64,000 bases of DNA from an uncultured Bacteroidales bacterium (GTDB taxonomy: Bacteria > Bacteroidota > Bacteroidia > Bacteroidales > FEN-979): positions 1-64,000 of the forward strand of contig CAIWXI010000075.1 of the NCBI GenBank assembly GCA_903916595.1. The letters are read 5' to 3'. This document shows positions 1 to 64,000 of the stretch, piece by piece. The notes below the pieces were generated by a model. It searched no databases and was not told where the DNA came from. It worked only from the letters and a program-made list of their open reading frames with translations. Position 1 is the stretch's first letter, and the number at the start of each line of letters is the position of its first letter. A program made the position numbers and the translations under genes.

Positions 1-99
1 CAGATGACCTGGTTCAGGAAGGACAAGGAGATTAAATGGTTTCGGCCGGATGATGTCGAAGGTATGCTGGAGATGGTAAGCGAGGCTTTTAACGGATAG
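1..99 (+). CDS. miaA: MiaA C-terminus (tRNA dimethylallyltransferase), partial
   Basis: The last 32 codons of a gene entering from the left edge. MiaA transfers a dimethylallyl group to A37 of tRNAs that read codons starting with U. The visible tail has a TWFRKD stretch followed by a KWFRPDD stretch, which is typical of the end of Bacteroidota MiaA; the catalytic part lies outside the window. The stop TAG at 97-99 is followed within three bases by a heptamer repeat array. Assignment rests only on this short tail, so it is likely but not certain. Confidence 0.72.
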   Translation, partial: QMTWFRKDKEIKWFRPDDVEGMLEMVSEAFNG

Positions 100-101
100 C
101 A

Positions 102-174
102 GATGTACGATGTACGATGTACGATGTACGATGTACGATTTTCACCATTTCACCATTTCACCATTTCACCATTT
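102..174. repeat. GATGTAC heptamer array followed by CACCATTT octamer array
   Basis: Five exact GATGTAC units (102-136) plus a partial GAT, then four exact CACCATTT units (143-174). The heptamer recurs at 1532, 31718, 42607 and 62727; the octamer (reverse ATGGTGAA) recurs at 37473 and 55472. The pair sits directly behind the miaA stop codon. Bases 175-314 hold nothing I can interpret. Confidence 0.95.
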
Positions 175-314
175 GAAAAGCGTTCCCTCAACGAGACTCT
201 GCGTTCATTTATAAAATGCCACGTTAAATAAGTCGTCCCCTTTCGATCAAAATAAAGTTATATCATTGTAAGGCTGAAATTAAATTGTTCCTCACAATTC
301 TAAATCTTTCATTT

Positions 315-683
315 ATGAACGAAGCGATACAGATCATGATGAAATCCGATAATCTGGATTTGCCCGCATGTTCGGCGGTTTACGCGATTTTTTCTGCGTC
401 AAAATGTCGTTTTGTGGGGTTAGCAGATAACCTGCAAGAGCATATTAAGGATCATTTTAAAACGGCAGAGCCAAATATTTCCCTCAGATACTTCATGCAG
501 TCGTATAAACCAAAGATCCTTCAGTATGAAGTTCTTGGGAGCGCGTTATCTTTGGCCCAGCGCGAATTGATGAAGGAAAAATGGATCAGGTTGTATTGTC
601 CTACCGACAACATTCCATCACGTTTCTCAGAAGCCCCTCATATCCCCTTTCAGAAACAGAGGATTCTTCAAACAGCGTCTTAA
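315..683 (+). CDS. Small GIY-YIG-like protein
   Basis: A 122-residue protein from ATG 315 (an upstream TTG at 285 is less likely). The first half reads like a GIY-YIG fold: a VYAIF strand, then CRFVGLADNLQEHIKDHF, matching the YIG strand, the NLxxR helix and the following His. The arginine usually found in that helix is replaced (EHIKDH). A later helix with an RELMKEKWI stretch and a terminal N resembles the end of the domain. It may be a non-catalytic relative. The 3' end overlaps convergent queG by 83 bases, which is unusual, so the C-terminus may be recently altered. Family call is tentative. Confidence 0.5.
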   Translation: MNEAIQIMMKSDNLDLPACSAVYAIFSASKCRFVGLADNLQEHIKDHFKTAEPNISLRYFMQSYKPKILQYEVLGSALSLAQRELMKEKWIRLYCPTDNIPSRFSEAPHIPFQKQRILQTAS

Positions 684-1512
684 ACTCCGCTTCAGTAAGA
701 CTAAGCCAGTCGTTGCGGCGCATATTCTTCAGGGCTTCTGAAGGATGGAAATGCTTTTCAGCAGTTGGTTTTGCAAACCGGTTATAGGGGCATACGTCCT
801 GACAGATATCGCAGCCAAAGATCCTGTGGCCAAGTTTTAACCGGATGTCATCCGCCATTTCCCCTTTATCTACAATATTACAATAGGAAATACATCTGCG
901 GATGTTTAGTTGGTAAGGCCTGTCGATAGCTCCGGTTGGGCAGGCCTCCATGCATCTGGTGCAGGTACCGCAATGGTCTGTTTCGGCTGCATCGGGTTCA
1001 ATCTCAAGGGAAGTCAGAATGATTCCGATAAAAAAGAAAGATCCCCGCGAAGGGTTGATGATCACTGTGTTTTTTCCCTGCCAGCCAATACCGCATCGCC
1101 CGGCCCAGGCCTTCTCGAGCACGGGCCCTGAATCAACGAAGATCTTCGATTTACTAGTGGTCTTGCCCGACGAATCTATGAATTCAGCAAGGGGTTTAAG
1201 TTTTTTTTTGATATACGGCGGATATTGTTTCCCGTAAGCATATTTTGAAATGATAAAATTATCCTGTTCGGTGATCAGTTCAGGAGGATAATAATTCATG
1301 AGGAGGGCGATCACCGTTTTCACCCCCGGCAGTAATATATCCGGGTCAAGCCGTTGAGTGGTGTAGCGTTTCAGGTAAGCCATCGAGGCCTGCCGTTCTT
1401 CATTAATAAACTGCCCGTAAAAGTCACGCAGATGATCCATCGGCCGGGCTGCCGCGAAGCCGCAGACATCAAAGCCCAGTTCAAGTGCGAGACGACGAAT
1501 TTCTTCCTTCAT
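601..1512 (-). CDS. queG: Epoxyqueuosine reductase QueG
   Basis: 303 residues from the ATG at 1512, chosen because the frame upstream is only repeat sequence. QueG reduces epoxyqueuosine in tRNA to queuosine using cobalamin and two [4Fe-4S] clusters. Visible: the DSGPVLEK stretch (about 127-134) carrying the catalytic Asp, a first ferredoxin-type cluster motif with Cys 181, 184, 187 and 191, and a second with Cys 234, 237 and 241 (CDICQDVCP). Length fits the short form of the family. The 5' side carries an octamer unit and the 21-copy heptamer array, so its leader is largely repeat. Confidence 0.93.
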   Translation of the reverse strand: MKEEIRRLALELGFDVCGFAAARPMDHLRDFYGQFINEERQASMAYLKRYTTQRLDPDILLPGVKTVIALLMNYYPPELITEQDNFIISKYAYGKQYPPYIKKKLKPLAEFIDSSGKTTSKSKIFVDSGPVLEKAWAGRCGIGWQGKNTVIINPSRGSFFFIGIILTSLEIEPDAAETDHCGTCTRCMEACPTGAIDRPYQLNIRRCISYCNIVDKGEMADDIRLKLGHRIFGCDICQDVCPYNRFAKPTAEKHFHPSEALKNMRRNDWLSLTEAEFKTLFEESSVSERGYEGLLRNVMECCR

Positions 1513-1515
1513 TAG

Positions 1516-1678
1516 AAAATGGTGAAATGGCGTACATCGTACATCGTACATCGTACATCGTACATCGTACATCATACATCGTACATCGTACATCGTACAT
1601 CGTACATCGTACATCGTACATCGTACATCGTACATCATACATCGTACATCGTACATCGTACATCGTACATCGTACATC
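1516..1678. repeat. 21-copy GTACATC heptamer array with octamer remnant
   Basis: Bases 1532-1678 are 21 contiguous seven-base units, almost all GTACATC, with two ATACATC variants. Bases 1516-1531 are about two ATGGTGAA-like octamers. The block fills the space between the queG start (1512) and the ruvB stop (1681). The heptamer has no stop codon in any frame on either strand, so it creates long false open frames here on both strands; I do not count these as genes. Confidence 0.96.
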
Positions 1679-1680
1679 CG

Positions 1681-2703
1681 TTAAAACAATGTTCCCGCCG
1701 CGGCTCCCTTGATCTTCCCAAGATGCCGGTAGGCCAGTTCCGTGGCTTCCCGCCCCCGGGGAGTTCGCATGATATAGCCTTCCTGGATCAGGAAGGGTTC
1801 GTATACTTCCTCGATGGTGCCGGGGTCTTCCGAAACAGCTGTGGCGATGGTGGTCAGGCCTACCGGGCCGCCTTTGAATTTTTCAATGATAGTCGACAAT
1901 ATCTTGTTATCCATTTCATCCAGCCCGTGCTTATCAACATTCAGGGCTTTCAGCGCATACTGGCTTATAGCCAGGTCAATCTTACCGTCGCCTTTGATCT
2001 GGGCAAAATCACGGACCCTCCGCAGAAGAAGGTTAGCTATTCGGGGTGTTCCCCGGCTGCGGCGGGCTATTTCTACAGAAGCTGAAGGTTCAATAGGAAC
2101 TTTCAGTATCTCGGCCGAACGCCTTACGATTATGTTGAGGGTTTCGGCTTTATAATAAGAAAGGCGGGAGTGTATGCCAAAACGAGATCGCATGGGTGCC
2201 GAAAGAAGCCCCGAGCGTGTAGTTGCTCCTATCAGGGTGAATGGGTTCAGTTTGATCTGAACCGATCGGGCATTCGGGCCGGTTTCAATAAGGATGTCGA
2301 TTTTAAAATCTTCCATGGCCGAATACAGGTATTCCTCGACCACATGCGACAAGCGGTGGATCTCATCGATGAACAGCACATCGTGTGGCTCAAGGTTGGT
2401 GAGCAATCCGGCCAGATCGCCCGGCTTGTCAATCACCGGTCCGGAAGTCACTCTGATGTTCACCCCCAGCTCATTGGCAATGATGTAGGCCAGCGTGGTC
2501 TTGCCCAGTCCCGGTGGACCATGAAGTAATACATGATCGAGGGATTCGTTTCTTTGTTTTGCTGCCTGAACAAAGATCTTCAGGTTTTCCACAATAGCTT
2601 CCTGGCCCGAAAATTCAAAAAAGCCCGATGGGCGCAGTACAGATTCAATTTCTTTCTCTATTGGGCTGAGGTTGTTTGAGCCGGGATCAAGGTTTTCGTT
2701 CAT
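1681..2703 (-). CDS. ruvB: Holliday junction branch-migration helicase RuvB
   Basis: 340 residues. RuvB is the hexameric AAA+ motor that with RuvA drives branch migration of Holliday junctions. Walker A is [10 protein letters not shown] (about 61-70), Walker B is LFIDEIHRL (about 110-118), sensor 1 lies in TLIGATTR, and the C-terminal winged-helix domain contains the GGPVGL stretch. Start at ATG 2703, where the N-terminus MNENLDPG matches family length; an 11-residue upstream extension is rejected because it covers the putative -7 box. The stop codon lies two bases from the heptamer array. Confidence 0.97.
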
Positions 2704-2708
2704 CCACA

Positions 2709-2736
2709 CAAAAGTAAAAAAAAAGACGGCTTCCAA
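2709..2736 (-). promoter_or_regulatory. Putative Bacteroidota promoter of ruvB
   Basis: On the minus strand, TTG (2736-2734) is followed after 17 bases by TACTTTTG (2716-2709), a full match to TAnnTTTG. Only five bases separate it from the ruvB ATG, so the mRNA would be leaderless or nearly so. Sequence match only. Confidence 0.45.
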
Positions 2737-2787
2737 TTCAGGAATATTTTTATTACTTTTACCCTATTAATCCCTTAACCAGATTTT

Positions 2788-3630
2788 ATGCAACCAGTTG
2801 TTGTAGCGGTAGACTTTTCCAACTCCTCAATTCACGCTATTGAGTATGCAATCCCGCTTGCCAATAAATTTAAGTGTGACGTTATCCTGGTCTGGGTCGA
2901 TAAATTCAGTTCCAGCGAATCGCTATACCCCGACACTTCAACCGAGAACCGGAATGAAGCAAAGAAACGTTTTGAAGAGATCGTAAAGCAGTACGAAAAA
3001 AAGATGAGTAAAGGCCTGAAAATGGAATTCAAGCTCCGCAAAGGCAAAGTCTTTCATGAAGTCGATACCCTTGCAAAAACTCTCGGCGCACTTCTTGTGA
3101 TCACCGGAACCCACGGTGTGAGCGGGTTTGAGGAATTCTGGATTGGTAGCAACGCCTTCCGCATTGTAACTTATGCTTCCTGTCCCGTGGTGACCGTTAG
3201 GCATGATTTCGATATAAAAAAGGGAATGGACAGAATCATTGTCCCAATGGATGGCTCCTCCGAAACAATTCAAAAGCTTCCTTTCGTGGCCCGCCTGGCC
3301 AAGCTGTTTAAATCGGAAATTCACGTTGTTGCAACCCATTCCAGTCATCTGAATTCAATCCAGAGAATTGCCGAAAAATATCTGCAAATGTCGGTGGCCT
3401 ATTTTCAGGCTAACGAAATCAGCTGTGTTCGCGACAGCATCGTCTCAAACGATGTTACCAAAGCCCTGCTTCAGTATTCCGTTAATGTCAATGCCGACCT
3501 TATCGCTATCATGACCGAACAGGAAACACCGGTCAATATACTGCTTGGCGCCCAGGCCCAGCAAATGATTAACCAGTCATCAATTCCGATTCTGAGTATC
3601 CACCCACAGGAACATTTTCACCTCAAATAA
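2788..3630 (+). CDS. Tandem-domain universal stress protein (UspA family)
   Basis: 280 residues with two Usp domains in tandem (about 1-140 and 148-277). Domain 1 starts VVVAVDFS and has the nucleotide-loop pattern GTHG-x9-GS (about 107-120), so it may bind ATP; domain 2 starts RIIVPMDGS but lacks a clear second glycine-rich loop. Usp proteins are cytoplasmic stress and growth-arrest factors, often with undefined targets. It is followed three bases later by a SPOR protein and then by a second, similar double-Usp gene at 4077, suggesting a duplicated pair in one transcript. Confidence 0.9.
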   Translation: MQPVVVAVDFSNSSIHAIEYAIPLANKFKCDVILVWVDKFSSSESLYPDTSTENRNEAKKRFEEIVKQYEKKMSKGLKMEFKLRKGKVFHEVDTLAKTLGALLVITGTHGVSGFEEFWIGSNAFRIVTYASCPVVTVRHDFDIKKGMDRIIVPMDGSSETIQKLPFVARLAKLFKSEIHVVATHSSHLNSIQRIAEKYLQMSVAYFQANEISCVRDSIVSNDVTKALLQYSVNVNADLIAIMTEQETPVNILLGAQAQQMINQSSIPILSIHPQEHFHLK

Positions 3631-3633
3631 GCG

Positions 3634-4065
3634 ATGAAAAGACCTTTGTGCATTCTTGTTTTAATTTTAATTTTTTCTGGCGGATGGCGGAGCGGGTTTT
3701 CTCAGGAAGTGAGGAAAGACAGCGGGACAGTGACTATATACCAGGATAAGCTTGTGGATGAGCTGGTTCAGAAACAGATCAGGCTGAATGAAGCAGGCAG
3801 TACCCTTGAGGGGTACAGGATTCAGATTTTTTCCGATTCCGGTAATAGCTCCAAGGCCAAAGCACAGACAGCCATGGATGAGTTTCTTGCAAAATATCAG
3901 GAAGCTAAGGCGTATCTGATTTTTAAATCCCCCAATTACAAAGTAAAGGTTGGTGATTTTCGCAGCAAGCTCGACGCGATCCGTTATCTTACGCAGATTA
4001 CAGCAGATTTTCCAAATGCATTTATTATACCAGACCTGATCAATTTTCCGCAAACAGAACCCTAA
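3634..4065 (+). CDS. Secreted SPOR-domain protein
   Basis: 143 residues. A signal peptide (about 1-23, hydrophobic run then FSQ) leads into a short linker and a SPOR-type domain (about 57-135: GYRIQIFSDSG, then VKVGDFRSKLDA). SPOR domains bind denuded peptidoglycan glycans, usually at division sites. The protein is little more than this domain, so it is probably a periplasmic cell-wall-binding protein. Its position between two stress-protein genes suggests co-transcription, though I see no functional link. Confidence 0.82.
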   Translation: MKRPLCILVLILIFSGGWRSGFSQEVRKDSGTVTIYQDKLVDELVQKQIRLNEAGSTLEGYRIQIFSDSGNSSKAKAQTAMDEFLAKYQEAKAYLIFKSPNYKVKVGDFRSKLDAIRYLTQITADFPNAFIIPDLINFPQTEP

Positions 4066-4076
4066 AACCCTTGTTT

Positions 4077-4925
4077 ATGAGTAAAATAGTTGTAGCTATT
4101 GATTTTTCGGATTGTTCAATCAATGCATTGCTTCATGCAGTGTCTATCGCTCAAAACACCCATAGTGATCTGATTCTTGTATGGGTGCAAAAGGGGGCTC
4201 ATCAGGCTGATAAATTCGGTGATAGCCCAAAAGACACTACCGGAGAGGTAGAGAAAGCATTTCAGGAACTTATAAATAAACATCAACCGGAACTGCAGGG
4301 AAATACAATCAGCTTTAAGATCAGAACAGGTAAGGTATATACAGAGATTGCAGAGGAGGCAAAAGCCAGTAAAGCGTTTTTGGTAATCTGCGGAACCCAT
4401 GGTGCCGCGGGTTTCGAAAAATTCTGGATTGGGAGTAATGCCAACCGTATTGTTTCAGCATGCAACTGCCCGGTTATTTCGATTCGCGGTGGGATCAACA
4501 TAAGCAGGCCACTGAAAAAAATTGTCATGTCGGTCGACAGTACGCAGGAAACCCGGCAGAAAGCTTCATTTACGGCCATGTTAGCCAAAGCATGCGATGC
4601 AGAAATTTATATTATCAAAATTTACTCTACCAAAGTAAAAAACATAAGGCAGAATGTCGACCTGTTTGCCTCCCAGGTAGAACGGTTTTGTCTTCATGAA
4701 GGGGTCAGGTTCAACACCATTGCTGAAGAAACAGTAGATATTCCGGAAGCAATTATAAATTATGCTAAAAAGATTGATGCCAACCTGATCTCCATTATGA
4801 CCGAGCAGGAATCGGCTGCTTCAACACTCTGGCTGGGGCCGTTTGCCCAACAGATTGTGAATCATTCACAGATCCCGGTGCTTAGCGTACATTCAAGAGA
4901 TGTTTACACGGGCCTGGGATTCTAG
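4077..4925 (+). CDS. Tandem-domain universal stress protein (UspA family), second copy
   Basis: 282 residues from ATG 4077; a TTG two codons upstream is a weaker choice. Two Usp domains, the first beginning KIVVAIDFS with a GTHGAAGFEKFWIGSN loop nearly identical to that of the protein at 2788, the second beginning KKIVMSVDS. The two paralogues share the same layout, length and a conserved late segment (IMTEQE), so they probably arose by duplication around the SPOR gene. Partner or ligand is unknown; ATP binding by domain 1 is inferred from the loop. Confidence 0.9.
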   Translation: MSKIVVAIDFSDCSINALLHAVSIAQNTHSDLILVWVQKGAHQADKFGDSPKDTTGEVEKAFQELINKHQPELQGNTISFKIRTGKVYTEIAEEAKASKAFLVICGTHGAAGFEKFWIGSNANRIVSACNCPVISIRGGINISRPLKKIVMSVDSTQETRQKASFTAMLAKACDAEIYIIKIYSTKVKNIRQNVDLFASQVERFCLHEGVRFNTIAEETVDIPEAIINYAKKIDANLISIMTEQESAASTLWLGPFAQQIVNHSQIPVLSVHSRDVYTGLGF

Positions 4926-4927
4926 GT

Positions 4928-4969
4928 ATCCGCCATCCGCCATCCGCCATCTGATATCAGATATCAGTT
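4928..4969. repeat. Composite heptamer array (ATCCGCC then ATCTGAT/ATCAGAT)
   Basis: Six seven-base units in one register: three ATCCGCC, then ATCTGAT, ATCAGAT and ATCAGTT. It fills the space between two convergent genes and reaches into the aldolase stop codon (TTA on this strand at 4968). The switch from the GCC type to the GAT type without loss of register shows that these heptamers belong to one family. The GATATC part is self-complementary and could fold, but no U-run follows. Confidence 0.9.
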
Positions 4970-6047
4970 AAAAGCGATCAATACAATTCAGATCGTGGAA
5001 TGCGATTTTCAGCCTTTCCACCATTGAAACCTGAGCGCTGCGAAGCCAAACCCTGGGGTCGTAGAATTTCTTATTCGGTTTGTCGTCGCCTTCGGGATTC
5101 CCGATCTGGCCCTGAAGAAAACCTTCATTCTTTTTATAGAATTTCAGTACGCCATCCCAGAATGCCCACTGGGTATCAGTGTCGATATTCATCTTAACCA
5201 CTCCATACCCGATAGCTTCAGCGATCTTCTCTGGTTCCGAGCCTGAACCGCCATGGAAGACAAAATTCACGGGATTCGGACCGGTATGGAACTTTTCCTG
5301 GATGTACTTCTGTGAATTGTGCAGGATGATAGGCTCAAGCTTTACATTGCCGGGTTTGTAAACCCCGTGCACATTACCAAAGGAAGCGGCAATGGTAAAG
5401 TTGTCGCTGATACTTTTCAGCTGTTCATATGCATAGGCCACATGTTCTGGCTGGGTATACAAACGTGAACTGTCGATACTGGTATTGTCTACGCCGTCTT
5501 CCTCACCTCCGGTAACGCCAAGTTCAATCTCGAGCGTCATTCCCATCTTGCTCATCCGCTCAAGATAACGTTTGCAAATGTCTATGTTCTCGTGCAGGGG
5601 TTCCTCAGAAAGGTCAAGCATATGTGAGCTGAAGAGAGGCTTACCGTACTGTGCGAAATGTTTTTCACCGGCATCCAGCAGTCCGTCGATCCAGGGAAGG
5701 AGCTTCTTTGCTGCATGGTCGGTATGGATGATTACCGGAATGCCATACATATCTGCCACGGTATGAATATGCTGTGCCCCCGAAATGCTGCCGCGGATGG
5801 CAACAGACTCATGCTCGTTTTTCAAGCCTTTACCGGCGAAAAACACTCCACCTCCATTAGAAAACTGCACAATCACAGGCGAGTTCACAACTTTAGCTGC
5901 TTCAAGAACAGCGTTTACCGAGTCTGAACCGACCACGTTTACCGCCGGTATGGCAAAACTGTTTGCCTTGGCAATCCGAAAAATTTCCTTCACGGCATCG
6001 CCTGTGGCCACGCCGGGTTTTACTTTATCAAAGATTTTTTCTGACAT
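4968..6047 (-). CDS. fbaA: Class II fructose-bisphosphate aldolase
   Basis: 359 residues. Zinc-dependent enzyme of glycolysis and gluconeogenesis that interconverts fructose 1,6-bisphosphate with dihydroxyacetone phosphate and glyceraldehyde 3-phosphate. Visible are the Zn-binding HTDH segment (about 108-111), the LEIELGVTGGEEDG segment, a later NVHG His ligand and the VFHGGSGS phosphate-binding loop. Length and sequence match the long E. coli FbaA-type class. It has a good promoter at 6108-6137 and converges on the stress-protein cluster. Confidence 0.96.
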   Translation of the reverse strand: MSEKIFDKVKPGVATGDAVKEIFRIAKANSFAIPAVNVVGSDSVNAVLEAAKVVNSPVIVQFSNGGGVFFAGKGLKNEHESVAIRGSISGAQHIHTVADMYGIPVIIHTDHAAKKLLPWIDGLLDAGEKHFAQYGKPLFSSHMLDLSEEPLHENIDICKRYLERMSKMGMTLEIELGVTGGEEDGVDNTSIDSSRLYTQPEHVAYAYEQLKSISDNFTIAASFGNVHGVYKPGNVKLEPIILHNSQKYIQEKFHTGPNPVNFVFHGGSGSEPEKIAEAIGYGVVKMNIDTDTQWAFWDGVLKFYKKNEGFLQGQIGNPEGDDKPNKKFYDPRVWLRSAQVSMVERLKIAFHDLNCIDRF

Positions 6048-6107
6048 ATATATTGAATTTTATGGTTTTGCTGATGACCGTCGCTGATGATCCGGTCGAT
6101 TAAAGAT

Positions 6108-6137
6108 CAAAATTATGAAAAAAACAGCATTCTGCAA
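6108..6137 (-). promoter_or_regulatory. Putative promoter of the aldolase gene
   Basis: Minus strand: TTG (6137-6135), 19-base spacer, TAATTTTG (6115-6108), a full TAnnTTTG match. Predicted start near 6101 gives a leader of about 54 bases to the ATG at 6047. It is divergent from the tRNA promoter, with a heptamer array between the two. Confidence 0.6.
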
Positions 6138-6142
6138 GATTT

Positions 6143-6174
6143 ATCCGATATCAGATATCCGATATCAGATATCC
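6143..6174. repeat. ATCCGAT/ATCAGAT heptamer array in a divergent promoter region
   Basis: Alternating units ATCCGAT, ATCAGAT, ATCCGAT, ATCAGAT plus ATCC. The array lies between the aldolase promoter and the tRNA -7 box and occupies the place where a -33 element of the tRNA promoter would be expected. Confidence 0.9.
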
Positions 6175-6182
6175 TTTTTTCC

Positions 6183-6190
6183 TATCTTTG
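6183..6190 (+). promoter_or_regulatory. -7 box of the tRNA-Arg promoter
   Basis: TATCTTTG, an exact match to the Bacteroidota TAnnTTTG element, ends 10 bases before the mature tRNA 5' end. No TTG is found 17-23 bases upstream; that interval is heptamer repeat. Confidence 0.6.
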
Positions 6191-6200
6191 CCACAGATCC

Positions 6201-6277
6201 GGCCCCGTAGTTCAATTGGATAGAATGGCAGATTCCGGTTCTGTTGGTTGAAGGTTCGAATCCTTTCGGGGTCACCA
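6201..6277 (+). tRNA. tRNA-Arg (anticodon CCG)
   Basis: 77 bases including an encoded CCA end. Acceptor stem GGCCCCG pairs with CGGGGTC, with one G-U pair. The anticodon stem GCAGA/TCTGT encloses the loop TTCCGGT, giving anticodon CCG, which reads CGG. The T arm has AAGG-TTCGAAT-CCTT. A hairpin terminator follows. Confidence 0.95.
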
Positions 6278-6288
6278 CTTATAAAGTT

Positions 6289-6326
6289 AAACGCCTGTAA
6301 ATATTATAATTACAGGCGTTTTTCTT
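6289..6326 (+). terminator. Rho-independent terminator after tRNA-Arg
   Basis: An inverted repeat of about 12 bases (6289-6300 with 6310-6321, core CGCCTGTAA / TTACAGGCG) around a nine-base AT loop, followed by a T-rich run. It lies 11 bases after the tRNA CCA end. Confidence 0.85.
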
Positions 6327-6469
6327 TAACTTGTGCCTTATTTGTGGAAAAAACGGTCAAACAGATGTTGAAATTCCTGGTCATTCGCATAACCCAATTT
6401 AAACTACCGGCTATGTCGATTTGTAATTCCATTTATCAACGCATCATAAAAAAATATGGCTAATCACGA

Positions 6470-6721
6470 ATGCATCGAACAGACAACCCAACATTAACAC
6501 GGGAACTTACTATGATCGCATCAATGTCGTATGAGAAGATGCAAACCTGCCATGAACCAAGATTCCCCCTCACCCCTGATGCCGTGGAAATTGCAAAACT
6601 GCAGGGAAGAAATGAATATCATCCGGATGGGAAACTAAAGGTTTCGGCGATGTACCGCAATGAAATCCCGGAAGGAATAAGTATAGAGTACAAACCTGAC
6701 GGTACAATTTTATTTAAATAA
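6470..6721 (+). CDS. Small MORN-like protein
   Basis: 83 residues. The C-terminal half (about 45-83) has the pattern of a degenerate MORN-type repeat pair: EYHPDGKLK, then GISIEYKPDGTI, as in YwqK-like proteins. No signal peptide is visible. The start is uncertain; internal Met codons exist at 6512 and 6524. It stands alone between the tRNA terminator and the convergent phosphatase gene. Function unknown; it could also be a remnant of a longer MORN protein. Confidence 0.5.
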   Translation: MHRTDNPTLTRELTMIASMSYEKMQTCHEPRFPLTPDAVEIAKLQGRNEYHPDGKLKVSAMYRNEIPEGISIEYKPDGTILFK

Positions 6722-6773
6722 GAAAGGAAAAGCAATATGAATAGAAAAAGAACACACACTACAACAAAAAACA

Positions 6774-8417
6774 CTACCCGCAATGGTCTCCGTTTGCGGA
6801 AAGAAATCGCAATATTAACAAGGTGATGTCATCGGATTGCTCATATCCATTAACAAAACCGGAAACGCTGTTTGTTATTACATTGATTAATTCAGGTAAT
6901 TCCAGATTCCATGATTTTTTAATTATTTCGAGTAAACGCCCTTCACCATAAAGTTTCCGATCGATATTCATGGCTTCTGTAATTCCATCGGTGTACATGA
7001 AAATAGTGTCATTTTGCTTAAGTACTATACGTTCATTGCAATACTGTACATCTTCAAAAGCTGCCAGGACCATCCCGGCCGATATTTTTTTGTATTCAGC
7101 GCTTCCGCCATTCAGAATCAGAATATACGGGTTGTGACCCGCATTCGCATATTCCACCTCCCCGGTTTTTATATTGAGTATGCCAAAAAATAAGGTAACA
7201 AACATACACTGATTGTTATCTTTAAACAGTTCATTGTTGACCTTATACAAAACATCTGCCGGATTTAACCCGCTCAACGCGATTGCTTTCAGGAGCGTAT
7301 TGGTCATAGCCATGAAAAGAGCAGCAGCGATGCCTTTATCGGAAACATCCCCGATTGTAAAACCCAAATGTTCATCATCGATCATAAAATAGTTATACAA
7401 ATCCCCGCCGACCTCCTTCGCCGGGTACATGGCTCCACGTATGTCAAAATCTGTGCGGGCCCCTGAATGAGGATATCCTTTGGGGATCATGCCTGTTTGA
7501 ATAGCTTTTGCAATTCGCAGCTGGCTTTCCATCTTTTCCTTGACCGTCGTAGTATTTCGAAGATCGGTTAAATATTTCTGCAACGAAACCTGCATTGTAA
7601 AAAATGCCCGGTAAAACAGTCCGACTCCACCTGTACTTTTTATAGAGATTTCTTTTAGATGACTCTGACTCTCTTCTGAAAGTTGAAAATCAGTTTTCAC
7701 AAGCTCATTGGTAAAAGTTATCAGCTCTGTTAATGGTTTTGCAATCTGCTTTATAATAAAATAGGCCAGCGAATTAGCAATGATCAGAATAACCAAACCG
7801 AATATCGAATAAACAATAATAATCTCTGTTTCGAGCTTTTTGATAGAATCATACGAATAATCGACTCCCACAAAGTATTGCTTCCCTTTGGCTGTTGTAA
7901 ATGGTATAAAGACTGACCTTACATAACCTCCGGAAGTTCTGAGTTTGAAAAATTCAGGTTTACCATCTCGGAAAGGTTTAAAATAAATGGATCGGATTAT
8001 TTCAGGATCATCATTATATCTGAGAAAAAACGAATTTATTTCGCCAATTTTCAGGCTGTCTTTCAGTATTTCTTCATCCGTAAAACTTGAGGAAGTAAAA
8101 CGCAATTCTCCTTTATAATTAATATAGGTATATACATACTTTACTTTTACGTTTTTCGCAAATTCCGATAACTCATTTACTATTTTAAGATAATCTTCCG
8201 GTTTAATCGATGTTGAGTCTTCGATTTTATCATGATAATCATCACCGACAATTTTTTGTGTACCATAGACGACCGACAGAATCAAATCATCAATTTTGTC
8301 TACTCCTGATCTCTTCGCGTACTCAATACTCAAAGTAGCAAATCCTATGACGCTTGTCAGGAAAATGATAAATATCAAGATGAATATCTTTTGTGAAAGT
8401 GTTCGTTTCTTAAACAT
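6774..8417 (-). CDS. Membrane-bound SpoIIE/RsbU-type serine phosphatase
   Basis: 547 residues. A transmembrane segment near 10-30 and another near 200-222 enclose an extracytoplasmic sensor region; a linker then leads to a PP2C-like SpoIIE domain (about 320-540). Metal-binding and core motifs are intact: EVGGDLY, GDVSDKGIAAAL, NAGHNP, YTDGITEA and QSDDITLL. In partner-switching systems such phosphatases dephosphorylate a STAS antagonist in response to stress. It is the last gene of the module 11681-6774, eight bases after the RsbW-like gene, so the sensor input probably enters here. Confidence 0.92.
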   Translation of the reverse strand: MFKKRTLSQKIFILIFIIFLTSVIGFATLSIEYAKRSGVDKIDDLILSVVYGTQKIVGDDYHDKIEDSTSIKPEDYLKIVNELSEFAKNVKVKYVYTYINYKGELRFTSSSFTDEEILKDSLKIGEINSFFLRYNDDPEIIRSIYFKPFRDGKPEFFKLRTSGGYVRSVFIPFTTAKGKQYFVGVDYSYDSIKKLETEIIIVYSIFGLVILIIANSLAYFIIKQIAKPLTELITFTNELVKTDFQLSEESQSHLKEISIKSTGGVGLFYRAFFTMQVSLQKYLTDLRNTTTVKEKMESQLRIAKAIQTGMIPKGYPHSGARTDFDIRGAMYPAKEVGGDLYNYFMIDDEHLGFTIGDVSDKGIAAALFMAMTNTLLKAIALSGLNPADVLYKVNNELFKDNNQCMFVTLFFGILNIKTGEVEYANAGHNPYILILNGGSAEYKKISAGMVLAAFEDVQYCNERIVLKQNDTIFMYTDGITEAMNIDRKLYGEGRLLEIIKKSWNLELPELINVITNSVSGFVNGYEQSDDITLLILRFLSANGDHCG

Positions 8418-8424
8418 GGCTTAT

Positions 8425-8859
8425 TTATTTAAGATTTACACAAAAGGTATTTATGTTCTTCCCCTTACTGAAGTGATATCTGAATTCATCCACATTCTCG
8501 CGGGCCAGCATGATTCCCAGTCCACCGATAGTTCGTTGTTCAAGAGGGATTGACAATGCTGCCTCATCGGGAATTTTGGATTCCAGCGGATTAAATGGCA
8601 CAGCAGTATCTTCGAGAGTTACAGAAAATACCTTATCATCGGACGATACGGTGATGTCAATGCGACCGTTTTTTATCCCCGATTCGGTGTAGCCATGATT
8701 GATGATGTTCGTGGCAATCTCGTCAACAGCCAGGCTGAGTTTGTAGGTTTTTCCTGAATCTAATCCGAGTGTTCTTCCTGAATCGGAGATGAACTTTCGG
8801 ATTGAACCCAATGAGTCTAAGGTTGCTGTAAATGTTCCGGATACGGTTGTTGTGTTCAT
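8425..8859 (-). CDS. RsbW-like anti-sigma/serine kinase (GHKL ATPase)
   Basis: 144 residues from ATG 8859, which avoids overlap with the STAS gene and follows a GGAG. The N box is DEIATNIINHGY, the G1 box is a modified EDTAVPFNP, and the G2 box is GGLGIML, as in HATPase_c_2 proteins. It should bind and phosphorylate STAS antagonists and may sequester a sigma factor or another target. No general stress sigma factor lies nearby; the only sigma gene in the window is an ECF type at 47941. Confidence 0.9.
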   Translation of the reverse strand: MNTTTVSGTFTATLDSLGSIRKFISDSGRTLGLDSGKTYKLSLAVDEIATNIINHGYTESGIKNGRIDITVSSDDKVFSVTLEDTAVPFNPLESKIPDEAALSIPLEQRTIGGLGIMLARENVDEFRYHFSKGKNINTFCVNLK

Positions 8860-8860
8860 C

Positions 8861-9181
8861 TTACTCCGGGTAATGTTCAACAATGGTAACACTATATATC
8901 AATCCGGTCATTCTGAGAGTTTCAAGCACCTGCTCCTGCGGTTTTACCATAAACAATTTGGCCGCAGTCCCAAGTTTCTGCTTGGCAAAGATGATGACCC
9001 TCAATCCTGCTGATGCCATGAAATCGAGTTGTTCAAAATCCATTACCAGTTCGGATGGGCGTTGGGGAATAACTTTATTGATCTCTTCCATCAATTGTGG
9101 CGCTGTTGAAGAATCCAATTCTCCGGTTAAGGTCAATTTCGCAACATTGTCGAAAGTTTCGGTTTTCACTGAAAAACTCAT
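8861..9181 (-). CDS. STAS-domain anti-sigma factor antagonist
   Basis: 106 residues, a single STAS domain. The phosphorylatable serine region is LDFMASAGLRV (about 50-60). It would be phosphorylated by the RsbW-like kinase and reactivated by the SpoIIE-type phosphatase encoded downstream. The gene has a perfect Shine-Dalgarno sequence, which is rare in this window, and is tightly followed by the kinase gene (one base between stop and start). Confidence 0.92.
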   Translation of the reverse strand: MSFSVKTETFDNVAKLTLTGELDSSTAPQLMEEINKVIPQRPSELVMDFEQLDFMASAGLRVIIFAKQKLGTAAKLFMVKPQEQVLETLRMTGLIYSVTIVEHYPE

Positions 9182-9188
9182 TTTATTT

Positions 9189-9196
9189 CCTCCTTT
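9189..9196 (-). promoter_or_regulatory. Strong Shine-Dalgarno site of the STAS gene
   Basis: AAAGGAGG on the minus strand, seven bases before the ATG at 9181. Comparable AAAGGAG sites precede the genes starting at 13541 (13550-13556) and 17031 (17040-17046). Most other genes in the window have none, as is usual in Bacteroidota. Confidence 0.8.
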
Positions 9197-9216
9197 ACTT
9201 TATGTGAACATTAGCT

Positions 9217-11346
9217 TTATTTTTCTTTCCCGATAAGAATAATTATGGACCGGGGTCCTACTAAAAAACTTTGCTGGTTTTCTATGCAGGGTTCATGAGA
9301 TAATTGATGAAAATCGAATGGTGCCGGCATGTCTGTATTTACCGAGATATGCCAGTATTTGTCGTGTGGCAACCGGGGCAGCTCAAAAGAGAGAGCTTCC
9401 CAGTACATGTTCATGGCAACATATACGGTATCATCAGATAGATTTCCATTTTTTGCATAACTCCCGTCAAGCATGAACGCAAAAACCCTGCCCGCACCCG
9501 ATAAATCGGCCTGCCAGGGTTTGGTTCCATGAAGTGAAATATCCGTATAACCCGTGTTCATGTAGTCGGAACCTCTGAAATGTTCTTTGTTTCTGAGTAC
9601 CGGATGACAACGCCGGAAATTGATAATATGTTTAATAAAATTATAAAGTCCGGCATTCGTTTCGATTAAGTTCCAGTCAAGCCAGTTGAGTTCATTATCA
9701 TGACAATAGGTGTTATTATTCCCATGTTGGGTGCGGCCCATTTCATCGCCCATCAGGATCATCGGTACGCCCTGGCTTACCATGAGCATGGTCATCGCGT
9801 TTTTTATCTGTTTTTGCCTCAGAGTATTAATAAAGATATCGTCGGTTTCTCCTTCAAATCCGCAATTCCAACTATCGTTTTCGTTGTTGCCATCCATATT
9901 GTTTTCGCCATTGGCTTCATTGTGCTTCTGGTTATATGATACCATATCGTACAGTGTAAAACCATCGTGACAGCTTATAAAATTTATACCCGCGTTGGCT
10001 CCCCTTTTACTATACATCTCGGGCGATCCCTGGATCCTTTCTGAAAAATCAGCCACCACACCTGCATCTCCTTTCAGAAATTTGCGAATTGTATCGCGGT
10101 ACATCCCGTTCCATTCGGCCCATCGCCCATAAGCAGGGAAGGTGCCCACCTGGTATAAACCACCGGCATCCCATGCTTCAGCAATGAGTTTGCATTTCGC
10201 CAGTATCGGGTCATGCGCGAGTGATTCAAGAAGAGGCGGATTGTTTAACGGACTCCCGTCCTGCGCACGCCCGAGGATTGCAGCAAGATCGAACCTGAAT
10301 CCATCAATATGATATTCCGACACCCAATACCTCAAACAATCTCTGACCATGCTGCGCACAACAGGATGGTTGCAATTAAGTGTATTTCCTGTTCCTGAGA
10401 AGTTAAAATAATAACCCTCGGGTGTGAGCATATAATATGTTTTATTGTCGATTCCCTTGAATGAGATGGAGGGGCCGCGATGATCGCCTTCAGCGGTATG
10501 ATTAAATACCACATCAAGCATTATCTCAATACCATGTTTGTGCAGTTGTTTTATCAGGGTTTTTAATTCGTCAACCTGCATACCGTATTTTCCCATTGCA
10601 GCGTACCCCGATTTCGGTGAAAAGAAGTTCAGGGTACTGTATCCCCAATAATTAACAAGCAGCTCACCGGTTACCGGATCTTTCTTACTGTGCTCAAATT
10701 CGTCAAACTCAAATATGGGCATCAGTTCCAGGCAATTGATACCCAGTTCAAGCAGGTATTGAATTTTTTCATTGATGCCTGCAAATGTACCGGGGTGCTT
10801 TACTCCTGAAGATGGACTTTTGGTAAAACTTCTCACATGCATTTCGTAGATAATGAGATCTTCGAACGGAATTTGAAGTGGTTTGTCATCTTCCCAGTCG
10901 AAATCTTCAAAAACCAGGCGGGAACGAAAGGGGTACAATTTATCAGGCTTGGGCTGTTCAAGCCAAACCTCTCTTCCCCCGATCGCTTTTGCGTACGGAT
11001 CGGAGAGGATATTATTTTTATCGAAACGATGTCCGGCTGCCGGATCAAACGGGCCATCCATCCGGTAACCATATTCAAGATTTTCGGTGTCCAGATCAAA
11101 AACGATCATCGAATAAACATTCCCGATCATGAAATGTTCGGGGAAAGGGATTTCGGCAAATGGCAGGCTGGCGTTTTTTTTAAATAATACAAGCGAACAT
11201 GAAGTAGCCGCAGCGGAGTATATCGAAAAATTAACCCCATGAGAGACTATGCTTGCACCAAACGGCAGAACATGCCCTTTCCTGTATTTAATCCCATCGC
11301 ATTCATGCGTGGGATAATAGTCGATTCTGGTATCTATTTCAGCCAT
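9217..11346 (-). CDS. glgX: Glycogen-debranching enzyme / isoamylase (GlgX-like)
   Basis: 709 residues from ATG 11346. GH13 enzyme that hydrolyses alpha-1,6 branches. An N-terminal CBM48-like domain (VNFSIYSAAATSCSL) is followed by the GH13 barrel with DVVFNHTAEG (region I), GFRFDLAA (region II, nucleophile Asp), IAEAWDAGG (region III, acid Glu) and ISCHDGFTL (region IV, Asp). It lies between two STAS genes in what looks like one operon, overlapping the upstream STAS frame only in its untranslated 5' part. This suggests that branched-glucan use is coupled to the stress module. Confidence 0.93.
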   Translation of the reverse strand: MAEIDTRIDYYPTHECDGIKYRKGHVLPFGASIVSHGVNFSIYSAAATSCSLVLFKKNASLPFAEIPFPEHFMIGNVYSMIVFDLDTENLEYGYRMDGPFDPAAGHRFDKNNILSDPYAKAIGGREVWLEQPKPDKLYPFRSRLVFEDFDWEDDKPLQIPFEDLIIYEMHVRSFTKSPSSGVKHPGTFAGINEKIQYLLELGINCLELMPIFEFDEFEHSKKDPVTGELLVNYWGYSTLNFFSPKSGYAAMGKYGMQVDELKTLIKQLHKHGIEIMLDVVFNHTAEGDHRGPSISFKGIDNKTYYMLTPEGYYFNFSGTGNTLNCNHPVVRSMVRDCLRYWVSEYHIDGFRFDLAAILGRAQDGSPLNNPPLLESLAHDPILAKCKLIAEAWDAGGLYQVGTFPAYGRWAEWNGMYRDTIRKFLKGDAGVVADFSERIQGSPEMYSKRGANAGINFISCHDGFTLYDMVSYNQKHNEANGENNMDGNNENDSWNCGFEGETDDIFINTLRQKQIKNAMTMLMVSQGVPMILMGDEMGRTQHGNNNTYCHDNELNWLDWNLIETNAGLYNFIKHIINFRRCHPVLRNKEHFRGSDYMNTGYTDISLHGTKPWQADLSGAGRVFAFMLDGSYAKNGNLSDDTVYVAMNMYWEALSFELPRLPHDKYWHISVNTDMPAPFDFHQLSHEPCIENQQSFLVGPRSIIILIGKEK

Positions 11347-11351
11347 AAAAA

Positions 11352-11681
11352 TCAAAATGAGTTAAGCGCATCGGCTTTGTTTTGAAAAATTTCGAAGAAA
11401 TTAATGAAGCCGGTAAGCGCCATAATATCTTTTATCTCATCAGATACCCCCGATAAAATAACTTTCCCGTTTCTTGATTTAATTTGCCGGTAAATCAATA
11501 GCAGCATTCTCAAACCAGCGCTGGAAACGAAATCGACTTCCGACAAGTCCAGCAGAACGTTGGTTGCTTCAGCCACTCTTTCATATAAATTAACTTGAAT
11601 ATCACCGGCTGTATTGCTGTCGATACTTCCCTCGATTGCAATGATCAGAATATTCCCGGCAGTTGTATAAATTACATTCAT
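11352..11681 (-). CDS. Second STAS-domain antagonist
   Basis: 109 residues, a single STAS domain with VLLDLSEVDFVSSAGLRML (about 40-58), including the serine expected to be phosphorylated. It is more similar to bacterial RsbV than the STAS protein at 8861. It lies five bases upstream of the debranching-enzyme start and 12 bases after the epimerase gene. Two antagonists with one kinase and one phosphatase suggest either two outputs or a redundant pair. Confidence 0.92.
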   Translation of the reverse strand: MNVIYTTAGNILIIAIEGSIDSNTAGDIQVNLYERVAEATNVLLDLSEVDFVSSAGLRMLLLIYRQIKSRNGKVILSGVSDEIKDIMALTGFINFFEIFQNKADALNSF

Positions 11682-11693
11682 AATTCAATGGTG

Positions 11694-13541
11694 TTAAGTA
11701 CGATAGTGATCCAGCCAGGTTTTTGGCGATATTTTTACTTTCACCCTTATCTGATTGCCGGTTTCAGGTAACTGAACGGTCAGCTTGTCTGCATCGAAGT
11801 TGGTGTAAGGTTTATCATCTATAAAGCACTCTTCAATAACAACACTGTCGGGAGGAAGAATATCAGGAGAAACATGAAGTATGTTATCCTTAAATCCGTT
11901 GGGATATGGTTTGAAGTACAAATACAGTGGTTGTTTGGCAATCAGCAGGTTTATATAGGTAGCCGACAGGTAGCAGAGTTCCATACTATGGTACGCGCTC
12001 ATCGAGTGACTTCCTTTGAACCGTTCGTTGCCTAACAGATAAGGCAGGCCATTGGCCAGTGTGTTGAAATAGACGCCCCCATCATCGCAATCAAGAAAAA
12101 AAGCATTATAAAAGGCTGCCACTTCACGGGCGCATTTGTTATATTCGTCATCCTTCAGAATTCCAAATAAAATAAGATATGCAAGGATGGCTTGCTCCTG
12201 TTGCCACCAGGCTTTTCGGTCATGCCAAACAAAACGGTGATGCCTGCCATCGGGTTTGAGCACTCTTTCCACCATATCGTACCAGCCGCCTCGCTGTCTG
12301 TCGCATCCGGCTCCGGGCATGATCTCAGCAATTTTGCGGGCGAATTCGACGTACTCTTTTTTTGGTTTCAGCGATTGCATCCTCATCAGGTTCCATGCGA
12401 TCTTCAGGTTATGACCAACAACAGCCCTGTTCTGCTGCCAGCCCCATGACTGGTCTTTGCTCCAGTCTTCAAAGAATTTCTCCTGGACGAAAGGAGAGTT
12501 CTCATAGTCGGGGAAATATTTTGTGATAGTGTCAAAAGTGTATTCAAGGAACTTAGCATACCTGGGATCTTCAGTAGCTAAATACAGATTAATGAGATAT
12601 GCAGGAGCATGGTCGCCGACAGAATTCCAGTTTTTGCGTGCGCGGTTGTGTGCAAGCGATTCTGCCCGCGGGTCGAGAGTTATTGGGTCGATATGTGAAA
12701 AATACCCTTCGCCTTTTTCATCTTTATAGAATTTGTCAAAAAGGTCAATTGTTTTTTCGATGTCGGAAATTATTTTTGGATCTCCTGTAATTCTGTATGT
12801 TTGGGTGGGTCCGGCAAGGGCGTATATCTGCTCATACATCGGGATTGAATCGTAATCATCGCCAAATTCCGAGGTAAGAAGTTTTGTCTCTTTTTCACCC
12901 TCCACCTTTAATCCGTGATACCAATAAACAATATCTTCATCTTTATCATAAAACCGCATATGGTCGCGCAGATAGTTGGTGCCTTTTTCAGCGCCTTCCA
13001 GAAACTCATCTTTACCTGTTAACAAGTAGGCTGAAGCAAGCCCGAAAATCATTCGTGAAATGGTATCTGTTTCCTGCAGGTAATCGCCTTTCTTTTCTCC
13101 GCCAAGGTGAAGGAATGTACGATATTTTTCATAATCAATATTTTCCTGCGGAAAGTTAAATTGCCATTTCAGGTAGCTGTTGCCAATTGAATTGATTTGC
13201 CTGATCCACCAGTCGGGTTCCTCATGCCGGTATATTCCGGGGCCTTCACCGGGGAATACCAGCGACTGGGCTTCAAACCGGGAATGATCTTCGTTGCCGG
13301 GATAAAATGATCCGTAAGCAAATACAAACTGCCGTGGCAGTGCAAGAAGAGAATACATCCTCCCGGTTGCATCCTGGTAAGGCTCGTCGAGGTTCCTGGC
13401 CCTTCGGGCATAGGTATTTTCGGTAAGAAATATTTTGAACTCCCTGTCGTCAGAAGTTTTCAGCGAGAACCATTTTTCCTTTAAGTTAAAGTCGGAAACA
13501 TATCCTGCAATGGTGTCGGAAAATGTAAAATTGATTTCCAT
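11694..13541 (-). CDS. AGE-family (N-acylglucosamine 2-epimerase-like) protein
   Basis: 615 residues, longer than the usual 400. An N-terminal beta-rich extension of about 130 residues precedes an (alpha/alpha)6 barrel. Barrel landmarks: GHNLKIAWNL, WWQQEQAILAYL, GGVYFNT and KGSHSMSAYHSMEL, resembling AGE and cellobiose/mannose 2-epimerases and isomerases. The glutamate often found after GH is absent (NLK), so the substrate or chemistry may differ. No signal peptide. It opens the epimerase-STAS-debranching-STAS-RsbW-phosphatase group and has its own Shine-Dalgarno and a possible -7 box. Confidence 0.8.
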   Translation of the reverse strand: MEINFTFSDTIAGYVSDFNLKEKWFSLKTSDDREFKIFLTENTYARRARNLDEPYQDATGRMYSLLALPRQFVFAYGSFYPGNEDHSRFEAQSLVFPGEGPGIYRHEEPDWWIRQINSIGNSYLKWQFNFPQENIDYEKYRTFLHLGGEKKGDYLQETDTISRMIFGLASAYLLTGKDEFLEGAEKGTNYLRDHMRFYDKDEDIVYWYHGLKVEGEKETKLLTSEFGDDYDSIPMYEQIYALAGPTQTYRITGDPKIISDIEKTIDLFDKFYKDEKGEGYFSHIDPITLDPRAESLAHNRARKNWNSVGDHAPAYLINLYLATEDPRYAKFLEYTFDTITKYFPDYENSPFVQEKFFEDWSKDQSWGWQQNRAVVGHNLKIAWNLMRMQSLKPKKEYVEFARKIAEIMPGAGCDRQRGGWYDMVERVLKPDGRHHRFVWHDRKAWWQQEQAILAYLILFGILKDDEYNKCAREVAAFYNAFFLDCDDGGVYFNTLANGLPYLLGNERFKGSHSMSAYHSMELCYLSATYINLLIAKQPLYLYFKPYPNGFKDNILHVSPDILPPDSVVIEECFIDDKPYTNFDADKLTVQLPETGNQIRVKVKISPKTWLDHYRT

Positions 13542-13581
13542 GTCAAATTCTCCTTTATTTTTTATGGTTGATTTATTGATT

Positions 13582-13589
13582 CAAAATTA
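13582..13589 (-). promoter_or_regulatory. Possible -7 box upstream of the epimerase operon
   Basis: TAATTTTG on the minus strand, about 40 bases before the ATG at 13541, matches TAnnTTTG. No TTG is correctly spaced upstream. It could divide the long gene row into two transcripts. Confidence 0.35.
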
Positions 13590-13622
13590 ACAATGTTTTC
13601 AATAATGACCTTCCTGAATGAA

Positions 13623-14843
13623 TTATTGAGTTTTTTGCAGATGTGATGTAAGCCAGAGGTGCAATCCCTGAGTTGCCGGGATGAACAAGATAACAACCAG
13701 CGCACCCAGAAGCATAACTGTATTGAAGAAGCTGCCCCAGATGCCGACACTGATAGCTAAGAATGCTGCGATGATTTTATAAATAAATAACTGCCGGTTA
13801 TTTTTTTTATGAAATTTAATAACCCTGTAGTGATGATCACTGTTTTCAGAGACAAGTCCAATCAGAGCAGTGATCAGTAATATGCCTGCAACGGCTCCGC
13901 ACAGCAGCCAGTGAACAGACAAAGGAACAAGCTGCGTTTGTGATGCTGATACAAGAGCCAGTATTCCCGCTCCGACAGCGGTGATACAAAAAGCCAGAGG
14001 CAGATGCAGATAGCTCCAGCTTAATATATACCAAACGTTTCGCTTGAAAATCCGGTACATCACATGATCAATGTAAAGCCACCACAGGAGAAAAGAAATG
14101 CAAAGACCCAGTGCGCAATAAATACCGGTAAGTAAAGTGAATTCTTCATTTGCAGCAAGCCCGTTAACAGAGCCGATAACAGTTTCACCAATGGTAAGAA
14201 TGATTAATAATCCAAACCTTTCCGGAATATGTGAAGCGCTGATCTTTGGCAGTCTGGCCTGTATGCTCAGCGTTGCCAGCGGAGTGAGCATTTCGATGAG
14301 CAAACCCGTTCCCCAAAAGAAATATTTGCCGGGCGCAGGAACAAAAACTGATGCAACCCAAAGGGCTACAGATATCATAAACCCAGCAGTAAAAATGTAT
14401 GCAAGTTTACTTTCAAGCTTGCTTTCTCCGGCTGTCAGCCAAAGATAAATTATCAGCAGCCTTGAAAAAATGTAGGATAACGCGAAAATATTTGCTTTGT
14501 CTCCAATGGCAGAATGTATCGAAAAGGCCAGTCCAGCCATGGGTATCATACATATGAAAATAAAAATTCTGTGGCGGATATCATTCACTTCATACCTCTC
14601 ATTATAATAGGTAATGCTGTTCCATATCCACCAGGCGGGAATAAACAGAAAAATAAAAATGCCAACGCCTTCGAAGGTCGGATGCCTGAACAGGTAGTGA
14701 GACAACTGGGACAAAACAGTCACGAACATGAGATCATAAAAAAGTTCAAGCCACGAAGCTTTTCTTTCTTTGTCGATGTTTTCGTCGGTCCTGATCTTTG
14801 GCTTTTGCCACCAGATATGCTTCCCTTGTCTGAAAACCTTCAT
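13623..14843 (-). CDS. ltrA: Low-temperature-requirement A (LtrA) family membrane protein
   Basis: 406 residues with about ten predicted transmembrane helices. The N-terminal landmark WLELFYDLMFVTVLSQLSH, carrying the ELFYDL signature, identifies the LtrA family, whose biochemical role is unknown. It abuts the VOC gene with no gap (stop 14844, start 14843), so the two are certainly co-transcribed. Presence of a polytopic membrane protein suggests that the cluster may export or import a metabolite; this is inference only. Confidence 0.9.
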   Translation of the reverse strand: MKVFRQGKHIWWQKPKIRTDENIDKERKASWLELFYDLMFVTVLSQLSHYLFRHPTFEGVGIFIFLFIPAWWIWNSITYYNERYEVNDIRHRIFIFICMIPMAGLAFSIHSAIGDKANIFALSYIFSRLLIIYLWLTAGESKLESKLAYIFTAGFMISVALWVASVFVPAPGKYFFWGTGLLIEMLTPLATLSIQARLPKISASHIPERFGLLIILTIGETVIGSVNGLAANEEFTLLTGIYCALGLCISFLLWWLYIDHVMYRIFKRNVWYILSWSYLHLPLAFCITAVGAGILALVSASQTQLVPLSVHWLLCGAVAGILLITALIGLVSENSDHHYRVIKFHKKNNRQLFIYKIIAAFLAISVGIWGSFFNTVMLLGALVVILFIPATQGLHLWLTSHLQKTQ

Positions 14844-15257
14844 TTATTTATCCTTATATCCCTGACTTATTTCAACTATATTTCCTTCCGGATCTTTTAC
14901 CCAGACAGTTTTCCATCCCCTGGTGAAATCATCGAACGCCATTGGTCCCAGGGTGATGATGGCATCACTTCCCATCTCTTTCAGCTTTTCGTCAACATCC
15001 TCTACCGTGAATGCAATATGCCGCAGGCCGGGGTAATGAGGTCCGTCGCCATCTGCAAAAGGGACCGGCCGTTCTTCGTCTATCGAAAAAACTTCAAAAT
15101 AAAAACCATCTTCGTTTTTCAGGAAAAGAAGTTCTTTACCTTCCCCCAGAGCAATGGTTCTTGCTCTTTTAAATCCGAAATATTTAGAATAAAATTCTTC
15201 AAATTTCTTCTGGTTCCTGCAGGTAACTCCAATGTGGAAGAATGAAGTCTTTATCAT
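14844..15257 (-). CDS. VOC-superfamily (glyoxalase/dioxygenase fold) protein
   Basis: 137 residues, one VOC unit: FFHIGVTCRN at the start with the first metal His, LRHIAFTVEDVDE in the middle, and VWVKDPEGNIVEISQ with the terminal Glu. The arrangement HIG, HIAF, EI fits a metal-binding lactoylglutathione-lyase-like or related lyase. In this cluster of DJ-1-type proteins it may act on a reactive carbonyl compound, but the substrate cannot be read from the sequence. Confidence 0.88.
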   Translation of the reverse strand: MIKTSFFHIGVTCRNQKKFEEFYSKYFGFKRARTIALGEGKELLFLKNEDGFYFEVFSIDEERPVPFADGDGPHYPGLRHIAFTVEDVDEKLKEMGSDAIITLGPMAFDDFTRGWKTVWVKDPEGNIVEISQGYKDK

Positions 15258-15267
15258 AAGGAATTAT

Positions 15268-15837
15268 TTATTTTTCAGATAACAGTTCAATAATTTTTTT
15301 TGCAAAAAAATGAGCATGGCCTCCGGAACGCGCTGTAACAAGGTCTCCGTCTACTACAACATCATCATTGGTATAAATGGCGCCATATGCCCTGGCATCG
15401 CCAACAAGATTATTATGGCAAACCAGTTTGCGTCCTTTCACCAGTCCGGCAGCAGGAGCTACAAGCCACAAGCCATGGCAGATAATTCCTTTAAGGATAT
15501 TTTTTTCAGCGAATGCACGTTTTAAAAATTCCACTGCCGGTGGAAGTATTGTTACATCTTCTGTCCAGCGCAAACGGTCAGATACCATACCTGATGGTAC
15601 GATGATCGCTGAGTAACTTCTGAGTTCTTCGTCGCTCATATTTTCAAAAGTCTCTGAACATTCCATGGGAACTTTATATTCATGACCTTGAAAAGTCAGC
15701 CGTTCCTGTCCCCATAAACGTGAAAGAAAATGCACTTCAGCTCCTTCTTCGGGAAACCGGTATTTGTAATAAAAGATTTCATTTTCGTAAAAATCAGATT
15801 CGAAAAGAATTCCTATTTTTTTGCCTTGTAGTTTCAT
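15268..15837 (-). CDS. DJ-1/PfpI-family protein
   Basis: 189 residues, single DJ-1/PfpI domain. The nucleophile elbow IICHGLWLVAP has the family Cys followed by His (about 119-120), and the N-terminal strand GILFESDFYENE provides the acidic partner. PfpI relatives act as glyoxalase III, deglycase or protease-like enzymes. It is one of three such proteins here but belongs to a different subgroup from those at 16276 and 19966. Confidence 0.9.
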   Translation of the reverse strand: MKLQGKKIGILFESDFYENEIFYYKYRFPEEGAEVHFLSRLWGQERLTFQGHEYKVPMECSETFENMSDEELRSYSAIIVPSGMVSDRLRWTEDVTILPPAVEFLKRAFAEKNILKGIICHGLWLVAPAAGLVKGRKLVCHNNLVGDARAYGAIYTNDDVVVDGDLVTARSGGHAHFFAKKIIELLSEK

Positions 15838-15846
15838 ATCATTTTA

Positions 15847-16248
15847 TTAAAACTCAATTATTTTACCGGATATCTGATCCAGGAATGGTTTAAAAGGTTT
15901 TGAATCGTGAAAGTTCGACATATAGACAATCTTGCCGTTTTCAATCCTGAAGTAATTCATTACTCCGCATTCAATAGGTAAATCAGGGAATTTGGCCGCA
16001 ATGGCTGAAATATGCGAAACTACAGCTGCTTCATTGTCTTCAATGATGATATGCCCTGGATTGTTCTGAAATTTTCTGTAGGCCTGTCCCATGCCGTCCA
16101 TCATCACACGGAGTATTGCCAGCGTTTCGATATGTCCTGCCAATTGTTCATCCATTATCATGTCTTCCGCAAAAAGATCGCACCATTTTTTCCAGTTGCC
16201 GCTGTTGGCATATTCATAGTACAGCTCTATGATCTCTTTTGTTGTCAT
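15847..16248 (-). CDS. NTF2-like (SnoaL-type) small protein
   Basis: 133 residues. Opens with an IIELYYEYANSGNWKKWCDLFAEDMIM helix-strand pattern and ends with MNYFRIENGKIVYMSNFHDS, the usual NTF2-like cone with a polar pocket. Members are ketosteroid isomerases, cyclases, dehydratases or non-catalytic binders. It is one of four NTF2-like proteins in this cluster, too different from each other to be a recent tandem duplication. Confidence 0.82.
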   Translation of the reverse strand: MTTKEIIELYYEYANSGNWKKWCDLFAEDMIMDEQLAGHIETLAILRVMMDGMGQAYRKFQNNPGHIIIEDNEAAVVSHISAIAAKFPDLPIECGVMNYFRIENGKIVYMSNFHDSKPFKPFLDQISGKIIEF

Positions 16249-16275
16249 CTGAATTTAATGAAATTTTTGTACAAA

Positions 16276-17031
16276 CTATTCAAGCACTTCCACCAATTTA
16301 TTTCCAAAAGCAATTGAAGATTCGACAGAGAGCCCTGTTACGAATGGATGATCGTATATGCATTGTGGCTTTTCCCTGTTTGCGGTGAAGTCGGAATAAA
16401 CTTTTCCATGAGGACCTACGGCATCTTCAACGATCACTACCAGCGGGAATGCAAATCCCTGAGTCACCAGATCAGTTCCGGGGTTTTCTTTGCTGGCCCT
16501 GTATAAAAGATAAGGCAGGGGTCCTGTAAAATCCCATTCGCGCGGATGGGCAACAACATTTTTTCCGTAAATGATGCTGCGGTGAAATATGTCAGTATCT
16601 CTTGCCCAGACGAATGTGCCGACGGCATAACATAAAGCACCTAATATTTTTCCGGCTTTCCACGCATTCACGCAAAGGGCGTGAACAAAGGGATTCCCGA
16701 CAAGGTCAAGGGCAGCACCAGGTCCGCCGACAATTACAAGCGCATCGTAATCTTCCATTTTCGCATCTTCAATTTTTATGGGTTCATTCCATTCGCCTGT
16801 ATCCAGGATCTGGATGATGCGGTCAACAACTTCAGGTGGATTCACATGATAGTTTTGCAAGGGATCAACGAAATCCTTGTCAACACTTAACATATGAGGC
16901 AGGGGAACGATGCCTTTAGGGGTTGCCAGGGTCAGTGTGTGACCGGCTTTGTTTAGTGCATCCCATGGTGCCTGGAGTTCTTCGCCCCAGAGCCCGGTAT
17001 TTGATGCCAGGATTAAAATTTTTTTTGCCAT
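16276..17031 (-). CDS. DJ-1/PfpI-family protein, Hsp31-like size
   Basis: 251 residues. The domain begins KILILASNTGLWGEEL, contains DALVIVGGPGAALDL, and has the elbow GALCYAVGTFVWA with the predicted nucleophile Cys (about 132). It resembles the 276-residue protein at 19966 in order of motifs and in a shared late segment (VEDAVGPHGKVYSDF versus LTDAVGPEGQYHGNF), so the two are paralogues flanking the ThDP enzyme region. A strong AAAGGAG site lies eight bases before the ATG. Confidence 0.88.
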   Translation of the reverse strand: MAKKILILASNTGLWGEELQAPWDALNKAGHTLTLATPKGIVPLPHMLSVDKDFVDPLQNYHVNPPEVVDRIIQILDTGEWNEPIKIEDAKMEDYDALVIVGGPGAALDLVGNPFVHALCVNAWKAGKILGALCYAVGTFVWARDTDIFHRSIIYGKNVVAHPREWDFTGPLPYLLYRASKENPGTDLVTQGFAFPLVVIVEDAVGPHGKVYSDFTANREKPQCIYDHPFVTGLSVESSIAFGNKLVEVLE

Positions 17032-17077
17032 TTTTTTATCTCCTTTATATTAATTTATATGTGATTTGATCTTATTT

Positions 17078-17419
17078 TTATTTTAGTCCGGAATAATGCC
17101 TGAAGATTTTTCCGTCTTTGAGAAACAACGCATCATATACTTTGGCTTCCCCGTTTGCAGTGTTTATGGTGGCTTCAAGGAAAATGCTGTCATCAGTGAT
17201 AGCCAGTTTTTCAGTTGAAACAAAACCTCTGTATACATATTTCATGTAATCGCCCAGTTGTTTTTTCAGCGCTTCTTTTCCTTTCACATAAATGGGTTCC
17301 GGGGCCACAAAGAGGATCATCATGGCGTCATCATGATAATCATGATCAACAAGTGCGTCGGCATCATTATTGGCTAAAAGCGATAAATGGTTTTCGTAAA
17401 ATCCCTGGTTTGTCATCAT
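17078..17419 (-). CDS. NTF2-like small protein
   Basis: 113 residues. Begins with an NHLSLLANNDADALVDHDYHDDA helix and ends KVYDALFLKDGKIFRHYSGLK, the typical last two strands of SnoaL-like folds. ATG at 17419 is used; a second ATG follows immediately. Lies 24 bases after the NTF2-like gene at 17444. Confidence 0.82.
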   Translation of the reverse strand: MMTNQGFYENHLSLLANNDADALVDHDYHDDAMMILFVAPEPIYVKGKEALKKQLGDYMKYVYRGFVSTEKLAITDDSIFLEATINTANGEAKVYDALFLKDGKIFRHYSGLK

Positions 17420-17443
17420 ATCATTTTTTATGTTTTGATCATT

Positions 17444-17836
17444 TTAGGAAAGCGTACCATCGGGATATTGAACCATCCCGGCAAAATGGATTTTAATTTT
17501 TCCGTTTTCAAGAACCCAGCTGTCGGCGAATCTCATTTTGGCTTCGCCTTCTTTGGTTTTCATGGTGATCTGCTCAGTGATCATCAGGCATTGGGGGTTT
17601 TCAGTTTCCCCCCAGAAAATAATTTCCGTATCCAGTCCGTCAATACCGAGAATTCCCTGCATGTGCTCCCGTAATTGAGTTTTACCTTTATAATAAAGGG
17701 GTTTTTTCATAAAACTGCTGATAAGCAAACAGTCATCAGTGTATTGATCCAGCAGGGCATCTATGTTTTTATCAAGGATGTTCCGGATGTGTTCGCGGTA
17801 CATCCGGCCCAGTTTGGTGTCGGGAACATTTTTCAT
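17444..17836 (-). CDS. NTF2-like small protein
   Basis: 130 residues. Helical start MYREHIRNILDKNIDALLDQYTDD, then a KGKTQLREHMQ helix and terminal strands DSWVLENGKIKIHFAGM. Closest in style to the neighbour at 17078 (both have YYKGK/YVKGK before the helix), so these two may be diverged duplicates. Function unknown; SnoaL-like isomerase or binding role possible. Confidence 0.82.
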   Translation of the reverse strand: MKNVPDTKLGRMYREHIRNILDKNIDALLDQYTDDCLLISSFMKKPLYYKGKTQLREHMQGILGIDGLDTEIIFWGETENPQCLMITEQITMKTKEGEAKMRFADSWVLENGKIKIHFAGMVQYPDGTLS

Positions 17837-17846
17837 TTTTCAGAAA

Positions 17847-18281
17847 TTAAAGTTTGGCTGATCCTTTATGATATTTAAGTTCGTCGACGATATAAACTGT
17901 GATCACAATTCTTCCGTCTTCGATGGCTACTTCCCAGGTTTGGTAAGCATCGCATTTTATCCTTTTGCTGAACCGCGCAGGAGGGTTCCATGCGCTGGCT
18001 TCCCACTGAACAACGACTTTTACATTGGCAGTCTGACCATCGGCTGCGATTTTCGATTCAACCAGTTTTACGGTGTGCACTTCGTCAAAAAAAATGCGGA
18101 TTACACCCTGGTACCAGGATTCAAAGCTTGCCCTTCCTGAAAGTGTGGCTTCAGGGAATACCATTTTTACATTCTTTTTTGAAAGGTTGTCAATGAAATC
18201 AACCTGTGGTGCATGAACATCTAGAAACCCGTACCAATCAATTGCAAATTGCTTAATGGCTTCGGCTGTTAATTTTTCCAT
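17847..18281 (-). CDS. NTF2-like small protein
   Basis: 144 residues from ATG 18281 (a longer start at 18308 is less likely because it nearly touches the previous stop). Pattern: FAIDWYGFLDVHAPQVDFI, then GRASFESWYQGVIRIFFDEVHTV, then terminal strands YQTWEVAIEDGRIVITVYIVDEL. First NTF2-like gene after the ThDP enzyme in transcription order. Confidence 0.8.
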   Translation of the reverse strand: MEKLTAEAIKQFAIDWYGFLDVHAPQVDFIDNLSKKNVKMVFPEATLSGRASFESWYQGVIRIFFDEVHTVKLVESKIAADGQTANVKVVVQWEASAWNPPARFSKRIKCDAYQTWEVAIEDGRIVITVYIVDELKYHKGSAKL

Positions 18282-18311
18282 AACTTGTTTATATAATTTG
18301 TGAAGCATCGT

Positions 18312-19976
18312 TTATTTAAGAACAAGGTCAATTAAAAAAGGTCTGTCATCAGAAAACATCTTTTTAATGGCCGGTAGAATTTCTTCCGGTCTTTCCACTC
18401 TCACTGCATCGACACCCATTGATTTTGCAATCATGTCGAAACGGAAACCCGGTTCCGACAAATCAAAACTCACCGGGAAATCATGTTTCTGAATATCTCT
18501 TTCTTTCCAGTACTGATCAATATTCAGCTGCAGCAAATGATAAGAGGAATTGTTGCATACAATAAATTTCGAACCGATCTTGTGTCGTACTGCGGTCCAC
18601 AATGCCTGTATCGTGTACATGCAACCTCCGTCACCGGAAAATCCGATAACAGTTTTATCCGGATGGTTCAGTTTAACACCAAGCGCTCCGGGGAACCCAA
18701 CACCCAGGGAACCGCCTCGTGTCACAAAGTAAGATCCCGGATCAGCCGGAGGAATGTAACGGGTAATAGACGGAGAACAGGTAAGCGCCTCATCGAAAAT
18801 AATGGTTCCTTCCGGAATATTTTTTGACAACACTTCTGCAAACTCCGATATTTGAACAGGAAGCCGGCCTTTCAGTTTTTTATCTGCTTCAATTTCTGCA
18901 GCAATCTTTTTTGATTTCGTATCTGAAATTTCTTTAAATCGTTTTCCCGCCTCTGTTTTATATTCAGGAGTCATCAATGCTCTCAAAGCTTCAGACAATG
19001 CAGCAAGTGAAAGTTTAGGATCACAGACAATGCCCAGGTCTACGCGATGATTCTTGGCAATCTCATAAGCATTCAGATCAATATGAATTATTCTGGCTCC
19101 TTTTGCATAGATATCGTCAAGGTTTGGAAAAACTTCAGGAACCATATACGTACCCACAATCAGGTTAACATCACCTTTTGAAGTAATCGGAAAACTGGAT
19201 GTTCCGAACATATGTCCGGTACTTCCCTGATATAACGGATGTTTTGTATCCATCATCACGTCGCCAAAATCAACACCGTAAACTTCTGCCCCCAGTAATT
19301 CGGCAATTTCAGTCAGTTCTTTACTTGCGCCTGAATATGCAGGGCCGTCACCACAAAATATCATTGGTTTCGTTGCAGCAAGAAGCATTTTTGCAGATTG
19401 TTGTATGAGTTCCTTTTCTGGCACCACTCTTGTCGACGGGATGCATGAAGGAAAAACTTCTTCTTCATTTATCATATCAAGAACATCCATTGGCAGGCAA
19501 ACATAAACAGGCCCCATCGGTGGAGTAGCTGCTATTTTAATCGCCCTTCGTATAGTCCTTAATAATGATCTGGTGTCAGTAACAAGAGTTGAATATTTGG
19601 TAACGGGAGCCATCATTGCAACAAGATCGTTAGCCATCTGGCTATCCATATTCATATATTTAACGCCTGCATCTCCACCAATGACCACCAGAGGGGAATG
19701 GCCTCTTTTTGCCTGGTATAATGCACCAACGGCATTACCGATACCCGGTGCGCTGTGCAATTGAACAAGGGTTGGTTTTTGAGAGGCGCGGGCATATCCG
19801 TCAGCCATTAATACTGCGATACTTTCCTGCAGGGTAAGTATATAATGCATGCCGGGATAGTCCTTCATGGCATCCAGAAAACCCTGTTCAACAGTTCCGG
19901 GGTTGCCGAACATGTATGACATGCCATCGGAGAGGAACTGTTCAATGATTTTTTGATTGCCTGATTTACCAGCCAT
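18312..19976 (-). CDS. ThDP-dependent enzyme, benzoylformate-decarboxylase-like
   Basis: 554 residues with the three-domain layout of ThDP decarboxylases and synthases. The Pyr domain has FGNPGTVEQ (cf. GNPGSNE of benzoylformate decarboxylase), the catalytic Glu in LTLQESIAV, and LHSAPGIGNAVGAL with the His corresponding to His70. The PP domain has GDGG-x25-NN (GDGGCMYTIQALW to CNNSSYHLL) for Mg-ThDP. A 2-oxo acid decarboxylase or carboligase activity is expected; the substrate is not visible. Overlaps the upstream DJ-1 gene by 11 bases. Likely the core enzyme of the cluster. Confidence 0.88.
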   Translation of the reverse strand: MAGKSGNQKIIEQFLSDGMSYMFGNPGTVEQGFLDAMKDYPGMHYILTLQESIAVLMADGYARASQKPTLVQLHSAPGIGNAVGALYQAKRGHSPLVVIGGDAGVKYMNMDSQMANDLVAMMAPVTKYSTLVTDTRSLLRTIRRAIKIAATPPMGPVYVCLPMDVLDMINEEEVFPSCIPSTRVVPEKELIQQSAKMLLAATKPMIFCGDGPAYSGASKELTEIAELLGAEVYGVDFGDVMMDTKHPLYQGSTGHMFGTSSFPITSKGDVNLIVGTYMVPEVFPNLDDIYAKGARIIHIDLNAYEIAKNHRVDLGIVCDPKLSLAALSEALRALMTPEYKTEAGKRFKEISDTKSKKIAAEIEADKKLKGRLPVQISEFAEVLSKNIPEGTIIFDEALTCSPSITRYIPPADPGSYFVTRGGSLGVGFPGALGVKLNHPDKTVIGFSGDGGCMYTIQALWTAVRHKIGSKFIVCNNSSYHLLQLNIDQYWKERDIQKHDFPVSFDLSEPGFRFDMIAKSMGVDAVRVERPEEILPAIKKMFSDDRPFLIDLVLK

Positions 19977-20796
19977 ATTTTTTTAATCCTTTGTCTAACA
20001 TTTGCACAAGAACATCTCCGAATTCATAAGCACACTGTAAAGAGCGGGCTGTGAGGAATGGATAATCAAGAACAACAGAGGTTTCTTTTCCGAAGTTCCC
20101 ATGATACTGACCTTCGGGGCCGACAGCATCCGTTAAAACATATTCCAGAACATAAGGCGGGGGGCCCATATTAAAATCGGTATGCAGGAAGCCTGTACCG
20201 TCGTGATAATCATACTCTATGCAGTGACCTGTAACATGTTTTCCTTTTATGATGCATTTTCTTTCATTGAAATCGCGGGCAAAAGCCAATGGCGCAACAC
20301 CATAGCATATTCCGGCAATCGGCATATTCTTCCGGTAGAATCCAAGAATCAATTCATGAAGGCTTTGGTTGTTCACCATATCAACAATAGGCCCGCTGCC
20401 TCCGACAAGGAACAAGGCATCATATCCGGAGGTCAGTTTTTCAACAGCCTCTTTAGTCTTGATATAATATGCTTCTAATTTGCGTAAAAACTCAGGCGCA
20501 CTATAATATGGACGTTCAGGAATGTATTGCTTGAGGTTCATTGGCCCGGAGGTCAGGTTTTTTTCTATGAATTCCTTAACTTCTTTTTCGTGACGGGGTG
20601 TTGTAACACAGACGCCAAGGGGAGGGTCACAATAGGTTTGATCATAACTTGGTGGCAAAGCATCAGAGGGTTTTCCGTTTGGCGTCATGAAGCCGACCTG
20701 ATAACCGGCCGCTTCAAGTTTATTAAAAGGACCAACTAATTCAATGCCCCAGTATCCGTATTCGGACAGGATGGCTAAAACTTTTTTTGTGCTCAT
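19966..20796 (-). CDS. DJ-1/PfpI-family protein, Hsp31-like size
   Basis: 276 residues. Begins KVLAILSEYGYWGIEL with a likely catalytic Glu, contains DALFLVGGSGPIVDM, and has the nucleophile elbow AGICYGVAPLAFARD (Cys about 168). The insertion between first and central strands resembles Hsp31/glyoxalase III-type members. It is the promoter-proximal gene of the 14-kb minus-strand row and overlaps the ThDP gene. A remnant open frame ends 10 bases upstream. Confidence 0.88.
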   Translation of the reverse strand: MSTKKVLAILSEYGYWGIELVGPFNKLEAAGYQVGFMTPNGKPSDALPPSYDQTYCDPPLGVCVTTPRHEKEVKEFIEKNLTSGPMNLKQYIPERPYYSAPEFLRKLEAYYIKTKEAVEKLTSGYDALFLVGGSGPIVDMVNNQSLHELILGFYRKNMPIAGICYGVAPLAFARDFNERKCIIKGKHVTGHCIEYDYHDGTGFLHTDFNMGPPPYVLEYVLTDAVGPEGQYHGNFGKETSVVLDYPFLTARSLQCAYEFGDVLVQMLDKGLKKYGW

Positions 20797-20806
20797 GATA
20801 TATTAT

Positions 20807-21078
20807 TTAGGGTACCTCAAAAAAACTGCATTTATTGATGCCAATCTGCTCATGATAGGGGGGGCGGACCACGATAATCATCTTTTCTTCTTGAATCTGG
20901 CTTAGTATTTCTTCTTTCAGTCTGTCCTCAAACTTTATGGCTGGAGTTGCTTTAATTTTCTGTTCCTCAGTTTAAATTGAATATTGGGTTGATTTTTATA
21001 TTTAACAAAGATATTTAATTTTAGGTGATCCTTATGAGATGTTATGGTAAATTCAAAATTCTTTTGTGATTGAATTTT
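20807..21078 (-). pseudogene. Possible frameshifted gene remnant upstream of the DJ-1/ThDP cluster
   Basis: The 389-base gap 20797-21185 contains two overlapping minus-strand open frames without good starts: 20935-21078 (47 codons, lysine-rich, with HKDHLKLNIFVKYKNQ) and 20807-20971 (54 codons, with TPAIKFEDRLKEEIL and MIIVVRPPYHEQIG). Read with one frameshift inside 20935-20971 they give about 90 residues of protein-like composition ending 10 bases before the DJ-1 start. A seven-base G run (C on the coding strand) lies in the second. I do not recognise the family. It could instead be leader sequence. Confidence 0.3.
21006..21013 (-). promoter_or_regulatory. Possible -7 box for the DJ-1/ThDP cluster
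   Basis: TATCTTTG on the minus strand, an exact TAnnTTTG match, about 210 bases before the start at 20796. No correctly spaced TTG. It would transcribe through the gene remnant. Confidence 0.3.
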
Positions 21079-21089
21079 CTATAACTTTG
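21063..21089 (+). promoter_or_regulatory. Possible promoter of the lipoprotein hydrolase
   Basis: TTTG (21063-21066), 15-base spacer, TAACTTTG (21082-21089). The -7 element is exact; the spacer is slightly short. It supports the ATG at 21186 rather than the earlier in-frame start at 21066. Confidence 0.4.
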
Positions 21090-21185
21090 AATTCCTTAAC
21101 AAGCAAGATGAAAAAGAAACTATCGACAATTGGAATACTGTTTATGCTGGTTCTGAAACATCCACCAATGCCAGAATTTTCAAAG

Positions 21186-22439
21186 ATGAAAATAAACACG
21201 AACTTTTCGTCCCATCTATTGGCGATTATATTATTTGCAGGTTTTCTTTTCCTGCTTTCGGGATGCAAAAAGGAGGAGCCCACACCCGTTCAGCCAGGGG
21301 TTACCTGGCAGTATATCGAAACTTACGATCTGCAGAAGCTCAATCATATCCTGAACGCGGAACTTGAGGAGTTCCTGACGACTTCAACCATGCATCTGGC
21401 CGACTTCCAGGGCCAGTTTGCAGTACCGGCATACCCTGTAAAATTATATCGGGTAACCTATCCCACGGTAGTTCCTGAACTCGGCATCTCCACGATGGCT
21501 TCCGGTCTGGTGGCCATTCCCGACAACGGGCTGGATTCAATGCCCGTCGTCTCATATCAGCATGGAACTGTAGCGGCCAGGACTGCATGCCCTTCCTACC
21601 CCGATTCATCGCTGGAAACCAGCCTGATGATCGCGCAGTTTGCCTCCCAGGGCTATATCGTGATCGGAGCCGATTTCATTGGTCTCGGAGTTTCAGATCA
21701 GCCCCATGCAGATTTCGTCAGACTCAGCACAGAACAAGCATGCATCGACATGCTGAATGCAGCCGATAAGGTTCTTAAAGAACAGAAAATCAGGAAGGGG
21801 CCTCTGTTCCTGCATGGCTGGTCGCAGGGAGGATGGGCCACCATGACCTTTCTGAGGAAACTGGAAGCTATGAACATAAGCGTGACGGCTGCATCAACAG
21901 CCTGCGCCGTTGCCGACTTTTTCCCCCATATGGATCGCTGGATCAACGATCCGCAGCCGGGCGATTCTCCGGCTCTGCCGGCTGTAGTTGCCAATTGCAT
22001 TTTTGCGTGCGCATATTATAACGGGCTGACAAGCCTTCCTTCCTATGCAATCAAGCCTGAATATTTGCAGGCTTCAAAAGATCTTTTCGAGTGGAAGATG
22101 GATCTGAATACCTTCCTTTTAAAAACCACAATGCATGTCAGGGATTTACTGCGGCCAGAATTCCTGTCGCCTGGAAATACCGGAAGTGTTCCATTCTGGC
22201 AGGTCCTCGAGCAGGCCCAGTCTTACCGCTGGCGATGTCAAACCCCGCTCAGGATGTATTATGGCGAGGTCGATAATATCGTCCCGATATTTCTTGCCAC
22301 GCTGCCGGCAGCTTATCAGAATCAACTGGGCTGCAATACTATTGCCATTTCGGCAGGAGCGACAGCCGATCACAGAGCAGGCTATGTTTACTCCCTTATT
22401 CATGTAAAACCATGGTTCGATGAGTTTTTGAAAAAGTAA
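21186..22439 (+). CDS. Lipoprotein alpha/beta hydrolase (secretory-lipase-like)
   Basis: 417 residues from ATG 21186, chosen because it gives a compact lipoprotein signal: hydrophobic run then LLSGC, with Cys about 26. The catalytic triad is visible: nucleophile Ser in HGWSQGGW, Asp in YYGEVDNIVP, and His in TADHRAGY near the end. The fold resembles secreted lipases and esterases of the LIP type. It probably sits on the outer membrane or periplasmic face and hydrolyses esters. Monocistronic, divergent from the DJ-1 row. Confidence 0.85.
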   Translation: MKINTNFSSHLLAIILFAGFLFLLSGCKKEEPTPVQPGVTWQYIETYDLQKLNHILNAELEEFLTTSTMHLADFQGQFAVPAYPVKLYRVTYPTVVPELGISTMASGLVAIPDNGLDSMPVVSYQHGTVAARTACPSYPDSSLETSLMIAQFASQGYIVIGADFIGLGVSDQPHADFVRLSTEQACIDMLNAADKVLKEQKIRKGPLFLHGWSQGGWATMTFLRKLEAMNISVTAASTACAVADFFPHMDRWINDPQPGDSPALPAVVANCIFACAYYNGLTSLPSYAIKPEYLQASKDLFEWKMDLNTFLLKTTMHVRDLLRPEFLSPGNTGSVPFWQVLEQAQSYRWRCQTPLRMYYGEVDNIVPIFLATLPAAYQNQLGCNTIAISAGATADHRAGYVYSLIHVKPWFDEFLKK

Positions 22440-22545
22440 AATCAAAACCAGCTCCATCCTGCCAGCACTTGTTCTGGGCGACCAACAAAGGCTTCTGATC
22501 GATTTAGCATTGAAGTGTACTGTCATTCGTAATAAACCTCGATGC

Positions 22546-22908
22546 TTAATCAAGGTACACCCCGGTGCCCGCTACCAGGACTTCCCCACGTACGACAATC
22601 CGTTTCACAAAGGAAGATTTGCGCAGGGCTTTTGTAGTTCCGGGTTTTGGCCAGAGGTAATCGACCCAGCCCTGACCGTTGTCAATTGCCATCCGCACTG
22701 GCCTATTCCAAGGGCTCTCCCCATTACGGGAGATTTCACTGGCCGCGTCTTTCACGAGATCTACCAGGTTAATGGTTTCCTGAAACTTGTATTTGGATCC
22801 TTGTGCGAAAAGTTTTCCATTGCCGGGGGAGGCGATTCCGGTCATCAGCAACAGAACGGCAGCGCAAAAAAACACAGCCGTTTTTTGGAATGTGATCTGA
22901 GCTTTCAT
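22546..22908 (-). CDS. Stand-alone periplasmic Cache-domain protein
   Basis: 120 residues: signal peptide (about 1-36, ending near FAQ) and a short Cache-like sensory unit with ETINLVDLVKDAASEI, a GWVDYLWPKPG motif and the terminal GTGVYLD typical of single Cache modules that bind small organic acids. There is no transmembrane signalling domain, so it would act as a free ligand binder or partner of another receptor. It is followed by convergent sequence with no recognisable terminator. Confidence 0.72.
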   Translation of the reverse strand: MKAQITFQKTAVFFCAAVLLLMTGIASPGNGKLFAQGSKYKFQETINLVDLVKDAASEISRNGESPWNRPVRMAIDNGQGWVDYLWPKPGTTKALRKSSFVKRIVVRGEVLVAGTGVYLD

Positions 22909-22926
22909 GACACTGAAATTAACAGG

Positions 22927-22957
22927 TAAATATAAGAAAAATCGATGCGAAAGTCAA
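22927..22957 (-). promoter_or_regulatory. Putative promoter of the Cache gene
   Basis: TTG (22957-22955), 20-base spacer, TATATTTA (22934-22927), one mismatch to TAnnTTTG. The predicted start is close to the ATG at 22908. Confidence 0.35.
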
Positions 22958-23051
22958 GTCTTTCGGTGGGAATTATATCGTCAGTCGCAAACATACCCGG
23001 TTTTTAAGTATTTTCGCTGTCAGGGAAACCGTGTTTTAACCCCCATTTATC

Positions 23052-23519
23052 ATGAACCATTCGAAAATCCTTTTTCCCCGGTATTTCAGATACATCGGGA
23101 TCATCCTTACATTAGCTGGAATTGTAATGTCGGTAATCAGGTTTGGATTTGGTGTCAAACCCGATTTCCTCGAAACGAAAGTGTTTGTTGTATATGCAGC
23201 CTACCTTCAGACTTCCGAATTCAGGTTTATCACCAATAATATCAGTGAAGAAATATGTGGAGTGACTCTCCTCCTCGGCTTGTTCTTTCTTGCCTTTTCG
23301 AGATTCAAAACCGAAACAGAAGAGATCTGGGCACTGCGCACAAAATCTTTTATATATTCTTTATATACCCATTCAGCCTTGCTGCTTTTCTGCCTGCTGT
23401 TCATCTATGGCTGGGGTTTTCTTATCGTGATGACGGCAAACCTATTTCTGTACCTTTTGTTTTATAACTTATGGTTTTACATGCTTTTATTCCTGGCCTC
23501 GCACAAAGCAGAAGGATAA
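23052..23519 (+). CDS. Hypothetical membrane protein
   Basis: 155 residues with about four hydrophobic helices (near 14-32, 64-82, 105-125 and 128-150). The segment between helices 1 and 2 (QTSEFRFITNNISEE) is probably extracytoplasmic. I do not recognise the family. It precedes the C10 peptidase gene by 77 bases on the same strand but need not be co-transcribed. Confidence 0.7.
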   Translation: MNHSKILFPRYFRYIGIILTLAGIVMSVIRFGFGVKPDFLETKVFVVYAAYLQTSEFRFITNNISEEICGVTLLLGLFFLAFSRFKTETEEIWALRTKSFIYSLYTHSALLLFCLLFIYGWGFLIVMTANLFLYLLFYNLWFYMLLFLASHKAEG

Positions 23520-23596
23520 TATTCGTACTTTCGTAACCTCCAAAAAAGATTCCAGTTAACATCTGCTCAACCTCCAAATCATAACAGCAATATCAT

Positions 23597-26500
23597 ATGA
23601 AAAAACTTTTTACATTTTTCTGCCTGGCGCTCCTCGTCCCGGCAGTCTGGGCTAAACATGTCCCTCAGCAGGATGCAGCTAAAGTTGCTATCAGCTTTTA
23701 CAAGCTGAATAACACCCTGGGTGTAACAGCTCCGCTGCTTTTATCCCAGACTACCCGTTTATGGGAGAATGTGCCTTCTTTCTATGTTTTCCGCTTTGTA
23801 TCGGGAGGGTTTGTGCTGATTGCTGCCGACGATGCGTCAATTCCTGTTCTGGGTTATTCATTCGAGAATGATATGCCTGAGGCAACAGACAATCCGGCAA
23901 CAAAAGAATGGCTCGACAATTACGCCAGAGAGATAGTATATATCATCAACAATAAACTCGACAACTCGGTCACTCTTAAGGAGTGGAATTCCATCGAAAG
24001 CCTGCAGCCGCTTGCCCCTTCCAGAGATGTTGCGCCTCTGCTGAACACGACCTGGGACCAGGGATGTTATTACAATACCCTCTGTCCGGCTGCCGGCGGT
24101 GGGCAGTGCGGTCACGTATGGACGGGTTGTGTTGCTACCGCCATGGCCCAGGTCATGAAATATCACAACTACCCTCCCCAGGGAATCGGCCAGCATACCT
24201 ATACCGATCCGACCTACGGACAGCAGACAGCGAATTTTGGAAATACAACTTATAACTGGGCTACTATGCCCAACTCAGTCGGCAGTAATAATCCCGCCGT
24301 GGCCACCCTGATGTATCATGCAGGTGTTTCGGTCGATATGTCGTACGGCACCAGCGGGTCCGGCGCTTTCAGCGAGAATGTACCCGCCGCCTTACTCAAT
24401 TATTTCAATTATCATCCCGATATCGATATCAAATACAAGGATAATTATGCCAACGTTGAGGATTTCAAAGCCTTGCTAAGGGCCGACCTCGACAACAATC
24501 TTCCGATGTATTACAGCGGTTCCAACCCTACCGAAGGACATGCCTGGGTTTGCGACGGATACCGCCTCAGCGATGGCAAGTTCCATTTCAACTGGGGATG
24601 GTCCGGATCAGCTAACGGCTATTATGCCCTTGGCAACCTCAACCCTGGAGGATATACCTTCAATAACAACAATTCCGTTGTGCTGCATATCAAACCATAC
24701 AATGCCAATCTTGTCGTTAGAATCACCCATCCGGCCGACAGAGCCGTTATCGGAGTGGGTTACAGTGTCGAAATCAATGCCAGCGTGCTCAGGGGTTCTG
24801 CCAGCATGATGAAAATATTTATCGACGACGTCGAGAAATTCTCTGTTACCAGCGACTCTATCTCCTACACATGGAACACCTCAAGCGCTGATCTTGGTTC
24901 GCATATTGTGAAAGCATTTGCATACAGTGCAACAGATACGGTATATTATAAGGAGCTGGTGAACGTGGCCGAATGGGTCTCACAGTCCAGCGGATTTGCC
25001 GCTCCATCACGAGCCCTCTCATACTTATCGGCTCTCGACAGCAACAGCGTATGGGCCACGGCATCAGACGGGAACAACATGACCGGCGCCTGTTCCGATT
25101 TTGCAAAAACAACCAACGGAGGCAACCACTGGACTCCCGGCGTGATCACCAATACCACGGGCCTTGCTTCAGCCATGATTTTCGCCATCGACACTTCTAC
25201 AGCCTGGGTGGCCATGTACAAAGTTGCGGGCAGTAAACCCATGGGTATTTATATGACTGCGGATGGAGGAGCTACCTGGGCCCGCCAGACTACCGCTTCG
25301 TTCAGTAACTCGGCATCCTTCCCGAATATAGTCCATTTTTTCAATTCCAGTGACGGGATTTGCATGGGCGACCCTATCAGCGGTAAATTCGAGATTTATA
25401 CAACCTCCAACGGTGGTACGAACTGGGCTCTGATAGCAGCTGCAGGCAACCCTGCTCCCCAGAGCGGTGAGTTTGGCGTTGTGGGCTACTATTGCGCTGT
25501 GCATGATACGATCTGGTTCGGAACGAATAAAGGAAGGGTATATAAATCGGTCAATAAAGGTGTTTCCTGGACCGTGGCCTCTGCTCCCGGTATGAATGCA
25601 GCCTATGTGAAACCTATGTTCAGAAACGGGAGCCACGGCTTGTTACAGGATGAAAGTACAGGTATGGGTCTTCTTTGCGAATCCTTCGACGGGGGAGCTA
25701 CCTGGACCCAGCTTACTTTTACAGGTTCTGCCTATTCAGGAGATATTGCATATGTGCCCGGTACGGTGAATACATGGGTACGATCGGGTTATCAGTCCAA
25801 CCTGGGTTGTGCCTATTCCTTCGATGGCGGTCACAACTGGACCGATTTTGTTGGAACCACCGGCGCTGAGTACTACCAGATGTCATGGGTCAACAATCAC
25901 TGCGGATGGTCAGGGAGCATGAATACCAGCCCCACCGAAAACGGAGCATACAAATTTATCGGACTGCTCCAGCCCTCTTTGCCTCCACCCCAGAATGTGA
26001 TGGCTGCAGCAACAGCTCACGATGTTGTCATTACCTGGGAAGCTCCGTCATACAACCCCGCACAGATGACATTGCAAGGTTATAATATAAGCCGCAACGG
26101 GACAAAGATCAACCCAAGCCCGCTTACTGTTCTGAATTATACTGACCAGGGCGTACCCAGCGGACAGCAAACATACTGCGTTATGGCGCAATATAACGTC
26201 GGGGCTTCACCCGACAGCTGTAAGACCGTTGATGTTGCTGTTGGGATCAGGCCTTCGGGCGACCAGCCTTCATTGCTGATCTACCCAAACCCCGCTCACG
26301 AAAGAATTATGGTAAAGACCGCCGGCCAGAATCCACTGATCAGCATCTATAACCAAACCGGAAATCTGATGCCGCTGTCTGTAAAAAATCTGTCGGACGA
26401 CCTTTCAACCCTCGACATCTCAGAGCTGCCGGCAGGAATCTACCTGGTTTCGGTGAGCAGTTCACAAGGGATTGCAAGGACTAAACTGGTTGTTTACTAA
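23597..26500 (+). CDS. Secreted C10 (streptopain-like) cysteine peptidase with T9SS sorting tail
   Basis: 967 residues. Order: signal peptide (1-19, ending VWA); Spi-like inhibitory prodomain (about 20-140); C10 peptidase with nucleophile Cys178 in TGCVATAMAQ and His315 in EGHAWVCDGY; an Ig-like module (about 372-455); a region of BNR/photosynthesis-stability-like repeats with recurring GGxxW signatures (about 470-790); a fibronectin III-like module (about 795-880); and a type IX sorting domain (LLIYPNPAHE to KLVVY). The protein should cross the outer membrane by T9SS and self-activate by loss of the prodomain. Most residues after about 370 probably bind surfaces or substrates. Confidence 0.92.
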   Translation: MKKLFTFFCLALLVPAVWAKHVPQQDAAKVAISFYKLNNTLGVTAPLLLSQTTRLWENVPSFYVFRFVSGGFVLIAADDASIPVLGYSFENDMPEATDNPATKEWLDNYAREIVYIINNKLDNSVTLKEWNSIESLQPLAPSRDVAPLLNTTWDQGCYYNTLCPAAGGGQCGHVWTGCVATAMAQVMKYHNYPPQGIGQHTYTDPTYGQQTANFGNTTYNWATMPNSVGSNNPAVATLMYHAGVSVDMSYGTSGSGAFSENVPAALLNYFNYHPDIDIKYKDNYANVEDFKALLRADLDNNLPMYYSGSNPTEGHAWVCDGYRLSDGKFHFNWGWSGSANGYYALGNLNPGGYTFNNNNSVVLHIKPYNANLVVRITHPADRAVIGVGYSVEINASVLRGSASMMKIFIDDVEKFSVTSDSISYTWNTSSADLGSHIVKAFAYSATDTVYYKELVNVAEWVSQSSGFAAPSRALSYLSALDSNSVWATASDGNNMTGACSDFAKTTNGGNHWTPGVITNTTGLASAMIFAIDTSTAWVAMYKVAGSKPMGIYMTADGGATWARQTTASFSNSASFPNIVHFFNSSDGICMGDPISGKFEIYTTSNGGTNWALIAAAGNPAPQSGEFGVVGYYCAVHDTIWFGTNKGRVYKSVNKGVSWTVASAPGMNAAYVKPMFRNGSHGLLQDESTGMGLLCESFDGGATWTQLTFTGSAYSGDIAYVPGTVNTWVRSGYQSNLGCAYSFDGGHNWTDFVGTTGAEYYQMSWVNNHCGWSGSMNTSPTENGAYKFIGLLQPSLPPPQNVMAAATAHDVVITWEAPSYNPAQMTLQGYNISRNGTKINPSPLTVLNYTDQGVPSGQQTYCVMAQYNVGASPDSCKTVDVAVGIRPSGDQPSLLIYPNPAHERIMVKTAGQNPLISIYNQTGNLMPLSVKNLSDDLSTLDISELPAGIYLVSVSSSQGIARTKLVVY

Positions 26501-26528
26501 TACTGAGGGATACCCGGGATTGGTCTGT

Positions 26529-27470
26529 CTATTTTATTTTACTGACGCTAAACTCCACCATTACCGGAAGATGGTCTGATGGGTATAGCCCGTTCCTGTT
26601 ATCTGTTATGATTTCATAGCTCATTACTTTAAAAGCCTGAGTGTTCCTGGTGAAAATGAAATCGATCAGATTCCCTTCGTCGGGATGATAGGGAAAACCG
26701 ACAAAGGAATAAGTGGGTTGCTTCAGAGTATCAGAAAGGGATGTCCTTGTATCTGTAAGAAAGCCGGGGATTGATTTATTCGTGAGCAGATGGTAAGCCT
26801 CTCCGGAGGAAGTGGAATTAAAGTCACCACATAAAATTACCGGTCTTCCGTATGTGATTTCTTCGATTTTCTTTCTGATTAACCTGGCGCTTTCAAGTCT
26901 CGCTTCCTCACTCTGATGGTCAAAATGAGTGTTGAAAATAAAAAACAACTGCCCGCTTTGTTTTTCCCTAAGCATCAGCCAGCTTACAATCCTGGTACAC
27001 GCGGTATGCCAGGATTTCGAACCCGGTATATCGGGGGTCTTCGAAAGCCAGAAAACGGCACCATCTACCTTTAAAAACCGGGATGTCTTGTAGAATACAG
27101 GGGAAAATTCACCGGCCTTATTTCCGTCATCCCTGCCTGCACCTAACCATGAATATTCTTTCAGAGTATCCCTGAGATCAATCAGCTGATCGTAAAGAAC
27201 TTCCTGTAAACCCACCAGATCGGGCTTGTATTTTAAAAAAACATCATACACCATATCTTTCCGGTGGTCCCAGTTATAAACACTGTCGGCCGGATTATTA
27301 TAACGGATATTGAAGGTCATTACCTTTAATGGTATCTGGGCCGGAGCAACGAGGCCCGCGAACATACATAGGAGAAGGAGAAAACAGGTTTTTGCAAGTC
27401 GGGATTCACGATTCGCAAATAACCTGCGGCCGCGTGAAAAAAAAGCATTTCTTTTCGTGGGGTAATCCAT
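26529..27470 (-). CDS. Secreted endonuclease/exonuclease/phosphatase-family protein
   Basis: 313 residues. After an N-terminal hydrophobic signal (about 28-45, ending APAQ) the EEP fold shows MTFNIRYNN, VGLQEV (metal Glu), NTHFDHQ, LCGDFNSTSSG and YPSDHLPV (catalytic Asp-His). The family hydrolyses phosphodiesters and phosphates, including sphingolipid and sugar phosphates. The first 27 residues before the signal are unusual and include two heptamer-like units (ATTCACG, ATTCGCA at 27403-27416), so the true start may be later. Confidence 0.88.
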   Translation of the reverse strand: MDYPTKRNAFFSRGRRLFANRESRLAKTCFLLLLCMFAGLVAPAQIPLKVMTFNIRYNNPADSVYNWDHRKDMVYDVFLKYKPDLVGLQEVLYDQLIDLRDTLKEYSWLGAGRDDGNKAGEFSPVFYKTSRFLKVDGAVFWLSKTPDIPGSKSWHTACTRIVSWLMLREKQSGQLFFIFNTHFDHQSEEARLESARLIRKKIEEITYGRPVILCGDFNSTSSGEAYHLLTNKSIPGFLTDTRTSLSDTLKQPTYSFVGFPYHPDEGNLIDFIFTRNTQAFKVMSYEIITDNRNGLYPSDHLPVMVEFSVSKIK

Positions 27471-27499
27471 TTGGTCAAAATTAATTTCTGTTCCGGGAT

Positions 27500-27507
27500 C
27501 AAATTTA
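27500..27507 (-). promoter_or_regulatory. Possible -7 box of the EEP gene
   Basis: TAAATTTG on the minus strand, 29 bases before the ATG at 27470; exact TAnnTTTG match without a spaced TTG. A plus-strand TAGATTTG at 27521-27528 could serve the divergent gene at 27559. Confidence 0.35.
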
Positions 27508-27558
27508 AGCCTTTTTGACGTAGATTTGTAGTAAAGCCAGATTCTTCAATATCAAAAC

Positions 27559-28095
27559 ATGTTCAGTTCAAAGCCCCTGATACCTCCTGCTGCGATCAGT
27601 GTTTGCCTCTGGGTACTCATATTATTATTCACGGCGGATGGCTTTACCCAGAAAACCCTGCTTCTCGAGAAAGTGGGGACCAGGAGGAAATTCTTCTTTC
27701 ATGATGAAGATAAATTCATGCTCAGGACCGTCAAACCTGATACTTTTGTTTCAAGCCGCCTTTGGGATTTCAATGAGAAAAACCTCAGTCTTCATACCTA
27801 TATACCCTTCACAGTTGAGTATGATAACATCAGGTTTGTTTACAAGGATTACAAGTTCGTTAAAAAAATGGGTTTTTACTGCATCATCTTTTCAGGAGTC
27901 ACGTTCACCGCTATCTCTATTAATCATCTCCTGAATAACGAACAGGTCGTTACACCCGATATGGCTTATCTTACATTACCATTTCTTGGAGTCGGAATAC
28001 TATGCCTTTCGCTTTCAAGAGAGAGAATGAAAATGGGGCTCAGATGGAAATTAAAATTTCTCGACATGCCGGTATTTCCTATTGATGGACGCTGA
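27559..28095 (+). CDS. Hypothetical membrane-anchored protein
   Basis: 178 residues: hydrophobic N-terminus (about 11-28), a beta-rich middle with KVGTRRKFFFHDEDKFMLRT, then two hydrophobic segments (about 112-130 and 142-156) near the C-terminus. No family recognised. It ends 13 bases before the start of the barrel-like protein gene (28109) and probably shares its transcript. Confidence 0.68.
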   Translation: MFSSKPLIPPAAISVCLWVLILLFTADGFTQKTLLLEKVGTRRKFFFHDEDKFMLRTVKPDTFVSSRLWDFNEKNLSLHTYIPFTVEYDNIRFVYKDYKFVKKMGFYCIIFSGVTFTAISINHLLNNEQVVTPDMAYLTLPFLGVGILCLSLSRERMKMGLRWKLKFLDMPVFPIDGR

Positions 28096-28108
28096 TAAAA
28101 CAAAAACT

Positions 28109-28723
28109 ATGAAAAAATTACTGATCACTTTCGTATTACTCGCCTGCGTTATCGTTCCTGCCCGGGCCCAGGAGAAACCCGCTCAGAAGTTTCATGAATT
28201 CGGGATCATTTTTTCAAACCTCGATAACTTTGGCCTGAAGTATAAATATGGTGGCCAAAAAACGATGCTCCGTGTGAGCCTGCTTTCACTCAACCTGGGC
28301 TCAAATAAACAGTGGGGCCGTGATATTGATTCCAACAGCATAAAACAAAGGAACTACGGAATTGGTTTCCGAATCGGCCTCGACCATAAGATCCCTTTGT
28401 TCTCAACCTTTTCCCTTCTGATCGGAGGTGAACTTGGCATGAATTATAACAACGGCTATTATTATTCAGAAAGCAAAGGCGCCTCGGTTTCTGAGCGGAA
28501 AAGCTGGAGTATCTCACCGGTCATTTCATTCATTTTTGGGCTCAATTATATTTTAAAAGACCATCTTGTTCTGGGTGCCGAGATCAATCCGACAGTTTCT
28601 TATTCATACGGTATCACGAAGTTAATACAACCCATAGAAGCCCAGGTTACTGCAAGCAATTTCGGATTTAGCCTGGCCACATCCGGCGCCGGATTGTATA
28701 TCGCATACAGGTTTGGTAAATAA
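28109..28723 (+). CDS. Outer-membrane beta-barrel-like protein, unknown function
   Basis: 204 residues from ATG 28109, which starts a clean signal peptide (MKKLLITF to ARAQ); the earlier in-frame start would overlap the previous gene. The mature part alternates polar and aromatic or hydrophobic residues in strand-like segments (for example KYGGQKTMLRVSLLSLNLG, GFSLATSGAGLYIAYRF) and ends in a C-terminal aromatic strand, as in small barrels. Function unknown. Confidence 0.72.
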   Translation: MKKLLITFVLLACVIVPARAQEKPAQKFHEFGIIFSNLDNFGLKYKYGGQKTMLRVSLLSLNLGSNKQWGRDIDSNSIKQRNYGIGFRIGLDHKIPLFSTFSLLIGGELGMNYNNGYYYSESKGASVSERKSWSISPVISFIFGLNYILKDHLVLGAEINPTVSYSYGITKLIQPIEAQVTASNFGFSLATSGAGLYIAYRFGK

Positions 28724-28739
28724 ATCCTGCGTAAATTTG
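28712..28739 (+). promoter_or_regulatory. Putative promoter of the mscS gene
   Basis: TTTG (28712-28715), 16-base spacer, TAAATTTG (28732-28739), an exact -7 match. Leader of about 25 bases to ATG 28772. The -33 element lies inside the previous gene. Confidence 0.45.
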
Positions 28740-28771
28740 TCATATAATTAAAGGTTGTAAGATTTTATAGA

Positions 28772-30427
28772 ATGAATTTTTTCTCAAGGACAATAGTTTC
28801 TGTTTTTGCTTTATTCATTATAACGTTTCAGCCTTCTCCGCTGATTGCCCAGAATAACGGAACAGCAAACGATTCCCTGCATTCTGTAAACGCGGGATAT
28901 CCTGTAAACCCATTCGGAGAGACCTTGTTTTATATTAAAGCGGGAATAGGGCCTTTTTCGGCAAAGGACAGGGCTCAAACGGTTACCGGGATTATCAGGA
29001 AGCTCGCCACAGACCCTTTTTATTCAAGCGATTCACTGTTGATTTCGAATAAAGAAGGAGAAGTAAACCTGGTATGCAAAGGCCAGGTTATTACAGCAGT
29101 AACCGAGGCCGATGCAAAAGCCGAAAACAGACCGGCCGACATGATCGCATACGAACGGCACAGACTTGTTGCCGCTTCAATTGAGAAACACATTGAACGG
29201 AATTCCGAAGAGGGAATTCTTAAAAGCATCATGTTCTCGGTAATAGTGCTGATTCTGCTTATCCTCCTCGTTTACCTGGTAAATAAACTGCATCATTTTA
29301 TCGACAAAAGGATACACCAGGCCAAAGCCGGCCCGCTTGCCAAAATAAAAATCCGTGATTACCAGCTCATCCCCCTTCACCGGCAAATACGCTTGCTTCA
29401 CATTACGAATGTGTTTTTCAGGTATGGGCTGATTGTTCTGATGTTCTTTAGTGCGCTATGGTTAACCAGCTACCTGCTGCCTTGGACCAAAGCCTATTCT
29501 CTTATCTTCCTGGGGTTCATTATTAAGCCATTGAAAGATTTCCTCAATACTCTCTGGTTTTTCATACCCAATCTGCTCACTATCATTGTTATTGTTTTTA
29601 TAACAACCCTTATCATCCGGTTTTTCAGGTTCATGAGAACGGAAATAGAAAAAGGCGCTATCAAGATCAGTGGTTTTTATCCTGAATGGGCTCTGCCTGT
29701 TTTCAATATCATCAGGTTTCTGATCTGGGCCTTTTCGATCATCCTGATCTATCCTCACCTGCCGGGATCAGATTCTAAGGTTTTCCAGGGAATGTCGGTA
29801 TTCATAGGACTTCTGGTTTCACTGACTTCCGCGAGCATTCTCGGGAATCTGGTCGCAGGTTTTGCCCTGACTTTCACCAGGGCTTTCCAGATCGGCGACC
29901 GCATCAGGGTTGGCGAAAATGTAGGCGATGTGATTGAAAAGACTATGGCAGTTACCAAGATACGCACCATCAAGAATGAGATCATCACCATCCCCAACAG
30001 CAAGATCCAGTCATCGGAAGTGGTCAATTATTCGACCCTGGCCGGGGAGTCAGGACTGATTATCCATACTACCGTTACGATTGGTTATGATGCCCCCTGG
30101 AGGCAGGTACATCAGCTTCTGATCGATGCTGCTAAAGCAACGGATCTGCTAATGCTTTCTCCTGAGCCTTTTGTGCTTCAAAACGGTCTTGACGATTTTT
30201 ATGTGTCGTACCAGATCAATGCATATACCCGTAACGCATCGAAAATGGCCGTAATCCTTTCAGACCTTCATAAAAATATCCAGGAAAGTTTTAATAATTC
30301 AGGTGTCGAGATCATGTCGCCGCATTACCGGGCCTTGCGCGATGGTAACCGGATTGCAATGCCCGACGATCATCTTCCGGATTCATATACCAGGCCTTCA
30401 TTTGGCGTGAATCTAAACAAGGAATGA
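28772..30427 (+). CDS. MscS-family mechanosensitive channel with periplasmic domain
   Basis: 551 residues: signal peptide (1-26), periplasmic domain (about 27-150), then about five transmembrane helices and the MscS core. The pore-lining helix is glycine/alanine-rich (LTSASILGNLVAGFALTF), followed by the beta domain with GDRIRVGENVGDV and ITIPNSKI, both family landmarks. It releases solutes on hypo-osmotic shock. Its stop overlaps the ATG of the following outer-membrane barrel gene by four bases, so the inner-membrane channel and the barrel are translationally coupled. Confidence 0.92.
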   Translation: MNFFSRTIVSVFALFIITFQPSPLIAQNNGTANDSLHSVNAGYPVNPFGETLFYIKAGIGPFSAKDRAQTVTGIIRKLATDPFYSSDSLLISNKEGEVNLVCKGQVITAVTEADAKAENRPADMIAYERHRLVAASIEKHIERNSEEGILKSIMFSVIVLILLILLVYLVNKLHHFIDKRIHQAKAGPLAKIKIRDYQLIPLHRQIRLLHITNVFFRYGLIVLMFFSALWLTSYLLPWTKAYSLIFLGFIIKPLKDFLNTLWFFIPNLLTIIVIVFITTLIIRFFRFMRTEIEKGAIKISGFYPEWALPVFNIIRFLIWAFSIILIYPHLPGSDSKVFQGMSVFIGLLVSLTSASILGNLVAGFALTFTRAFQIGDRIRVGENVGDVIEKTMAVTKIRTIKNEIITIPNSKIQSSEVVNYSTLAGESGLIIHTTVTIGYDAPWRQVHQLLIDAAKATDLLMLSPEPFVLQNGLDDFYVSYQINAYTRNASKMAVILSDLHKNIQESFNNSGVEIMSPHYRALRDGNRIAMPDDHLPDSYTRPSFGVNLNKE

Positions 30428-31716
30428 GACGGAATTACTTTTCTCTTGTCCTGCTTATTTTACTGCTGTTTCAATATGCCGCCGCCGCCCAGGAGCAGTC
30501 TCAGATTACTGAGCAGAAAGATATCTTTGACCTGATCAGGTCCAAAAAATCGAAAGAGAAACATCTTGATGATACTATTGTCATTCAGCCTCATAAACTG
30601 TATATCTCCGCCTTCCCTATCATTGGATATAATCCGGCCCTGGGTGCCGTAGTCGGGGCAACCTTCAATCCGGCAGTATACTTCGGGAATCCCAGAAATA
30701 CTCCTATCTCGGCCTTTGCCATGAACCTGCAGCTTACCTCCCAGAAGCAGCTGATGGTCTCGCTTCGCTCGAGTATTTTCACCAGTAAAGCCAACTATAT
30801 TTTTAAAGGGGACTGGAGGTTTTACATGTATTATCAGCCCACCTACGGACTGGGTTCCAATATCAGCGGAGTGGATTCTACCAGCTGGATCATGCCCAAC
30901 GGCGATATCGCCGCTTCAGCCAGCCAGGAAGCCGAACCCATGAGGTTTGATATGGTCAGGTTTTATGAAACAGTCAACAAGCGGATCAAAGGGAGATTTT
31001 ATTTAGGAGTAGGCTACAGTCTCGATTATCACTGGGATATCGTTGATTCCAAATTGAATCTTGATTCGGGCCATGTGTTCCTGACCCAGCATTACATCTA
31101 TTCGGTCAATAACGGCTTTAATCCGAAAAACTATTGCACTTCCGGACTGGTATTATCGTTTCTCTTCGACAGCCGCGACAATACCTGCCGGCCAACCAAA
31201 GGGATTTATGCCAGCATCATGCCCCAGTTCAATCTCACATGGCTGGGGAGTTCGAAAAGTTCGATAGGCATTTATACTGAATTCAGGACATACGTGAGGC
31301 TCTCGAAGCGAAATCCGGCCCACCTCATCGCTTTCTGGTACAGCGGAGGTTTTGTCGCCTCGGGAGTGCTTCCATACCTCGACCTGCCTGCAATCGGATG
31401 GGATACCTACGGAAGGACCGGCAGAGGGTATGTGCAAGGGAGGATACGCGGAGTAAATTATCTGTACGGCGAAGTGGAATACCGTTTCCCGATCAGCGGT
31501 CCCTCAAGGATCTTCAGCGGCGTGGTTTTTTGCAATGCAGCCACATGCAATAATGCCGACAATTCAATCAAAGTACTGGAATACATTGCTCCCGGTTTCG
31601 GCGCCGGACTCAGGGTGATGCTCAATAAAAAGTCAAAATCAAATGTGACTATCGACATGGGCTTCGGACTGAACGGATCCAAAGGGCTGTTCCTGAATAT
31701 TAATGAAGCGTTTTAA
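30424..31716 (+). CDS. BamA/TamA (Omp85)-like outer-membrane barrel protein
   Basis: 430 residues: signal peptide (1-22), short linker, then an Omp85-like barrel without POTRA domains. Landmarks: GYNPALGAVVGATF, a DSRDN-TCRPTKG strand pair, and GRIRGVNYLYGEVEYRFPI, resembling the RG motif and following strand of Omp85 barrels. The ATG overlaps the mscS stop. The protein may be a passive pore or assembly factor for a partner; the pairing with MscS suggests a joint route through both membranes. Confidence 0.8.
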   Translation: MRRNYFSLVLLILLLFQYAAAAQEQSQITEQKDIFDLIRSKKSKEKHLDDTIVIQPHKLYISAFPIIGYNPALGAVVGATFNPAVYFGNPRNTPISAFAMNLQLTSQKQLMVSLRSSIFTSKANYIFKGDWRFYMYYQPTYGLGSNISGVDSTSWIMPNGDIAASASQEAEPMRFDMVRFYETVNKRIKGRFYLGVGYSLDYHWDIVDSKLNLDSGHVFLTQHYIYSVNNGFNPKNYCTSGLVLSFLFDSRDNTCRPTKGIYASIMPQFNLTWLGSSKSSIGIYTEFRTYVRLSKRNPAHLIAFWYSGGFVASGVLPYLDLPAIGWDTYGRTGRGYVQGRIRGVNYLYGEVEYRFPISGPSRIFSGVVFCNAATCNNADNSIKVLEYIAPGFGAGLRVMLNKKSKSNVTIDMGFGLNGSKGLFLNINEAF

Positions 31717-31717
31717 T

Positions 31718-31808
31718 GATGTACGATGTACGATGTACGATGTACGATGTACGATGTACGATGTACGATGTGCGATGTTCGATGTACGATGTGCGATGTA
31801 CGATGTAC
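31718..31808. repeat. 13-copy GATGTAC heptamer array
   Basis: Units are GATGTAC with GATGTGC and GATGTTC variants toward the 3' side. The array begins one base after the Omp85-like stop codon and ends 20 bases before the next (convergent) gene. Confidence 0.95.
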
Positions 31809-31828
31809 GAATTATCCGATATCTGCCA

Positions 31829-33865
31829 TCACTCTACCGGCACTATAATCCTCACCGCCCTTCCTTCTTCATAAACTGTTTTTCCATACTGTTTACCAAG
31901 GCGGTACATCGGATAAAGGTCCCATACAACTGCTGAAATCTTTTTGAGGTGGAACTCTTTCGAAGGGTCTTTCAGATCGTTAAGAATTTCTTTCGGGAAA
32001 GCCCCGTCGCGCCTGCAGATCTCCCAATCCCTGATGGCATCGAGGAGCTCAGGAGTGAGTGGGTTATTTCTCAATGCTTTCAGGCTGGTCGCCATACCGA
32101 AACCGGCATTATAACCTGCCGCCCTGGCCAGCATCCACTCCATCTCAGCCAGGGTTGTGCTGTCGGTAAGCAAATACCACCCCAGCATATGCGGCATCAG
32201 GTTACGGGTGAACAAACCCTGGTTGTCGATACGGTACTGCTGCATGCTCTCGGTAAACCCGCCGTTCCATGGCTCCCCCCAGTTGCAGTATGTGTTGATA
32301 TGCCAGTAAAACGGCTTCGACATGCTGGTTCCGTTCAGCACCGCGTGATCCAGGTTTTCGTAAAAGGCTTTGGCAAAGATCTCCTGGGCATAATCTCCCT
32401 GACCCGAGGCAAGGCAGCCTTCAAAACCGTCGAAATCCATCTGTGCAAAGCCGGTTTCATTGAACCGTCTGGCCAGATTTACTGCGATTTCCTGCTGAAG
32501 CTCCAGGTTTGGAAAAAATACCAGATAAGGGTGATCGAGTAATTTATTTACCTCTTTACCCTGCGGATGTGGTGAAGGTTTTGTTCCGAATGCCCCGCGT
32601 TTGCATCCTTTCAAACTATACGGACTGGCGGATGTGGCGCTGCTGTATGTAATCAGCTCGTCGTCGATACGGACCGTGCGCAGCCAGTCGGCTTTTTCGT
32701 TAGTGAAATATTGAGTTGATACGAGCTGCAGAACAGTATCGGTTTCAAGGATGTCTGTTTCAAGCCGGCTGCTTCCGGTAATCGCAAGTCGTGAATCAGG
32801 AACAGGGGTCACATAGGGATCATTCGTGTTTATGAAGTTTGTAAGCGTATGAGCGCCTAGCAGGATACCTTTGCTTTTTGCTTTTTCCATGCAGGTTTTC
32901 AGTCCCTGCAGTCCGTGCGGAAAGAATTCTTTACTCAATTCATAATGCCCCCAGCTGGCCCAGGCATTCATATGATAAAGAGTTTGCAGATTCGCCCTGC
33001 CCGTGTATCCCAGCATTTCGTCGATGGTTTCCTCTGAATAATCGGCAATGAGATATGACCTGCCTGAACGAGGCGAGCGTTTCGACCACATACCTTCAAT
33101 TAATGGATGGGGTAGTCCTTCGGCCAGTTCAATGGTTTCGATCCGGCTTAGGATCTTCTCTGACTTGCAGGCAAAAATTGCGATTTTTGATCCCTTCACT
33201 GTCTCTCCTTTAATTGGCTCAACGGGCATATCGGGAAACTGCCCCCACCATCCTTTGACTTTACGAGGGCGGGAACGATCCATGCTGTAGGCCTGTATCA
33301 CTGAACCAAAGTTGGTTTTCTGCGCCGAGCTGCTTCTTGATGGATCGGAACCTTCGTCGTTAAGAGGGAATCCTCCGAGTGTTTTTACATTCAGTGCCAT
33401 CAGGCCGATTGCTGTTGAATCGTTGCTGCTGATTCCCAGGATCTCGGCTACGGTTTCTCCGATACTCAGCTGAACGGGGCCCCAGCTGATAGCGTCGACC
33501 TTATTTTCAGGATACACACCGGTGATTTCAAAACTAAAGTAAGCAGGTTTTATGGTCACTTTCAGGTCTATCGTGACCTTGTTCAAAGGGAAGTAAAAAC
33601 GTAAAATGCCTTGCTGACCGTGAATTGTCAGACTTGAAGGAGACTCCCATCCGCTATCAGTCCTGATTTTAATAAGAAATGACACATCCTCTTTAAAGAG
33701 ACATTCTTTGTTATCGGAAAGGCTGATGAGTGATTCAATCTGCCCTTTGCTTCCGATCACTATCTTCAGCTCATCATTGCTGAAGGTGACCTGGGCAAAC
33801 GCATGAAATGACATACACCAGAAAATAAATGCAGCAACAACTGAAAATCTGATTCGTTTTCTCAT
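31829..33865 (-). CDS. Secreted glycoside-hydrolase-like protein, family not recognised
   Basis: 678 residues from ATG 33865, giving a signal peptide MRKRIRF to AFAQ. An N-terminal beta-sandwich of about 240 residues (FSFEITGVYPENKVDAISWG) precedes a barrel-like part with conserved-looking motifs TLYHMNAWASWGHYE, LGAHTLTNFINTNDPYV and FAQMDFDGFEGC, where an Asp at the end of a strand could be catalytic. An inserted beta module (about 385-450) contains VRIDDELITYSS. The layout resembles secreted alpha-galactosidase-like or related barrel hydrolases, but I cannot name a family. Confidence 0.6.
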   Translation of the reverse strand: MRKRIRFSVVAAFIFWCMSFHAFAQVTFSNDELKIVIGSKGQIESLISLSDNKECLFKEDVSFLIKIRTDSGWESPSSLTIHGQQGILRFYFPLNKVTIDLKVTIKPAYFSFEITGVYPENKVDAISWGPVQLSIGETVAEILGISSNDSTAIGLMALNVKTLGGFPLNDEGSDPSRSSSAQKTNFGSVIQAYSMDRSRPRKVKGWWGQFPDMPVEPIKGETVKGSKIAIFACKSEKILSRIETIELAEGLPHPLIEGMWSKRSPRSGRSYLIADYSEETIDEMLGYTGRANLQTLYHMNAWASWGHYELSKEFFPHGLQGLKTCMEKAKSKGILLGAHTLTNFINTNDPYVTPVPDSRLAITGSSRLETDILETDTVLQLVSTQYFTNEKADWLRTVRIDDELITYSSATSASPYSLKGCKRGAFGTKPSPHPQGKEVNKLLDHPYLVFFPNLELQQEIAVNLARRFNETGFAQMDFDGFEGCLASGQGDYAQEIFAKAFYENLDHAVLNGTSMSKPFYWHINTYCNWGEPWNGGFTESMQQYRIDNQGLFTRNLMPHMLGWYLLTDSTTLAEMEWMLARAAGYNAGFGMATSLKALRNNPLTPELLDAIRDWEICRRDGAFPKEILNDLKDPSKEFHLKKISAVVWDLYPMYRLGKQYGKTVYEEGRAVRIIVPVE

Positions 33866-33993
33866 CTGAAGAAGTGTTAGTAGAGGGGAATAATTCAAAT
33901 CCGGATGTAAACCTAACAATTTTTTTTAAAAATATTTTTCATGATCTATTTTTAGTACATTTAAGTCCTCAAAAACTTTAATATAATCTGACC

Positions 33994-34764
33994 ATGGAAT
34001 ATACTATTCTAAAAATTTCCATCGCCGATCGCATTGCAACGGTGACTATAAGTCGGCCGGCTGTGCTGAATGCCCTGAATACTCTGTTTTTCAAGGAAAT
34101 GGACCATTTTTTACATGATCTCCAGGCCAGGGATGATGTGAGAGTGCTGGTGATAACCGGTGAAGGCAAGGCTTTTGTAGCCGGCGCCGACATTGCGGAG
34201 ATGTCGGGGATGACACCCGAAGAGGCATTCGAATTTTCGAGGTTTGGCCAGAATGTTTTTGCCAGTCTTGAAAAGCTGCGCATCCCGGTCATTGCTGCTG
34301 TAAACGGATATGCCCTGGGCGGGGGCTGTGAACTGGCTATGGCCTGCGATTTCAGGATCGCAAGCAAACTGGCCAAATTCGGACAACCGGAGATGAACCT
34401 CGGACTTACCCCGGGCTATGCCGGGACCCAGCGTTTGTCGAGGATCTCGGGAATAGGAAATGCCCTATATCTCATACTTACTGCTGATACTATTACATCT
34501 GATGATGCCCTGCGGATAGGCCTGGTTCAAAAGCTCTGTGAACCTGAAACCCTGATGGAGGAAGTGATGAAGCTGGCATCAAAGTTAGCTTCCAATGGTT
34601 CCGGTGCATTACCGGCCATCAAGAAACTGATCCGCGACGGGATTTCCCTGCCATTTGAGGAAGCCAGCATACTCGAAGCCAGGGCATTCTCCACATCTTT
34701 CGGTGAGGCTGCTACAAAAGAGGGGATGAAGGCGTTTATGGAGAAGAGGAAACCCAACTGGTAA
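33994..34764 (+). CDS. Enoyl-CoA hydratase (crotonase)
   Basis: 256 residues. Crotonase fold enzyme adding water to 2-enoyl-CoA. Oxyanion-hole and catalytic motifs are intact: AFVAGADIAEM (about 61-71), NGYALGGGCELAMACD with one Glu (about 103-118), and FGQPEMNLGLTPGYAGTQRL with the second Glu (about 131). It opens the four-gene acyl-CoA set 33994-38690. Function could be in fermentation to butyrate or in beta-oxidation. Confidence 0.93.
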   Translation: MEYTILKISIADRIATVTISRPAVLNALNTLFFKEMDHFLHDLQARDDVRVLVITGEGKAFVAGADIAEMSGMTPEEAFEFSRFGQNVFASLEKLRIPVIAAVNGYALGGGCELAMACDFRIASKLAKFGQPEMNLGLTPGYAGTQRLSRISGIGNALYLILTADTITSDDALRIGLVQKLCEPETLMEEVMKLASKLASNGSGALPAIKKLIRDGISLPFEEASILEARAFSTSFGEAATKEGMKAFMEKRKPNW

Positions 34765-34772
34765 GGAATAAC

Positions 34773-34852
34773 GAATATTGGATATTGAATTTTGAACGGC
34801 GAACTCTAAGTTCAATATTCATAATTCGTTAATCAATATTCGATATTCAAAT
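34773..34852. repeat. Two converging heptamer-like arrays (GAATATT and TTCAATA types)
   Basis: Five degenerate units of GA-type (GAATATT, GGATATT, GAATTTT, GAACGGC, GAACTCT), a three-base centre AAG, then six units of complementary TTC-type (TTCAATA, TTCATAA, TTCGTTA, ATCAATA, TTCGATA, TTCAAAT). As RNA this could form a long imperfect hairpin between crotonase and 3-hydroxyacyl-CoA dehydrogenase. Confidence 0.7.
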
Positions 34853-34890
34853 CATTTAAGTAAAAATAAGAACCCCAAAATATCAAACCA

Positions 34891-36225
34891 ATGACTTACG
34901 AAGAAAGACTACAGCACGTCTCGGTGCTTGGCGCCGCCGGTAAAATGGGAAGCGGCATACTGCTGCTCACGGCGGTCGAAATGGCCGACCTGAGCCTGAA
35001 GCCCGTGAACAAAGGCAAGACCTTTGTATTGAATGCCATCGATGTTTCCGATGAAGCCTTGTCGGGCGTTATGCGTTATCTGAAAGCCCAGATACTGAAA
35101 ATTGCCGAGAAAAAGGTGATCGGACTCAGGGCCATTTATGCCGACCGCCGCGACCTGGTCGATAACGACGAGATCATCGCCCAGTACATTTTCGATGTGA
35201 TGAATGTGGTAAGGCCTACGACCCGTCTTGAAGCTGCATACGATTCGAATATGATCTTTGAAGCGATCAAGGAAGATTCAGCTCTTAAAGTCAAGATCTT
35301 TTCGCAGATCAGTCAGAACAATCCGAAGCAGCCCTGGTTCTTCACCAACACTTCATCCATCCCCATCACCGTGCTGGATGAAGGCGCCGGGCTTGGCGGC
35401 CGCATCATAGGATTCCATTTTTACAATCCCCCCGCCATTCAGAAACTGGTGGAAGTCATCCGCAGTAAACATACCCTGGATGAAGTAAACGAGTTTGCAC
35501 TGGCCTATGCAAAAGCGCTTCGCAAAGTTGTAGTACCGGCGAATGATATTGCAGGATTTATCGGCAACGGACATTTCATGCGCGATATACTGTATGCCGT
35601 GGAAGAAGTTCACAAACTACTCAATGACATGTCGGTCACGGAAGCTATATATGCCGTAAACAAGATCAGCCAGGATTATCTTGTACGACCTATGGGCATT
35701 TTCCAGCTCATCGACTATGTAGGCGTCGACGTTTGCAGTTTCATCATGTTCGTGATGAACCCGTTTACGAAGGATGAAGAGATACATAGTCCGCTGTTGG
35801 ACAAACTCCTGGGAATGGGAGTCAAAGGCGGTCAGTATTCTGATGGATCACAGAAAGACGGCATCCTGAAATATGAGAAAGGAAAGATCGTTGCAGTGTA
35901 TGATCCGCTTAATCAGGCTTATGTTCCTGTAAGTCAGTTCCAATCGAAAGTGGATGAAAAACTGGGTACAATGCCTGCAGCTCCGGCATGGAAGACCGTT
36001 GTGGGTAACAAAGCCAAGGACGATCTCCTGAAACCATATTTTGCCCGGCTTACAACCGCTTCATCACTGGGAGCAGGCATCGCCAGGGATTATGTGAAAA
36101 AGTCGAAAGAGATAGGCAAACACCTCGTTTCAAGCGGAGTTGCCTTTAATGATGCCGACGTGAATACGGTGCTGCTCACAGGCTTTTTCCACGCTTATGG
36201 TCCGATTAATGAGTATCTTGATTAA
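34891..36225 (+). CDS. 3-hydroxyacyl-CoA dehydrogenase-family protein
   Basis: 444 residues, longer than the usual 280. The N-terminal Rossmann part has VSVLGAAGKMGSG (about 10-22) for NAD, then TNTSSIPITVL and GFHFYNPPAIQKLVEVI with the catalytic His, followed by two helical domains. A C-terminal helical extension of about 150 residues (from about 290) is characteristic of a Bacteroidota subgroup. It should oxidise or form 3-hydroxyacyl-CoA. Second gene of the acyl-CoA set, 12 bases before the thiolase gene. Confidence 0.88.
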   Translation: MTYEERLQHVSVLGAAGKMGSGILLLTAVEMADLSLKPVNKGKTFVLNAIDVSDEALSGVMRYLKAQILKIAEKKVIGLRAIYADRRDLVDNDEIIAQYIFDVMNVVRPTTRLEAAYDSNMIFEAIKEDSALKVKIFSQISQNNPKQPWFFTNTSSIPITVLDEGAGLGGRIIGFHFYNPPAIQKLVEVIRSKHTLDEVNEFALAYAKALRKVVVPANDIAGFIGNGHFMRDILYAVEEVHKLLNDMSVTEAIYAVNKISQDYLVRPMGIFQLIDYVGVDVCSFIMFVMNPFTKDEEIHSPLLDKLLGMGVKGGQYSDGSQKDGILKYEKGKIVAVYDPLNQAYVPVSQFQSKVDEKLGTMPAAPAWKTVVGNKAKDDLLKPYFARLTTASSLGAGIARDYVKKSKEIGKHLVSSGVAFNDADVNTVLLTGFFHAYGPINEYLD

Positions 36226-36237
36226 AATGTTTTTAAA

Positions 36238-37476
36238 ATGAAAAAACTGAGAAGAAAAGTATATATGGTGGCCGGGTACAACACCATTTCGATGGGTAGC
36301 GGCCGCAAGGAATTTTCCCCAAAAAGGGAACGACCTGGCCTTGAAGACTATATTAAAGAGGCAGGGCAGGGTACTCTGAAACAGATTGGAGGCGCACAGA
36401 ATGTGGATGAATGTGTGATCGGGAATTTCATGGCTTCACGTTTCAACAGGCAGGCCAACCTGGCGGCGTTCTTTCCTTTTATTGATGAAGGATTACGTTA
36501 TAAACCCGCGACACGGGTAGAGGGTGCATGTGGAACCGGCGGACTGGCTCTGATGAACGGGATCAAAAGTGTACTCGCCGAGACTGCAGAAGTAGTTTTG
36601 GTTATTGGTTTTGAAGTACAGAATACGGTGAAGGCCATTTACTGTGCCGATTTCCTGGCTCCGGCAGGCTGGGCGGCGAATCGTAAAGACGGGCATGCTT
36701 ATTTTTTCCCGGGACAATTCAGTGAGAGGGCCGGGGCTTATTTTGAAAAATTCGGACGGGAAACCACCCGTAAAGGATTTGCACGCTGGTACAGGAACGC
36801 GATTGAAAATGCAAGATTATGTCCTACGGCTCAGGAATACCATAATACGATCAAGGATCTTGAAGCCGCAGCCATGGTGGAACCCAACGCAAAAGCTTTT
36901 CTGGAAAACCTTACGGCACTTGATTGTTCCAAGGTTTCAGACGGGGCTTCGGCTATTGCCATCATGAGTGAAGAAGGACTGAAACGTTGCGGCATACCGG
37001 TTACGGATGCAGTAGAGGTAGTTGGCTACGGACAGGTGGCTGAAGACATCACCAAGCCTCCTCCCGATAAGACGGCCCTGACAACCATGCGGCAGGCTGT
37101 TTCAAACGCTCTTGAGTTTGCAGGAATAAATATCGGGCAGGTGGCAACGGCTGAGATTCACGACTGCTTCACTGTGGCCGGTATTATGGCCGTTGAAGCC
37201 CTCGGATTAGCGGAACACGGAAAAGGTCCCGAATATGTTATTGCAGGGAATACTGCCCGTGACGGGAAGTTTCCGATCAATACAACCGGAGGACTCATTG
37301 GTTGGGGGCATCCCACAGGTGGTACCGGCGTTCATATGGCCGTTACCCTTTTGGAACAGCTTAAAGGCAAGGCAGGCGCGGCACAGGTGAATATCCCTGA
37401 TGACCGTCCGTATGGACTGATGGCAAATATGGGAGGAGACGATAAGACGCTGGTTGCGATAGTAGTAAGAAAATAG
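36238..37476 (+). CDS. Thiolase-family acetyl-CoA acetyltransferase
   Basis: 412 residues. Nucleophile Cys lies in VEGACGTGGLAL (about 98), the second-half motifs are EIHDCFTVAGIMAVEALG and NTTGGLIGWGHPTGGTGVHM with the catalytic His. The arrangement (CGTGG, HDCF, GHP) resembles SCP2/archaeal-type thiolases rather than classical PhaA. With its neighbours it should condense or cleave acyl-CoA units. The stop TAG is part of a degenerate octamer unit, so the last codons border repeat sequence. Confidence 0.88.
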   Translation: MKKLRRKVYMVAGYNTISMGSGRKEFSPKRERPGLEDYIKEAGQGTLKQIGGAQNVDECVIGNFMASRFNRQANLAAFFPFIDEGLRYKPATRVEGACGTGGLALMNGIKSVLAETAEVVLVIGFEVQNTVKAIYCADFLAPAGWAANRKDGHAYFFPGQFSERAGAYFEKFGRETTRKGFARWYRNAIENARLCPTAQEYHNTIKDLEAAAMVEPNAKAFLENLTALDCSKVSDGASAIAIMSEEGLKRCGIPVTDAVEVVGYGQVAEDITKPPPDKTALTTMRQAVSNALEFAGINIGQVATAEIHDCFTVAGIMAVEALGLAEHGKGPEYVIAGNTARDGKFPINTTGGLIGWGHPTGGTGVHMAVTLLEQLKGKAGAAQVNIPDDRPYGLMANMGGDDKTLVAIVVRK

Positions 37477-37518
37477 TGAAATGGTGAAATGGTGAAATGG
37501 TGAAATCTGATATCCTCC
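37473..37518. repeat. ATGGTGAA octamer array joined to heptamer units
   Basis: ATAGTGAA followed by three ATGGTGAA units (37473-37504) and then ATC, TGATATC, CTCCATC pieces. The G-to-A change in the first unit gives the thiolase stop codon TAG (37474-37476). Confidence 0.88.
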
Positions 37519-37547
37519 ATCCGGCTACGAATTAACTAAAAAGGACT

Positions 37548-38690
37548 ATGAATTTCGAACTAACTGAAGAACAGCAGATGATCCGCGACTCGGCCAGGGA
37601 CTTTGCAGAGCGCGAACTCCTTACCGACGTACTTGAACGAGACGCTAAATCTATTTATCCCACTAAGCACGTACGCCGGCTGGCTGAACTCGGATTCCTT
37701 GGAATGAACATCTCTCCCGAATGGGGTGGGGGGGGGATGGACAATATTTCCTATGCCATAGCTATTGAAGAGATATCGAAATGCGATTCTTCTGTGGGGG
37801 TGATCCTCGCTGTACATAATTCCCTGGCCTGTTATGGCCTTGAGTGTTACGGGACTGGCCAGCAAAAGGAAAAATACCTCAGGCCAATGGCTACGGGAGA
37901 AAAAATCGGCGCGTTCCTGTTATCTGAGCCGGAAGCGGGTTCTGATGCCAACTCACAACGTACATCCGCAGTCGATAAAGGAGATCATTATTTACTTAAT
38001 GGCGTAAAAAACTGGATCACCAGCGCAGATAAAGGATCAACTTACCTTGTCTTCGCACAGACCAATCCTGAACTGAAATCGAGAGGTATCAACGCATTCA
38101 TTGTTGACCGGCATGCTGCCGGCATCAGCCTGGGCCCGCATGAAGATAAGATGGGCATGCGCAGCTCCGACACCCATTCGGTGATGTTTACCGATGTAGT
38201 CGTCCCGAAGGAAAACAGGATAGGGGAAGATGGCTTTGGGTTTAAATTTGCAATGAAACTGCTCGAAGGCGGCAGGATAGGGATCGCTGCTCAGGCTCTT
38301 GGCATTGCTGAAGGAGCTTATGAAAGGGCTCTGAAATATTCAACTGAACGAAAGGCTTTCGGGACCCAGATCATTAACCACCAGGCTATTGCTTTCAAGA
38401 TCGCCGAAATGGCTACCCGTATAGAAGCAGCAAGGCACCTGGTTTATAAAGCTGCATGGCTGAAAGATAGTCATCTGCCATATGGAATGGAAAGCGCCAT
38501 GGCGAAGCTTTTTGCTGCCGAAACAGCGATGTGGGTTACTACCGAGGCGGTACAGATACACGGAGGCTATGGCTATGTAAAGGAATACCACGTGGAACGC
38601 CTGATGCGCGAAGCCAAACTCACCCAGATCTATGAAGGCACTTCAGAAATCCAGCATATTATTATTTCACGTGCAGTGCTGAAACATTAA
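37548..38690 (+). CDS. Acyl-CoA dehydrogenase (short-chain/butyryl type)
   Basis: 380 residues, standard length. FAD-dependent dehydrogenase; motifs include AFLLSEPEAGSDA, NWITSADKGSTYLVFAQT, GSSDTHS-like MRSSDTHSVMFTDV, ERKAFGTQIINHQAI, QIHGGYGYVKEYHVERLMREAKL and the C-terminal YEGTSEIQHIII. The catalytic Glu corresponds to the E of YEGTSE. It completes a set able to run acetyl-CoA to butyryl-CoA or the reverse. No electron-transfer flavoprotein genes are in view. Confidence 0.95.
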   Translation: MNFELTEEQQMIRDSARDFAERELLTDVLERDAKSIYPTKHVRRLAELGFLGMNISPEWGGGGMDNISYAIAIEEISKCDSSVGVILAVHNSLACYGLECYGTGQQKEKYLRPMATGEKIGAFLLSEPEAGSDANSQRTSAVDKGDHYLLNGVKNWITSADKGSTYLVFAQTNPELKSRGINAFIVDRHAAGISLGPHEDKMGMRSSDTHSVMFTDVVVPKENRIGEDGFGFKFAMKLLEGGRIGIAAQALGIAEGAYERALKYSTERKAFGTQIINHQAIAFKIAEMATRIEAARHLVYKAAWLKDSHLPYGMESAMAKLFAAETAMWVTTEAVQIHGGYGYVKEYHVERLMREAKLTQIYEGTSEIQHIIISRAVLKH

Positions 38691-38758
38691 AAACGTTCAG
38701 CGTTATGGCATTTATGTAAAATATTACGGTTGCGGGGATTTCTTTCAACATTTGCCTC

Positions 38759-39136
38759 ATGAATTCGACCTTGATTGTTGCTATTGTTTTTATCAATGTT
38801 GCTTTAGTACTTTATACTTTTGGAGTTTGGGCTGAAAGGATTCAGCGCAGGCTCAAATGGTGGCATCTTGTATTTTTCTGGGGAGGGCTGGTGGCCGATA
38901 CCACGGGAACTACCGCCATGAGCATTCTCGGGGGAAGCCTGTTCAGGCTGTCGTTTCACGGGATCACAGGAAATACAGCTATTTTGCTGATGCTGTTCCA
39001 TGCGGTGTGGGCAAGCATTGTGCTGATCAGGAACAATGAAAAACAGCTGGATAGCTTTCACAAATTAAGCCTTATTGTCTGGCTCATATGGCTCATCCCG
39101 ATGATCAGCGGCATGATTTTCGGGGCAACCCACTGA
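38759..39136 (+). CDS. HsmA-family small membrane protein
   Basis: 125 residues with four hydrophobic helices. The pattern YTFGVWAERIQRRLKWWHL, then a GLVADTTGTTAMSIL helix and SFHGITGNTAILLMLFHAVWA, fits the TIGR03987/HsmA family of bacterial inner-membrane proteins with unknown role. The conserved His residues facing the membrane interior suggest metal or haem binding (inference). Downstream sequence is a short GTAATTC/GTAAATC heptamer array. Confidence 0.75.
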   Translation: MNSTLIVAIVFINVALVLYTFGVWAERIQRRLKWWHLVFFWGGLVADTTGTTAMSILGGSLFRLSFHGITGNTAILLMLFHAVWASIVLIRNNEKQLDSFHKLSLIVWLIWLIPMISGMIFGATH

Positions 39137-39170
39137 GTAATCGTAATTCGTAAATCGTAAATCGTAAATT
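39137..39170. repeat. GTAATTC/GTAAATC heptamer array
   Basis: Begins right after the TGA of the gene at 38759 and ends one base before the stop of the convergent cytochrome gene. Consecutive units GTAATTC, GTAAATC, GTAAATC, GTAAATT place TAA in more than one frame, unlike the intragenic arrays. Confidence 0.88.
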
Positions 39171-39171
39171 A

Positions 39172-40149
39172 TTATAGGTGTTTCCATCTCACCACCACGT
39201 TTGTCCTGGGGGGCAGTGAATGCAGGTAAGCATAGATCGCAGCAAGGTCTTTAACCTCCATCCCGGCATACATGATCCAGGGCATAATGGTTTGCATATC
39301 CTTAAGTCCAAGTTTTGGAGCCTTGTAGTTTTCAGGATCGTAGCCCTTGAACCGTTTGATAAAATCTTCCCTGCTCATTTTTCCGATCCCGGTTTCCATA
39401 TCGGGAGTAATATTGGGGGAAGTAAGGACCCCGTTTGGCATGATGAATTCTCTCCCGCCCGAAAAAGACAGGGCTTTCACGATCTGACCATGCTCAGCCT
39501 CCGTATGACATTCAATACAACCGGATGCCCTTACCAGGTATTCCCCGTACTTCACTGAATCGGATTCAGAGGGCCTTTGAACCGGATGCGCAGCAACAGG
39601 AAATATACGTACTATCATGTTCATGGGGAACGCAGGGTTGGAAAGCGGAGGGGTGTTATGTATATCGGGAATGGTTCTGATATAGGCAATGATGGATAAA
39701 ATATCCTCTGTGTCGAGCGTTCCGTAGGCAAAGTAAGGCATGACGGGAAATAATGCCCTGCCATCCCTGCCCTCCCCGCTTGTGATCGCCCTGTAAATCT
39801 CAGCGTCGGACCAGTCAGAAAGGTTAAAAGGAGTGATGTTCGGAGATGAAAATGAACCCGGGAATCCCATCTTTTGATCGAACACCTCCCCGCCTTTTCC
39901 AAGGGTGCCGGGGATAGGCGGTCCGGAAAACCTGTCCCAGGCCCGCGTTGAATGGCAGTCCATGCAAACCGTCACATGGTTCGCCAGGTACCTTCCGCGT
40001 TCCACATTTTCAGCAGTGGCATTCACTTTAATACTCTGCAAAGGCACATTCGGCAGTGCAAAACGGATGTACAGCATTACACCCGCAACGACCAGAACCA
40101 GCGCGGAAACCAGTCCGCCCAGTATCCATACCCAGGTTTTTCTTTTCAT
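39172..40149 (-). CDS. Membrane-anchored dihaem cytochrome c
   Basis: 325 residues: N-terminal transmembrane anchor (about 8-30) and two cytochrome c domains with CMDCH (about 61-65) and CIECH (about 209-213), each followed by a candidate axial Met (MGFPGSFSSPNITP, and IMPNGVLTSPNITPD). The repeated SPNITP segment shows the domains arose by duplication. It resembles the cytochrome subunits of periplasmic dehydrogenases. The partner is not nearby. Confidence 0.9.
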   Translation of the reverse strand: MKRKTWVWILGGLVSALVLVVAGVMLYIRFALPNVPLQSIKVNATAENVERGRYLANHVTVCMDCHSTRAWDRFSGPPIPGTLGKGGEVFDQKMGFPGSFSSPNITPFNLSDWSDAEIYRAITSGEGRDGRALFPVMPYFAYGTLDTEDILSIIAYIRTIPDIHNTPPLSNPAFPMNMIVRIFPVAAHPVQRPSESDSVKYGEYLVRASGCIECHTEAEHGQIVKALSFSGGREFIMPNGVLTSPNITPDMETGIGKMSREDFIKRFKGYDPENYKAPKLGLKDMQTIMPWIMYAGMEVKDLAAIYAYLHSLPPRTNVVVRWKHL

Positions 40150-40176
40150 ACTACAAATATGGCAAAGAATTAGGCC

Positions 40177-40205
40177 TTTGTCAATATTTAAATGAATTAT
40201 TTTTG
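40177..40205 (+). promoter_or_regulatory. Putative promoter of the double UvrA-like gene
   Basis: TTTG (40177-40180), 17-base spacer, TATTTTTG (40198-40205), a full TAnnTTTG match. About 45 bases of leader to ATG 40258. Sequence match only. Confidence 0.5.
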
Positions 40206-40257
40206 CTTTTATTAATTACTGCGGATGAAGACCGGCGGCACAAAAGGCGTGGACGAA

Positions 40258-43200
40258 ATGATCAGGATAATCAATGCTCGCGAGAATAACCTTAAGTCGG
40301 TGACCCTCGATATACCAAAGAACAAGCTTGTGGTTGTAACCGGTGTTTCGGGATCGGGCAAGTCTTCCCTCATCTTCGATGTACTATACAGGGAAGCTGA
40401 ATTCAGATATTTCGGATCGTTTTCTTCTTATACCCGTTTGTTCCTTGGTAAAATAAAACGGCCTGATGTGGAACGTATCGAAGGGCTTTCGCCTGCCGTG
40501 GCTGTTAACCAGGGACCGGCGGTTAATAATCCCCGGTCGACGGTCGGAACGATCAGCGGGATTTATGATCATCTAAGGCTGTTGTTTGCGAGAACCGGAT
40601 ATCTGATATCAGGTATCCGATATCCGATAAGCCGGAGCCTTTTCTCCTTTAACACACCCGAAGGGGCCTGCCCTCAGTGCAAGGGACTGGGTCTGGAGGA
40701 CCGCCTTGACCCTGAACTTCTGATAGAGGATGCGACAAAATCCATCCGCCAGAGGGCAATGACCATCACCACCCCGAACGGCTATATTATGTATTCGCAG
40801 GTTACTCTCGATGTGCTTGACCAGGTATGCAGGGCTGAAGGCTTCAACATCGACATCCCCTGGAAGGATCTGAGCCCTGAAAATAAACATGTGATTTTTT
40901 ACGGCAGCGACAAGATTGAGATTCCGTTTGGCAAACATCCTCTCGAATCGAGGATGAAATGGAGCGGCATCACTGCAAAGCCGCGTGAAATGGGGGTTTA
41001 CAAAGGCGTTATTCCTGTGATGGAAGAGATCCTGAAGCGCGACCGCAACAAGAATATTCTGAGGTTTGTAAGAACTGCCTGCTGCTCTGTCTGCGGGGGG
41101 AAAAGGCTGAATCCCCTTGCCCTTTCGGTGAAAGTGGGGGGATGGGATATTGGCGCCTTATCGGCTATGCCGGTCACAGAGATGTCGGAGGCCATTGCCG
41201 CTATTGAGTTTCCTTTAGTGCACAAGCCGGTTGCCGGGGAGATCCTGAGCGGTATTTCTTCACTGGTGAAGGTGATGAAACAGCTTGGACTTGCACATCT
41301 TTCGGCAGACAGGGAATCGGGAAGCCTGTCGGCAGGCGAATCTCGCCGACTGAAACTTGCGACCCAGCTTGGGTCTGGCCTCAGCGGGATGATCTATGTG
41401 TTTGATGAGCCTTCAATAGGCCTGCATCATACCGAAACGGCTGCACTCATCGACGTTCTGAAGCAGCTGCGCGACCAGGGAAATACGGTGATCGTGGTGG
41501 AACACGACGAGGCATTTATCAGGCATGCCGACCATCTGATCGATATAGGCCCGGGCCCCGGTGTTAACGGCGGTAACGTTTTGGTAAACTCAGCCGTATC
41601 TGATTTAGGCGGATTGCCCGAAGCCGTAATTAACAGCAGTAAAACCTTATTATATTACTTCGGACGACTACGAGTGGATCTGACTGCTATTCCAAGGCAA
41701 GGCAGGGGAGAGCTCAGGATTTCAGGGGCATCCCACCACAACCTCAAAAACATAGATGTTTCATTTTTACTCCGGGCGCTCAACGTGGTGACTGGTGTTT
41801 CGGGTTCTGGTAAGGCAAGTCTGGTACACCAGACATTAGGGAGTTTTCTCAGGAAACAGCTGAGCGGCAGTAATGAAGAAGTCGGGAAACATACATCAAT
41901 TGACGGATGGGAAGGGATAAAACGTCTGGTTGAGATCGACCAATCGCCTATTGGCCGCACACCGCGCAGTAATCCCGCGACATATACAGGCATGTTCGAC
42001 CATATCCGTGACCTGTTTGCCGCACTGCCTGCAGCATTTGAGCGAGGATATGGTAAAAGCCGTTTTTCGTTCAATACACAAGGCGGCCGTTGCGAGGACT
42101 GCCAGGGAGCCGGCTACAGGCAAATGGGTATGCATTTCATGGGAAACGTGGAGGTGTTGTGCGAAACCTGCAATGGCCGTCGTTTCGACCAGGAAACGCT
42201 GGAGATACTCTGGAAAGGGAAAAACATTTATGATATCCTTGAAATGCCGGTTTCCGAAGCCTTTCTTTTTTTCGAAGGAGAGAAGAAAATAACGCGGTAT
42301 TTGCGCACCATGGATGAACTCGGCCTGGGGTATCTCACTCTCGGCCAGCGCTCATCAACCCTAAGCGGGGGAGAAGCCCAGAGGGTCAAACTGGCAGCCG
42401 AACTTCTGAGGAATGCGGAAGACGGGATGCAGGATGCGGGATGCGGGATGCAGGATGCGGGATGCGGGATGCAGGATGCGGGATGCAGGATGCAGGATGC
42501 GGGATGCGGGATGCAGGATGCGGGATGCAGGATGCAGGATGCGGGATGCGGGATGCAGGATGCGGGATGCGGGATGCAGGATGCGGGATGCAGGATCCCA
42601 CAAATCGTACATCGTAAATCGTACATCGTACATCGTAAATCGTACATCGTACATCGTAAATCGTACATCGTACATCGTACATCGTACATCGTAAATCATA
42701 CATTGTACATCCTCGACGAACCTACCACCGGACTGCATAACGACGATGTGAAAAAACTACTCAGCTGCCTGAACGGACTGATCGACCGGGGCCATACAGT
42801 GATTTGTATCGAACACGATCAGGCTTTTTTGCGATCGGCAGACCGGATCATACATCTGCCATCTGATATCCGATATCCGATATCAGATGGCAGATATCCG
42901 ATATCCGATATCAGATATCCGGCATCCTTATCCCTTAAAAATGTCACAACGCATAATCTAAAGGGGATTGACATACAAATCCCGCATGAACGGCTTACAG
43001 TGATCACCGGTGTTTCGGGCAGTGGCAAGTCGTCCCTGGCCTTCGATACCATTCACGCCGAAGCCCGGAACCTCTTTCTGGGTAATTTTCCGGCTTATGC
43101 ACGTTCACGCATAGGGATGAAGGATAAGCCCGACTTCGAAGAGATACATGGACTAAGGCCAACTTTCGCCGTGGAACAGCGGGGTCTGCAGTCTAATCCC

Positions 43201-45441
43201 AGGTCAACGCTTGGAACATATACGGGGATTTATGATCTGTACCGCTTGCTGTTTTCACGGGCAGGACTGCAAGTGCAGGCCTCGGGGGAAGCTCCTGTGG
43301 TTGCTGCTGTGGAAGCTCCCGCTAAATCATCCGCCTTGAATCAGACTGATTCCAAATTGACGGCGTCTACACTGTTCTCTTTTAACAACGTCCAGGGCGC
43401 CTGCTTTGCCTGTGACGGACTTGGAGTACAAACGCTTTGCGATCCCGAAAAGCTGATAACAAACCCTGAACGTTCGGTATTGCAGGGAGCAATGGATGGC
43501 TCCAGGACCGGGAAATTCTATGGCGATCCTTACGGACAGTATACTGCAACGCTGAAAGCGGTGGGGGAGAAGCATAGCATCGACTACTCTCTGTCATGGG
43601 CTGAGCTTTCAGCTGAAAGCAGGAAGTTCGCAATGCATGGATGCGGTGAGGAGAACTATGAAGTGAGCTGGGAATTCCTAAGGAACAAGCGTAGCGGCAC
43701 ACATCATTTTAAAGGCCGTTGGCAGGGCTTTCTGCAGCTGGTAAATGAAGAATATTCCCGAAAGCATGCCGACCATCGCGGTGAGGGCATGATGAACGTG
43801 ATGGGAAGCATTGAATGCCCTGAATGCCATGGCAGCCGACTCAATGATGAGGCCCGGTCGTGGGTCATCCGCAGTAAAAACATAGGGGAATTATCGGCGA
43901 TGAGTATCACGCAAAATATAGAATTCTTCAGCCGCTTCGAGTCAGAGACCAGCCTGGCTGCTACAGGCCCCCTGGTTACTGAGATCCTCCGCAGACTGAA
44001 TACATTGGAAACTCTTGGGCTCGCGTATCTTTCAGCTTCCCGAAGCGTGGGATCCCTTTCTTATGGCGAAGCCCGGCGGTTACAGCTGGCAGCCCAGACC
44101 GGCTCGGGATTGTCGGGAATGATTTATATCCTTGACGAGCCTACGGCCGGATTGCATTCCAGAGATACTGCGAAACTCCTCCTCCTTATCAGGGAGCTGA
44201 TCAGTGAGGGAAATACGGTCATTGCAGTGGAACATCAGCGTGAAGTGATACTCGCTGCCGATCACATCATCGATATAGGCCCTGGAGCAGGGAGCCTGGG
44301 CGGAGAGATCATCGCCCAGGGTAGTTCTGATGAAATTATGAATTCCATGACATCGGTCACGGGGAAATACCTGAAAATGCTGCCGTGTAAGCAGCCCCGG
44401 CCTCTGCGGCAGCTCAAATCCGGATTGCAGATTAAAAATGCTTTTATCAATAATCTGAAAAATTTCGATGTTGAAATTCCTTCGGGAGGTATTATTTGTA
44501 TTACAGGAGTGTCGGGAAGCGGTAAATCAAGCCTGATGCTCGATCTGATTCATGACTCATGGCGGCAGGGAAAAGCTGTGGGCTGTAGTGATATCAAGGG
44601 GTTTGATAGTTTTTCAAGCCTGGTCACGGTTGAACAGAACGAGGAATTCAGCTCTCCGGTAGCTGTTGTCGCAACTTATTCGGGTGCGTTTGACCTGATC
44701 AGGAAGCTTTTTGCTTCTTCAATCGAGGCAGAGTCCGGAGGATTCAGCAGTAGCCATTTCTCCTTTCTGAATAAGCAAACTCAATGTCCTTCTTGCAGTG
44801 GTATGGGCAAAACCAGGATCAGCATGGATTTCATGCCCGATGTTCTTAGTGAATGCGAGACCTGCCTTGGAAAACGGTACAATCCTGAGATTTTGCAGCT
44901 GCAGTGGCAGGGAAAGGATATTTCCGAAGTGCTGGAGCTTAGCGGTGATGAAGCCATTCCATTTTTTACCGGTCAGAAAAACCTTCTTTTGATACTGGAT
45001 CAGCTGGAGGAGGCAGGACTGGGCTACCTCAGGCTCGGCCAACCTCTCAATACCCTCTCGGGCGGCGAAGCCCAGCGCCTGCATCTATGCAGGGAAATAA
45101 TAAACATCGTACATCGTAATTCGTCCATCGTAAATCGTCCATCGTCCATCGTACATCGTAATTCGTCCATCGTAAATCGTAATTCGTACATCGTAAATCG
45201 TAATTCGTACATCGTAAATCTTCCCCATCCCTCTTCTCTATACCTCTTCGACGAACCTACAACCGGCCTGCATTTTGCCGACATTGAAAACCTTCTGAAG
45301 CTGTTTCACCGGCTGGCCGATGCCGGAAACACCCTGATCATAATTGAACATGATCAGCAGATCATATCGGAAGCGGATTTTATAATTGAACTCGGACCCG
45401 AAGGCGGGGACAGGGGTGGGTACCTGATATCAGATCCCTGA
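40258..45441 (+). CDS. Giant tandem UvrA-like ATPase with intragenic heptamer arrays
   Basis: 1727 residues from ATG 40258, with four ABC ATPase domains, that is two UvrA-type proteins fused. Each domain has Walker A GVSGSGK (near 40342, 41797, 43010, 44507), UvrA zinc-finger pairs (for example CEDCQGAG with CETCNGRR) and a signature plus Walker [64 protein letters not shown]. Neither half has the UvrB-binding domain, so it resembles UvrA2/drug-resistance UvrA proteins. Heptamer arrays add about 96 residues in ABC2 (42424-42711) and 37 in ABC4 (45109-45220), both between signature and Walker B. Others lie at 40597-40631 and 42854-42923. The frame stays open throughout, so the protein is probably made. 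Confidence 0.9.
40597..40631 (+). repeat. GATATC-type heptamers where the UvrB-binding domain would be
   Basis: Five units (GGATATC, TGATATC, AGGTATC, CGATATC, CGATAAG) encode the stretch [10 protein letters not shown] between LLFARTG and SLFSFN. In ordinary UvrA this is where about 130 residues, including the UvrB-binding domain, are inserted. Confidence 0.85.
42424..42598 (+). repeat. 25-copy GGGATGC/AGGATGC intragenic array
   Basis: Exactly 25 seven-base units, GGGATGC and AGGATGC in irregular order and a last AGGATCC, coding for repeats of GMQDAGC. It follows the ABC2 signature helix and joins the next array after eight bases. No register contains a stop codon. Confidence 0.96.
42607..42711 (+). 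repeat. 15-copy GTACATC/GTAAATC intragenic array
   Basis: Fifteen units. GTAAATC occurs at positions 2, 5, 8 and 13; units at positions 3, 6, 9, 12 and 15, where GTAAATC would place TAA in frame, are all GTACATC (or equivalent). Coded peptide [14 protein letters not shown]. Ends directly before the Walker B strand LYILDEP. Confidence 0.95.
42854..42923 (+). repeat. GATATC/GATGGCA-type heptamers at the junction of the two UvrA halves
   Basis: Ten units mixing ATCTGCC, ATCTGAT, ATCCGAT, ATCAGAT and GGCAGAT in one register, coding for the linker between the end of ABC2 (DRIIHL) and the start of ABC3 ([14 protein letters not shown]). Partly self-complementary. Confidence 0.9.
45109..45220 (+). 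repeat. 16-copy GTACATC/GTAATTC/GTAAATC/GTCCATC intragenic array in ABC4
   Basis: Sixteen units between the ABC4 signature ([11 protein letters not shown]) and Walker B (LYLFDEP). GTAA-containing units occur at positions 2, 4, 8, 10, 11, 13, 14 and 16 and never at 3, 6, 9, 12 or 15, the register that would give TAA. Confidence 0.95.
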
Positions 45442-45466
45442 TATCAGATATCTGATATCAGGGATG
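45425..45466. repeat. GATATC heptamers forming a 32-base perfect palindrome and the UvrA-like stop codon
   Basis: Units TGATATC, AGATCCC, TGATATC, AGATATC, TGATATC, AGGGATG. Bases 45434-45465 are a perfect palindrome. The TGA at 45439-45441 inside a TGATATC unit is the stop codon of the UvrA-like gene. No U-run follows directly, so terminator activity is uncertain. Confidence 0.92.
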
Positions 45467-45501
45467 ACCCCATTTTGATCTAACTTAGCAAAAAAAACCG
45501 T

Positions 45502-47214
45502 ATGAAGAAAAGTTACTTGATTTTCCTCTGTCTGCTGATTGGCTTTACTTCCTGCAAGAAAAAGAGCAATGATAGTAACAATGCTGGATGGACAGAGGCG
45601 GATTGGACCTTCTATAACAATGTTCTTGTTTTGCAGGATAAGGCGGGTGAAAATTGGGACACCTGGTCGCAAACCATGGATTCGCTGGAAGCCATAAGTA
45701 AATTGCAGGAATTTTTCCTTAACGATCCATCGGTTTCTTCTGCAACCATTGGCAGTCAGGGGATAGCGGTGAGGTATACCAATGGCATGGGGGGTGGCAT
45801 TTTTCTTAATCCACAAGACGACCCGGGAGCAGGCAGCCAAAAAGCAGCCCCCATCATAAAAATACCTTCTTCTGAGTCATATCCGAAATCGCTGGTGAAT
45901 ATAAAAAAAGTGATTCTCCTTAATCCCCACTATTGGGAGCGTTCCAATATCACAGATTGGATTATTCAGCATTATAATTATTGGCTGCCCAATGTAGGTT
46001 TTACTTTACAAACCATTCTTAAAAATCAGGCCGCAAATGTCGATGCCTTTACTCAACTTTCGGGGTATGGGATCATCCATATTTATTCACATGGCTGGGC
46101 ATGGCCGGATGAGAAAAACATAGAAGAAGTTTATATTAAAACCGGGGAAGTGGCAAATCAGGTTACTACCGCGAAATACCAGGCTGACATTAAAAACAGA
46201 AATGTCATTATTTTACTGAGGAAGATTTCAAATTCCCAAAATGCAGAAGTATATGGAATTTCAGAGAAGTTCATCGCCGCTCACAATGACTTCAGCAAGG
46301 ATACCGTATTGTTTTACGGTGGTTTTTGCTACAGTCTTTTAGGCGGATGGGACCAACTACCTCAAAAATTCGCTAAAGGTTCTTATTTGGGATTTAACTG
46401 GGCCGTCTGGACTAACAAAAATGCAGACTGGGCCGTTTCTCTGGTTGATAGCTTATGTGATACCCTGGCAAGGCCACCATACAATCCTGAAAAATGGATT
46501 ACCGGATCAAATCCTCCAAAATCATACTATGATCCGGTAGAAAAGAAAACAGTTACAGTTCAGTATGTCGGTGACGGATCCCTTACTTTGTGGGAAGGAG
46601 CAAAGGCTGGTACGGTGACCGACATCGATGGGAATGTTTATCATACTGTAATTATTGGCACACAAGAGTGGATGGTTGAGAACTTGAAAACCACCCGATT
46701 GAATGATGGAACTTCATTGCCATTGGTAATGATTGATAGTGTGTGGGCGCTTTTGACTACACCTGGATATTGCTGGTATAAAAACGATGTGACTTACAAA
46801 AATATATATGGTGCCGTGTATAACGGCTTCACTGTGAGTACTGGTAAACTTGCTCCTGTTGGTTGGCATGTGCCCACAAATGTTGATTGGGACATACTAA
46901 CAACTTATTTGGGAGGTGAATTAGTTGCTGGCGGCAAACTAAAAGAAACAGGCACAACCCATTGGAAAAATCCAAATACCGGAGCGACAAATGAAAGTGG
47001 TTTTACAGCCGTACCAAGTGAGTCACGCAGCGGCATGGGTGGTTTTTTTGTTAATGGGGATGGAGCCGGCGCAGGTTGGTATACTTCTTCAGAGGTCCAG
47101 GGAATTTCTTTCCAGCTTTGGTCACGGAGCCTGGCCTACTTTAATACCAGGATTTACTCAAGCTATGGTATTAATCAAGATGGAGAAGCTGTGCGTTGCA
47201 TTCGCGATAAATAG
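45502..47214 (+). CDS. Lipoprotein with caspase-like domain and FISUMP C-terminus
   Basis: 570 residues. Lipoprotein signal ending GFTSCKKK (Cys about 18). The middle part (about 120-330) alternates hydrophobic strands with IIHIYSHGW (His197) and VLFYGGFCYSLLGG (Cys276), the spacing and context of the His-Cys dyad in caspase-fold peptidases (clan CD, for example gingipain or C11-like). The last 190 residues are a FISUMP domain (DIDGNVYHTVIIGTQEWMVENLKTTRLNDG to GEAVRCIRDK). It would be exposed at the envelope. Peptidase activity is a prediction from the dyad alone. Confidence 0.75.
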   Translation: MKKSYLIFLCLLIGFTSCKKKSNDSNNAGWTEADWTFYNNVLVLQDKAGENWDTWSQTMDSLEAISKLQEFFLNDPSVSSATIGSQGIAVRYTNGMGGGIFLNPQDDPGAGSQKAAPIIKIPSSESYPKSLVNIKKVILLNPHYWERSNITDWIIQHYNYWLPNVGFTLQTILKNQAANVDAFTQLSGYGIIHIYSHGWAWPDEKNIEEVYIKTGEVANQVTTAKYQADIKNRNVIILLRKISNSQNAEVYGISEKFIAAHNDFSKDTVLFYGGFCYSLLGGWDQLPQKFAKGSYLGFNWAVWTNKNADWAVSLVDSLCDTLARPPYNPEKWITGSNPPKSYYDPVEKKTVTVQYVGDGSLTLWEGAKAGTVTDIDGNVYHTVIIGTQEWMVENLKTTRLNDGTSLPLVMIDSVWALLTTPGYCWYKNDVTYKNIYGAVYNGFTVSTGKLAPVGWHVPTNVDWDILTTYLGGELVAGGKLKETGTTHWKNPNTGATNESGFTAVPSESRSGMGGFFVNGDGAGAGWYTSSEVQGISFQLWSRSLAYFNTRIYSSYGINQDGEAVRCIRDK

Positions 47215-47263
47215 TAGTATCTAATCTCTCTATGTAAATTCCCCTCCCATCTGGGGTGAAATC

Positions 47264-47354
47264 GTGATCCGGGATCCGGGATCCGGGATCCGGGATCCAT
47301 GATCCGGGATCCGGGATCCATGATCCGGGATCCGGGATCCATGATCCGGGATCT
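47264..47354. repeat. 13-copy GATCC-type heptamer array
   Basis: Units GGGATCC and ATGATCC (first GTGATCC, last GGGATCT) between the caspase-like gene and the convergent small membrane protein gene, whose stop codon is five bases away. No other GATCC-type array is seen in the window. Confidence 0.95.
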
Positions 47355-47358
47355 CGAC

Positions 47359-47718
47359 TCACGATTTTTTAGACGTGGCAATAAAGAAGTAGGTCAGGAA
47401 CCCGCCAGCAATAAAGACAAGCTCTATCCCGAGAGGCAGAAAGGCATCTGCTCCCTGGTCCCAGTTCAGGCGGCCTGCCCTCGAAAGGATCTGAATTAAA
47501 ATCATGCCAGCACCTGCGAACAGGGTAACAAGCCCCCATTTCAGGGTAGGATATGTGCCTGATTCACCTTCAATTGCTTCAAGGATACCGGCTTTTTCAA
47601 GATGACCGCTTTTTATGATCTTACGGCGTAACAGATAGTCGGTCAGCGCTATTAATAAAGAATATATTCCGAAGAATACTACCGCGGTTACGATTGCGGC
47701 TCCAATTTGTTCACTCAT
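47359..47718 (-). CDS. Small membrane protein (about three helices)
   Basis: 119 residues. Hydrophobic segments near 6-28, 58-78 and 92-112; a cytoplasmic loop RRKIIKSGHLEKAGILEAIEG between the first two. The general shape resembles DUF6249-type proteins often found next to ECF sigma factors in Bacteroidota, and here it is divergent from the sigma gene at 47941. Family assignment is a guess; existence as a gene is well supported by membrane-protein composition. Confidence 0.7.
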   Translation of the reverse strand: MSEQIGAAIVTAVVFFGIYSLLIALTDYLLRRKIIKSGHLEKAGILEAIEGESGTYPTLKWGLVTLFAGAGMILIQILSRAGRLNWDQGADAFLPLGIELVFIAGGFLTYFFIATSKKS

Positions 47719-47800
47719 GGCTTTGGGTTTTTAATTTGTTATATGCCTAATAAGTCGATCGGAACAAGAAAAGGTTGCAGAAAAGTGATTTTTTTTTATC

Positions 47801-47884
47801 GTAATTCGTAATTCGTAAATCGTAATTCGTAAATCGTAAATCGTATATCCGCCATCTGTCATCTGATATCTGATGACAGATTTC
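47801..47884. repeat. Composite heptamer array passing through several unit types in one register
   Basis: Twelve consecutive units: GTAATTC twice, GTAAATC, GTAATTC, GTAAATC twice, GTATATC, CGCCATC, TGTCATC, TGATATC, TGATGAC, AGATTTC. All keep the seven-base phase. Located between the divergent membrane protein and sigma factor genes. Confidence 0.92.
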
Positions 47885-47940
47885 AGATAAAAGTCCATTC
47901 CGTCTGCAACCTTTCCGGAATTTCAGCGACATATATAACC

Positions 47941-48516
47941 ATGGATGATGCAGAGCTCGTCAACGCCCTGAAGGCAGGAAATACAAATGCATTCAGGTTC
48001 CTGGTCGATAAATACCGGAACCTGGTTTGGCATATTGTACTGCGGATGACGAACCGGCAGGAAGATGCGGAAGATCTTTGTCAGGAGGTGTTTATCAGGG
48101 TTTTTAAACAGATAGACAGGTTCAGGGGGGATTCCAAACTTTCTACATGGATTGGTTCTGTTACTTACAATTGCTGCGTCGACCATATCCGCAAAAGCAA
48201 AAGAGAGGTGTTATCGGTTTCCGGATCAATTGGTTCGATAAACCTGGCTCAGGCTGATGTTTCACCCCTGCTGAGCAATATCGACAGGAATACAATGAAA
48301 AAACTCGTTCATAAGATCATCGAAAAGATGCCCCTTCAGTACCGCACCGTTATTACCCTGTTTCACCTGGAAGAATTTTCGTACCGTGAGATCGAGGAGA
48401 TCACGGGCATGCCTGAAGGAACTGTGAAAAGTTATCTCAGCCGCGGCCGAGAGATCATCCGCCAGAAAATGACAGAACTTGTTCCGGATATTCAGCCTGT
48501 GCTCTTTGAGGCTTAA
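47941..48516 (+). CDS. ECF-type RNA polymerase sigma factor
   Basis: 191 residues. Region 2 (about 10-80) includes YRNLVWHIVLRMTNRQEDAEDLCQEVFIRVFKQIDRFRG and STWIGSVTYNCCVDHIRK; region 4 (about 122-178) includes YRTVITLFHLEEFSYREIEEITGMPEGTVKSYLSRG, the -35 helix-turn-helix. It directs polymerase to a small regulon. The gene immediately downstream (48536) encodes a membrane protein that may be its regulator. The leader contains a long heptamer array. Confidence 0.95.
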   Translation: MDDAELVNALKAGNTNAFRFLVDKYRNLVWHIVLRMTNRQEDAEDLCQEVFIRVFKQIDRFRGDSKLSTWIGSVTYNCCVDHIRKSKREVLSVSGSIGSINLAQADVSPLLSNIDRNTMKKLVHKIIEKMPLQYRTVITLFHLEEFSYREIEEITGMPEGTVKSYLSRGREIIRQKMTELVPDIQPVLFEA

Positions 48517-48535
48517 TAATATTAAATTTGCACAA

Positions 48536-48892
48536 ATGGAAATAGAAGAATTCAATAAAAATATGGAGAGCATCATTGACGATTCGCTTCGTCAGCCCCC
48601 TGATTTTATCTTGCCCGATGATTTTACTGAGAAGCTGGTAAAGAAACTGGAGAAACAGCTCGCCTGGCAGGAACTCCTGACTGAGTTCGGACTGAAAACC
48701 GGGCTGGTACTCCTCGCCCTAATCGTAATGGGGATATGTCTTGTATTTCCAGCAAAAACAGACCCGGCTCCCCTGATCCAGTTGATCGTCGGTCATCGTG
48801 CTATCGTTTGCGGCATTATCGGTATTGCACTGTTCACCTTTATTTTCGACCAGGTGGTCCTGAAATACATGTTAAAAAAGCCCCGCACCTGA
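48536..48892 (+). CDS. Hypothetical protein with two membrane helices, possible sigma regulator
   Basis: 118 residues from ATG 48536, which avoids overlap with the sigma gene (a start at 48479 would overlap by 38 bases). A soluble amphipathic N-terminal part (1-50, ending TEKLVKKLEKQLA) precedes two hydrophobic helices (about 60-76 and 83-102) separated by PAKTDPAPL. This shape, and the place 20 bases after an ECF sigma gene, fit an anti-sigma-like or accessory protein, but no zinc-binding anti-sigma motif is present. Confidence 0.65.
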   Translation: MEIEEFNKNMESIIDDSLRQPPDFILPDDFTEKLVKKLEKQLAWQELLTEFGLKTGLVLLALIVMGICLVFPAKTDPAPLIQLIVGHRAIVCGIIGIALFTFIFDQVVLKYMLKKPRT

Positions 48893-48896
48893 TCTT

Positions 48897-48931
48897 ATCC
48901 GATATCTGCCATCTGATATCAGATATCAGAT
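48897..48931. repeat. ATCCGAT/ATCTGCC/ATCAGAT heptamers covering a stop codon
   Basis: Five units. On the minus strand the unit TGATATC provides the stop TGA (48921-48919) and the last residues of the DUF2007-like protein. Confidence 0.9.
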
Positions 48932-49158
48932 TCTACAGGCATCTCACGAATCTCCTTAAAAACATCCTGAATCTCTTTCCTGAACCGTCCAGGCGCTTCG
49001 AGATATCCCCATCCGTCTTCTAGTTCAATAATCCCGCCAAGGGCAGAATCACCCCTTTCAATTATGCCATATGGAATCTGCTTGTCGAGAAGCACTTCCT
49101 CTAAAAATTCGGCTTCGAATTCATTGTTAAAAACCAGTATTTTTTCGAAATCTTCCAT
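48919..49158 (-). CDS. Small DUF2007-like protein
   Basis: 79 residues from ATG 49158. Begins EKILVFNNEFEAEFLEEVLLDKQIPYGI, the layout of DUF2007-type putative signal-transducing proteins (strand, helix with several Glu, then an I-P turn). A longer frame to 49188 is rejected. An AGGAG lies 13 bases before this ATG and a TATCTTTG -7 box at 49209-49202. Its final residues and stop come from the heptamer array. Confidence 0.7.
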   Translation of the reverse strand: MEDFEKILVFNNEFEAEFLEEVLLDKQIPYGIIERGDSALGGIIELEDGWGYLEAPGRFRKEIQDVFKEIREMPVESDI

Positions 49159-49201
49159 GTTGATGAATTTTCTCCTAATATACGACAAGTTTTCTCAAAA
49201 T

Positions 49202-49209
49202 CAAAGATA
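49202..49209 (-). promoter_or_regulatory. Possible -7 box of the DUF2007-like gene
   Basis: TATCTTTG on the minus strand, exact TAnnTTTG match; leader about 38 bases. The only TTG upstream is too close (10 bases). Confidence 0.35.
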
Positions 49210-49311
49210 AATCTACCTCCAATGATCTTTTTCTTGCCTCGGGTAAATTCTTTGCACCTCAAATCGGATCCTGTCTCTGATTTGCGACTCCCAATTCACC
49301 GTTCCCCCAGG

Positions 49312-49342
49312 TTTGACTTTGCATGAATTCTCTTTATCTTTG
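49312..49342 (+). promoter_or_regulatory. Putative promoter of the alkaline phosphatase gene
   Basis: TTTG (49312-49315), 19-base spacer, TATCTTTG (49335-49342): the best full match to the Bacteroidota consensus in this window. Leader about 8-10 bases to ATG 49357. Confidence 0.7.
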
Positions 49343-49356
49343 CAAAAAAAAGACCC

Positions 49357-50820
49357 ATGCAGAAGCATATCCATGAACATTTCGGAAAAATCATAGCATT
49401 ATTTAGTACAATGATCATGGCTCAGGCCATCTCGATATCGGCTTCTGCCCAGAAAAACTCTACTGCCTCTTCCTTCCCCAACCCCAAAAATATCATTATC
49501 ATGATTGGCGACGGTATGGGGTTCAACTGTGTAAAGGCCGCTGATTACTTTTACGGCCCTATGCAGTTCGAATCATTTCCTGTTAAAGTGGCGGCAGCGA
49601 CTTATCCGGCCAAAGTAGGGTCATATGATGATAATGATACTTCAAAACTCAAATGGGCCTCAGGGTATAATCCGGCTTTGGCCTGGAAAGATTCGGGTTA
49701 CCTGCATAAAAACTTTACCGAATCTGCCGCAGCGGCAACGGCACTGGCTACAGGCCGCAAAACATATAATAATGTTATCGGGCTTTCGGTTAAAGGAGAT
49801 ACTCTGCTGAACCTTTGCGAACTGGCTAAAAGCCATGGAAAATCTACAGGCATCATTACATCGGTCCCCTTCAGTCATGCCACTCCTGCAGGCTTTGTGG
49901 CTCATAATAAATCGAGGTCCAATTATTCTGAGATAGCGACCGATATGTTATTCAAAAGTCGCTGCGACCTGATCATGGGCTGCGGCAATCCTGAGTTTGA
50001 TGATAACGGGCTAAAACTCAGCGGGGCCTGGAAAAAATCCAGGTATGTGGCCGACAGCATGCTCTGGCTTTCACTTAAATCGGGAAGCGGAGAGCAAACG
50101 AGCTTTGTCCTTAAGGATAAAATATACGAGGTGAAAGATGTTTCGGGCGACAAAATCCCTGATCCATGGACCGTCATCACGTCTGAAAAGGATTTCAGGA
50201 AGTTAATGTCTGGGAAAGCCCCAAAACGGGTGTTAGGTATACCTGAAGTGTATTCCACTTTGCAGCAGAGCAGAGTTTTTGGAAAAAATGAAACCAAAGA
50301 CTCTCCTCCATTCATCACTCCCTTTAATCCAAATCTGCCTTCCCTGGCTGAAATGGTGAGGGGAGGTTTGAATGTGCTCGACAACAACCCCAAAGGATTT
50401 TTTGTGATGATCGAGGGAGGGGCGATAGACTGGGCCAATCACGACAATCAGAAAGGACGAATGCTCGAAGAGATGAAAAGTTTTAGTGATGCCGTAGATA
50501 CGGTAATAAACTGGGTGAATAAGTATTCAAACTGGAACGAAACCCTGCTCATCGTTACAGCTGATCATGAATGCGGAGACCTCTGGGGAGGAAATACGTT
50601 TACTCCATTGGCCGACAACGGAAAAAATAAACTTCCTGGCCTCAAATTCAATAGTAAAAACCATACCAACGCCCTGGTTGGAGTTTATGCCAAAGGAAAA
50701 GGGGCTGAAATGTACGATCTGATGGCTGGGGAGACTGATCCCGTGAGAGGCTTGTTCATTCAGAACACGGCTATCCCTCAGCTGATCTTCATGATGTGGG
50801 GGAAGCCTGTTACTTTCTGA
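49357..50820 (+). CDS. Alkaline phosphatase
   Basis: 487 residues. Signal peptide (about 1-32, ending SASAQ). Metal site and nucleophile motifs: IIMIGDGMGF (Asp for zinc), TESAAAATALATGRKTYN with the phosphorylated Ser (E replaces the usual D before it), IEGGAIDWANHDN, ADHECGDLWGG and NHTNALVGVYAKG with zinc His residues. It should release phosphate from monoesters in the periplasm. The last codons overlap the convergent small membrane protein gene by 11 bases. Confidence 0.94.
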   Translation: MQKHIHEHFGKIIALFSTMIMAQAISISASAQKNSTASSFPNPKNIIIMIGDGMGFNCVKAADYFYGPMQFESFPVKVAAATYPAKVGSYDDNDTSKLKWASGYNPALAWKDSGYLHKNFTESAAAATALATGRKTYNNVIGLSVKGDTLLNLCELAKSHGKSTGIITSVPFSHATPAGFVAHNKSRSNYSEIATDMLFKSRCDLIMGCGNPEFDDNGLKLSGAWKKSRYVADSMLWLSLKSGSGEQTSFVLKDKIYEVKDVSGDKIPDPWTVITSEKDFRKLMSGKAPKRVLGIPEVYSTLQQSRVFGKNETKDSPPFITPFNPNLPSLAEMVRGGLNVLDNNPKGFFVMIEGGAIDWANHDNQKGRMLEEMKSFSDAVDTVINWVNKYSNWNETLLIVTADHECGDLWGGNTFTPLADNGKNKLPGLKFNSKNHTNALVGVYAKGKGAEMYDLMAGETDPVRGLFIQNTAIPQLIFMMWGKPVTF

Positions 50821-51067
50821 TCTTTTTGGAGCGCATCTTTGACTCAACAAAGGAGCTTAACAGGTAGTATAAGCCGAACAAAGCTCCGGCCATCATAATG
50901 CTGTAATAAAACGAAGGATTAGAGCCTATAAGTCGGCCAACAGGGTTTGTTATTAAGCTGAAGGAATGCTTAAAAATCTCTCCGAAGCGGGTAAAGCTGT
51001 TCAGAAAATACTGAAAAATCATTCCGAAGACGTCGAATGCTGCAACCAGCGAATGTAAAGCTTCCAT
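50810..51067 (-). CDS. Small hypothetical membrane protein
   Basis: 85 residues. One clear hydrophobic helix (about 53-72, YYSIMMAGALFGLYYLLSSF) and a weaker one near the N-terminus, then a basic tail KMRSKKIRK. Family not recognised. Support is moderate: good ATG, membrane-like composition, and it fills the gap before the next gene; the overlap with the phosphatase end lowers confidence. Confidence 0.5.
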   Translation of the reverse strand: MEALHSLVAAFDVFGMIFQYFLNSFTRFGEIFKHSFSLITNPVGRLIGSNPSFYYSIMMAGALFGLYYLLSSFVESKMRSKKIRK

Positions 51068-51123
51068 AATTTAAAAGTTTTAGCAAATATACATCCGGTT
51101 GAAAAGAGTATATAGTTAATTTC

Positions 51124-51156
51124 GACGAAACGGGGAAAATAGCGGACGAAACGGGG
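51124..51156. repeat. Two 12-base direct repeats, 21 bases apart
   Basis: GACGAAACGGGG occurs at 51124-51135 and 51145-51156, both on one face of the helix (exactly two turns apart). Located in the 162-base gap between two minus-strand genes. Could be a regulator-binding site. Confidence 0.7.
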
Positions 51157-51229
51157 TAAATTCCCGGGCTAATGTGTTTTGAATCCCTCACTTCGATCTG
51201 AATATGAGATCAGCGTAACAAACTAATAA

Positions 51230-52750
51230 CTATTCTTTTATTGACTGCAGAGTGGCCCGTTCCTGATCCTTGTAAGTGACCTTGTGCTTTTTCCTAAGGT
51301 AACGGATGAGGCAGTCTTCAGTTGTCATTTCAAGCGTAACGCCTTCCCTGATGTGCCCGAAATCGTAAGCTGCCGAAATGTAGCTGTTTAAAGCGACGGA
51401 ATATGACTTGTCAGGGTCCAGCGGCTTTCCCGAACGGTTTAGCATGACAAGAACGGGACTTTGGCCCTGCTTTCCTTTAGTTATCATATACCTCATGCCA
51501 GAAGGGATCAGGTCGATGTCCTTTTCTTTTTTATATGCATTCAGGATGAGGGAGGCGATCTCGCTTCCTTGCATTTTAAAAACCATGACTTGATTTCCGA
51601 AAGGATCAAGACGGTAAATATCCCTGACTTTTATATCTCCATCGGGGATGCTCTGAATCCTTATCCCGCCTCTGTTCTGGAATGCGAAATCGGTTTTGGC
51701 TGCCCAGGCCATGGCATCGGTCATCAAAGCGCCCAGGTTTTGTTTGCCAGATATAGACCCGACAGCTTCTCCGGCCACCTTCTCGAATTCAGGGTTGTTT
51801 TCGTACTGTTCACGTAATGCCTGTATCTCCCGGTCTGCCCCCTGTATAGATTCCGTGGCAATGAGGGTGTCGTTTTTTTCTTCAATGCTGTTCCCCCTGA
51901 AGACCAGGGAGAGCTTCCCAATGAAACGCTGGTATGACCCGGCCTGGTCGATCATCACTCCTTTATCGATCAGGGCTTTCTTGAGTATAGTATGTGAGTG
52001 ACCGCCAATGATGACATCGAACGAAGGATATTCTTCGGCGAGTTTTTCATCAGTCTCAACGCCTAGATGGGTCAGGGCGATAAGATTTCCGTATTGCTTC
52101 TTCATCTCTGTATACTCTCCTGCAGTCTTCAGAGGATCGGTAAAGCTGAGGCCTTTTACTTTTGAAGGATGTGTATCGGGAATGCCGTCGTGGTTGATCT
52201 CGATGAGCCCTATAATTGGGATTTGCAGGTTTCCTGCTTTCAGAACGATATAAGCCGGAGGCTGCTTCAGGCACGAAGTACCGGTTTTTATATTGGCACA
52301 GATGAACGGAAATCGGGCCTGTTCAATTCTCTTCTCAAGAAAAGCCTGCCCAAGGTCAAACTCGTGATTTCCAAAACAGCTTACCGCAAAGCCGGCCTGG
52401 TTCATCAGGTCAATCATAGGGGCTCCCTTGTCAGCCACCATATCAACGTAGGGATTCCCCGTGAAGTTGTCGCCGGCCGATACAATAAAAACATAAGGAT
52501 GGGTTCGCTTCAGGCTGTCGGACAGGTATTTCAGCTTTGCAAATCCGCTGGTACTGGCATGCATATCGTTCAGATGGAGGATGATGACCTCGGTTCTTTT
52601 TCCGGTATCGGTCTGCGCAAAACATTCGCATCCGGGATTCAAGATGCAGGATGGAATTATCAGGAGAAGGACAAAAACGGGTATTCGGACCCTGAAAAGC
52701 CTGGTATTCTGCCGGATGTGACTATATCGGCGATGAAACAACAATCTCAT
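51230..52750 (-). CDS. 5'-nucleotidase / UshA-type metallophosphatase
   Basis: 506 residues. Signal anchor (about 24-46), then the metallophosphoesterase domain with VIILHLNDMHAS (metal Asp and His), GDNFTGN, SCFGNHEFDLG, LTHLGVETD and IIGGHSHT; the C-terminal 5'-nucleotidase domain has DFAFQNRGGIR and DPFGNQVMVFKM. It should hydrolyse nucleotides or related phosphate esters outside the cytoplasm. The ATG overlaps the stop of the acyl-CoA ligase gene (ATGA), so the two genes are coupled. Confidence 0.9.
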   Translation of the reverse strand: MRLLFHRRYSHIRQNTRLFRVRIPVFVLLLIIPSCILNPGCECFAQTDTGKRTEVIILHLNDMHASTSGFAKLKYLSDSLKRTHPYVFIVSAGDNFTGNPYVDMVADKGAPMIDLMNQAGFAVSCFGNHEFDLGQAFLEKRIEQARFPFICANIKTGTSCLKQPPAYIVLKAGNLQIPIIGLIEINHDGIPDTHPSKVKGLSFTDPLKTAGEYTEMKKQYGNLIALTHLGVETDEKLAEEYPSFDVIIGGHSHTILKKALIDKGVMIDQAGSYQRFIGKLSLVFRGNSIEEKNDTLIATESIQGADREIQALREQYENNPEFEKVAGEAVGSISGKQNLGALMTDAMAWAAKTDFAFQNRGGIRIQSIPDGDIKVRDIYRLDPFGNQVMVFKMQGSEIASLILNAYKKEKDIDLIPSGMRYMITKGKQGQSPVLVMLNRSGKPLDPDKSYSVALNSYISAAYDFGHIREGVTLEMTTEDCLIRYLRKKHKVTYKDQERATLQSIKE

Positions 52751-54384
52751 TTGTAAAGGAAGCGTTTAATGCTTCGTTTAGGTGTTTTTTCAAATTCCGT
52801 GGCGTGGATCTCGAACCCCGATACCATCATGTACTTGGGTACGTGATGGTTAAGGTCATGGATGTATCCTCCGAGAATTTTGGAAAGCTCTTCCTTGGTA
52901 TGTCCTGCTTTCTCAACGGCATCGTAATCGGGACAGATCAGGGCAATCAGTTTTTCGTCTCGCTCCAGTACCAGCGATTCCATCACCATAAACCGGTTGT
53001 TCAGGTGAGACTCCAGTTCCTCAGGATAAATGTTCTTGCCTGAAGGGCCAAGGATCATGCTCTTGCTCCGTCCTTTGATATAGATATTCCCGTGTTTATC
53101 GGTTACCCCAAGGTCGCCTGTATGAAGCCACCCATCTGCATCCAGAACCTGGGTGGTGGCGTTTTCGTTTTTATAATATCCAAGCATCACATGAGAACCC
53201 CTAACCAGGATTTCGCCGGTAGTATGAAATGGATCGGCCGAATCAATTTTAATCTCCAGCTCGTCTACCGCTCTGCCTGAAGCACCCAGCTGCGTGGTTT
53301 TCCAGGATGCATAAGAGATTAGAGGGCCGCACTCTGTCATGCCATAACCTACGGTAAAAGGGAATTTTATCTTTCTGAAAAACCGTTCAGCTTCCATGTT
53401 AAAAGCGGCGCCACCAATGACCAGCTCCTTGAAATTCCCTCCGAAGACCAGGAAAAGTTTTTTTCTTATTTTATTGTGAATGAGTATGTTGATACCCGGT
53501 ATAGTCATCATGATATTGATCGCCTGCTTGCGGAATAAAGGCAGGATCTGGGTCTTGTAAATCTTCTCGATCACCAGAGGAACACTTAGAATCAGGGCAG
53601 GCTTAATCTCCTGGAAGGCTTGCATGATGATCTTCGGAGAAGGCGTTTTAGTAAGGAAAGTGATATCGCAGCCCAGGGTAAAGGGGAAAAGGAACTCGAA
53701 AGCACAGCCATACGTATGAGCCAGGGGTAAAAACGAAAGGATTTTGTCTTTCGGCTTCAAAGGCATGTTCCTGTGAGCGAAAATAATATTTCCGTACAGA
53801 CTCTTGTGCTGAAGAACTACCCCTTTGGAAAAGCCCGTCGTACCCGAAGTGTAGCTGATCACGGCGATGTCGTCAGGCGAGAATTCCTCAAAATGAATTT
53901 TCTCAGAGGTAATTTCAGCATCCGCCATCCGATATCGGATATCGGATATCAGACTTTCCGTTTTCCTCTCAAACAACACCGCGTTCGTCTGTATCCTGAA
54001 AATGGCCTTGATGATCGGCATCTCGGCGATTTTCAGGTCTTTAAAAATGAGTTCCTCCACGAACATCAGGCAGGCATCGGAATGGGTTGTAATAAAATGA
54101 ACGTCGGCCGGTTTGAAATCAGGAAGGATAGGCACGATCACTGCTCCGAAAGTAACGGTTGCAATATAAATGATACCCCAGTTTGCCGAATTTTTGCCAA
54201 GGAGTACAATCTTATCCCCTTTTTTAATGCCTTTTTTCCTGAAGATCGAGTGAATATCAAGAATTCTTGTGCCCACATCTTTATAGGTGTAAGCTGATCC
54301 GCCGTAATCGGATAAAGCCCGGTTATCCCAGTTGTTGCGGATGCTGACTTCAAAAAGGGCTGTCAGGTTGTTCGGGACAGACAT
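52747..54384 (-). CDS. AMP-forming acyl-CoA ligase with intragenic heptamers
   Basis: 545 residues. Adenylate-forming fold: P-loop YTSGTTGFSKGV (about 180-191), GYGMTECGPLISY, WLHTGDLGVTDKHGNIYIKGRSK and the C-terminal Lys region (KTPKRSIKR). Probably activates fatty or aromatic acids to acyl-CoA. Before the P-loop, residues LISDIRYRMADAEI are encoded by five GATATC/GATGGCG-type heptamers (53920-53954), an insertion in a variable surface stretch. It shares an operon with the 5'-nucleotidase gene. Confidence 0.9.
   Translation of the reverse strand: MSVPNNLTALFEVSIRNNWDNRALSDYGGSAYTYKDVGTRILDIHSIFRKKGIKKGDKIVLLGKNSANWGIIYIATVTFGAVIVPILPDFKPADVHFITTHSDACLMFVEELIFKDLKIAEMPIIKAIFRIQTNAVLFERKTESLISDIRYRMADAEITSEKIHFEEFSPDDIAVISYTSGTTGFSKGVVLQHKSLYGNIIFAHRNMPLKPKDKILSFLPLAHTYGCAFEFLFPFTLGCDITFLTKTPSPKIIMQAFQEIKPALILSVPLVIEKIYKTQILPLFRKQAINIMMTIPGINILIHNKIRKKLFLVFGGNFKELVIGGAAFNMEAERFFRKIKFPFTVGYGMTECGPLISYASWKTTQLGASGRAVDELEIKIDSADPFHTTGEILVRGSHVMLGYYKNENATTQVLDADGWLHTGDLGVTDKHGNIYIKGRSKSMILGPSGKNIYPEELESHLNNRFMVMESLVLERDEKLIALICPDYDAVEKAGHTKEELSKILGGYIHDLNHHVPKYMMVSGFEIHATEFEKTPKRSIKRFLYK
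53920..53954 (-). repeat. Five heptamer units inside the acyl-CoA ligase gene
   Basis: Plus-strand units ATCCGCC, ATCCGAT, ATCGGAT, ATCGGAT, ATCAGAC. Read on the minus strand they encode part of the segment SLISDIRYRMADAEI. The frame is maintained. Confidence 0.9.
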
Positions 54385-54424
54385 AGTGCTGAATAAAGTA
54401 CGAAGGTCATAAAAAAGAAGTCAC

Positions 54425-55477
54425 CTACGACAATAATCGGTCGTATAATTCAAGAAATTGCCGGATGCAGTGTTTCCAGTTGAACCTTGAAGCATATTCT
54501 TTAATCTCCTCAGAGTATAAGCCGGGTTCTTTCTCCCTCAATTCAAGGCCATTACGCAAAACTGTGGCCATAGACTGCGCATCGAAGCTGTCCCAGTAAT
54601 AAGCGATCACACCACCGATTTCGGGCAGACTGCCCGCCCGGCTCAGGAAAACCTGTTTCCCTGCCAGCATGGCTTCGATCACCGGTAGGCCGAAACCTTC
54701 GGCAAGGGAAGGAAACAGGAAGGCCTTGCAGTGTTTGTAAAGCCAGTATTTCTCATCTTCATCGAGGGTACCCGCGAGGATAATGTTTTCAGAGACAGCC
54801 GAGTCGCGGATCATCTCGCGGATACTGTCGCCATATGCAGTCTGGTTGTTTCCACCCAGAACCAGAAGATGATCGGGAAAATGATCCATCAGGGGGATGA
54901 GACTGTGGAAATTCTTTTTTTCCTTAAATACCGAAAGAGAGAAAAAGAAAGGTTTTTCGGGCAGCCAGTGCGGCATTGTGGCATCAGGCCGGGGCTCCAG
55001 CTTCACTCCGTCGTTAATAGTAATAACCTCTTTGTTACCGGTTTCAACATGTTCTTTGAAAATCTTGGACGTATAGTCTGAAATCACGGTGACTGCCGTG
55101 GCCATATCTGCATTTCTCTGAAGTATTTTCATGTATTTCGCCGCTTTGGCCGGGCTTTTCTCCGTAAGAAAATTCAGGTCGTGAACAGTAAGTATGAATT
55201 TTGACTGCGGATGAGGGAGATGTGATGGAAACTGGTGGAGGCTGTGCCAGATAATTGGTTTAGGGCTGAGCCTGGGGATATATCGCTGCCAGAAGGCCGC
55301 TCTGATCCACTCTGCCCCCGGATCTTTCGGGAAAGGGAAACCCGAAGGAAAAAGAAAACCAGGCTCAAGCGTTGATGGACAGTACTTCATCAGCTCATCG
55401 GCGAAGTTAAGCGAATACTGCCCCAACCCGGAGTACAGGTCGTTGGTCTTATATATGTCGACAAGCAGTTTCACCAT
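54425..55477 (-). CDS. GT4-type glycosyltransferase
   Basis: 350 residues. The C-terminal GT-B domain has KPFFFSLSVFKEKKNF (donor-binding start), LAGTLDEDEKYWLYKHCKAFLFPSLAEGFGLPVIEAMLAGKQV with the E-x7-E pair, and SLPEIGG. Retaining transferase, probably adding sugar to a surface polymer or lipid. The start codon ATG at 55477 with the next two codons is the last unit of an ATGGTGAA octamer array. Confidence 0.88.
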   Translation of the reverse strand: MVKLLVDIYKTNDLYSGLGQYSLNFADELMKYCPSTLEPGFLFPSGFPFPKDPGAEWIRAAFWQRYIPRLSPKPIIWHSLHQFPSHLPHPQSKFILTVHDLNFLTEKSPAKAAKYMKILQRNADMATAVTVISDYTSKIFKEHVETGNKEVITINDGVKLEPRPDATMPHWLPEKPFFFSLSVFKEKKNFHSLIPLMDHFPDHLLVLGGNNQTAYGDSIREMIRDSAVSENIILAGTLDEDEKYWLYKHCKAFLFPSLAEGFGLPVIEAMLAGKQVFLSRAGSLPEIGGVIAYYWDSFDAQSMATVLRNGLELREKEPGLYSEEIKEYASRFNWKHCIRQFLELYDRLLS

Positions 55478-55503
55478 TTCACCATTTCACCATTTCACCA
55501 TTT
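55472..55503. repeat. Four-copy CACCATTT octamer array giving a start codon
   Basis: Reverse ATGGTGAA units; the innermost one supplies ATG GTG AA of the glycosyltransferase. ATG codons of the outer units are out of frame or meet TGA after four codons. Confidence 0.93.
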
Positions 55504-55546
55504 TTTTCAGCAAAGAAACAAAATTCGTAACTTGTCTGCCCAGATT

Positions 55547-56809
55547 ATGCTGAATAAATTTCTCAACGATCTTCGTAAAAAGGACCACAAACCAGGTTTT
55601 GGAGGTCTCGACATACTCCATTACATAGGCCCGGGCCTCTTGGTAACCGTTGGTTTCATTGATCCGGGCAACTGGGCATCGAACATTGCGGCAGGTTCCC
55701 AATACGGCTATATCCTGCTATGGATGGTCAGCCTTTCAACGGTCATGCTCATCATTCTTCAGCATAACGTGGCCCACCTGGGTATAGCCACCGGACTATG
55801 CCTGGCTGAAGCGGCCACGAAATACATGAGGCCATGGGTGTCAAAGTCGGTTCTCTGGTCGGCCATGGGCGCCTCGGTGTCCACCTCCCTGGCCGAGATC
55901 CTGGGCGCTTCCATCGCCATGAACATGCTCTTTGGAATCCCTATACCGGCAGGCGCTATACTTACCCTTGCCTTTGTAATGGTCATGCTGTTCACAAATT
56001 CATACCGCAAGATCGAGAAATTTATTATTGCTTTCGTTTCTGTTATAGGTCTTTCCTTTCTGTATGAACTTACGCTGGTGAAGGTCGACTGGGTTGCTGC
56101 CGGTTTTGGATGGGTAAGCCCGTCGATCCCCGAAGGTTCCATGATCATCGTCATGAGTGTACTGGGTGCGGTGGTGATGCCCCACAACTTGTTTTTACAT
56201 TCCGAAATAATTCAAAGCCGGCAGTGGAATCTCGAAAACGAATCGGTCATCCGCCGTCAGTTAAAATTTGAATTTTTCGACACTTTATTATCGATGGTCA
56301 TAGGTTGGGCAATCAACAGCGCTATTATTATCCTCGCCGCCGCGACATTTTTTATAAGCAAAACACCTGTAAATCAGCTGCAGCAGGCGGTAAGTATACT
56401 CAGTCCGCTACTGGGAAGCCATGCCGGCATCGTCTTTGCAGTGGCCTTACTGTTCTCGGGACTCGCTTCGACCATTACTTCAGGTATGGCCGGAGGGTCC
56501 ATCCTGGCGGGCATATACAAAGAGCCATATGACATCAAAGACAGTCACTCGAGACTTGGTGTGATCCTTTCGCTGGTACTCGCCGTGCTCATCATCTTTG
56601 TCATCCGCAATCCATACATGGGATTGATCATTTCGCAGATGATACTGAGTATTCAACTGCCTTTCACGATATTTGCCCAGATCCGCCTCACTTCATCGCC
56701 GGAAGTAATGGGAAGTCATGTAAACCGTAAAAGAACTACAGCTCTTTTGCTTGCGATCGGCGCGGTGGTTACCTTTCTTAATATTCGCCTTCTCATCAGT
56801 TTCTTGTAA
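55547..56809 (+). CDS. Nramp-family divalent metal transporter
   Basis: 420 residues from ATG 55547 (a TTG at 55532 is less likely), about eleven transmembrane helices. TM1 has IDPGNWASN, with Asp and Asn that coordinate the metal, and TM6 has MPHNLFLHS with the metal-binding Met. Imports Mn2+ or Fe2+ with protons. Divergent from the glycosyltransferase gene; the octamer array and about 40 bases separate the two starts. Confidence 0.93.
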   Translation: MLNKFLNDLRKKDHKPGFGGLDILHYIGPGLLVTVGFIDPGNWASNIAAGSQYGYILLWMVSLSTVMLIILQHNVAHLGIATGLCLAEAATKYMRPWVSKSVLWSAMGASVSTSLAEILGASIAMNMLFGIPIPAGAILTLAFVMVMLFTNSYRKIEKFIIAFVSVIGLSFLYELTLVKVDWVAAGFGWVSPSIPEGSMIIVMSVLGAVVMPHNLFLHSEIIQSRQWNLENESVIRRQLKFEFFDTLLSMVIGWAINSAIIILAAATFFISKTPVNQLQQAVSILSPLLGSHAGIVFAVALLFSGLASTITSGMAGGSILAGIYKEPYDIKDSHSRLGVILSLVLAVLIIFVIRNPYMGLIISQMILSIQLPFTIFAQIRLTSSPEVMGSHVNRKRTTALLLAIGAVVTFLNIRLLISFL

Positions 56810-56818
56810 CTTTGCAGA

Positions 56819-58054
56819 ATGAAAAAGTTCGCCATTTGGGTATTTCGCATGTTTACCTTCGTGTTGATATTCCTGCTTGGAATTGAGGCGGTTCTTTATT
56901 TCACGGCGCCGGTTTACGATTTTCAGGAACCTATGCAGTTTTCGGGCGACAAATTCTTTAATCCTTACCAGGGGCTCGACAGTTCCGGCTGGAGGAAAAG
57001 TAATTTTCATTTTCATGTTAAGGAATGGTGGGGGCTTACCGCGGGCCGAAACAACACGCCCGAGGACTTTTACCGGGTCTATAAATGGATGAATTATGAT
57101 GCCCCCCAGATTTCGAACTACCAGAGTATCTCTACCCTGTTCAGGGATTCGGTATTTTACATTCCTGTGTACGAACATGGTTTTGGCTTGAGAAAGAAGC
57201 ATCAGATGCTGATCGGAGCGAGGGAAGTTCTTTGGCTTGATTATTCAATAGTGCAGAACCTCAGCCAGAAACAACATATTCTTAACCTGCTGAGGCCTCA
57301 GAGCGATATTGTTGCCATTGCCCATCCCGACTGGGAAGGGGGCTATTCGCTGAGAGACATGAAATATCTTTCGAATTACGATATGCTTGAGGTGCTCGAC
57401 AACAACTGGAGATCGATACCCCAGTGGGATGCAGCTCTTTCATCGGGTCATGCTGTATGGATACTGGCGGATGATGACGCCCATAATATTGACGATCCCT
57501 ACCAGATCCAGCGTTGTGCCACGTATATTCATTCCCCTGTTCTGCGGAAGGATTCGATGATCAGTTCGCTTAAAAGCGGAAGGGCATTCGGAGTTGAGAT
57601 CTATATGGGAAATGACTGGACGTTTCAGCAGAAAGCCGGCTGGGCCGGGCAGATCGCTCATCTGAATCATGTTCGGATGTCGGGCGATACGCTTAAGGTT
57701 TCGGTAAGCGGCGAGGTGTTTAAAGTAATGTTCATAGGCCAGGATGGCCGGATCAGGAAATCGTCATACGGAGATAAGGGTCTTTGGTATAAATTTAGTC
57801 CGGAAGACACATACATTCGTACGGAGATTACTTTTTTTGCACATCATGCCCATCCGACCATTGGACCAGGCGATATTTTTTATCTCAACCCGGTGTTCCG
57901 TTACAGCGGGAACCTGCCTGTGAATGATCTGAAAGCAGAGATCGACTGGCCCCGGACATGGATCTACCGTTTCATGACCTTCGGCTCTCTGATTGCAATT
58001 CTATGGGCTTTGTATCGCGTTAGAAAGAAACGAAATCCGGACCTTACCCGATGA
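56819..58054 (+). CDS. Membrane-anchored PHP-like phosphoesterase
   Basis: 411 residues with one N-terminal helix (about 7-28) and one near the C-terminus (about 384-402). The exposed part resembles a PHP domain: SNFHFHVKEWWG, VYEHGFGLRKKHQMLIGAREVLWLDYS, IVAIAHPDW, and ILADDDAHN, giving the metal-binding His and Asp set. The usual HTH of PHP motif I is replaced by HFH. Followed, with a four-base overlap, by a GT39 gene, so it may act in envelope glycan metabolism. Function unproven. Confidence 0.7.
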   Translation: MKKFAIWVFRMFTFVLIFLLGIEAVLYFTAPVYDFQEPMQFSGDKFFNPYQGLDSSGWRKSNFHFHVKEWWGLTAGRNNTPEDFYRVYKWMNYDAPQISNYQSISTLFRDSVFYIPVYEHGFGLRKKHQMLIGAREVLWLDYSIVQNLSQKQHILNLLRPQSDIVAIAHPDWEGGYSLRDMKYLSNYDMLEVLDNNWRSIPQWDAALSSGHAVWILADDDAHNIDDPYQIQRCATYIHSPVLRKDSMISSLKSGRAFGVEIYMGNDWTFQQKAGWAGQIAHLNHVRMSGDTLKVSVSGEVFKVMFIGQDGRIRKSSYGDKGLWYKFSPEDTYIRTEITFFAHHAHPTIGPGDIFYLNPVFRYSGNLPVNDLKAEIDWPRTWIYRFMTFGSLIAILWALYRVRKKRNPDLTR

Positions 58055-59850
58055 TTCCATCCAACCGTAAAATATACTGGGCGCTGGGAATACTGCTGGT
58101 TTTATCGGCCGTGATAAGGCTTGTGATTGCAGGGGCTATTGAACTGGGAAACGACGAGGTGTACTACTGGACTTATGCGAAGTTTCCCGACATGAGCCAC
58201 TTCGACCATCCCCCCATGGTCGGGCTGCTGATTCAACTTTTTACCTTTAATCTCAGATTTGACAGCGAGATCTTTCTGAGGCTGGGATCTGTGGTGTTGG
58301 GAACGGCTTGCACCTGGCTTATTTTTCTTATCGGCAGGAAGATCAAGAACCCTGCTGCCGGGCTTTATGCAGCCTTCCTTTTTACCGCTTCGTTTTATGG
58401 CTTCATCCTGGTAGGGACTTTCATCCTGCCCGATACTCCCCAGGTCTTTTTCTGGCTCATAAGCTTATACCTGCTGGTTTGTTCCCTTCCCGATGAATCG
58501 CTTTCGAGGCAAAGCAGAACATACCTGTTCTTTGCCGGATTAAGCATTGGCCTGGCCCTGCTTTCGAAGTATCATTCGGTGTTTTTGATTTTCGGAGCCG
58601 GGATGTTCATTCTTTTCAGCAACCGGAAATGGTTGTTCGCAAAGGAAACCTGGATAGCATTGCTGATGGCTGTTCTGTTGTTCATGCCGGTTGTTTTCTG
58701 GAATTCCAACAATAACTATATCAGTTTCACATTTCATGAAAGCCGGGTGGGGATCACCGAATCGGGAATTCAGCTGCAGTATTTCATAACCGAGTTGCTG
58801 GGGCAGGTGTTTTATAATAACCCGGTGAACATCGTTCTGATTGTCATGGCATTCATAGGAGTTTTGAGAGGAAAACAAATTCTTGAAAAATCATACCTCC
58901 GGCTGATCTTATGGTTGAGTGTTCCTTTATGGCTGGTTTTTGTCTCTTTCTCCCTGTTCCGTTCTACGCTGCCTCACTGGACCGGCCCGGCATATATAGG
59001 CTTTATTCTGATCGCGGCATCATGGCTGGCCACTCCTGTATCAGAGACAAAAAGACTGAAACTGCTTCCATGGCCCGTGGCTCTGGCCCTGGTTTTTATC
59101 CTTACCGTCATTACCCTGGCAGTTACCCAGATCAGATACGGCTGGGTGCCCTTAAAAAAATGGAAGGTGGAAGATGTTTCTGCCGATCTCTGGGGAATGC
59201 AACAACTGGGCGAAAAATTCGGTCCGGTGGCTGCCTGGGATGAAGATCATTTTCTTGTCGACAAAGGCTCTCCTATCTTTACTTTTCGCTGGTTTCCTGC
59301 CGCCAATTTCGACTATTATGTAGGAAGGCCAACGGGGCGTAAGGTGTATGCACTTGGCAATTTGGAACGTATCCATAAGTATCAGTGGATTAATGCTATA
59401 CGTGGAAACATGAAAAAAGATGCAGATGCGTATTATATTGCCTTAAGCGACGATTACGAAGATCCGGTGCGCCTGTATGGCAGTTTGTTTGAACTGGTGC
59501 TTCCATCCGATACAATTCCGATAATACGCGGCCGCGACACCATCCGCAAGGCATATATTTACAAACTGATCAACCTTAAACAGGAGTTGAATTTTGTTAC
59601 ACGTGATTCTACCAGACCTGTGACAAAAGTTGACACCCTGGACTATTTTATCAGACAGATCAGAAACAATCCTGAATGGATGCAGATATTACAAAAAAGA
59701 GCGAAGGACAAGGGTATAACTATGACTGAAATGATCAGTGAGGAAGCAAGAAAGATGAAGGCCGATCACAGGGATATGCTTGATGTGCTTTCGGGCGATA
59801 AAAAAGATTCCCTTAAAGAGATCAGGATACTGAAGGATAACGGCAGATAA
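58051..59850 (+). CDS. GT39/ArnT-like polyprenol-phosphate glycosyltransferase
   Basis: 599 residues with about ten membrane helices in the first 370 residues and a soluble C-terminal part. Landmark: GNDEVYYWTYAKFPDMSHFDHPPMVGLL, the catalytic loop of PMT_2/ArnT-type enzymes (Asp-Glu and the following HPP). The C-terminus (about 480-599) ends in a charged helix and is rich in KD/KE. It would transfer a sugar from an undecaprenyl-phosphate donor to a lipid or protein. The start overlaps the stop of the PHP-like gene. Confidence 0.88.
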   Translation: MIPSNRKIYWALGILLVLSAVIRLVIAGAIELGNDEVYYWTYAKFPDMSHFDHPPMVGLLIQLFTFNLRFDSEIFLRLGSVVLGTACTWLIFLIGRKIKNPAAGLYAAFLFTASFYGFILVGTFILPDTPQVFFWLISLYLLVCSLPDESLSRQSRTYLFFAGLSIGLALLSKYHSVFLIFGAGMFILFSNRKWLFAKETWIALLMAVLLFMPVVFWNSNNNYISFTFHESRVGITESGIQLQYFITELLGQVFYNNPVNIVLIVMAFIGVLRGKQILEKSYLRLILWLSVPLWLVFVSFSLFRSTLPHWTGPAYIGFILIAASWLATPVSETKRLKLLPWPVALALVFILTVITLAVTQIRYGWVPLKKWKVEDVSADLWGMQQLGEKFGPVAAWDEDHFLVDKGSPIFTFRWFPAANFDYYVGRPTGRKVYALGNLERIHKYQWINAIRGNMKKDADAYYIALSDDYEDPVRLYGSLFELVLPSDTIPIIRGRDTIRKAYIYKLINLKQELNFVTRDSTRPVTKVDTLDYFIRQIRNNPEWMQILQKRAKDKGITMTEMISEEARKMKADHRDMLDVLSGDKKDSLKEIRILKDNGR

Positions 59851-59877
59851 CGGATTACAGAAATTAATTGACAGGAT

Positions 59878-60780
59878 ATGAGAATCGCAAGTGTTATTTT
59901 TTTAATGATGCTCATGGTATCATGCAGCGAAAAATTTATGATAGTTGATAGTCCGAAAACGATGCCTCCCGCCAGGAAGGTTGAGACCCGCCCCAGGGTC
60001 GCCCTGGCGCTCGGTGGCGGCGCTTTTCACGGGGCCGCTCACGTGGGTGTGCTTAAAGCGTTTGCAGAAAATAAGATACCCATCGATTTCATTGCCGGGG
60101 CCAGTGCCGGAAGCCTGGTAGGCGCCCTTTACTGCGACAATCCCGATGTAGACAGGCTGGTACCTTTGGTCATCGAAACAAAGTCATCCTCGGTGTTCGA
60201 CTTCTCCCTGATCCGCTCAAAAGTCGGGTTTGTCTCGGGGAAGAGACTCCAGAAGTATGTAAGAGATCATTGTTCGGTCGAAAATATCGAGGATCTTAAG
60301 ATTCCCTTCGTTGCCATGACCACCGACCTTCTCGATGGGAAAAGCGTACAGCTGGCATCCGGCCCTGTGGCCGCTTCGGTCAATGCCTCCTGTGCAATTC
60401 CTCTGATCTTCGAACCCGTGCAGATGTACGGAAAGACCTTTGTCGACGGAGGGATTCTCGATAATATCCCGGCCGACGTCTGCCGTTCCTATAAAGCAGA
60501 AGTAGTGATTGCCGTCGATATCATGGCCGACGAGAACAATACCGAGATTGTTGATAATTTCCTGAAAGTGGCTTACAAGGCTCTTCTCCTGGCTTTCGGA
60601 GCAACCAAGAAAGAAAAACTGGCCTATGCCGATCTGGTGATCACACCCGACCTCAGGGACATGCCCATGCTGAGCAGCAAAGATAATCAGCAGATCTTCG
60701 ATTCAGGCTATATCGCCGCAAAACGGATGATGCCCGGGATCAAGAAACTGCTTAAGGCAAAAGGGATTTCTGTAGAATAA
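59878..60780 (+). CDS. Patatin-like phospholipase lipoprotein
   Basis: 300 residues. Lipoprotein signal ending MVSCSEK (Cys about 15). Patatin motifs: LALGGGAFHGAAHVGV (oxyanion loop), AGASAGSLVG with the nucleophile Ser (G-x-S-x-G), and FVDGGILDNIP with the Asp of the dyad (about 191-193). RssA-type hydrolase acting on lipids at the envelope. It lies 27 bases after the GT39 gene on the same strand. Confidence 0.93.
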   Translation: MRIASVIFLMMLMVSCSEKFMIVDSPKTMPPARKVETRPRVALALGGGAFHGAAHVGVLKAFAENKIPIDFIAGASAGSLVGALYCDNPDVDRLVPLVIETKSSSVFDFSLIRSKVGFVSGKRLQKYVRDHCSVENIEDLKIPFVAMTTDLLDGKSVQLASGPVAASVNASCAIPLIFEPVQMYGKTFVDGGILDNIPADVCRSYKAEVVIAVDIMADENNTEIVDNFLKVAYKALLLAFGATKKEKLAYADLVITPDLRDMPMLSSKDNQQIFDSGYIAAKRMMPGIKKLLKAKGISVE

Positions 60781-60840
60781 TGTTCGTACCTTCCTGATAA
60801 ACTTCCGTTGTTAAAGTGGAATTCTTTTCATAAAACTGCC

Positions 60841-62235
60841 TCATTTCGGCCCGGTCATTTTTTTGGGATCCACAATCCTGGTGAAATCCTCATCGCTGAG
60901 TAATCCCAGTTCCAGAGTAGCTTCGCGAAGTGTCTTATGTTCCTTATGGGCTTTCTTGGCGATTTTGGCTGAATTGTCATAGCCGATATGCGGGTTCAGC
61001 GAGGTTACCAGCATCAGGGAGTTTTCAAGGTTTTTATTGATAGCAGCCATATTCGGCTCGATCCCGATGGCGCAGTTGTCGTTAAAAGAAACACAGGCGT
61101 CCCCAATGAGGCGGGCCGACATCAGCAGGTTGGAAATGATGAGTGGTTTGAACACGTTCAGCTGGAAGTGCCCGCTGATACCTCCAATGTTGATTGCAAC
61201 GTCGTTTCCAAGCACCTGTGCGCAGACCATGGTCATGGCTTCGGGCTGGGTCGGGTTGACTTTTCCGGGCATGATACTGGAACCGGGTTCGTTCTCGGGC
61301 AGCATCAGTTCGCCAATGCCGCAGCGTGGACCTGAAGCCAGCAGCCTGATATTGCTTGCAATATGCATCAGGCTTACCGCCAGGGTTTTGAGAGCGCCGG
61401 AAGTTTCAACACAAGCGTCGTGGGCCGATAGGGATTCAAATTTATTGGGTGCGGTGATGAATGGCAGGCCTGTGAGTTCAGCGATCTTTTTAGCAACCAG
61501 CTCATCATACCCTCTGGGAGCGTTCAGGCCTGTGCCTACTGCCGTCCCTCCAAGCGCCAGCTCGGAAAGATGCGACAAGGTGTTTTTTACAGCCCTCACA
61601 CCATGGTCCAGCTGCGACACATACCCAGAGAATTCCTGCCCCAGTGTAAGCGGCGTGGCATCCATCAGGTGGGTACGGCCGGTCTTCACAATGTCTTTAA
61701 ACTCTTCTGATTTCTTTGCCAGCGTATTCCTGAGCAACTCCACTCCGGGAATCGTAGTTTTTACTGCCATTTCGTACGCTGCAATGCTCATAGCTGCGGG
61801 AAAGGTGTCGTTTGAGGACTGGGATTTGTTAACATCATCGTTCGGATGGATGATCGTTTTCCCTTCGCCCAATGTCCCCCCGCTGATCACATGGGCACGG
61901 TTTGCAATCACCTCGTTCAGGTTCATATTGGTCTGGGTGCCGGAACCTGTCTGCCAGATCACCAGCGGGAACTGGTCGTCAAGCTTGCCTTCCAGGATCT
62001 CGTCGCAAACTGTCACGATAAGTTTCATCCTGTCTTCAGGCAACACTTTCAGGTCGCAGTTGACCATGGCTGCCGCCTTCTTTAGCACGGCCATCGCCCT
62101 GATCATCTGCTTCGGCATGGAGGCAGGATCGCCGATCTTAAAATTGGTCATCGAGCGTTGGGTTTGAGCACCCCAGTATTTGTCCATGTCAACCTCAATA
62201 GGTCCCATGGTGTCCTTTTCAATGCGTGTTTTCAT
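60841..62235 (-). CDS. fumC: Class II fumarate hydratase FumC
   Basis: 464 residues, standard length. Interconverts fumarate and malate. Motifs: [55 protein letters not shown] and the fumarase signature [13 protein letters not shown] with the catalytic Ser. The antisense strand has a long false open frame. The leader and the region before it (62254-62342) are repeat-like. Confidence 0.97.
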
Positions 62236-62253
62236 AGTCCGGAGGTTATTTGT

Positions 62254-62360
62254 TAGTTTCAGATTTCAGATTTCTGATGTCAGTTATGCATTCCCGTTCA
62301 ACATTCAACATTCCTTGTTCAACATTCGATATTCATTTTCCTTCATTCCTTCATTCCTTC
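62254..62360. repeat. Degenerate heptamers (TTTCAGA, TTCAACA) and TCCTTCAT octamers
   Basis: TTTCAGA twice, TTTCTGA, then TTCAACA twice, TTCCTTG, TTCAACA, TTCGATA, TTCATTT, then TCCTTCAT-type octamers up to 62360. The octamers cover the stop codon and last residues (GMKE) of the arsC-like gene. Confidence 0.75.
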
Positions 62361-62687
62361 AATCCTTTCCACCGGGTCTCCCCAAACAGCCTTATACTGT
62401 CCTTCGACAATAGGCCTCTTGAGAAGCTTCGGGTTCTGAAGTATTATTTTGATCCATTCATGCTCATTGAATTTTTTTCCTTTAAGGTTCTTTTTATAAT
62501 ATTCTTCCTGTGTGCGGATTATTTCCCCGGGCTTGGCATTAAGCTTCATCAGGAGTTTCTCTAAATCTTTTTCCGTGAGCGGATTCTTCAGATATTCCAC
62601 AATAGCGAATTCAACACCCTTTGCCTTAAGGTATTCCAGCCCGGCCCGGGATTTTTTGCATTGGGGGTTGTGGTAAATCCTGATCAT
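62343..62687 (-). CDS. arsC: ArsC/Spx-family arsenate-reductase-like protein
   Basis: 114 residues. Thioredoxin-like fold with HNPQCKKSRAGL (Cys in a C-x-x-S setting, about 8-15), RTQEEYY and LKRPIVEG, the three arginine-bearing segments of the family. The ArsC (glutaredoxin-dependent) subgroup reduces arsenate, but many Bacteroidota members have other roles. The C-terminal residues GMKE and the stop come from an octamer repeat. Confidence 0.85.
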   Translation of the reverse strand: MIRIYHNPQCKKSRAGLEYLKAKGVEFAIVEYLKNPLTEKDLEKLLMKLNAKPGEIIRTQEEYYKKNLKGKKFNEHEWIKIILQNPKLLKRPIVEGQYKAVWGDPVERIEGMKE

Positions 62688-62726
62688 GTGAAAAAGTTTT
62701 ACAATGTGCGATTTACGAGGGCCGAT

Positions 62727-62796
62727 TTACATCGTACATCGTACATCGTACATCGTACATCGTACATCGTACATCGTACATCGTACATCGTACATT
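62727..62796. repeat. Ten-copy GTACATC heptamer array
   Basis: Units: TTTACATC-like first unit, then GTACATC repeated and a final GTACATT. It lies between the arsC-like gene start and the prfB stop codon (62799), two bases away. Confidence 0.93.
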
Positions 62797-62798
62797 TC

Positions 62799-63888
62799 TT
62801 AAGAGTTTCCATATTCCATCAGATACGCCTTGATAAACTCTGTTAGATCACCATCAAGCACTTCCTGGGTGTTGGATGTTTCGTACGTCGTCCGGAGGTC
62901 TTTAACCATTTTATACGGATGAAGCACATAAGAACGTATCTGTGATCCCCATTCAATTCGTTTTTTTCCGCTTTCTATAACAGCAATTTTTTCCCTTTGC
63001 TTACGGAGTTCGATTTCGTACAGCTGGGATTTTAACATTTTCAGAGCTTTTTCACGGTTCTGTCCCTGCGAGCGGGTTTCCTGGCATTCAATAACAATAC
63101 CGGTAGGCTCGTGCTTGAGACGAACTGCTGTTTCCACCTTGTTCACGTTTTGTCCGCCCGGACCGCTGCTGCGGAACGTATCCCAGGAAATTTCCGCGGG
63201 ATTTATTTCAATCACGATGTCATCGTTAATGATAGGATAAGCATAAACCGAAGCAAAGGAAGTATGTCTCTTATGGTTTGAGTCGAATGGCGAAAGCCGC
63301 ACCAGCCTGTGAACCCCGTTCTCGCCTTTCAGGTAACCGTAGGCATAATCGCCTTCAATTTCGAGGGTGACCTGTTTGATCCCGGCCACATCGCCTTCCT
63401 GGAAGTCGAGCTCCTTCACTTTGTATTTGTTGCGTTCGGCGTAACGGATGTACATCCGCATCAGCATCTGGGCCCAGTCCTGACTCTCGGTGCCGCCCGC
63501 GCCCGAATTGATCTGGACAATGGCACTCAGCCTGTCCTCCTCGCCGCTGAGCATGTTGCGGAATTCGAGGTCATCAATGATCTTGAATGTTTCATCAAAC
63601 TGTTTCCCGAGATCTTCTTCGCTGCCTTCACCCTGGATATAGAAATCCCAGAGGATCATCAGTTCCTCAAAACTTGCCTGACCCCTTTTGTAAGCATCGG
63701 TCCAGATCTTTTTATCGCGTATTGATTTTAAAACCAGCTCCCCTGCTTTAGGATTATTCCAGAAATCGGGAGCCTGGGTAAGCTGTTCTTCTTCTTCGAT
63801 CAGTGAGAGTTTCTTATCGACGTCAAAGATACCTCCTCAAGGCATCGAGCCTTGTCTGGAGATCTTTCAGTTGTTCCTGGCCAATCAT
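62799..63888 (-). CDS. prfB: Peptide chain release factor 2 with programmed +1 frameshift
   Basis: 362 residues after frameshifting. Codons 1-21 (from ATG 63888) end CTT, followed by an in-frame TGA at 63825-63823; skipping the T gives GAC and continues to the stop at 62799. The site is preceded by the internal Shine-Dalgarno AGGAGG and the slippery TATCTTTGAC, as in E. coli prfB, where low RF2 favours the shift. The RF2 domain 3 has GGQ in [16 protein letters not shown], and the SPF codon-recognition tripeptide lies in [12 protein letters not shown]. The ATG follows the recX stop after one base. Confidence 0.95.
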
Positions 63889-63889
63889 A

Positions 63890-64000
63890 TCAGATTTTTA
63901 ATTCGTCTAGTATTTCACGGATGAGGTCATGTTCATACCCCTTCCCTAATGCAAAGTTGAACAATTTATCCCTGAAATTCAAGGTTTTTCCAGATTTATT
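63890..64000 (-). CDS. recX: RecX C-terminus (recombinase regulator), partial
   Basis: 36 residues plus stop, cut by the window edge. The visible KLFNFALGKGYEHDLIREILDEL resembles the last helical repeat of RecX (K-x-x-x-F-L-x-x-RG-[FY]-x-x-x-L-I). RecX inhibits RecA filament growth. Co-transcription with prfB is likely, as its TGA is separated from the prfB ATG by one base. Confidence 0.65.
   Translation of the reverse strand, partial: NKSGKTLNFRDKLFNFALGKGYEHDLIREILDELKI

Follow-up and report, generated by a model that had tools for sequence, protein, structure and literature searches.

The proteins encoded at the locus described here belong to known families, and their closest described counterparts are found in the glycogen operons (glgBCA/PX), in the RsbU/RsbV/RsbW partner switches, in Hsp31/HchA and DJ-1D-type glyoxalase III, in the superfamily of benzoylformate decarboxylase (BFD) and acetolactate synthase, and in the N-acylglucosamine and cellobiose 2-epimerases. 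No paper on the combination of these genes was found in the open literature, which omits most subscription journals; as far as that literature goes, the combination is undescribed, and there is a fair chance that it represents a new pathway. The cluster was found in a window of 64,000 nucleotides (the whole stretch of DNA that was analysed) from an uncultured Bacteroidales bacterium, and it probably encodes an undescribed metabolic pathway. The reading that we prefer, with a probability of roughly 0.4, is that of a single metabolic cassette that moves horizontally and is controlled by a stress switch, in which sugar from glycogen would be converted through carbonyl intermediates into a small metabolite that is made or disposed of.

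The initial annotation described ten adjacent minus-strand genes at 13623–20796, separated by tiny gaps or overlaps. All ten ORFs are present there, with junctions of −11 to +46 bp, and the boundaries proved too narrow. Six further minus-strand genes continue the run from 13623 to 6774 with junctions of −32 to +81 bp, and the whole run comprises 16 genes at 6774–20796, all 15 junctions falling within that wider range. The six-gene extension (AGE, STAS, GlgX, STAS, HATPase and SpoIIE) belongs to the conserved unit, as shown by a comparison of 80 loci. These are the best loci, at 56–75% identity, when one genome per species was scanned using the ThDP protein as the sole query. The counts given below refer to relatives of the window genes in the flanks (up to 10 kb) of these ThDP-selected loci and are lower bounds, because many contigs end inside the cluster.

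6201–6277, plus strand: tRNA-Arg (CCG), at the island border; also found in congeners without the cluster
6774–8417, minus strand: SpoIIE-type PP2C phosphatase (PF07228), last gene of the run
8425–8892, minus strand: HATPase_c_2, RsbW-like anti-sigma/kinase (PF13581); 16 of 80 loci
8861–9181, minus strand: STAS anti-sigma antagonist 2 (TIGR00377, above cut-off); 16 of 80
9217–11355, minus strand: GlgX-type glycogen debranching enzyme (GH13, TIGR02100); 38 of 80
11352–11681, minus strand: STAS anti-sigma antagonist 1 (TIGR00377, above cut-off), between AGE and GlgX in relatives; 21 of 80
11694–13541, minus strand: AGE-family (GlcNAc 2-epimerase-like) epimerase/isomerase, 615 aa, own subfamily (PF07221); 45 of 80
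13623–14843, minus strand: LtrA-family membrane protein (PF06772); 4 of 80
14844–15257, minus strand: VOC (glyoxalase-fold) protein (PF00903); 40 of 80
15268–15837, minus strand: DJ1c, PfpI-like, with C120-H121-G122 (PF01965); 53 of 80
15847–16248, minus strand: NTFd, NTF2/SnoaL_2-like, over the Pfam SnoaL_2 gathering score; 12 of 80
16276–17031, minus strand: DJ1b, DJ-1/PfpI superfamily, ThiJ_like (Pfam); 4 of 80
17078–17419, minus strand: NTFc, NTF2/SnoaL_2-like, under the Pfam gathering score; 30 of 80
17444–17836, minus strand: NTFb, NTF2/SnoaL_2-like, over the Pfam SnoaL_2 gathering score; 38 of 80
17847–18308, minus strand: NTFa, NTF2-like, SnoaL_2 below cut-off, NTF2 fold in an AlphaFold2 model; 58 of 80
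18312–19976, minus strand: ThDP-dependent enzyme, benzoylformate-decarboxylase-like, own clade (TPP_enzyme N/M/C)
19966–20796, minus strand: DJ1a, DJ-1/PfpI superfamily, ThiJ_like, with an Hsp31/glyoxalase-III-like fold (PF17124), first gene of the run; 78 of 80

Since the 16 genes lie on one strand with such short junctions, the run is presumably a single transcript. A promoter scan of the sequence gave results no better than those of shuffles, and terminator-like sites were somewhat more frequent than in shuffles but scattered within genes, with no clear operon end. The earlier family calls agree with ours for the ThDP enzyme (nearest to BFD), for the VOC and LtrA proteins, and for three DJ-1/PfpI proteins of two subgroups (two ThiJ_like and one PfpI-like). 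As to the four NTF2-like proteins, two pass SnoaL_2 and the other two are sub-threshold, the fold of NTFa being backed by its model (mean pLDDT 93.6, from an alignment of 45 sequences), which matches structures of scytalone dehydratase, LinA and NTF2. The initial annotation was therefore right on the content of the ten-gene metabolic set, and its view of one metabolic unit without a named pathway is supported; it missed GlgX, AGE, the partner switch and the acquired-island nature of the block. GlgX, AGE and the STAS/HATPase/SpoIIE genes are the parts most telling on substrate and control.

DJ1a lies upstream of the ThDP gene, on the same strand and less than 1 kb away, in 75 of the 80 loci, and the two genes overlap in 38 of 76 loci, with ORFs called mechanically. 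DJ1a resembles Hsp31/HchA and DJ-1D-type glyoxalase III in its DJ-1 fold and in its conserved Cys and Glu, and its structure model matches SAV0551, Hsp31 and yeast YDR533c. However, the Foldseek TM score is about 0.6 and the identity 15–20%. E19, close to the N-terminus, and the predicted nucleophile C164 are invariant among 83 sequences. The pair C164-Y165 is invariant as well, a Tyr adjoining the Cys in place of the Hsp31-type His; the motif is Cys-Tyr-Gly, whereas that of the described enzymes is Cys-His-Gly. The PfpI-like subgroup is represented by DJ1c, whose C120-H121-G122 is conserved in 47 sequences, and the VOC protein keeps E55, H80 and E129 among its relatives.

The ThDP enzyme shares with the BFD/acetolactate synthase superfamily its fold, its cofactor motifs (D449-G450 of GDG and the CNN of the GDG-NN motif), the activating Glu (E51) and the His of BFD position 70, since its H74 aligns with H70; all these residues are conserved. 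Pseudomonas putida BFD has two active-site His residues, H70 and H281. Unlike BFD, the window protein has no second His in the stretch aligned to H281 (approximately 279–283, VPEVF), where the PDB sequence itself is a variant. Its scores are also below the cut-offs, with 278.3 bits against the benzoylformate decarboxylase model PRK07092 (cut-off 493) and 257.6 bits against the acetolactate synthase model TIGR00118 (cut-off 538), and it stays under all NCBIfam equivalog cut-offs listed. In a tree, the ThDP family forms one group of its own on a very long branch away from the acetolactate-synthase-type paralogs. An assignment as BFD or acetolactate synthase proper was rejected because of the failed NCBIfam cut-offs and the lack of a His at the H281 counterpart.

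The AGE-family protein has the PF07221 domain (59.1 bits against a gathering score of 23.4) and conserved His residues (H311, H377, H512 and H518) in common with N-acylglucosamine and cellobiose 2-epimerases, but it carries about 150 additional N-terminal residues and scores far under the cut-off of the N-acylglucosamine 2-epimerase model NF052547 (23.1 bits against 600). The neighbouring debranching enzyme reaches 682.8 bits with TIGR02100 (cut-off 640.9) and is the sole match over this cut-off in the host genome. Its GH13 catalytic Asp-Glu-Asp, D356, E393 and D464, is conserved in 33 sequences. By the family cut-off it is a true GlgX, with debranching activity as its predicted function. GT5 (glycogen-synthase-type) glycosyltransferases are encoded elsewhere in the host genome. 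The cluster thus shares a true GlgX with the glycogen operons, and GlgB, GlgA, GlgE or MalQ are sometimes adjacent; in contrast to these operons, the window copy is without glgC, glgA and glgP, and its GlgX is set among AGE, STAS, ThDP, DJ-1 and NTF2 genes. Because catalytic residues are conserved across relatives, the ThDP enzyme, DJ1a, DJ1c, GlgX, AGE and VOC proteins are likely to be active enzymes.

The run ends with regulatory genes. As in partner-switching systems, a SpoIIE-type phosphatase, a HATPase kinase and a STAS antagonist stand together. The likeness to RsbU/RsbV/RsbW extends to the PP2C phosphatase, the RsbW-like HATPase and two STAS proteins with a Ser before Ala-Gly-Leu; the differences are that no sigma factor is encoded within the cluster and that the STAS genes are interleaved with metabolic genes. 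This set is part of the run here and in relatives, and the HATPase/SpoIIE genes are absent from many copies. Congeners of the host hold only remoter paralogs of the SpoIIE phosphatase, with at best 36–43% identity over part of the protein. The resemblance to general-stress switches, together with the Hsp31/glyoxalase III-like fold of DJ1a, is also consistent with an island for carbonyl and osmotic stress, a co-regulated protection kit and not one pathway. In such a kit, DJ-1 and VOC proteins would detoxify methylglyoxal and glycated products, GlgX and AGE (elsewhere GlgE, TreS and GlgB) would tune the levels of glycogen and compatible sugars, and drought or osmotic stress would turn the genes on through the partner switch. 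Some copies are flanked by genes for a cation:proton antiporter, TrkA-C and an aquaporin, and complete or partial copies are found in organisms exposed to drought, among them Nostoc flagelliforme and Gloeocapsopsis dulcis. Nevertheless, the very tight pairing of DJ1a with the ThDP gene, the recurring dehydrogenases and the cyclase-like NTF2 proteins look pathway-like, and the Tyr of DJ1a replaces the His beside the Cys of Hsp31-type enzymes. We regard this explanation as unlikely, and the mobile metabolic cassette is preferred.

The 16-gene block is an acquired island. In three congeners (G001, G005 and G006), a fructose-bisphosphate aldolase gene and tRNA-Arg (CCG) are followed by 1.5 to 3.9 kb and then by a block corresponding to 22.5–26.5 kb of the window, in which about 16 kb occupies the site of those 1.5 to 3.9 kb. 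Between 6.3 and 20.9 kb, the GC content is 41.8%, compared with 46–47% on either side, and GC3 is 0.42 against 0.53. The low GC, the adjacency to tRNA-Arg and the absence at this site in congeners, which are the features of a genomic island, point to acquisition. Among 36 other genomes of the host family, none contains a close relative of the ThDP gene. No direct repeat of the tRNA end of at least 10 bp was found at the island, and there is no integrase among the annotated genes; for want of such a repeat, an integrase island of the typical kind, flanked by att repeats, was rejected. Two further candidates were discarded as well: an anti-phage defence system, as the sole PADLOC hit was the GlgX protein cross-matching GlgB, and phage-borne cargo, for which searches yielded nothing. 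Bordering the island, the congener-conserved locus at 23597–26500 encodes a C10 (streptopain-type) peptidase that carries both a Spi inhibitor domain and a Por secretion tail. Elsewhere in the window, a UvrA-like protein of 1738 residues (40225–45441, plus strand) matches the UvrA DNA-binding domain twice and is roughly double the normal length. At 1530–1690, tandem repeats of about 10 bp (CATCGTACAT) stand at the start of an epoxyqueuosine-reductase-like ORF and encode repeated MYDVRCT peptides; a phase-variable or a misassigned start is possible.

Acquisition as an island would also suit unrelated genes that stand together by chance or merely pass as an island, and the initial annotation had proposed a search for the neighbourhood in other genomes. 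The neighbourhood is conserved in about a dozen phyla, contrary to the lack of conservation that would have refuted the initial annotation. Partner counts range from 78 loci for DJ1a to four for DJ1b and LtrA, and a GMC oxidoreductase, absent from the list above, is encoded in 39. GlgX lies within 10 kb in about half of the 80 loci, and some contigs stop short of it. By record title, the loci belong to Bacteroidota, Cyanobacteriota, Chloroflexota, Planctomycetota, Pseudomonadota, Acidobacteriota, Verrucomicrobiota, Deinococcota, Actinomycetota, Thermodesulfobacteriota, Myxococcota, Omnitrophota and others, although mis-binning can affect single MAG contigs (L001 bears an Alphaproteobacteria title but is identical to a protein of Runella); several of the phyla are confirmed by isolate genomes and plasmids. 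Gene order varies among phyla while the families stay together. In contrast, none of the partners is present in nine control loci, which encode paralogous ThDP enzymes and mostly have flanks of comparable size, and chance grouping was rejected on this ground.

In a reverse test without the ThDP query, relatives of DJ1a were found in 13 and those of AGE in 14 of 395 phylum genomes, 13 of them shared; the Fisher p of about 2e-23 overstates the case because the genomes are related to one another (four families are involved, with most of the 13 in one). ThDP relatives occur, at a strict threshold, in 8 of the 395 genomes, and in 16 of 101 genomes in the family of G250. As pairwise distances between the ThDP proteins grow, so do those of DJ1a, DJ1c, AGE, VOC, NTFa and NTFb (rho 0.28 to 0.83), with none of 999 permutations as high; for GlgX, rho is 0.21, and 3 of 999 permutations were as high. 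This is expected if the genes largely travel together. The gene arrangement is far beyond chance, and grouping by accident is highly improbable.

The core is also carried by plasmids, in Runella rosea, Nostoc sp. ATCC 53789, Nostoc C052, Deinococcus sp. KNUC1210, Gemmobacter aquarius and several Streptomyces. Two Streptomyces copies have the genes for DJ1a, ThDP, DJ1c, AGE, STAS, GlgX, STAS, HATPase, SpoIIE and MinD/ParA in one direction, followed by those for a GlgE-type maltosyltransferase and GlgB. Other plasmid copies have TreS, maltokinase or an NDP-sugar synthase nearby; in some, GlgE, GlgB, maltokinase, TreS, glycogen synthase or MalQ adjoins the core, and in Runella a glycogen synthase gene directly precedes DJ1a. 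There are also versions without this ThDP gene. As annotated, and in the part that was read, genes for AGE, GlgX and a DJ-1/PfpI protein stand together without it in Nostoc NIES-3756, Gloeothece PCC 7822 and Gloeocapsopsis dulcis, and Gloeothece has another ThDP gene nearby. L136–L139, from genomes in the phylum of the host, combine DJ1a and AGE with STAS, SpoIIE, NTFa-like, X25, an MFS-HEAT fusion and GlgX. L140 has DJ1b, DJ1a, DJ1c, GlgX and AGE, likewise without the ThDP gene. The ThDP enzyme is thus a common but non-universal part of the cluster, whose step is not essential in every version, and the DJ-1 proteins, AGE and GlgX are the most stable elements, often with STAS-type control. Besides an X25 protein, L137 encodes two fusions, one of an MFS transporter with HEAT repeats and one of ankyrin with VOC. 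Cyanobacteria have a fusion of a SnoaL_2 domain with repeated FDAQYYAAQNPDL-like modules (L031:5591–6814).

A different explanation is that of a secondary-metabolite cluster, in which a ThDP carboligase would form a diffusible or wall-bound product together with cyclases of the SnoaL/EthD type and GMC/FAD oxidases, while GlgX and AGE would supply a sugar precursor or moiety. The SnoaL/ester-cyclase families are expanded, each locus having several members, and there are tailoring genes of the EthD, GMC, NmrA and QOR types. Nif11-like/NHLP leader-peptide genes lie in or beside some cyanobacterial copies (L130:17543–18203, L134:8069–8785 and L044:5879–6530), and gamma-butyrolactone regulators adjoin one Streptomyces copy. 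However, the leader peptides are found in few loci, the window copy is without PKS, NRPS, terpene or clear RiPP maturation enzymes, and natural products are not usually distributed so widely among phyla. Such a role seems quite doubtful to us.

The unity of the cluster, its conservation and mobility, the conserved catalytic residues and the link to GlgX are observed; for the mobile metabolic cassette, the order of steps, the substrate, the product and the regulation that we infer are as follows. The SpoIIE phosphatase would answer a signal, possibly of stress, and dephosphorylate the STAS proteins, which could then bind the HATPase kinase, so that the target of the kinase is released. GlgX would debranch glycogen or a related alpha-glucan to a linear glucan or sugar, and the AGE-family enzyme may epimerise or isomerise the free sugar or oligosaccharide released by GlgX. 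DJ1a and the ThDP enzyme might act jointly on a 2-oxo or alpha-hydroxy-carbonyl intermediate that derives from the sugar, with a C-C bond made or broken by the ThDP enzyme. Through their conserved Cys, the DJ-1 proteins would isomerise or hydrate reactive carbonyls, and the NTF2-like and VOC proteins could tailor the product together with lineage-dependent GMC, molybdenum-hydroxylase, AKR or SDR oxidoreductases. The product may be a protectant, a signal or a detoxified waste. A carbonyl metabolite may be synthesised, detoxified or salvaged, as proposed in the initial annotation. The cluster may also be an undescribed pathway, spread horizontally and governed by the partner switch, in which sugar from glycogen passes via the AGE-type isomerase and the ThDP/DJ-1 pair to a new metabolite with a protective or signalling role; to this we would give somewhat less than even odds. 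Co-inheritance is no proof of one linear pathway.

A set of genes that is kept over about a dozen phyla, borne on plasmids and acquired as an island must confer a selectable benefit. Its core amounts to about five genes (DJ1a, ThDP, DJ1c, AGE and GlgX), and their product could be traced by metabolomics, for which Dyadobacter, Runella, Nostoc and Streptomyces are culturable genera. The pathway would give functions to families that are annotated merely as DJ-1/PfpI, NTF2-like, AGE family and thiamine pyrophosphate-binding protein.
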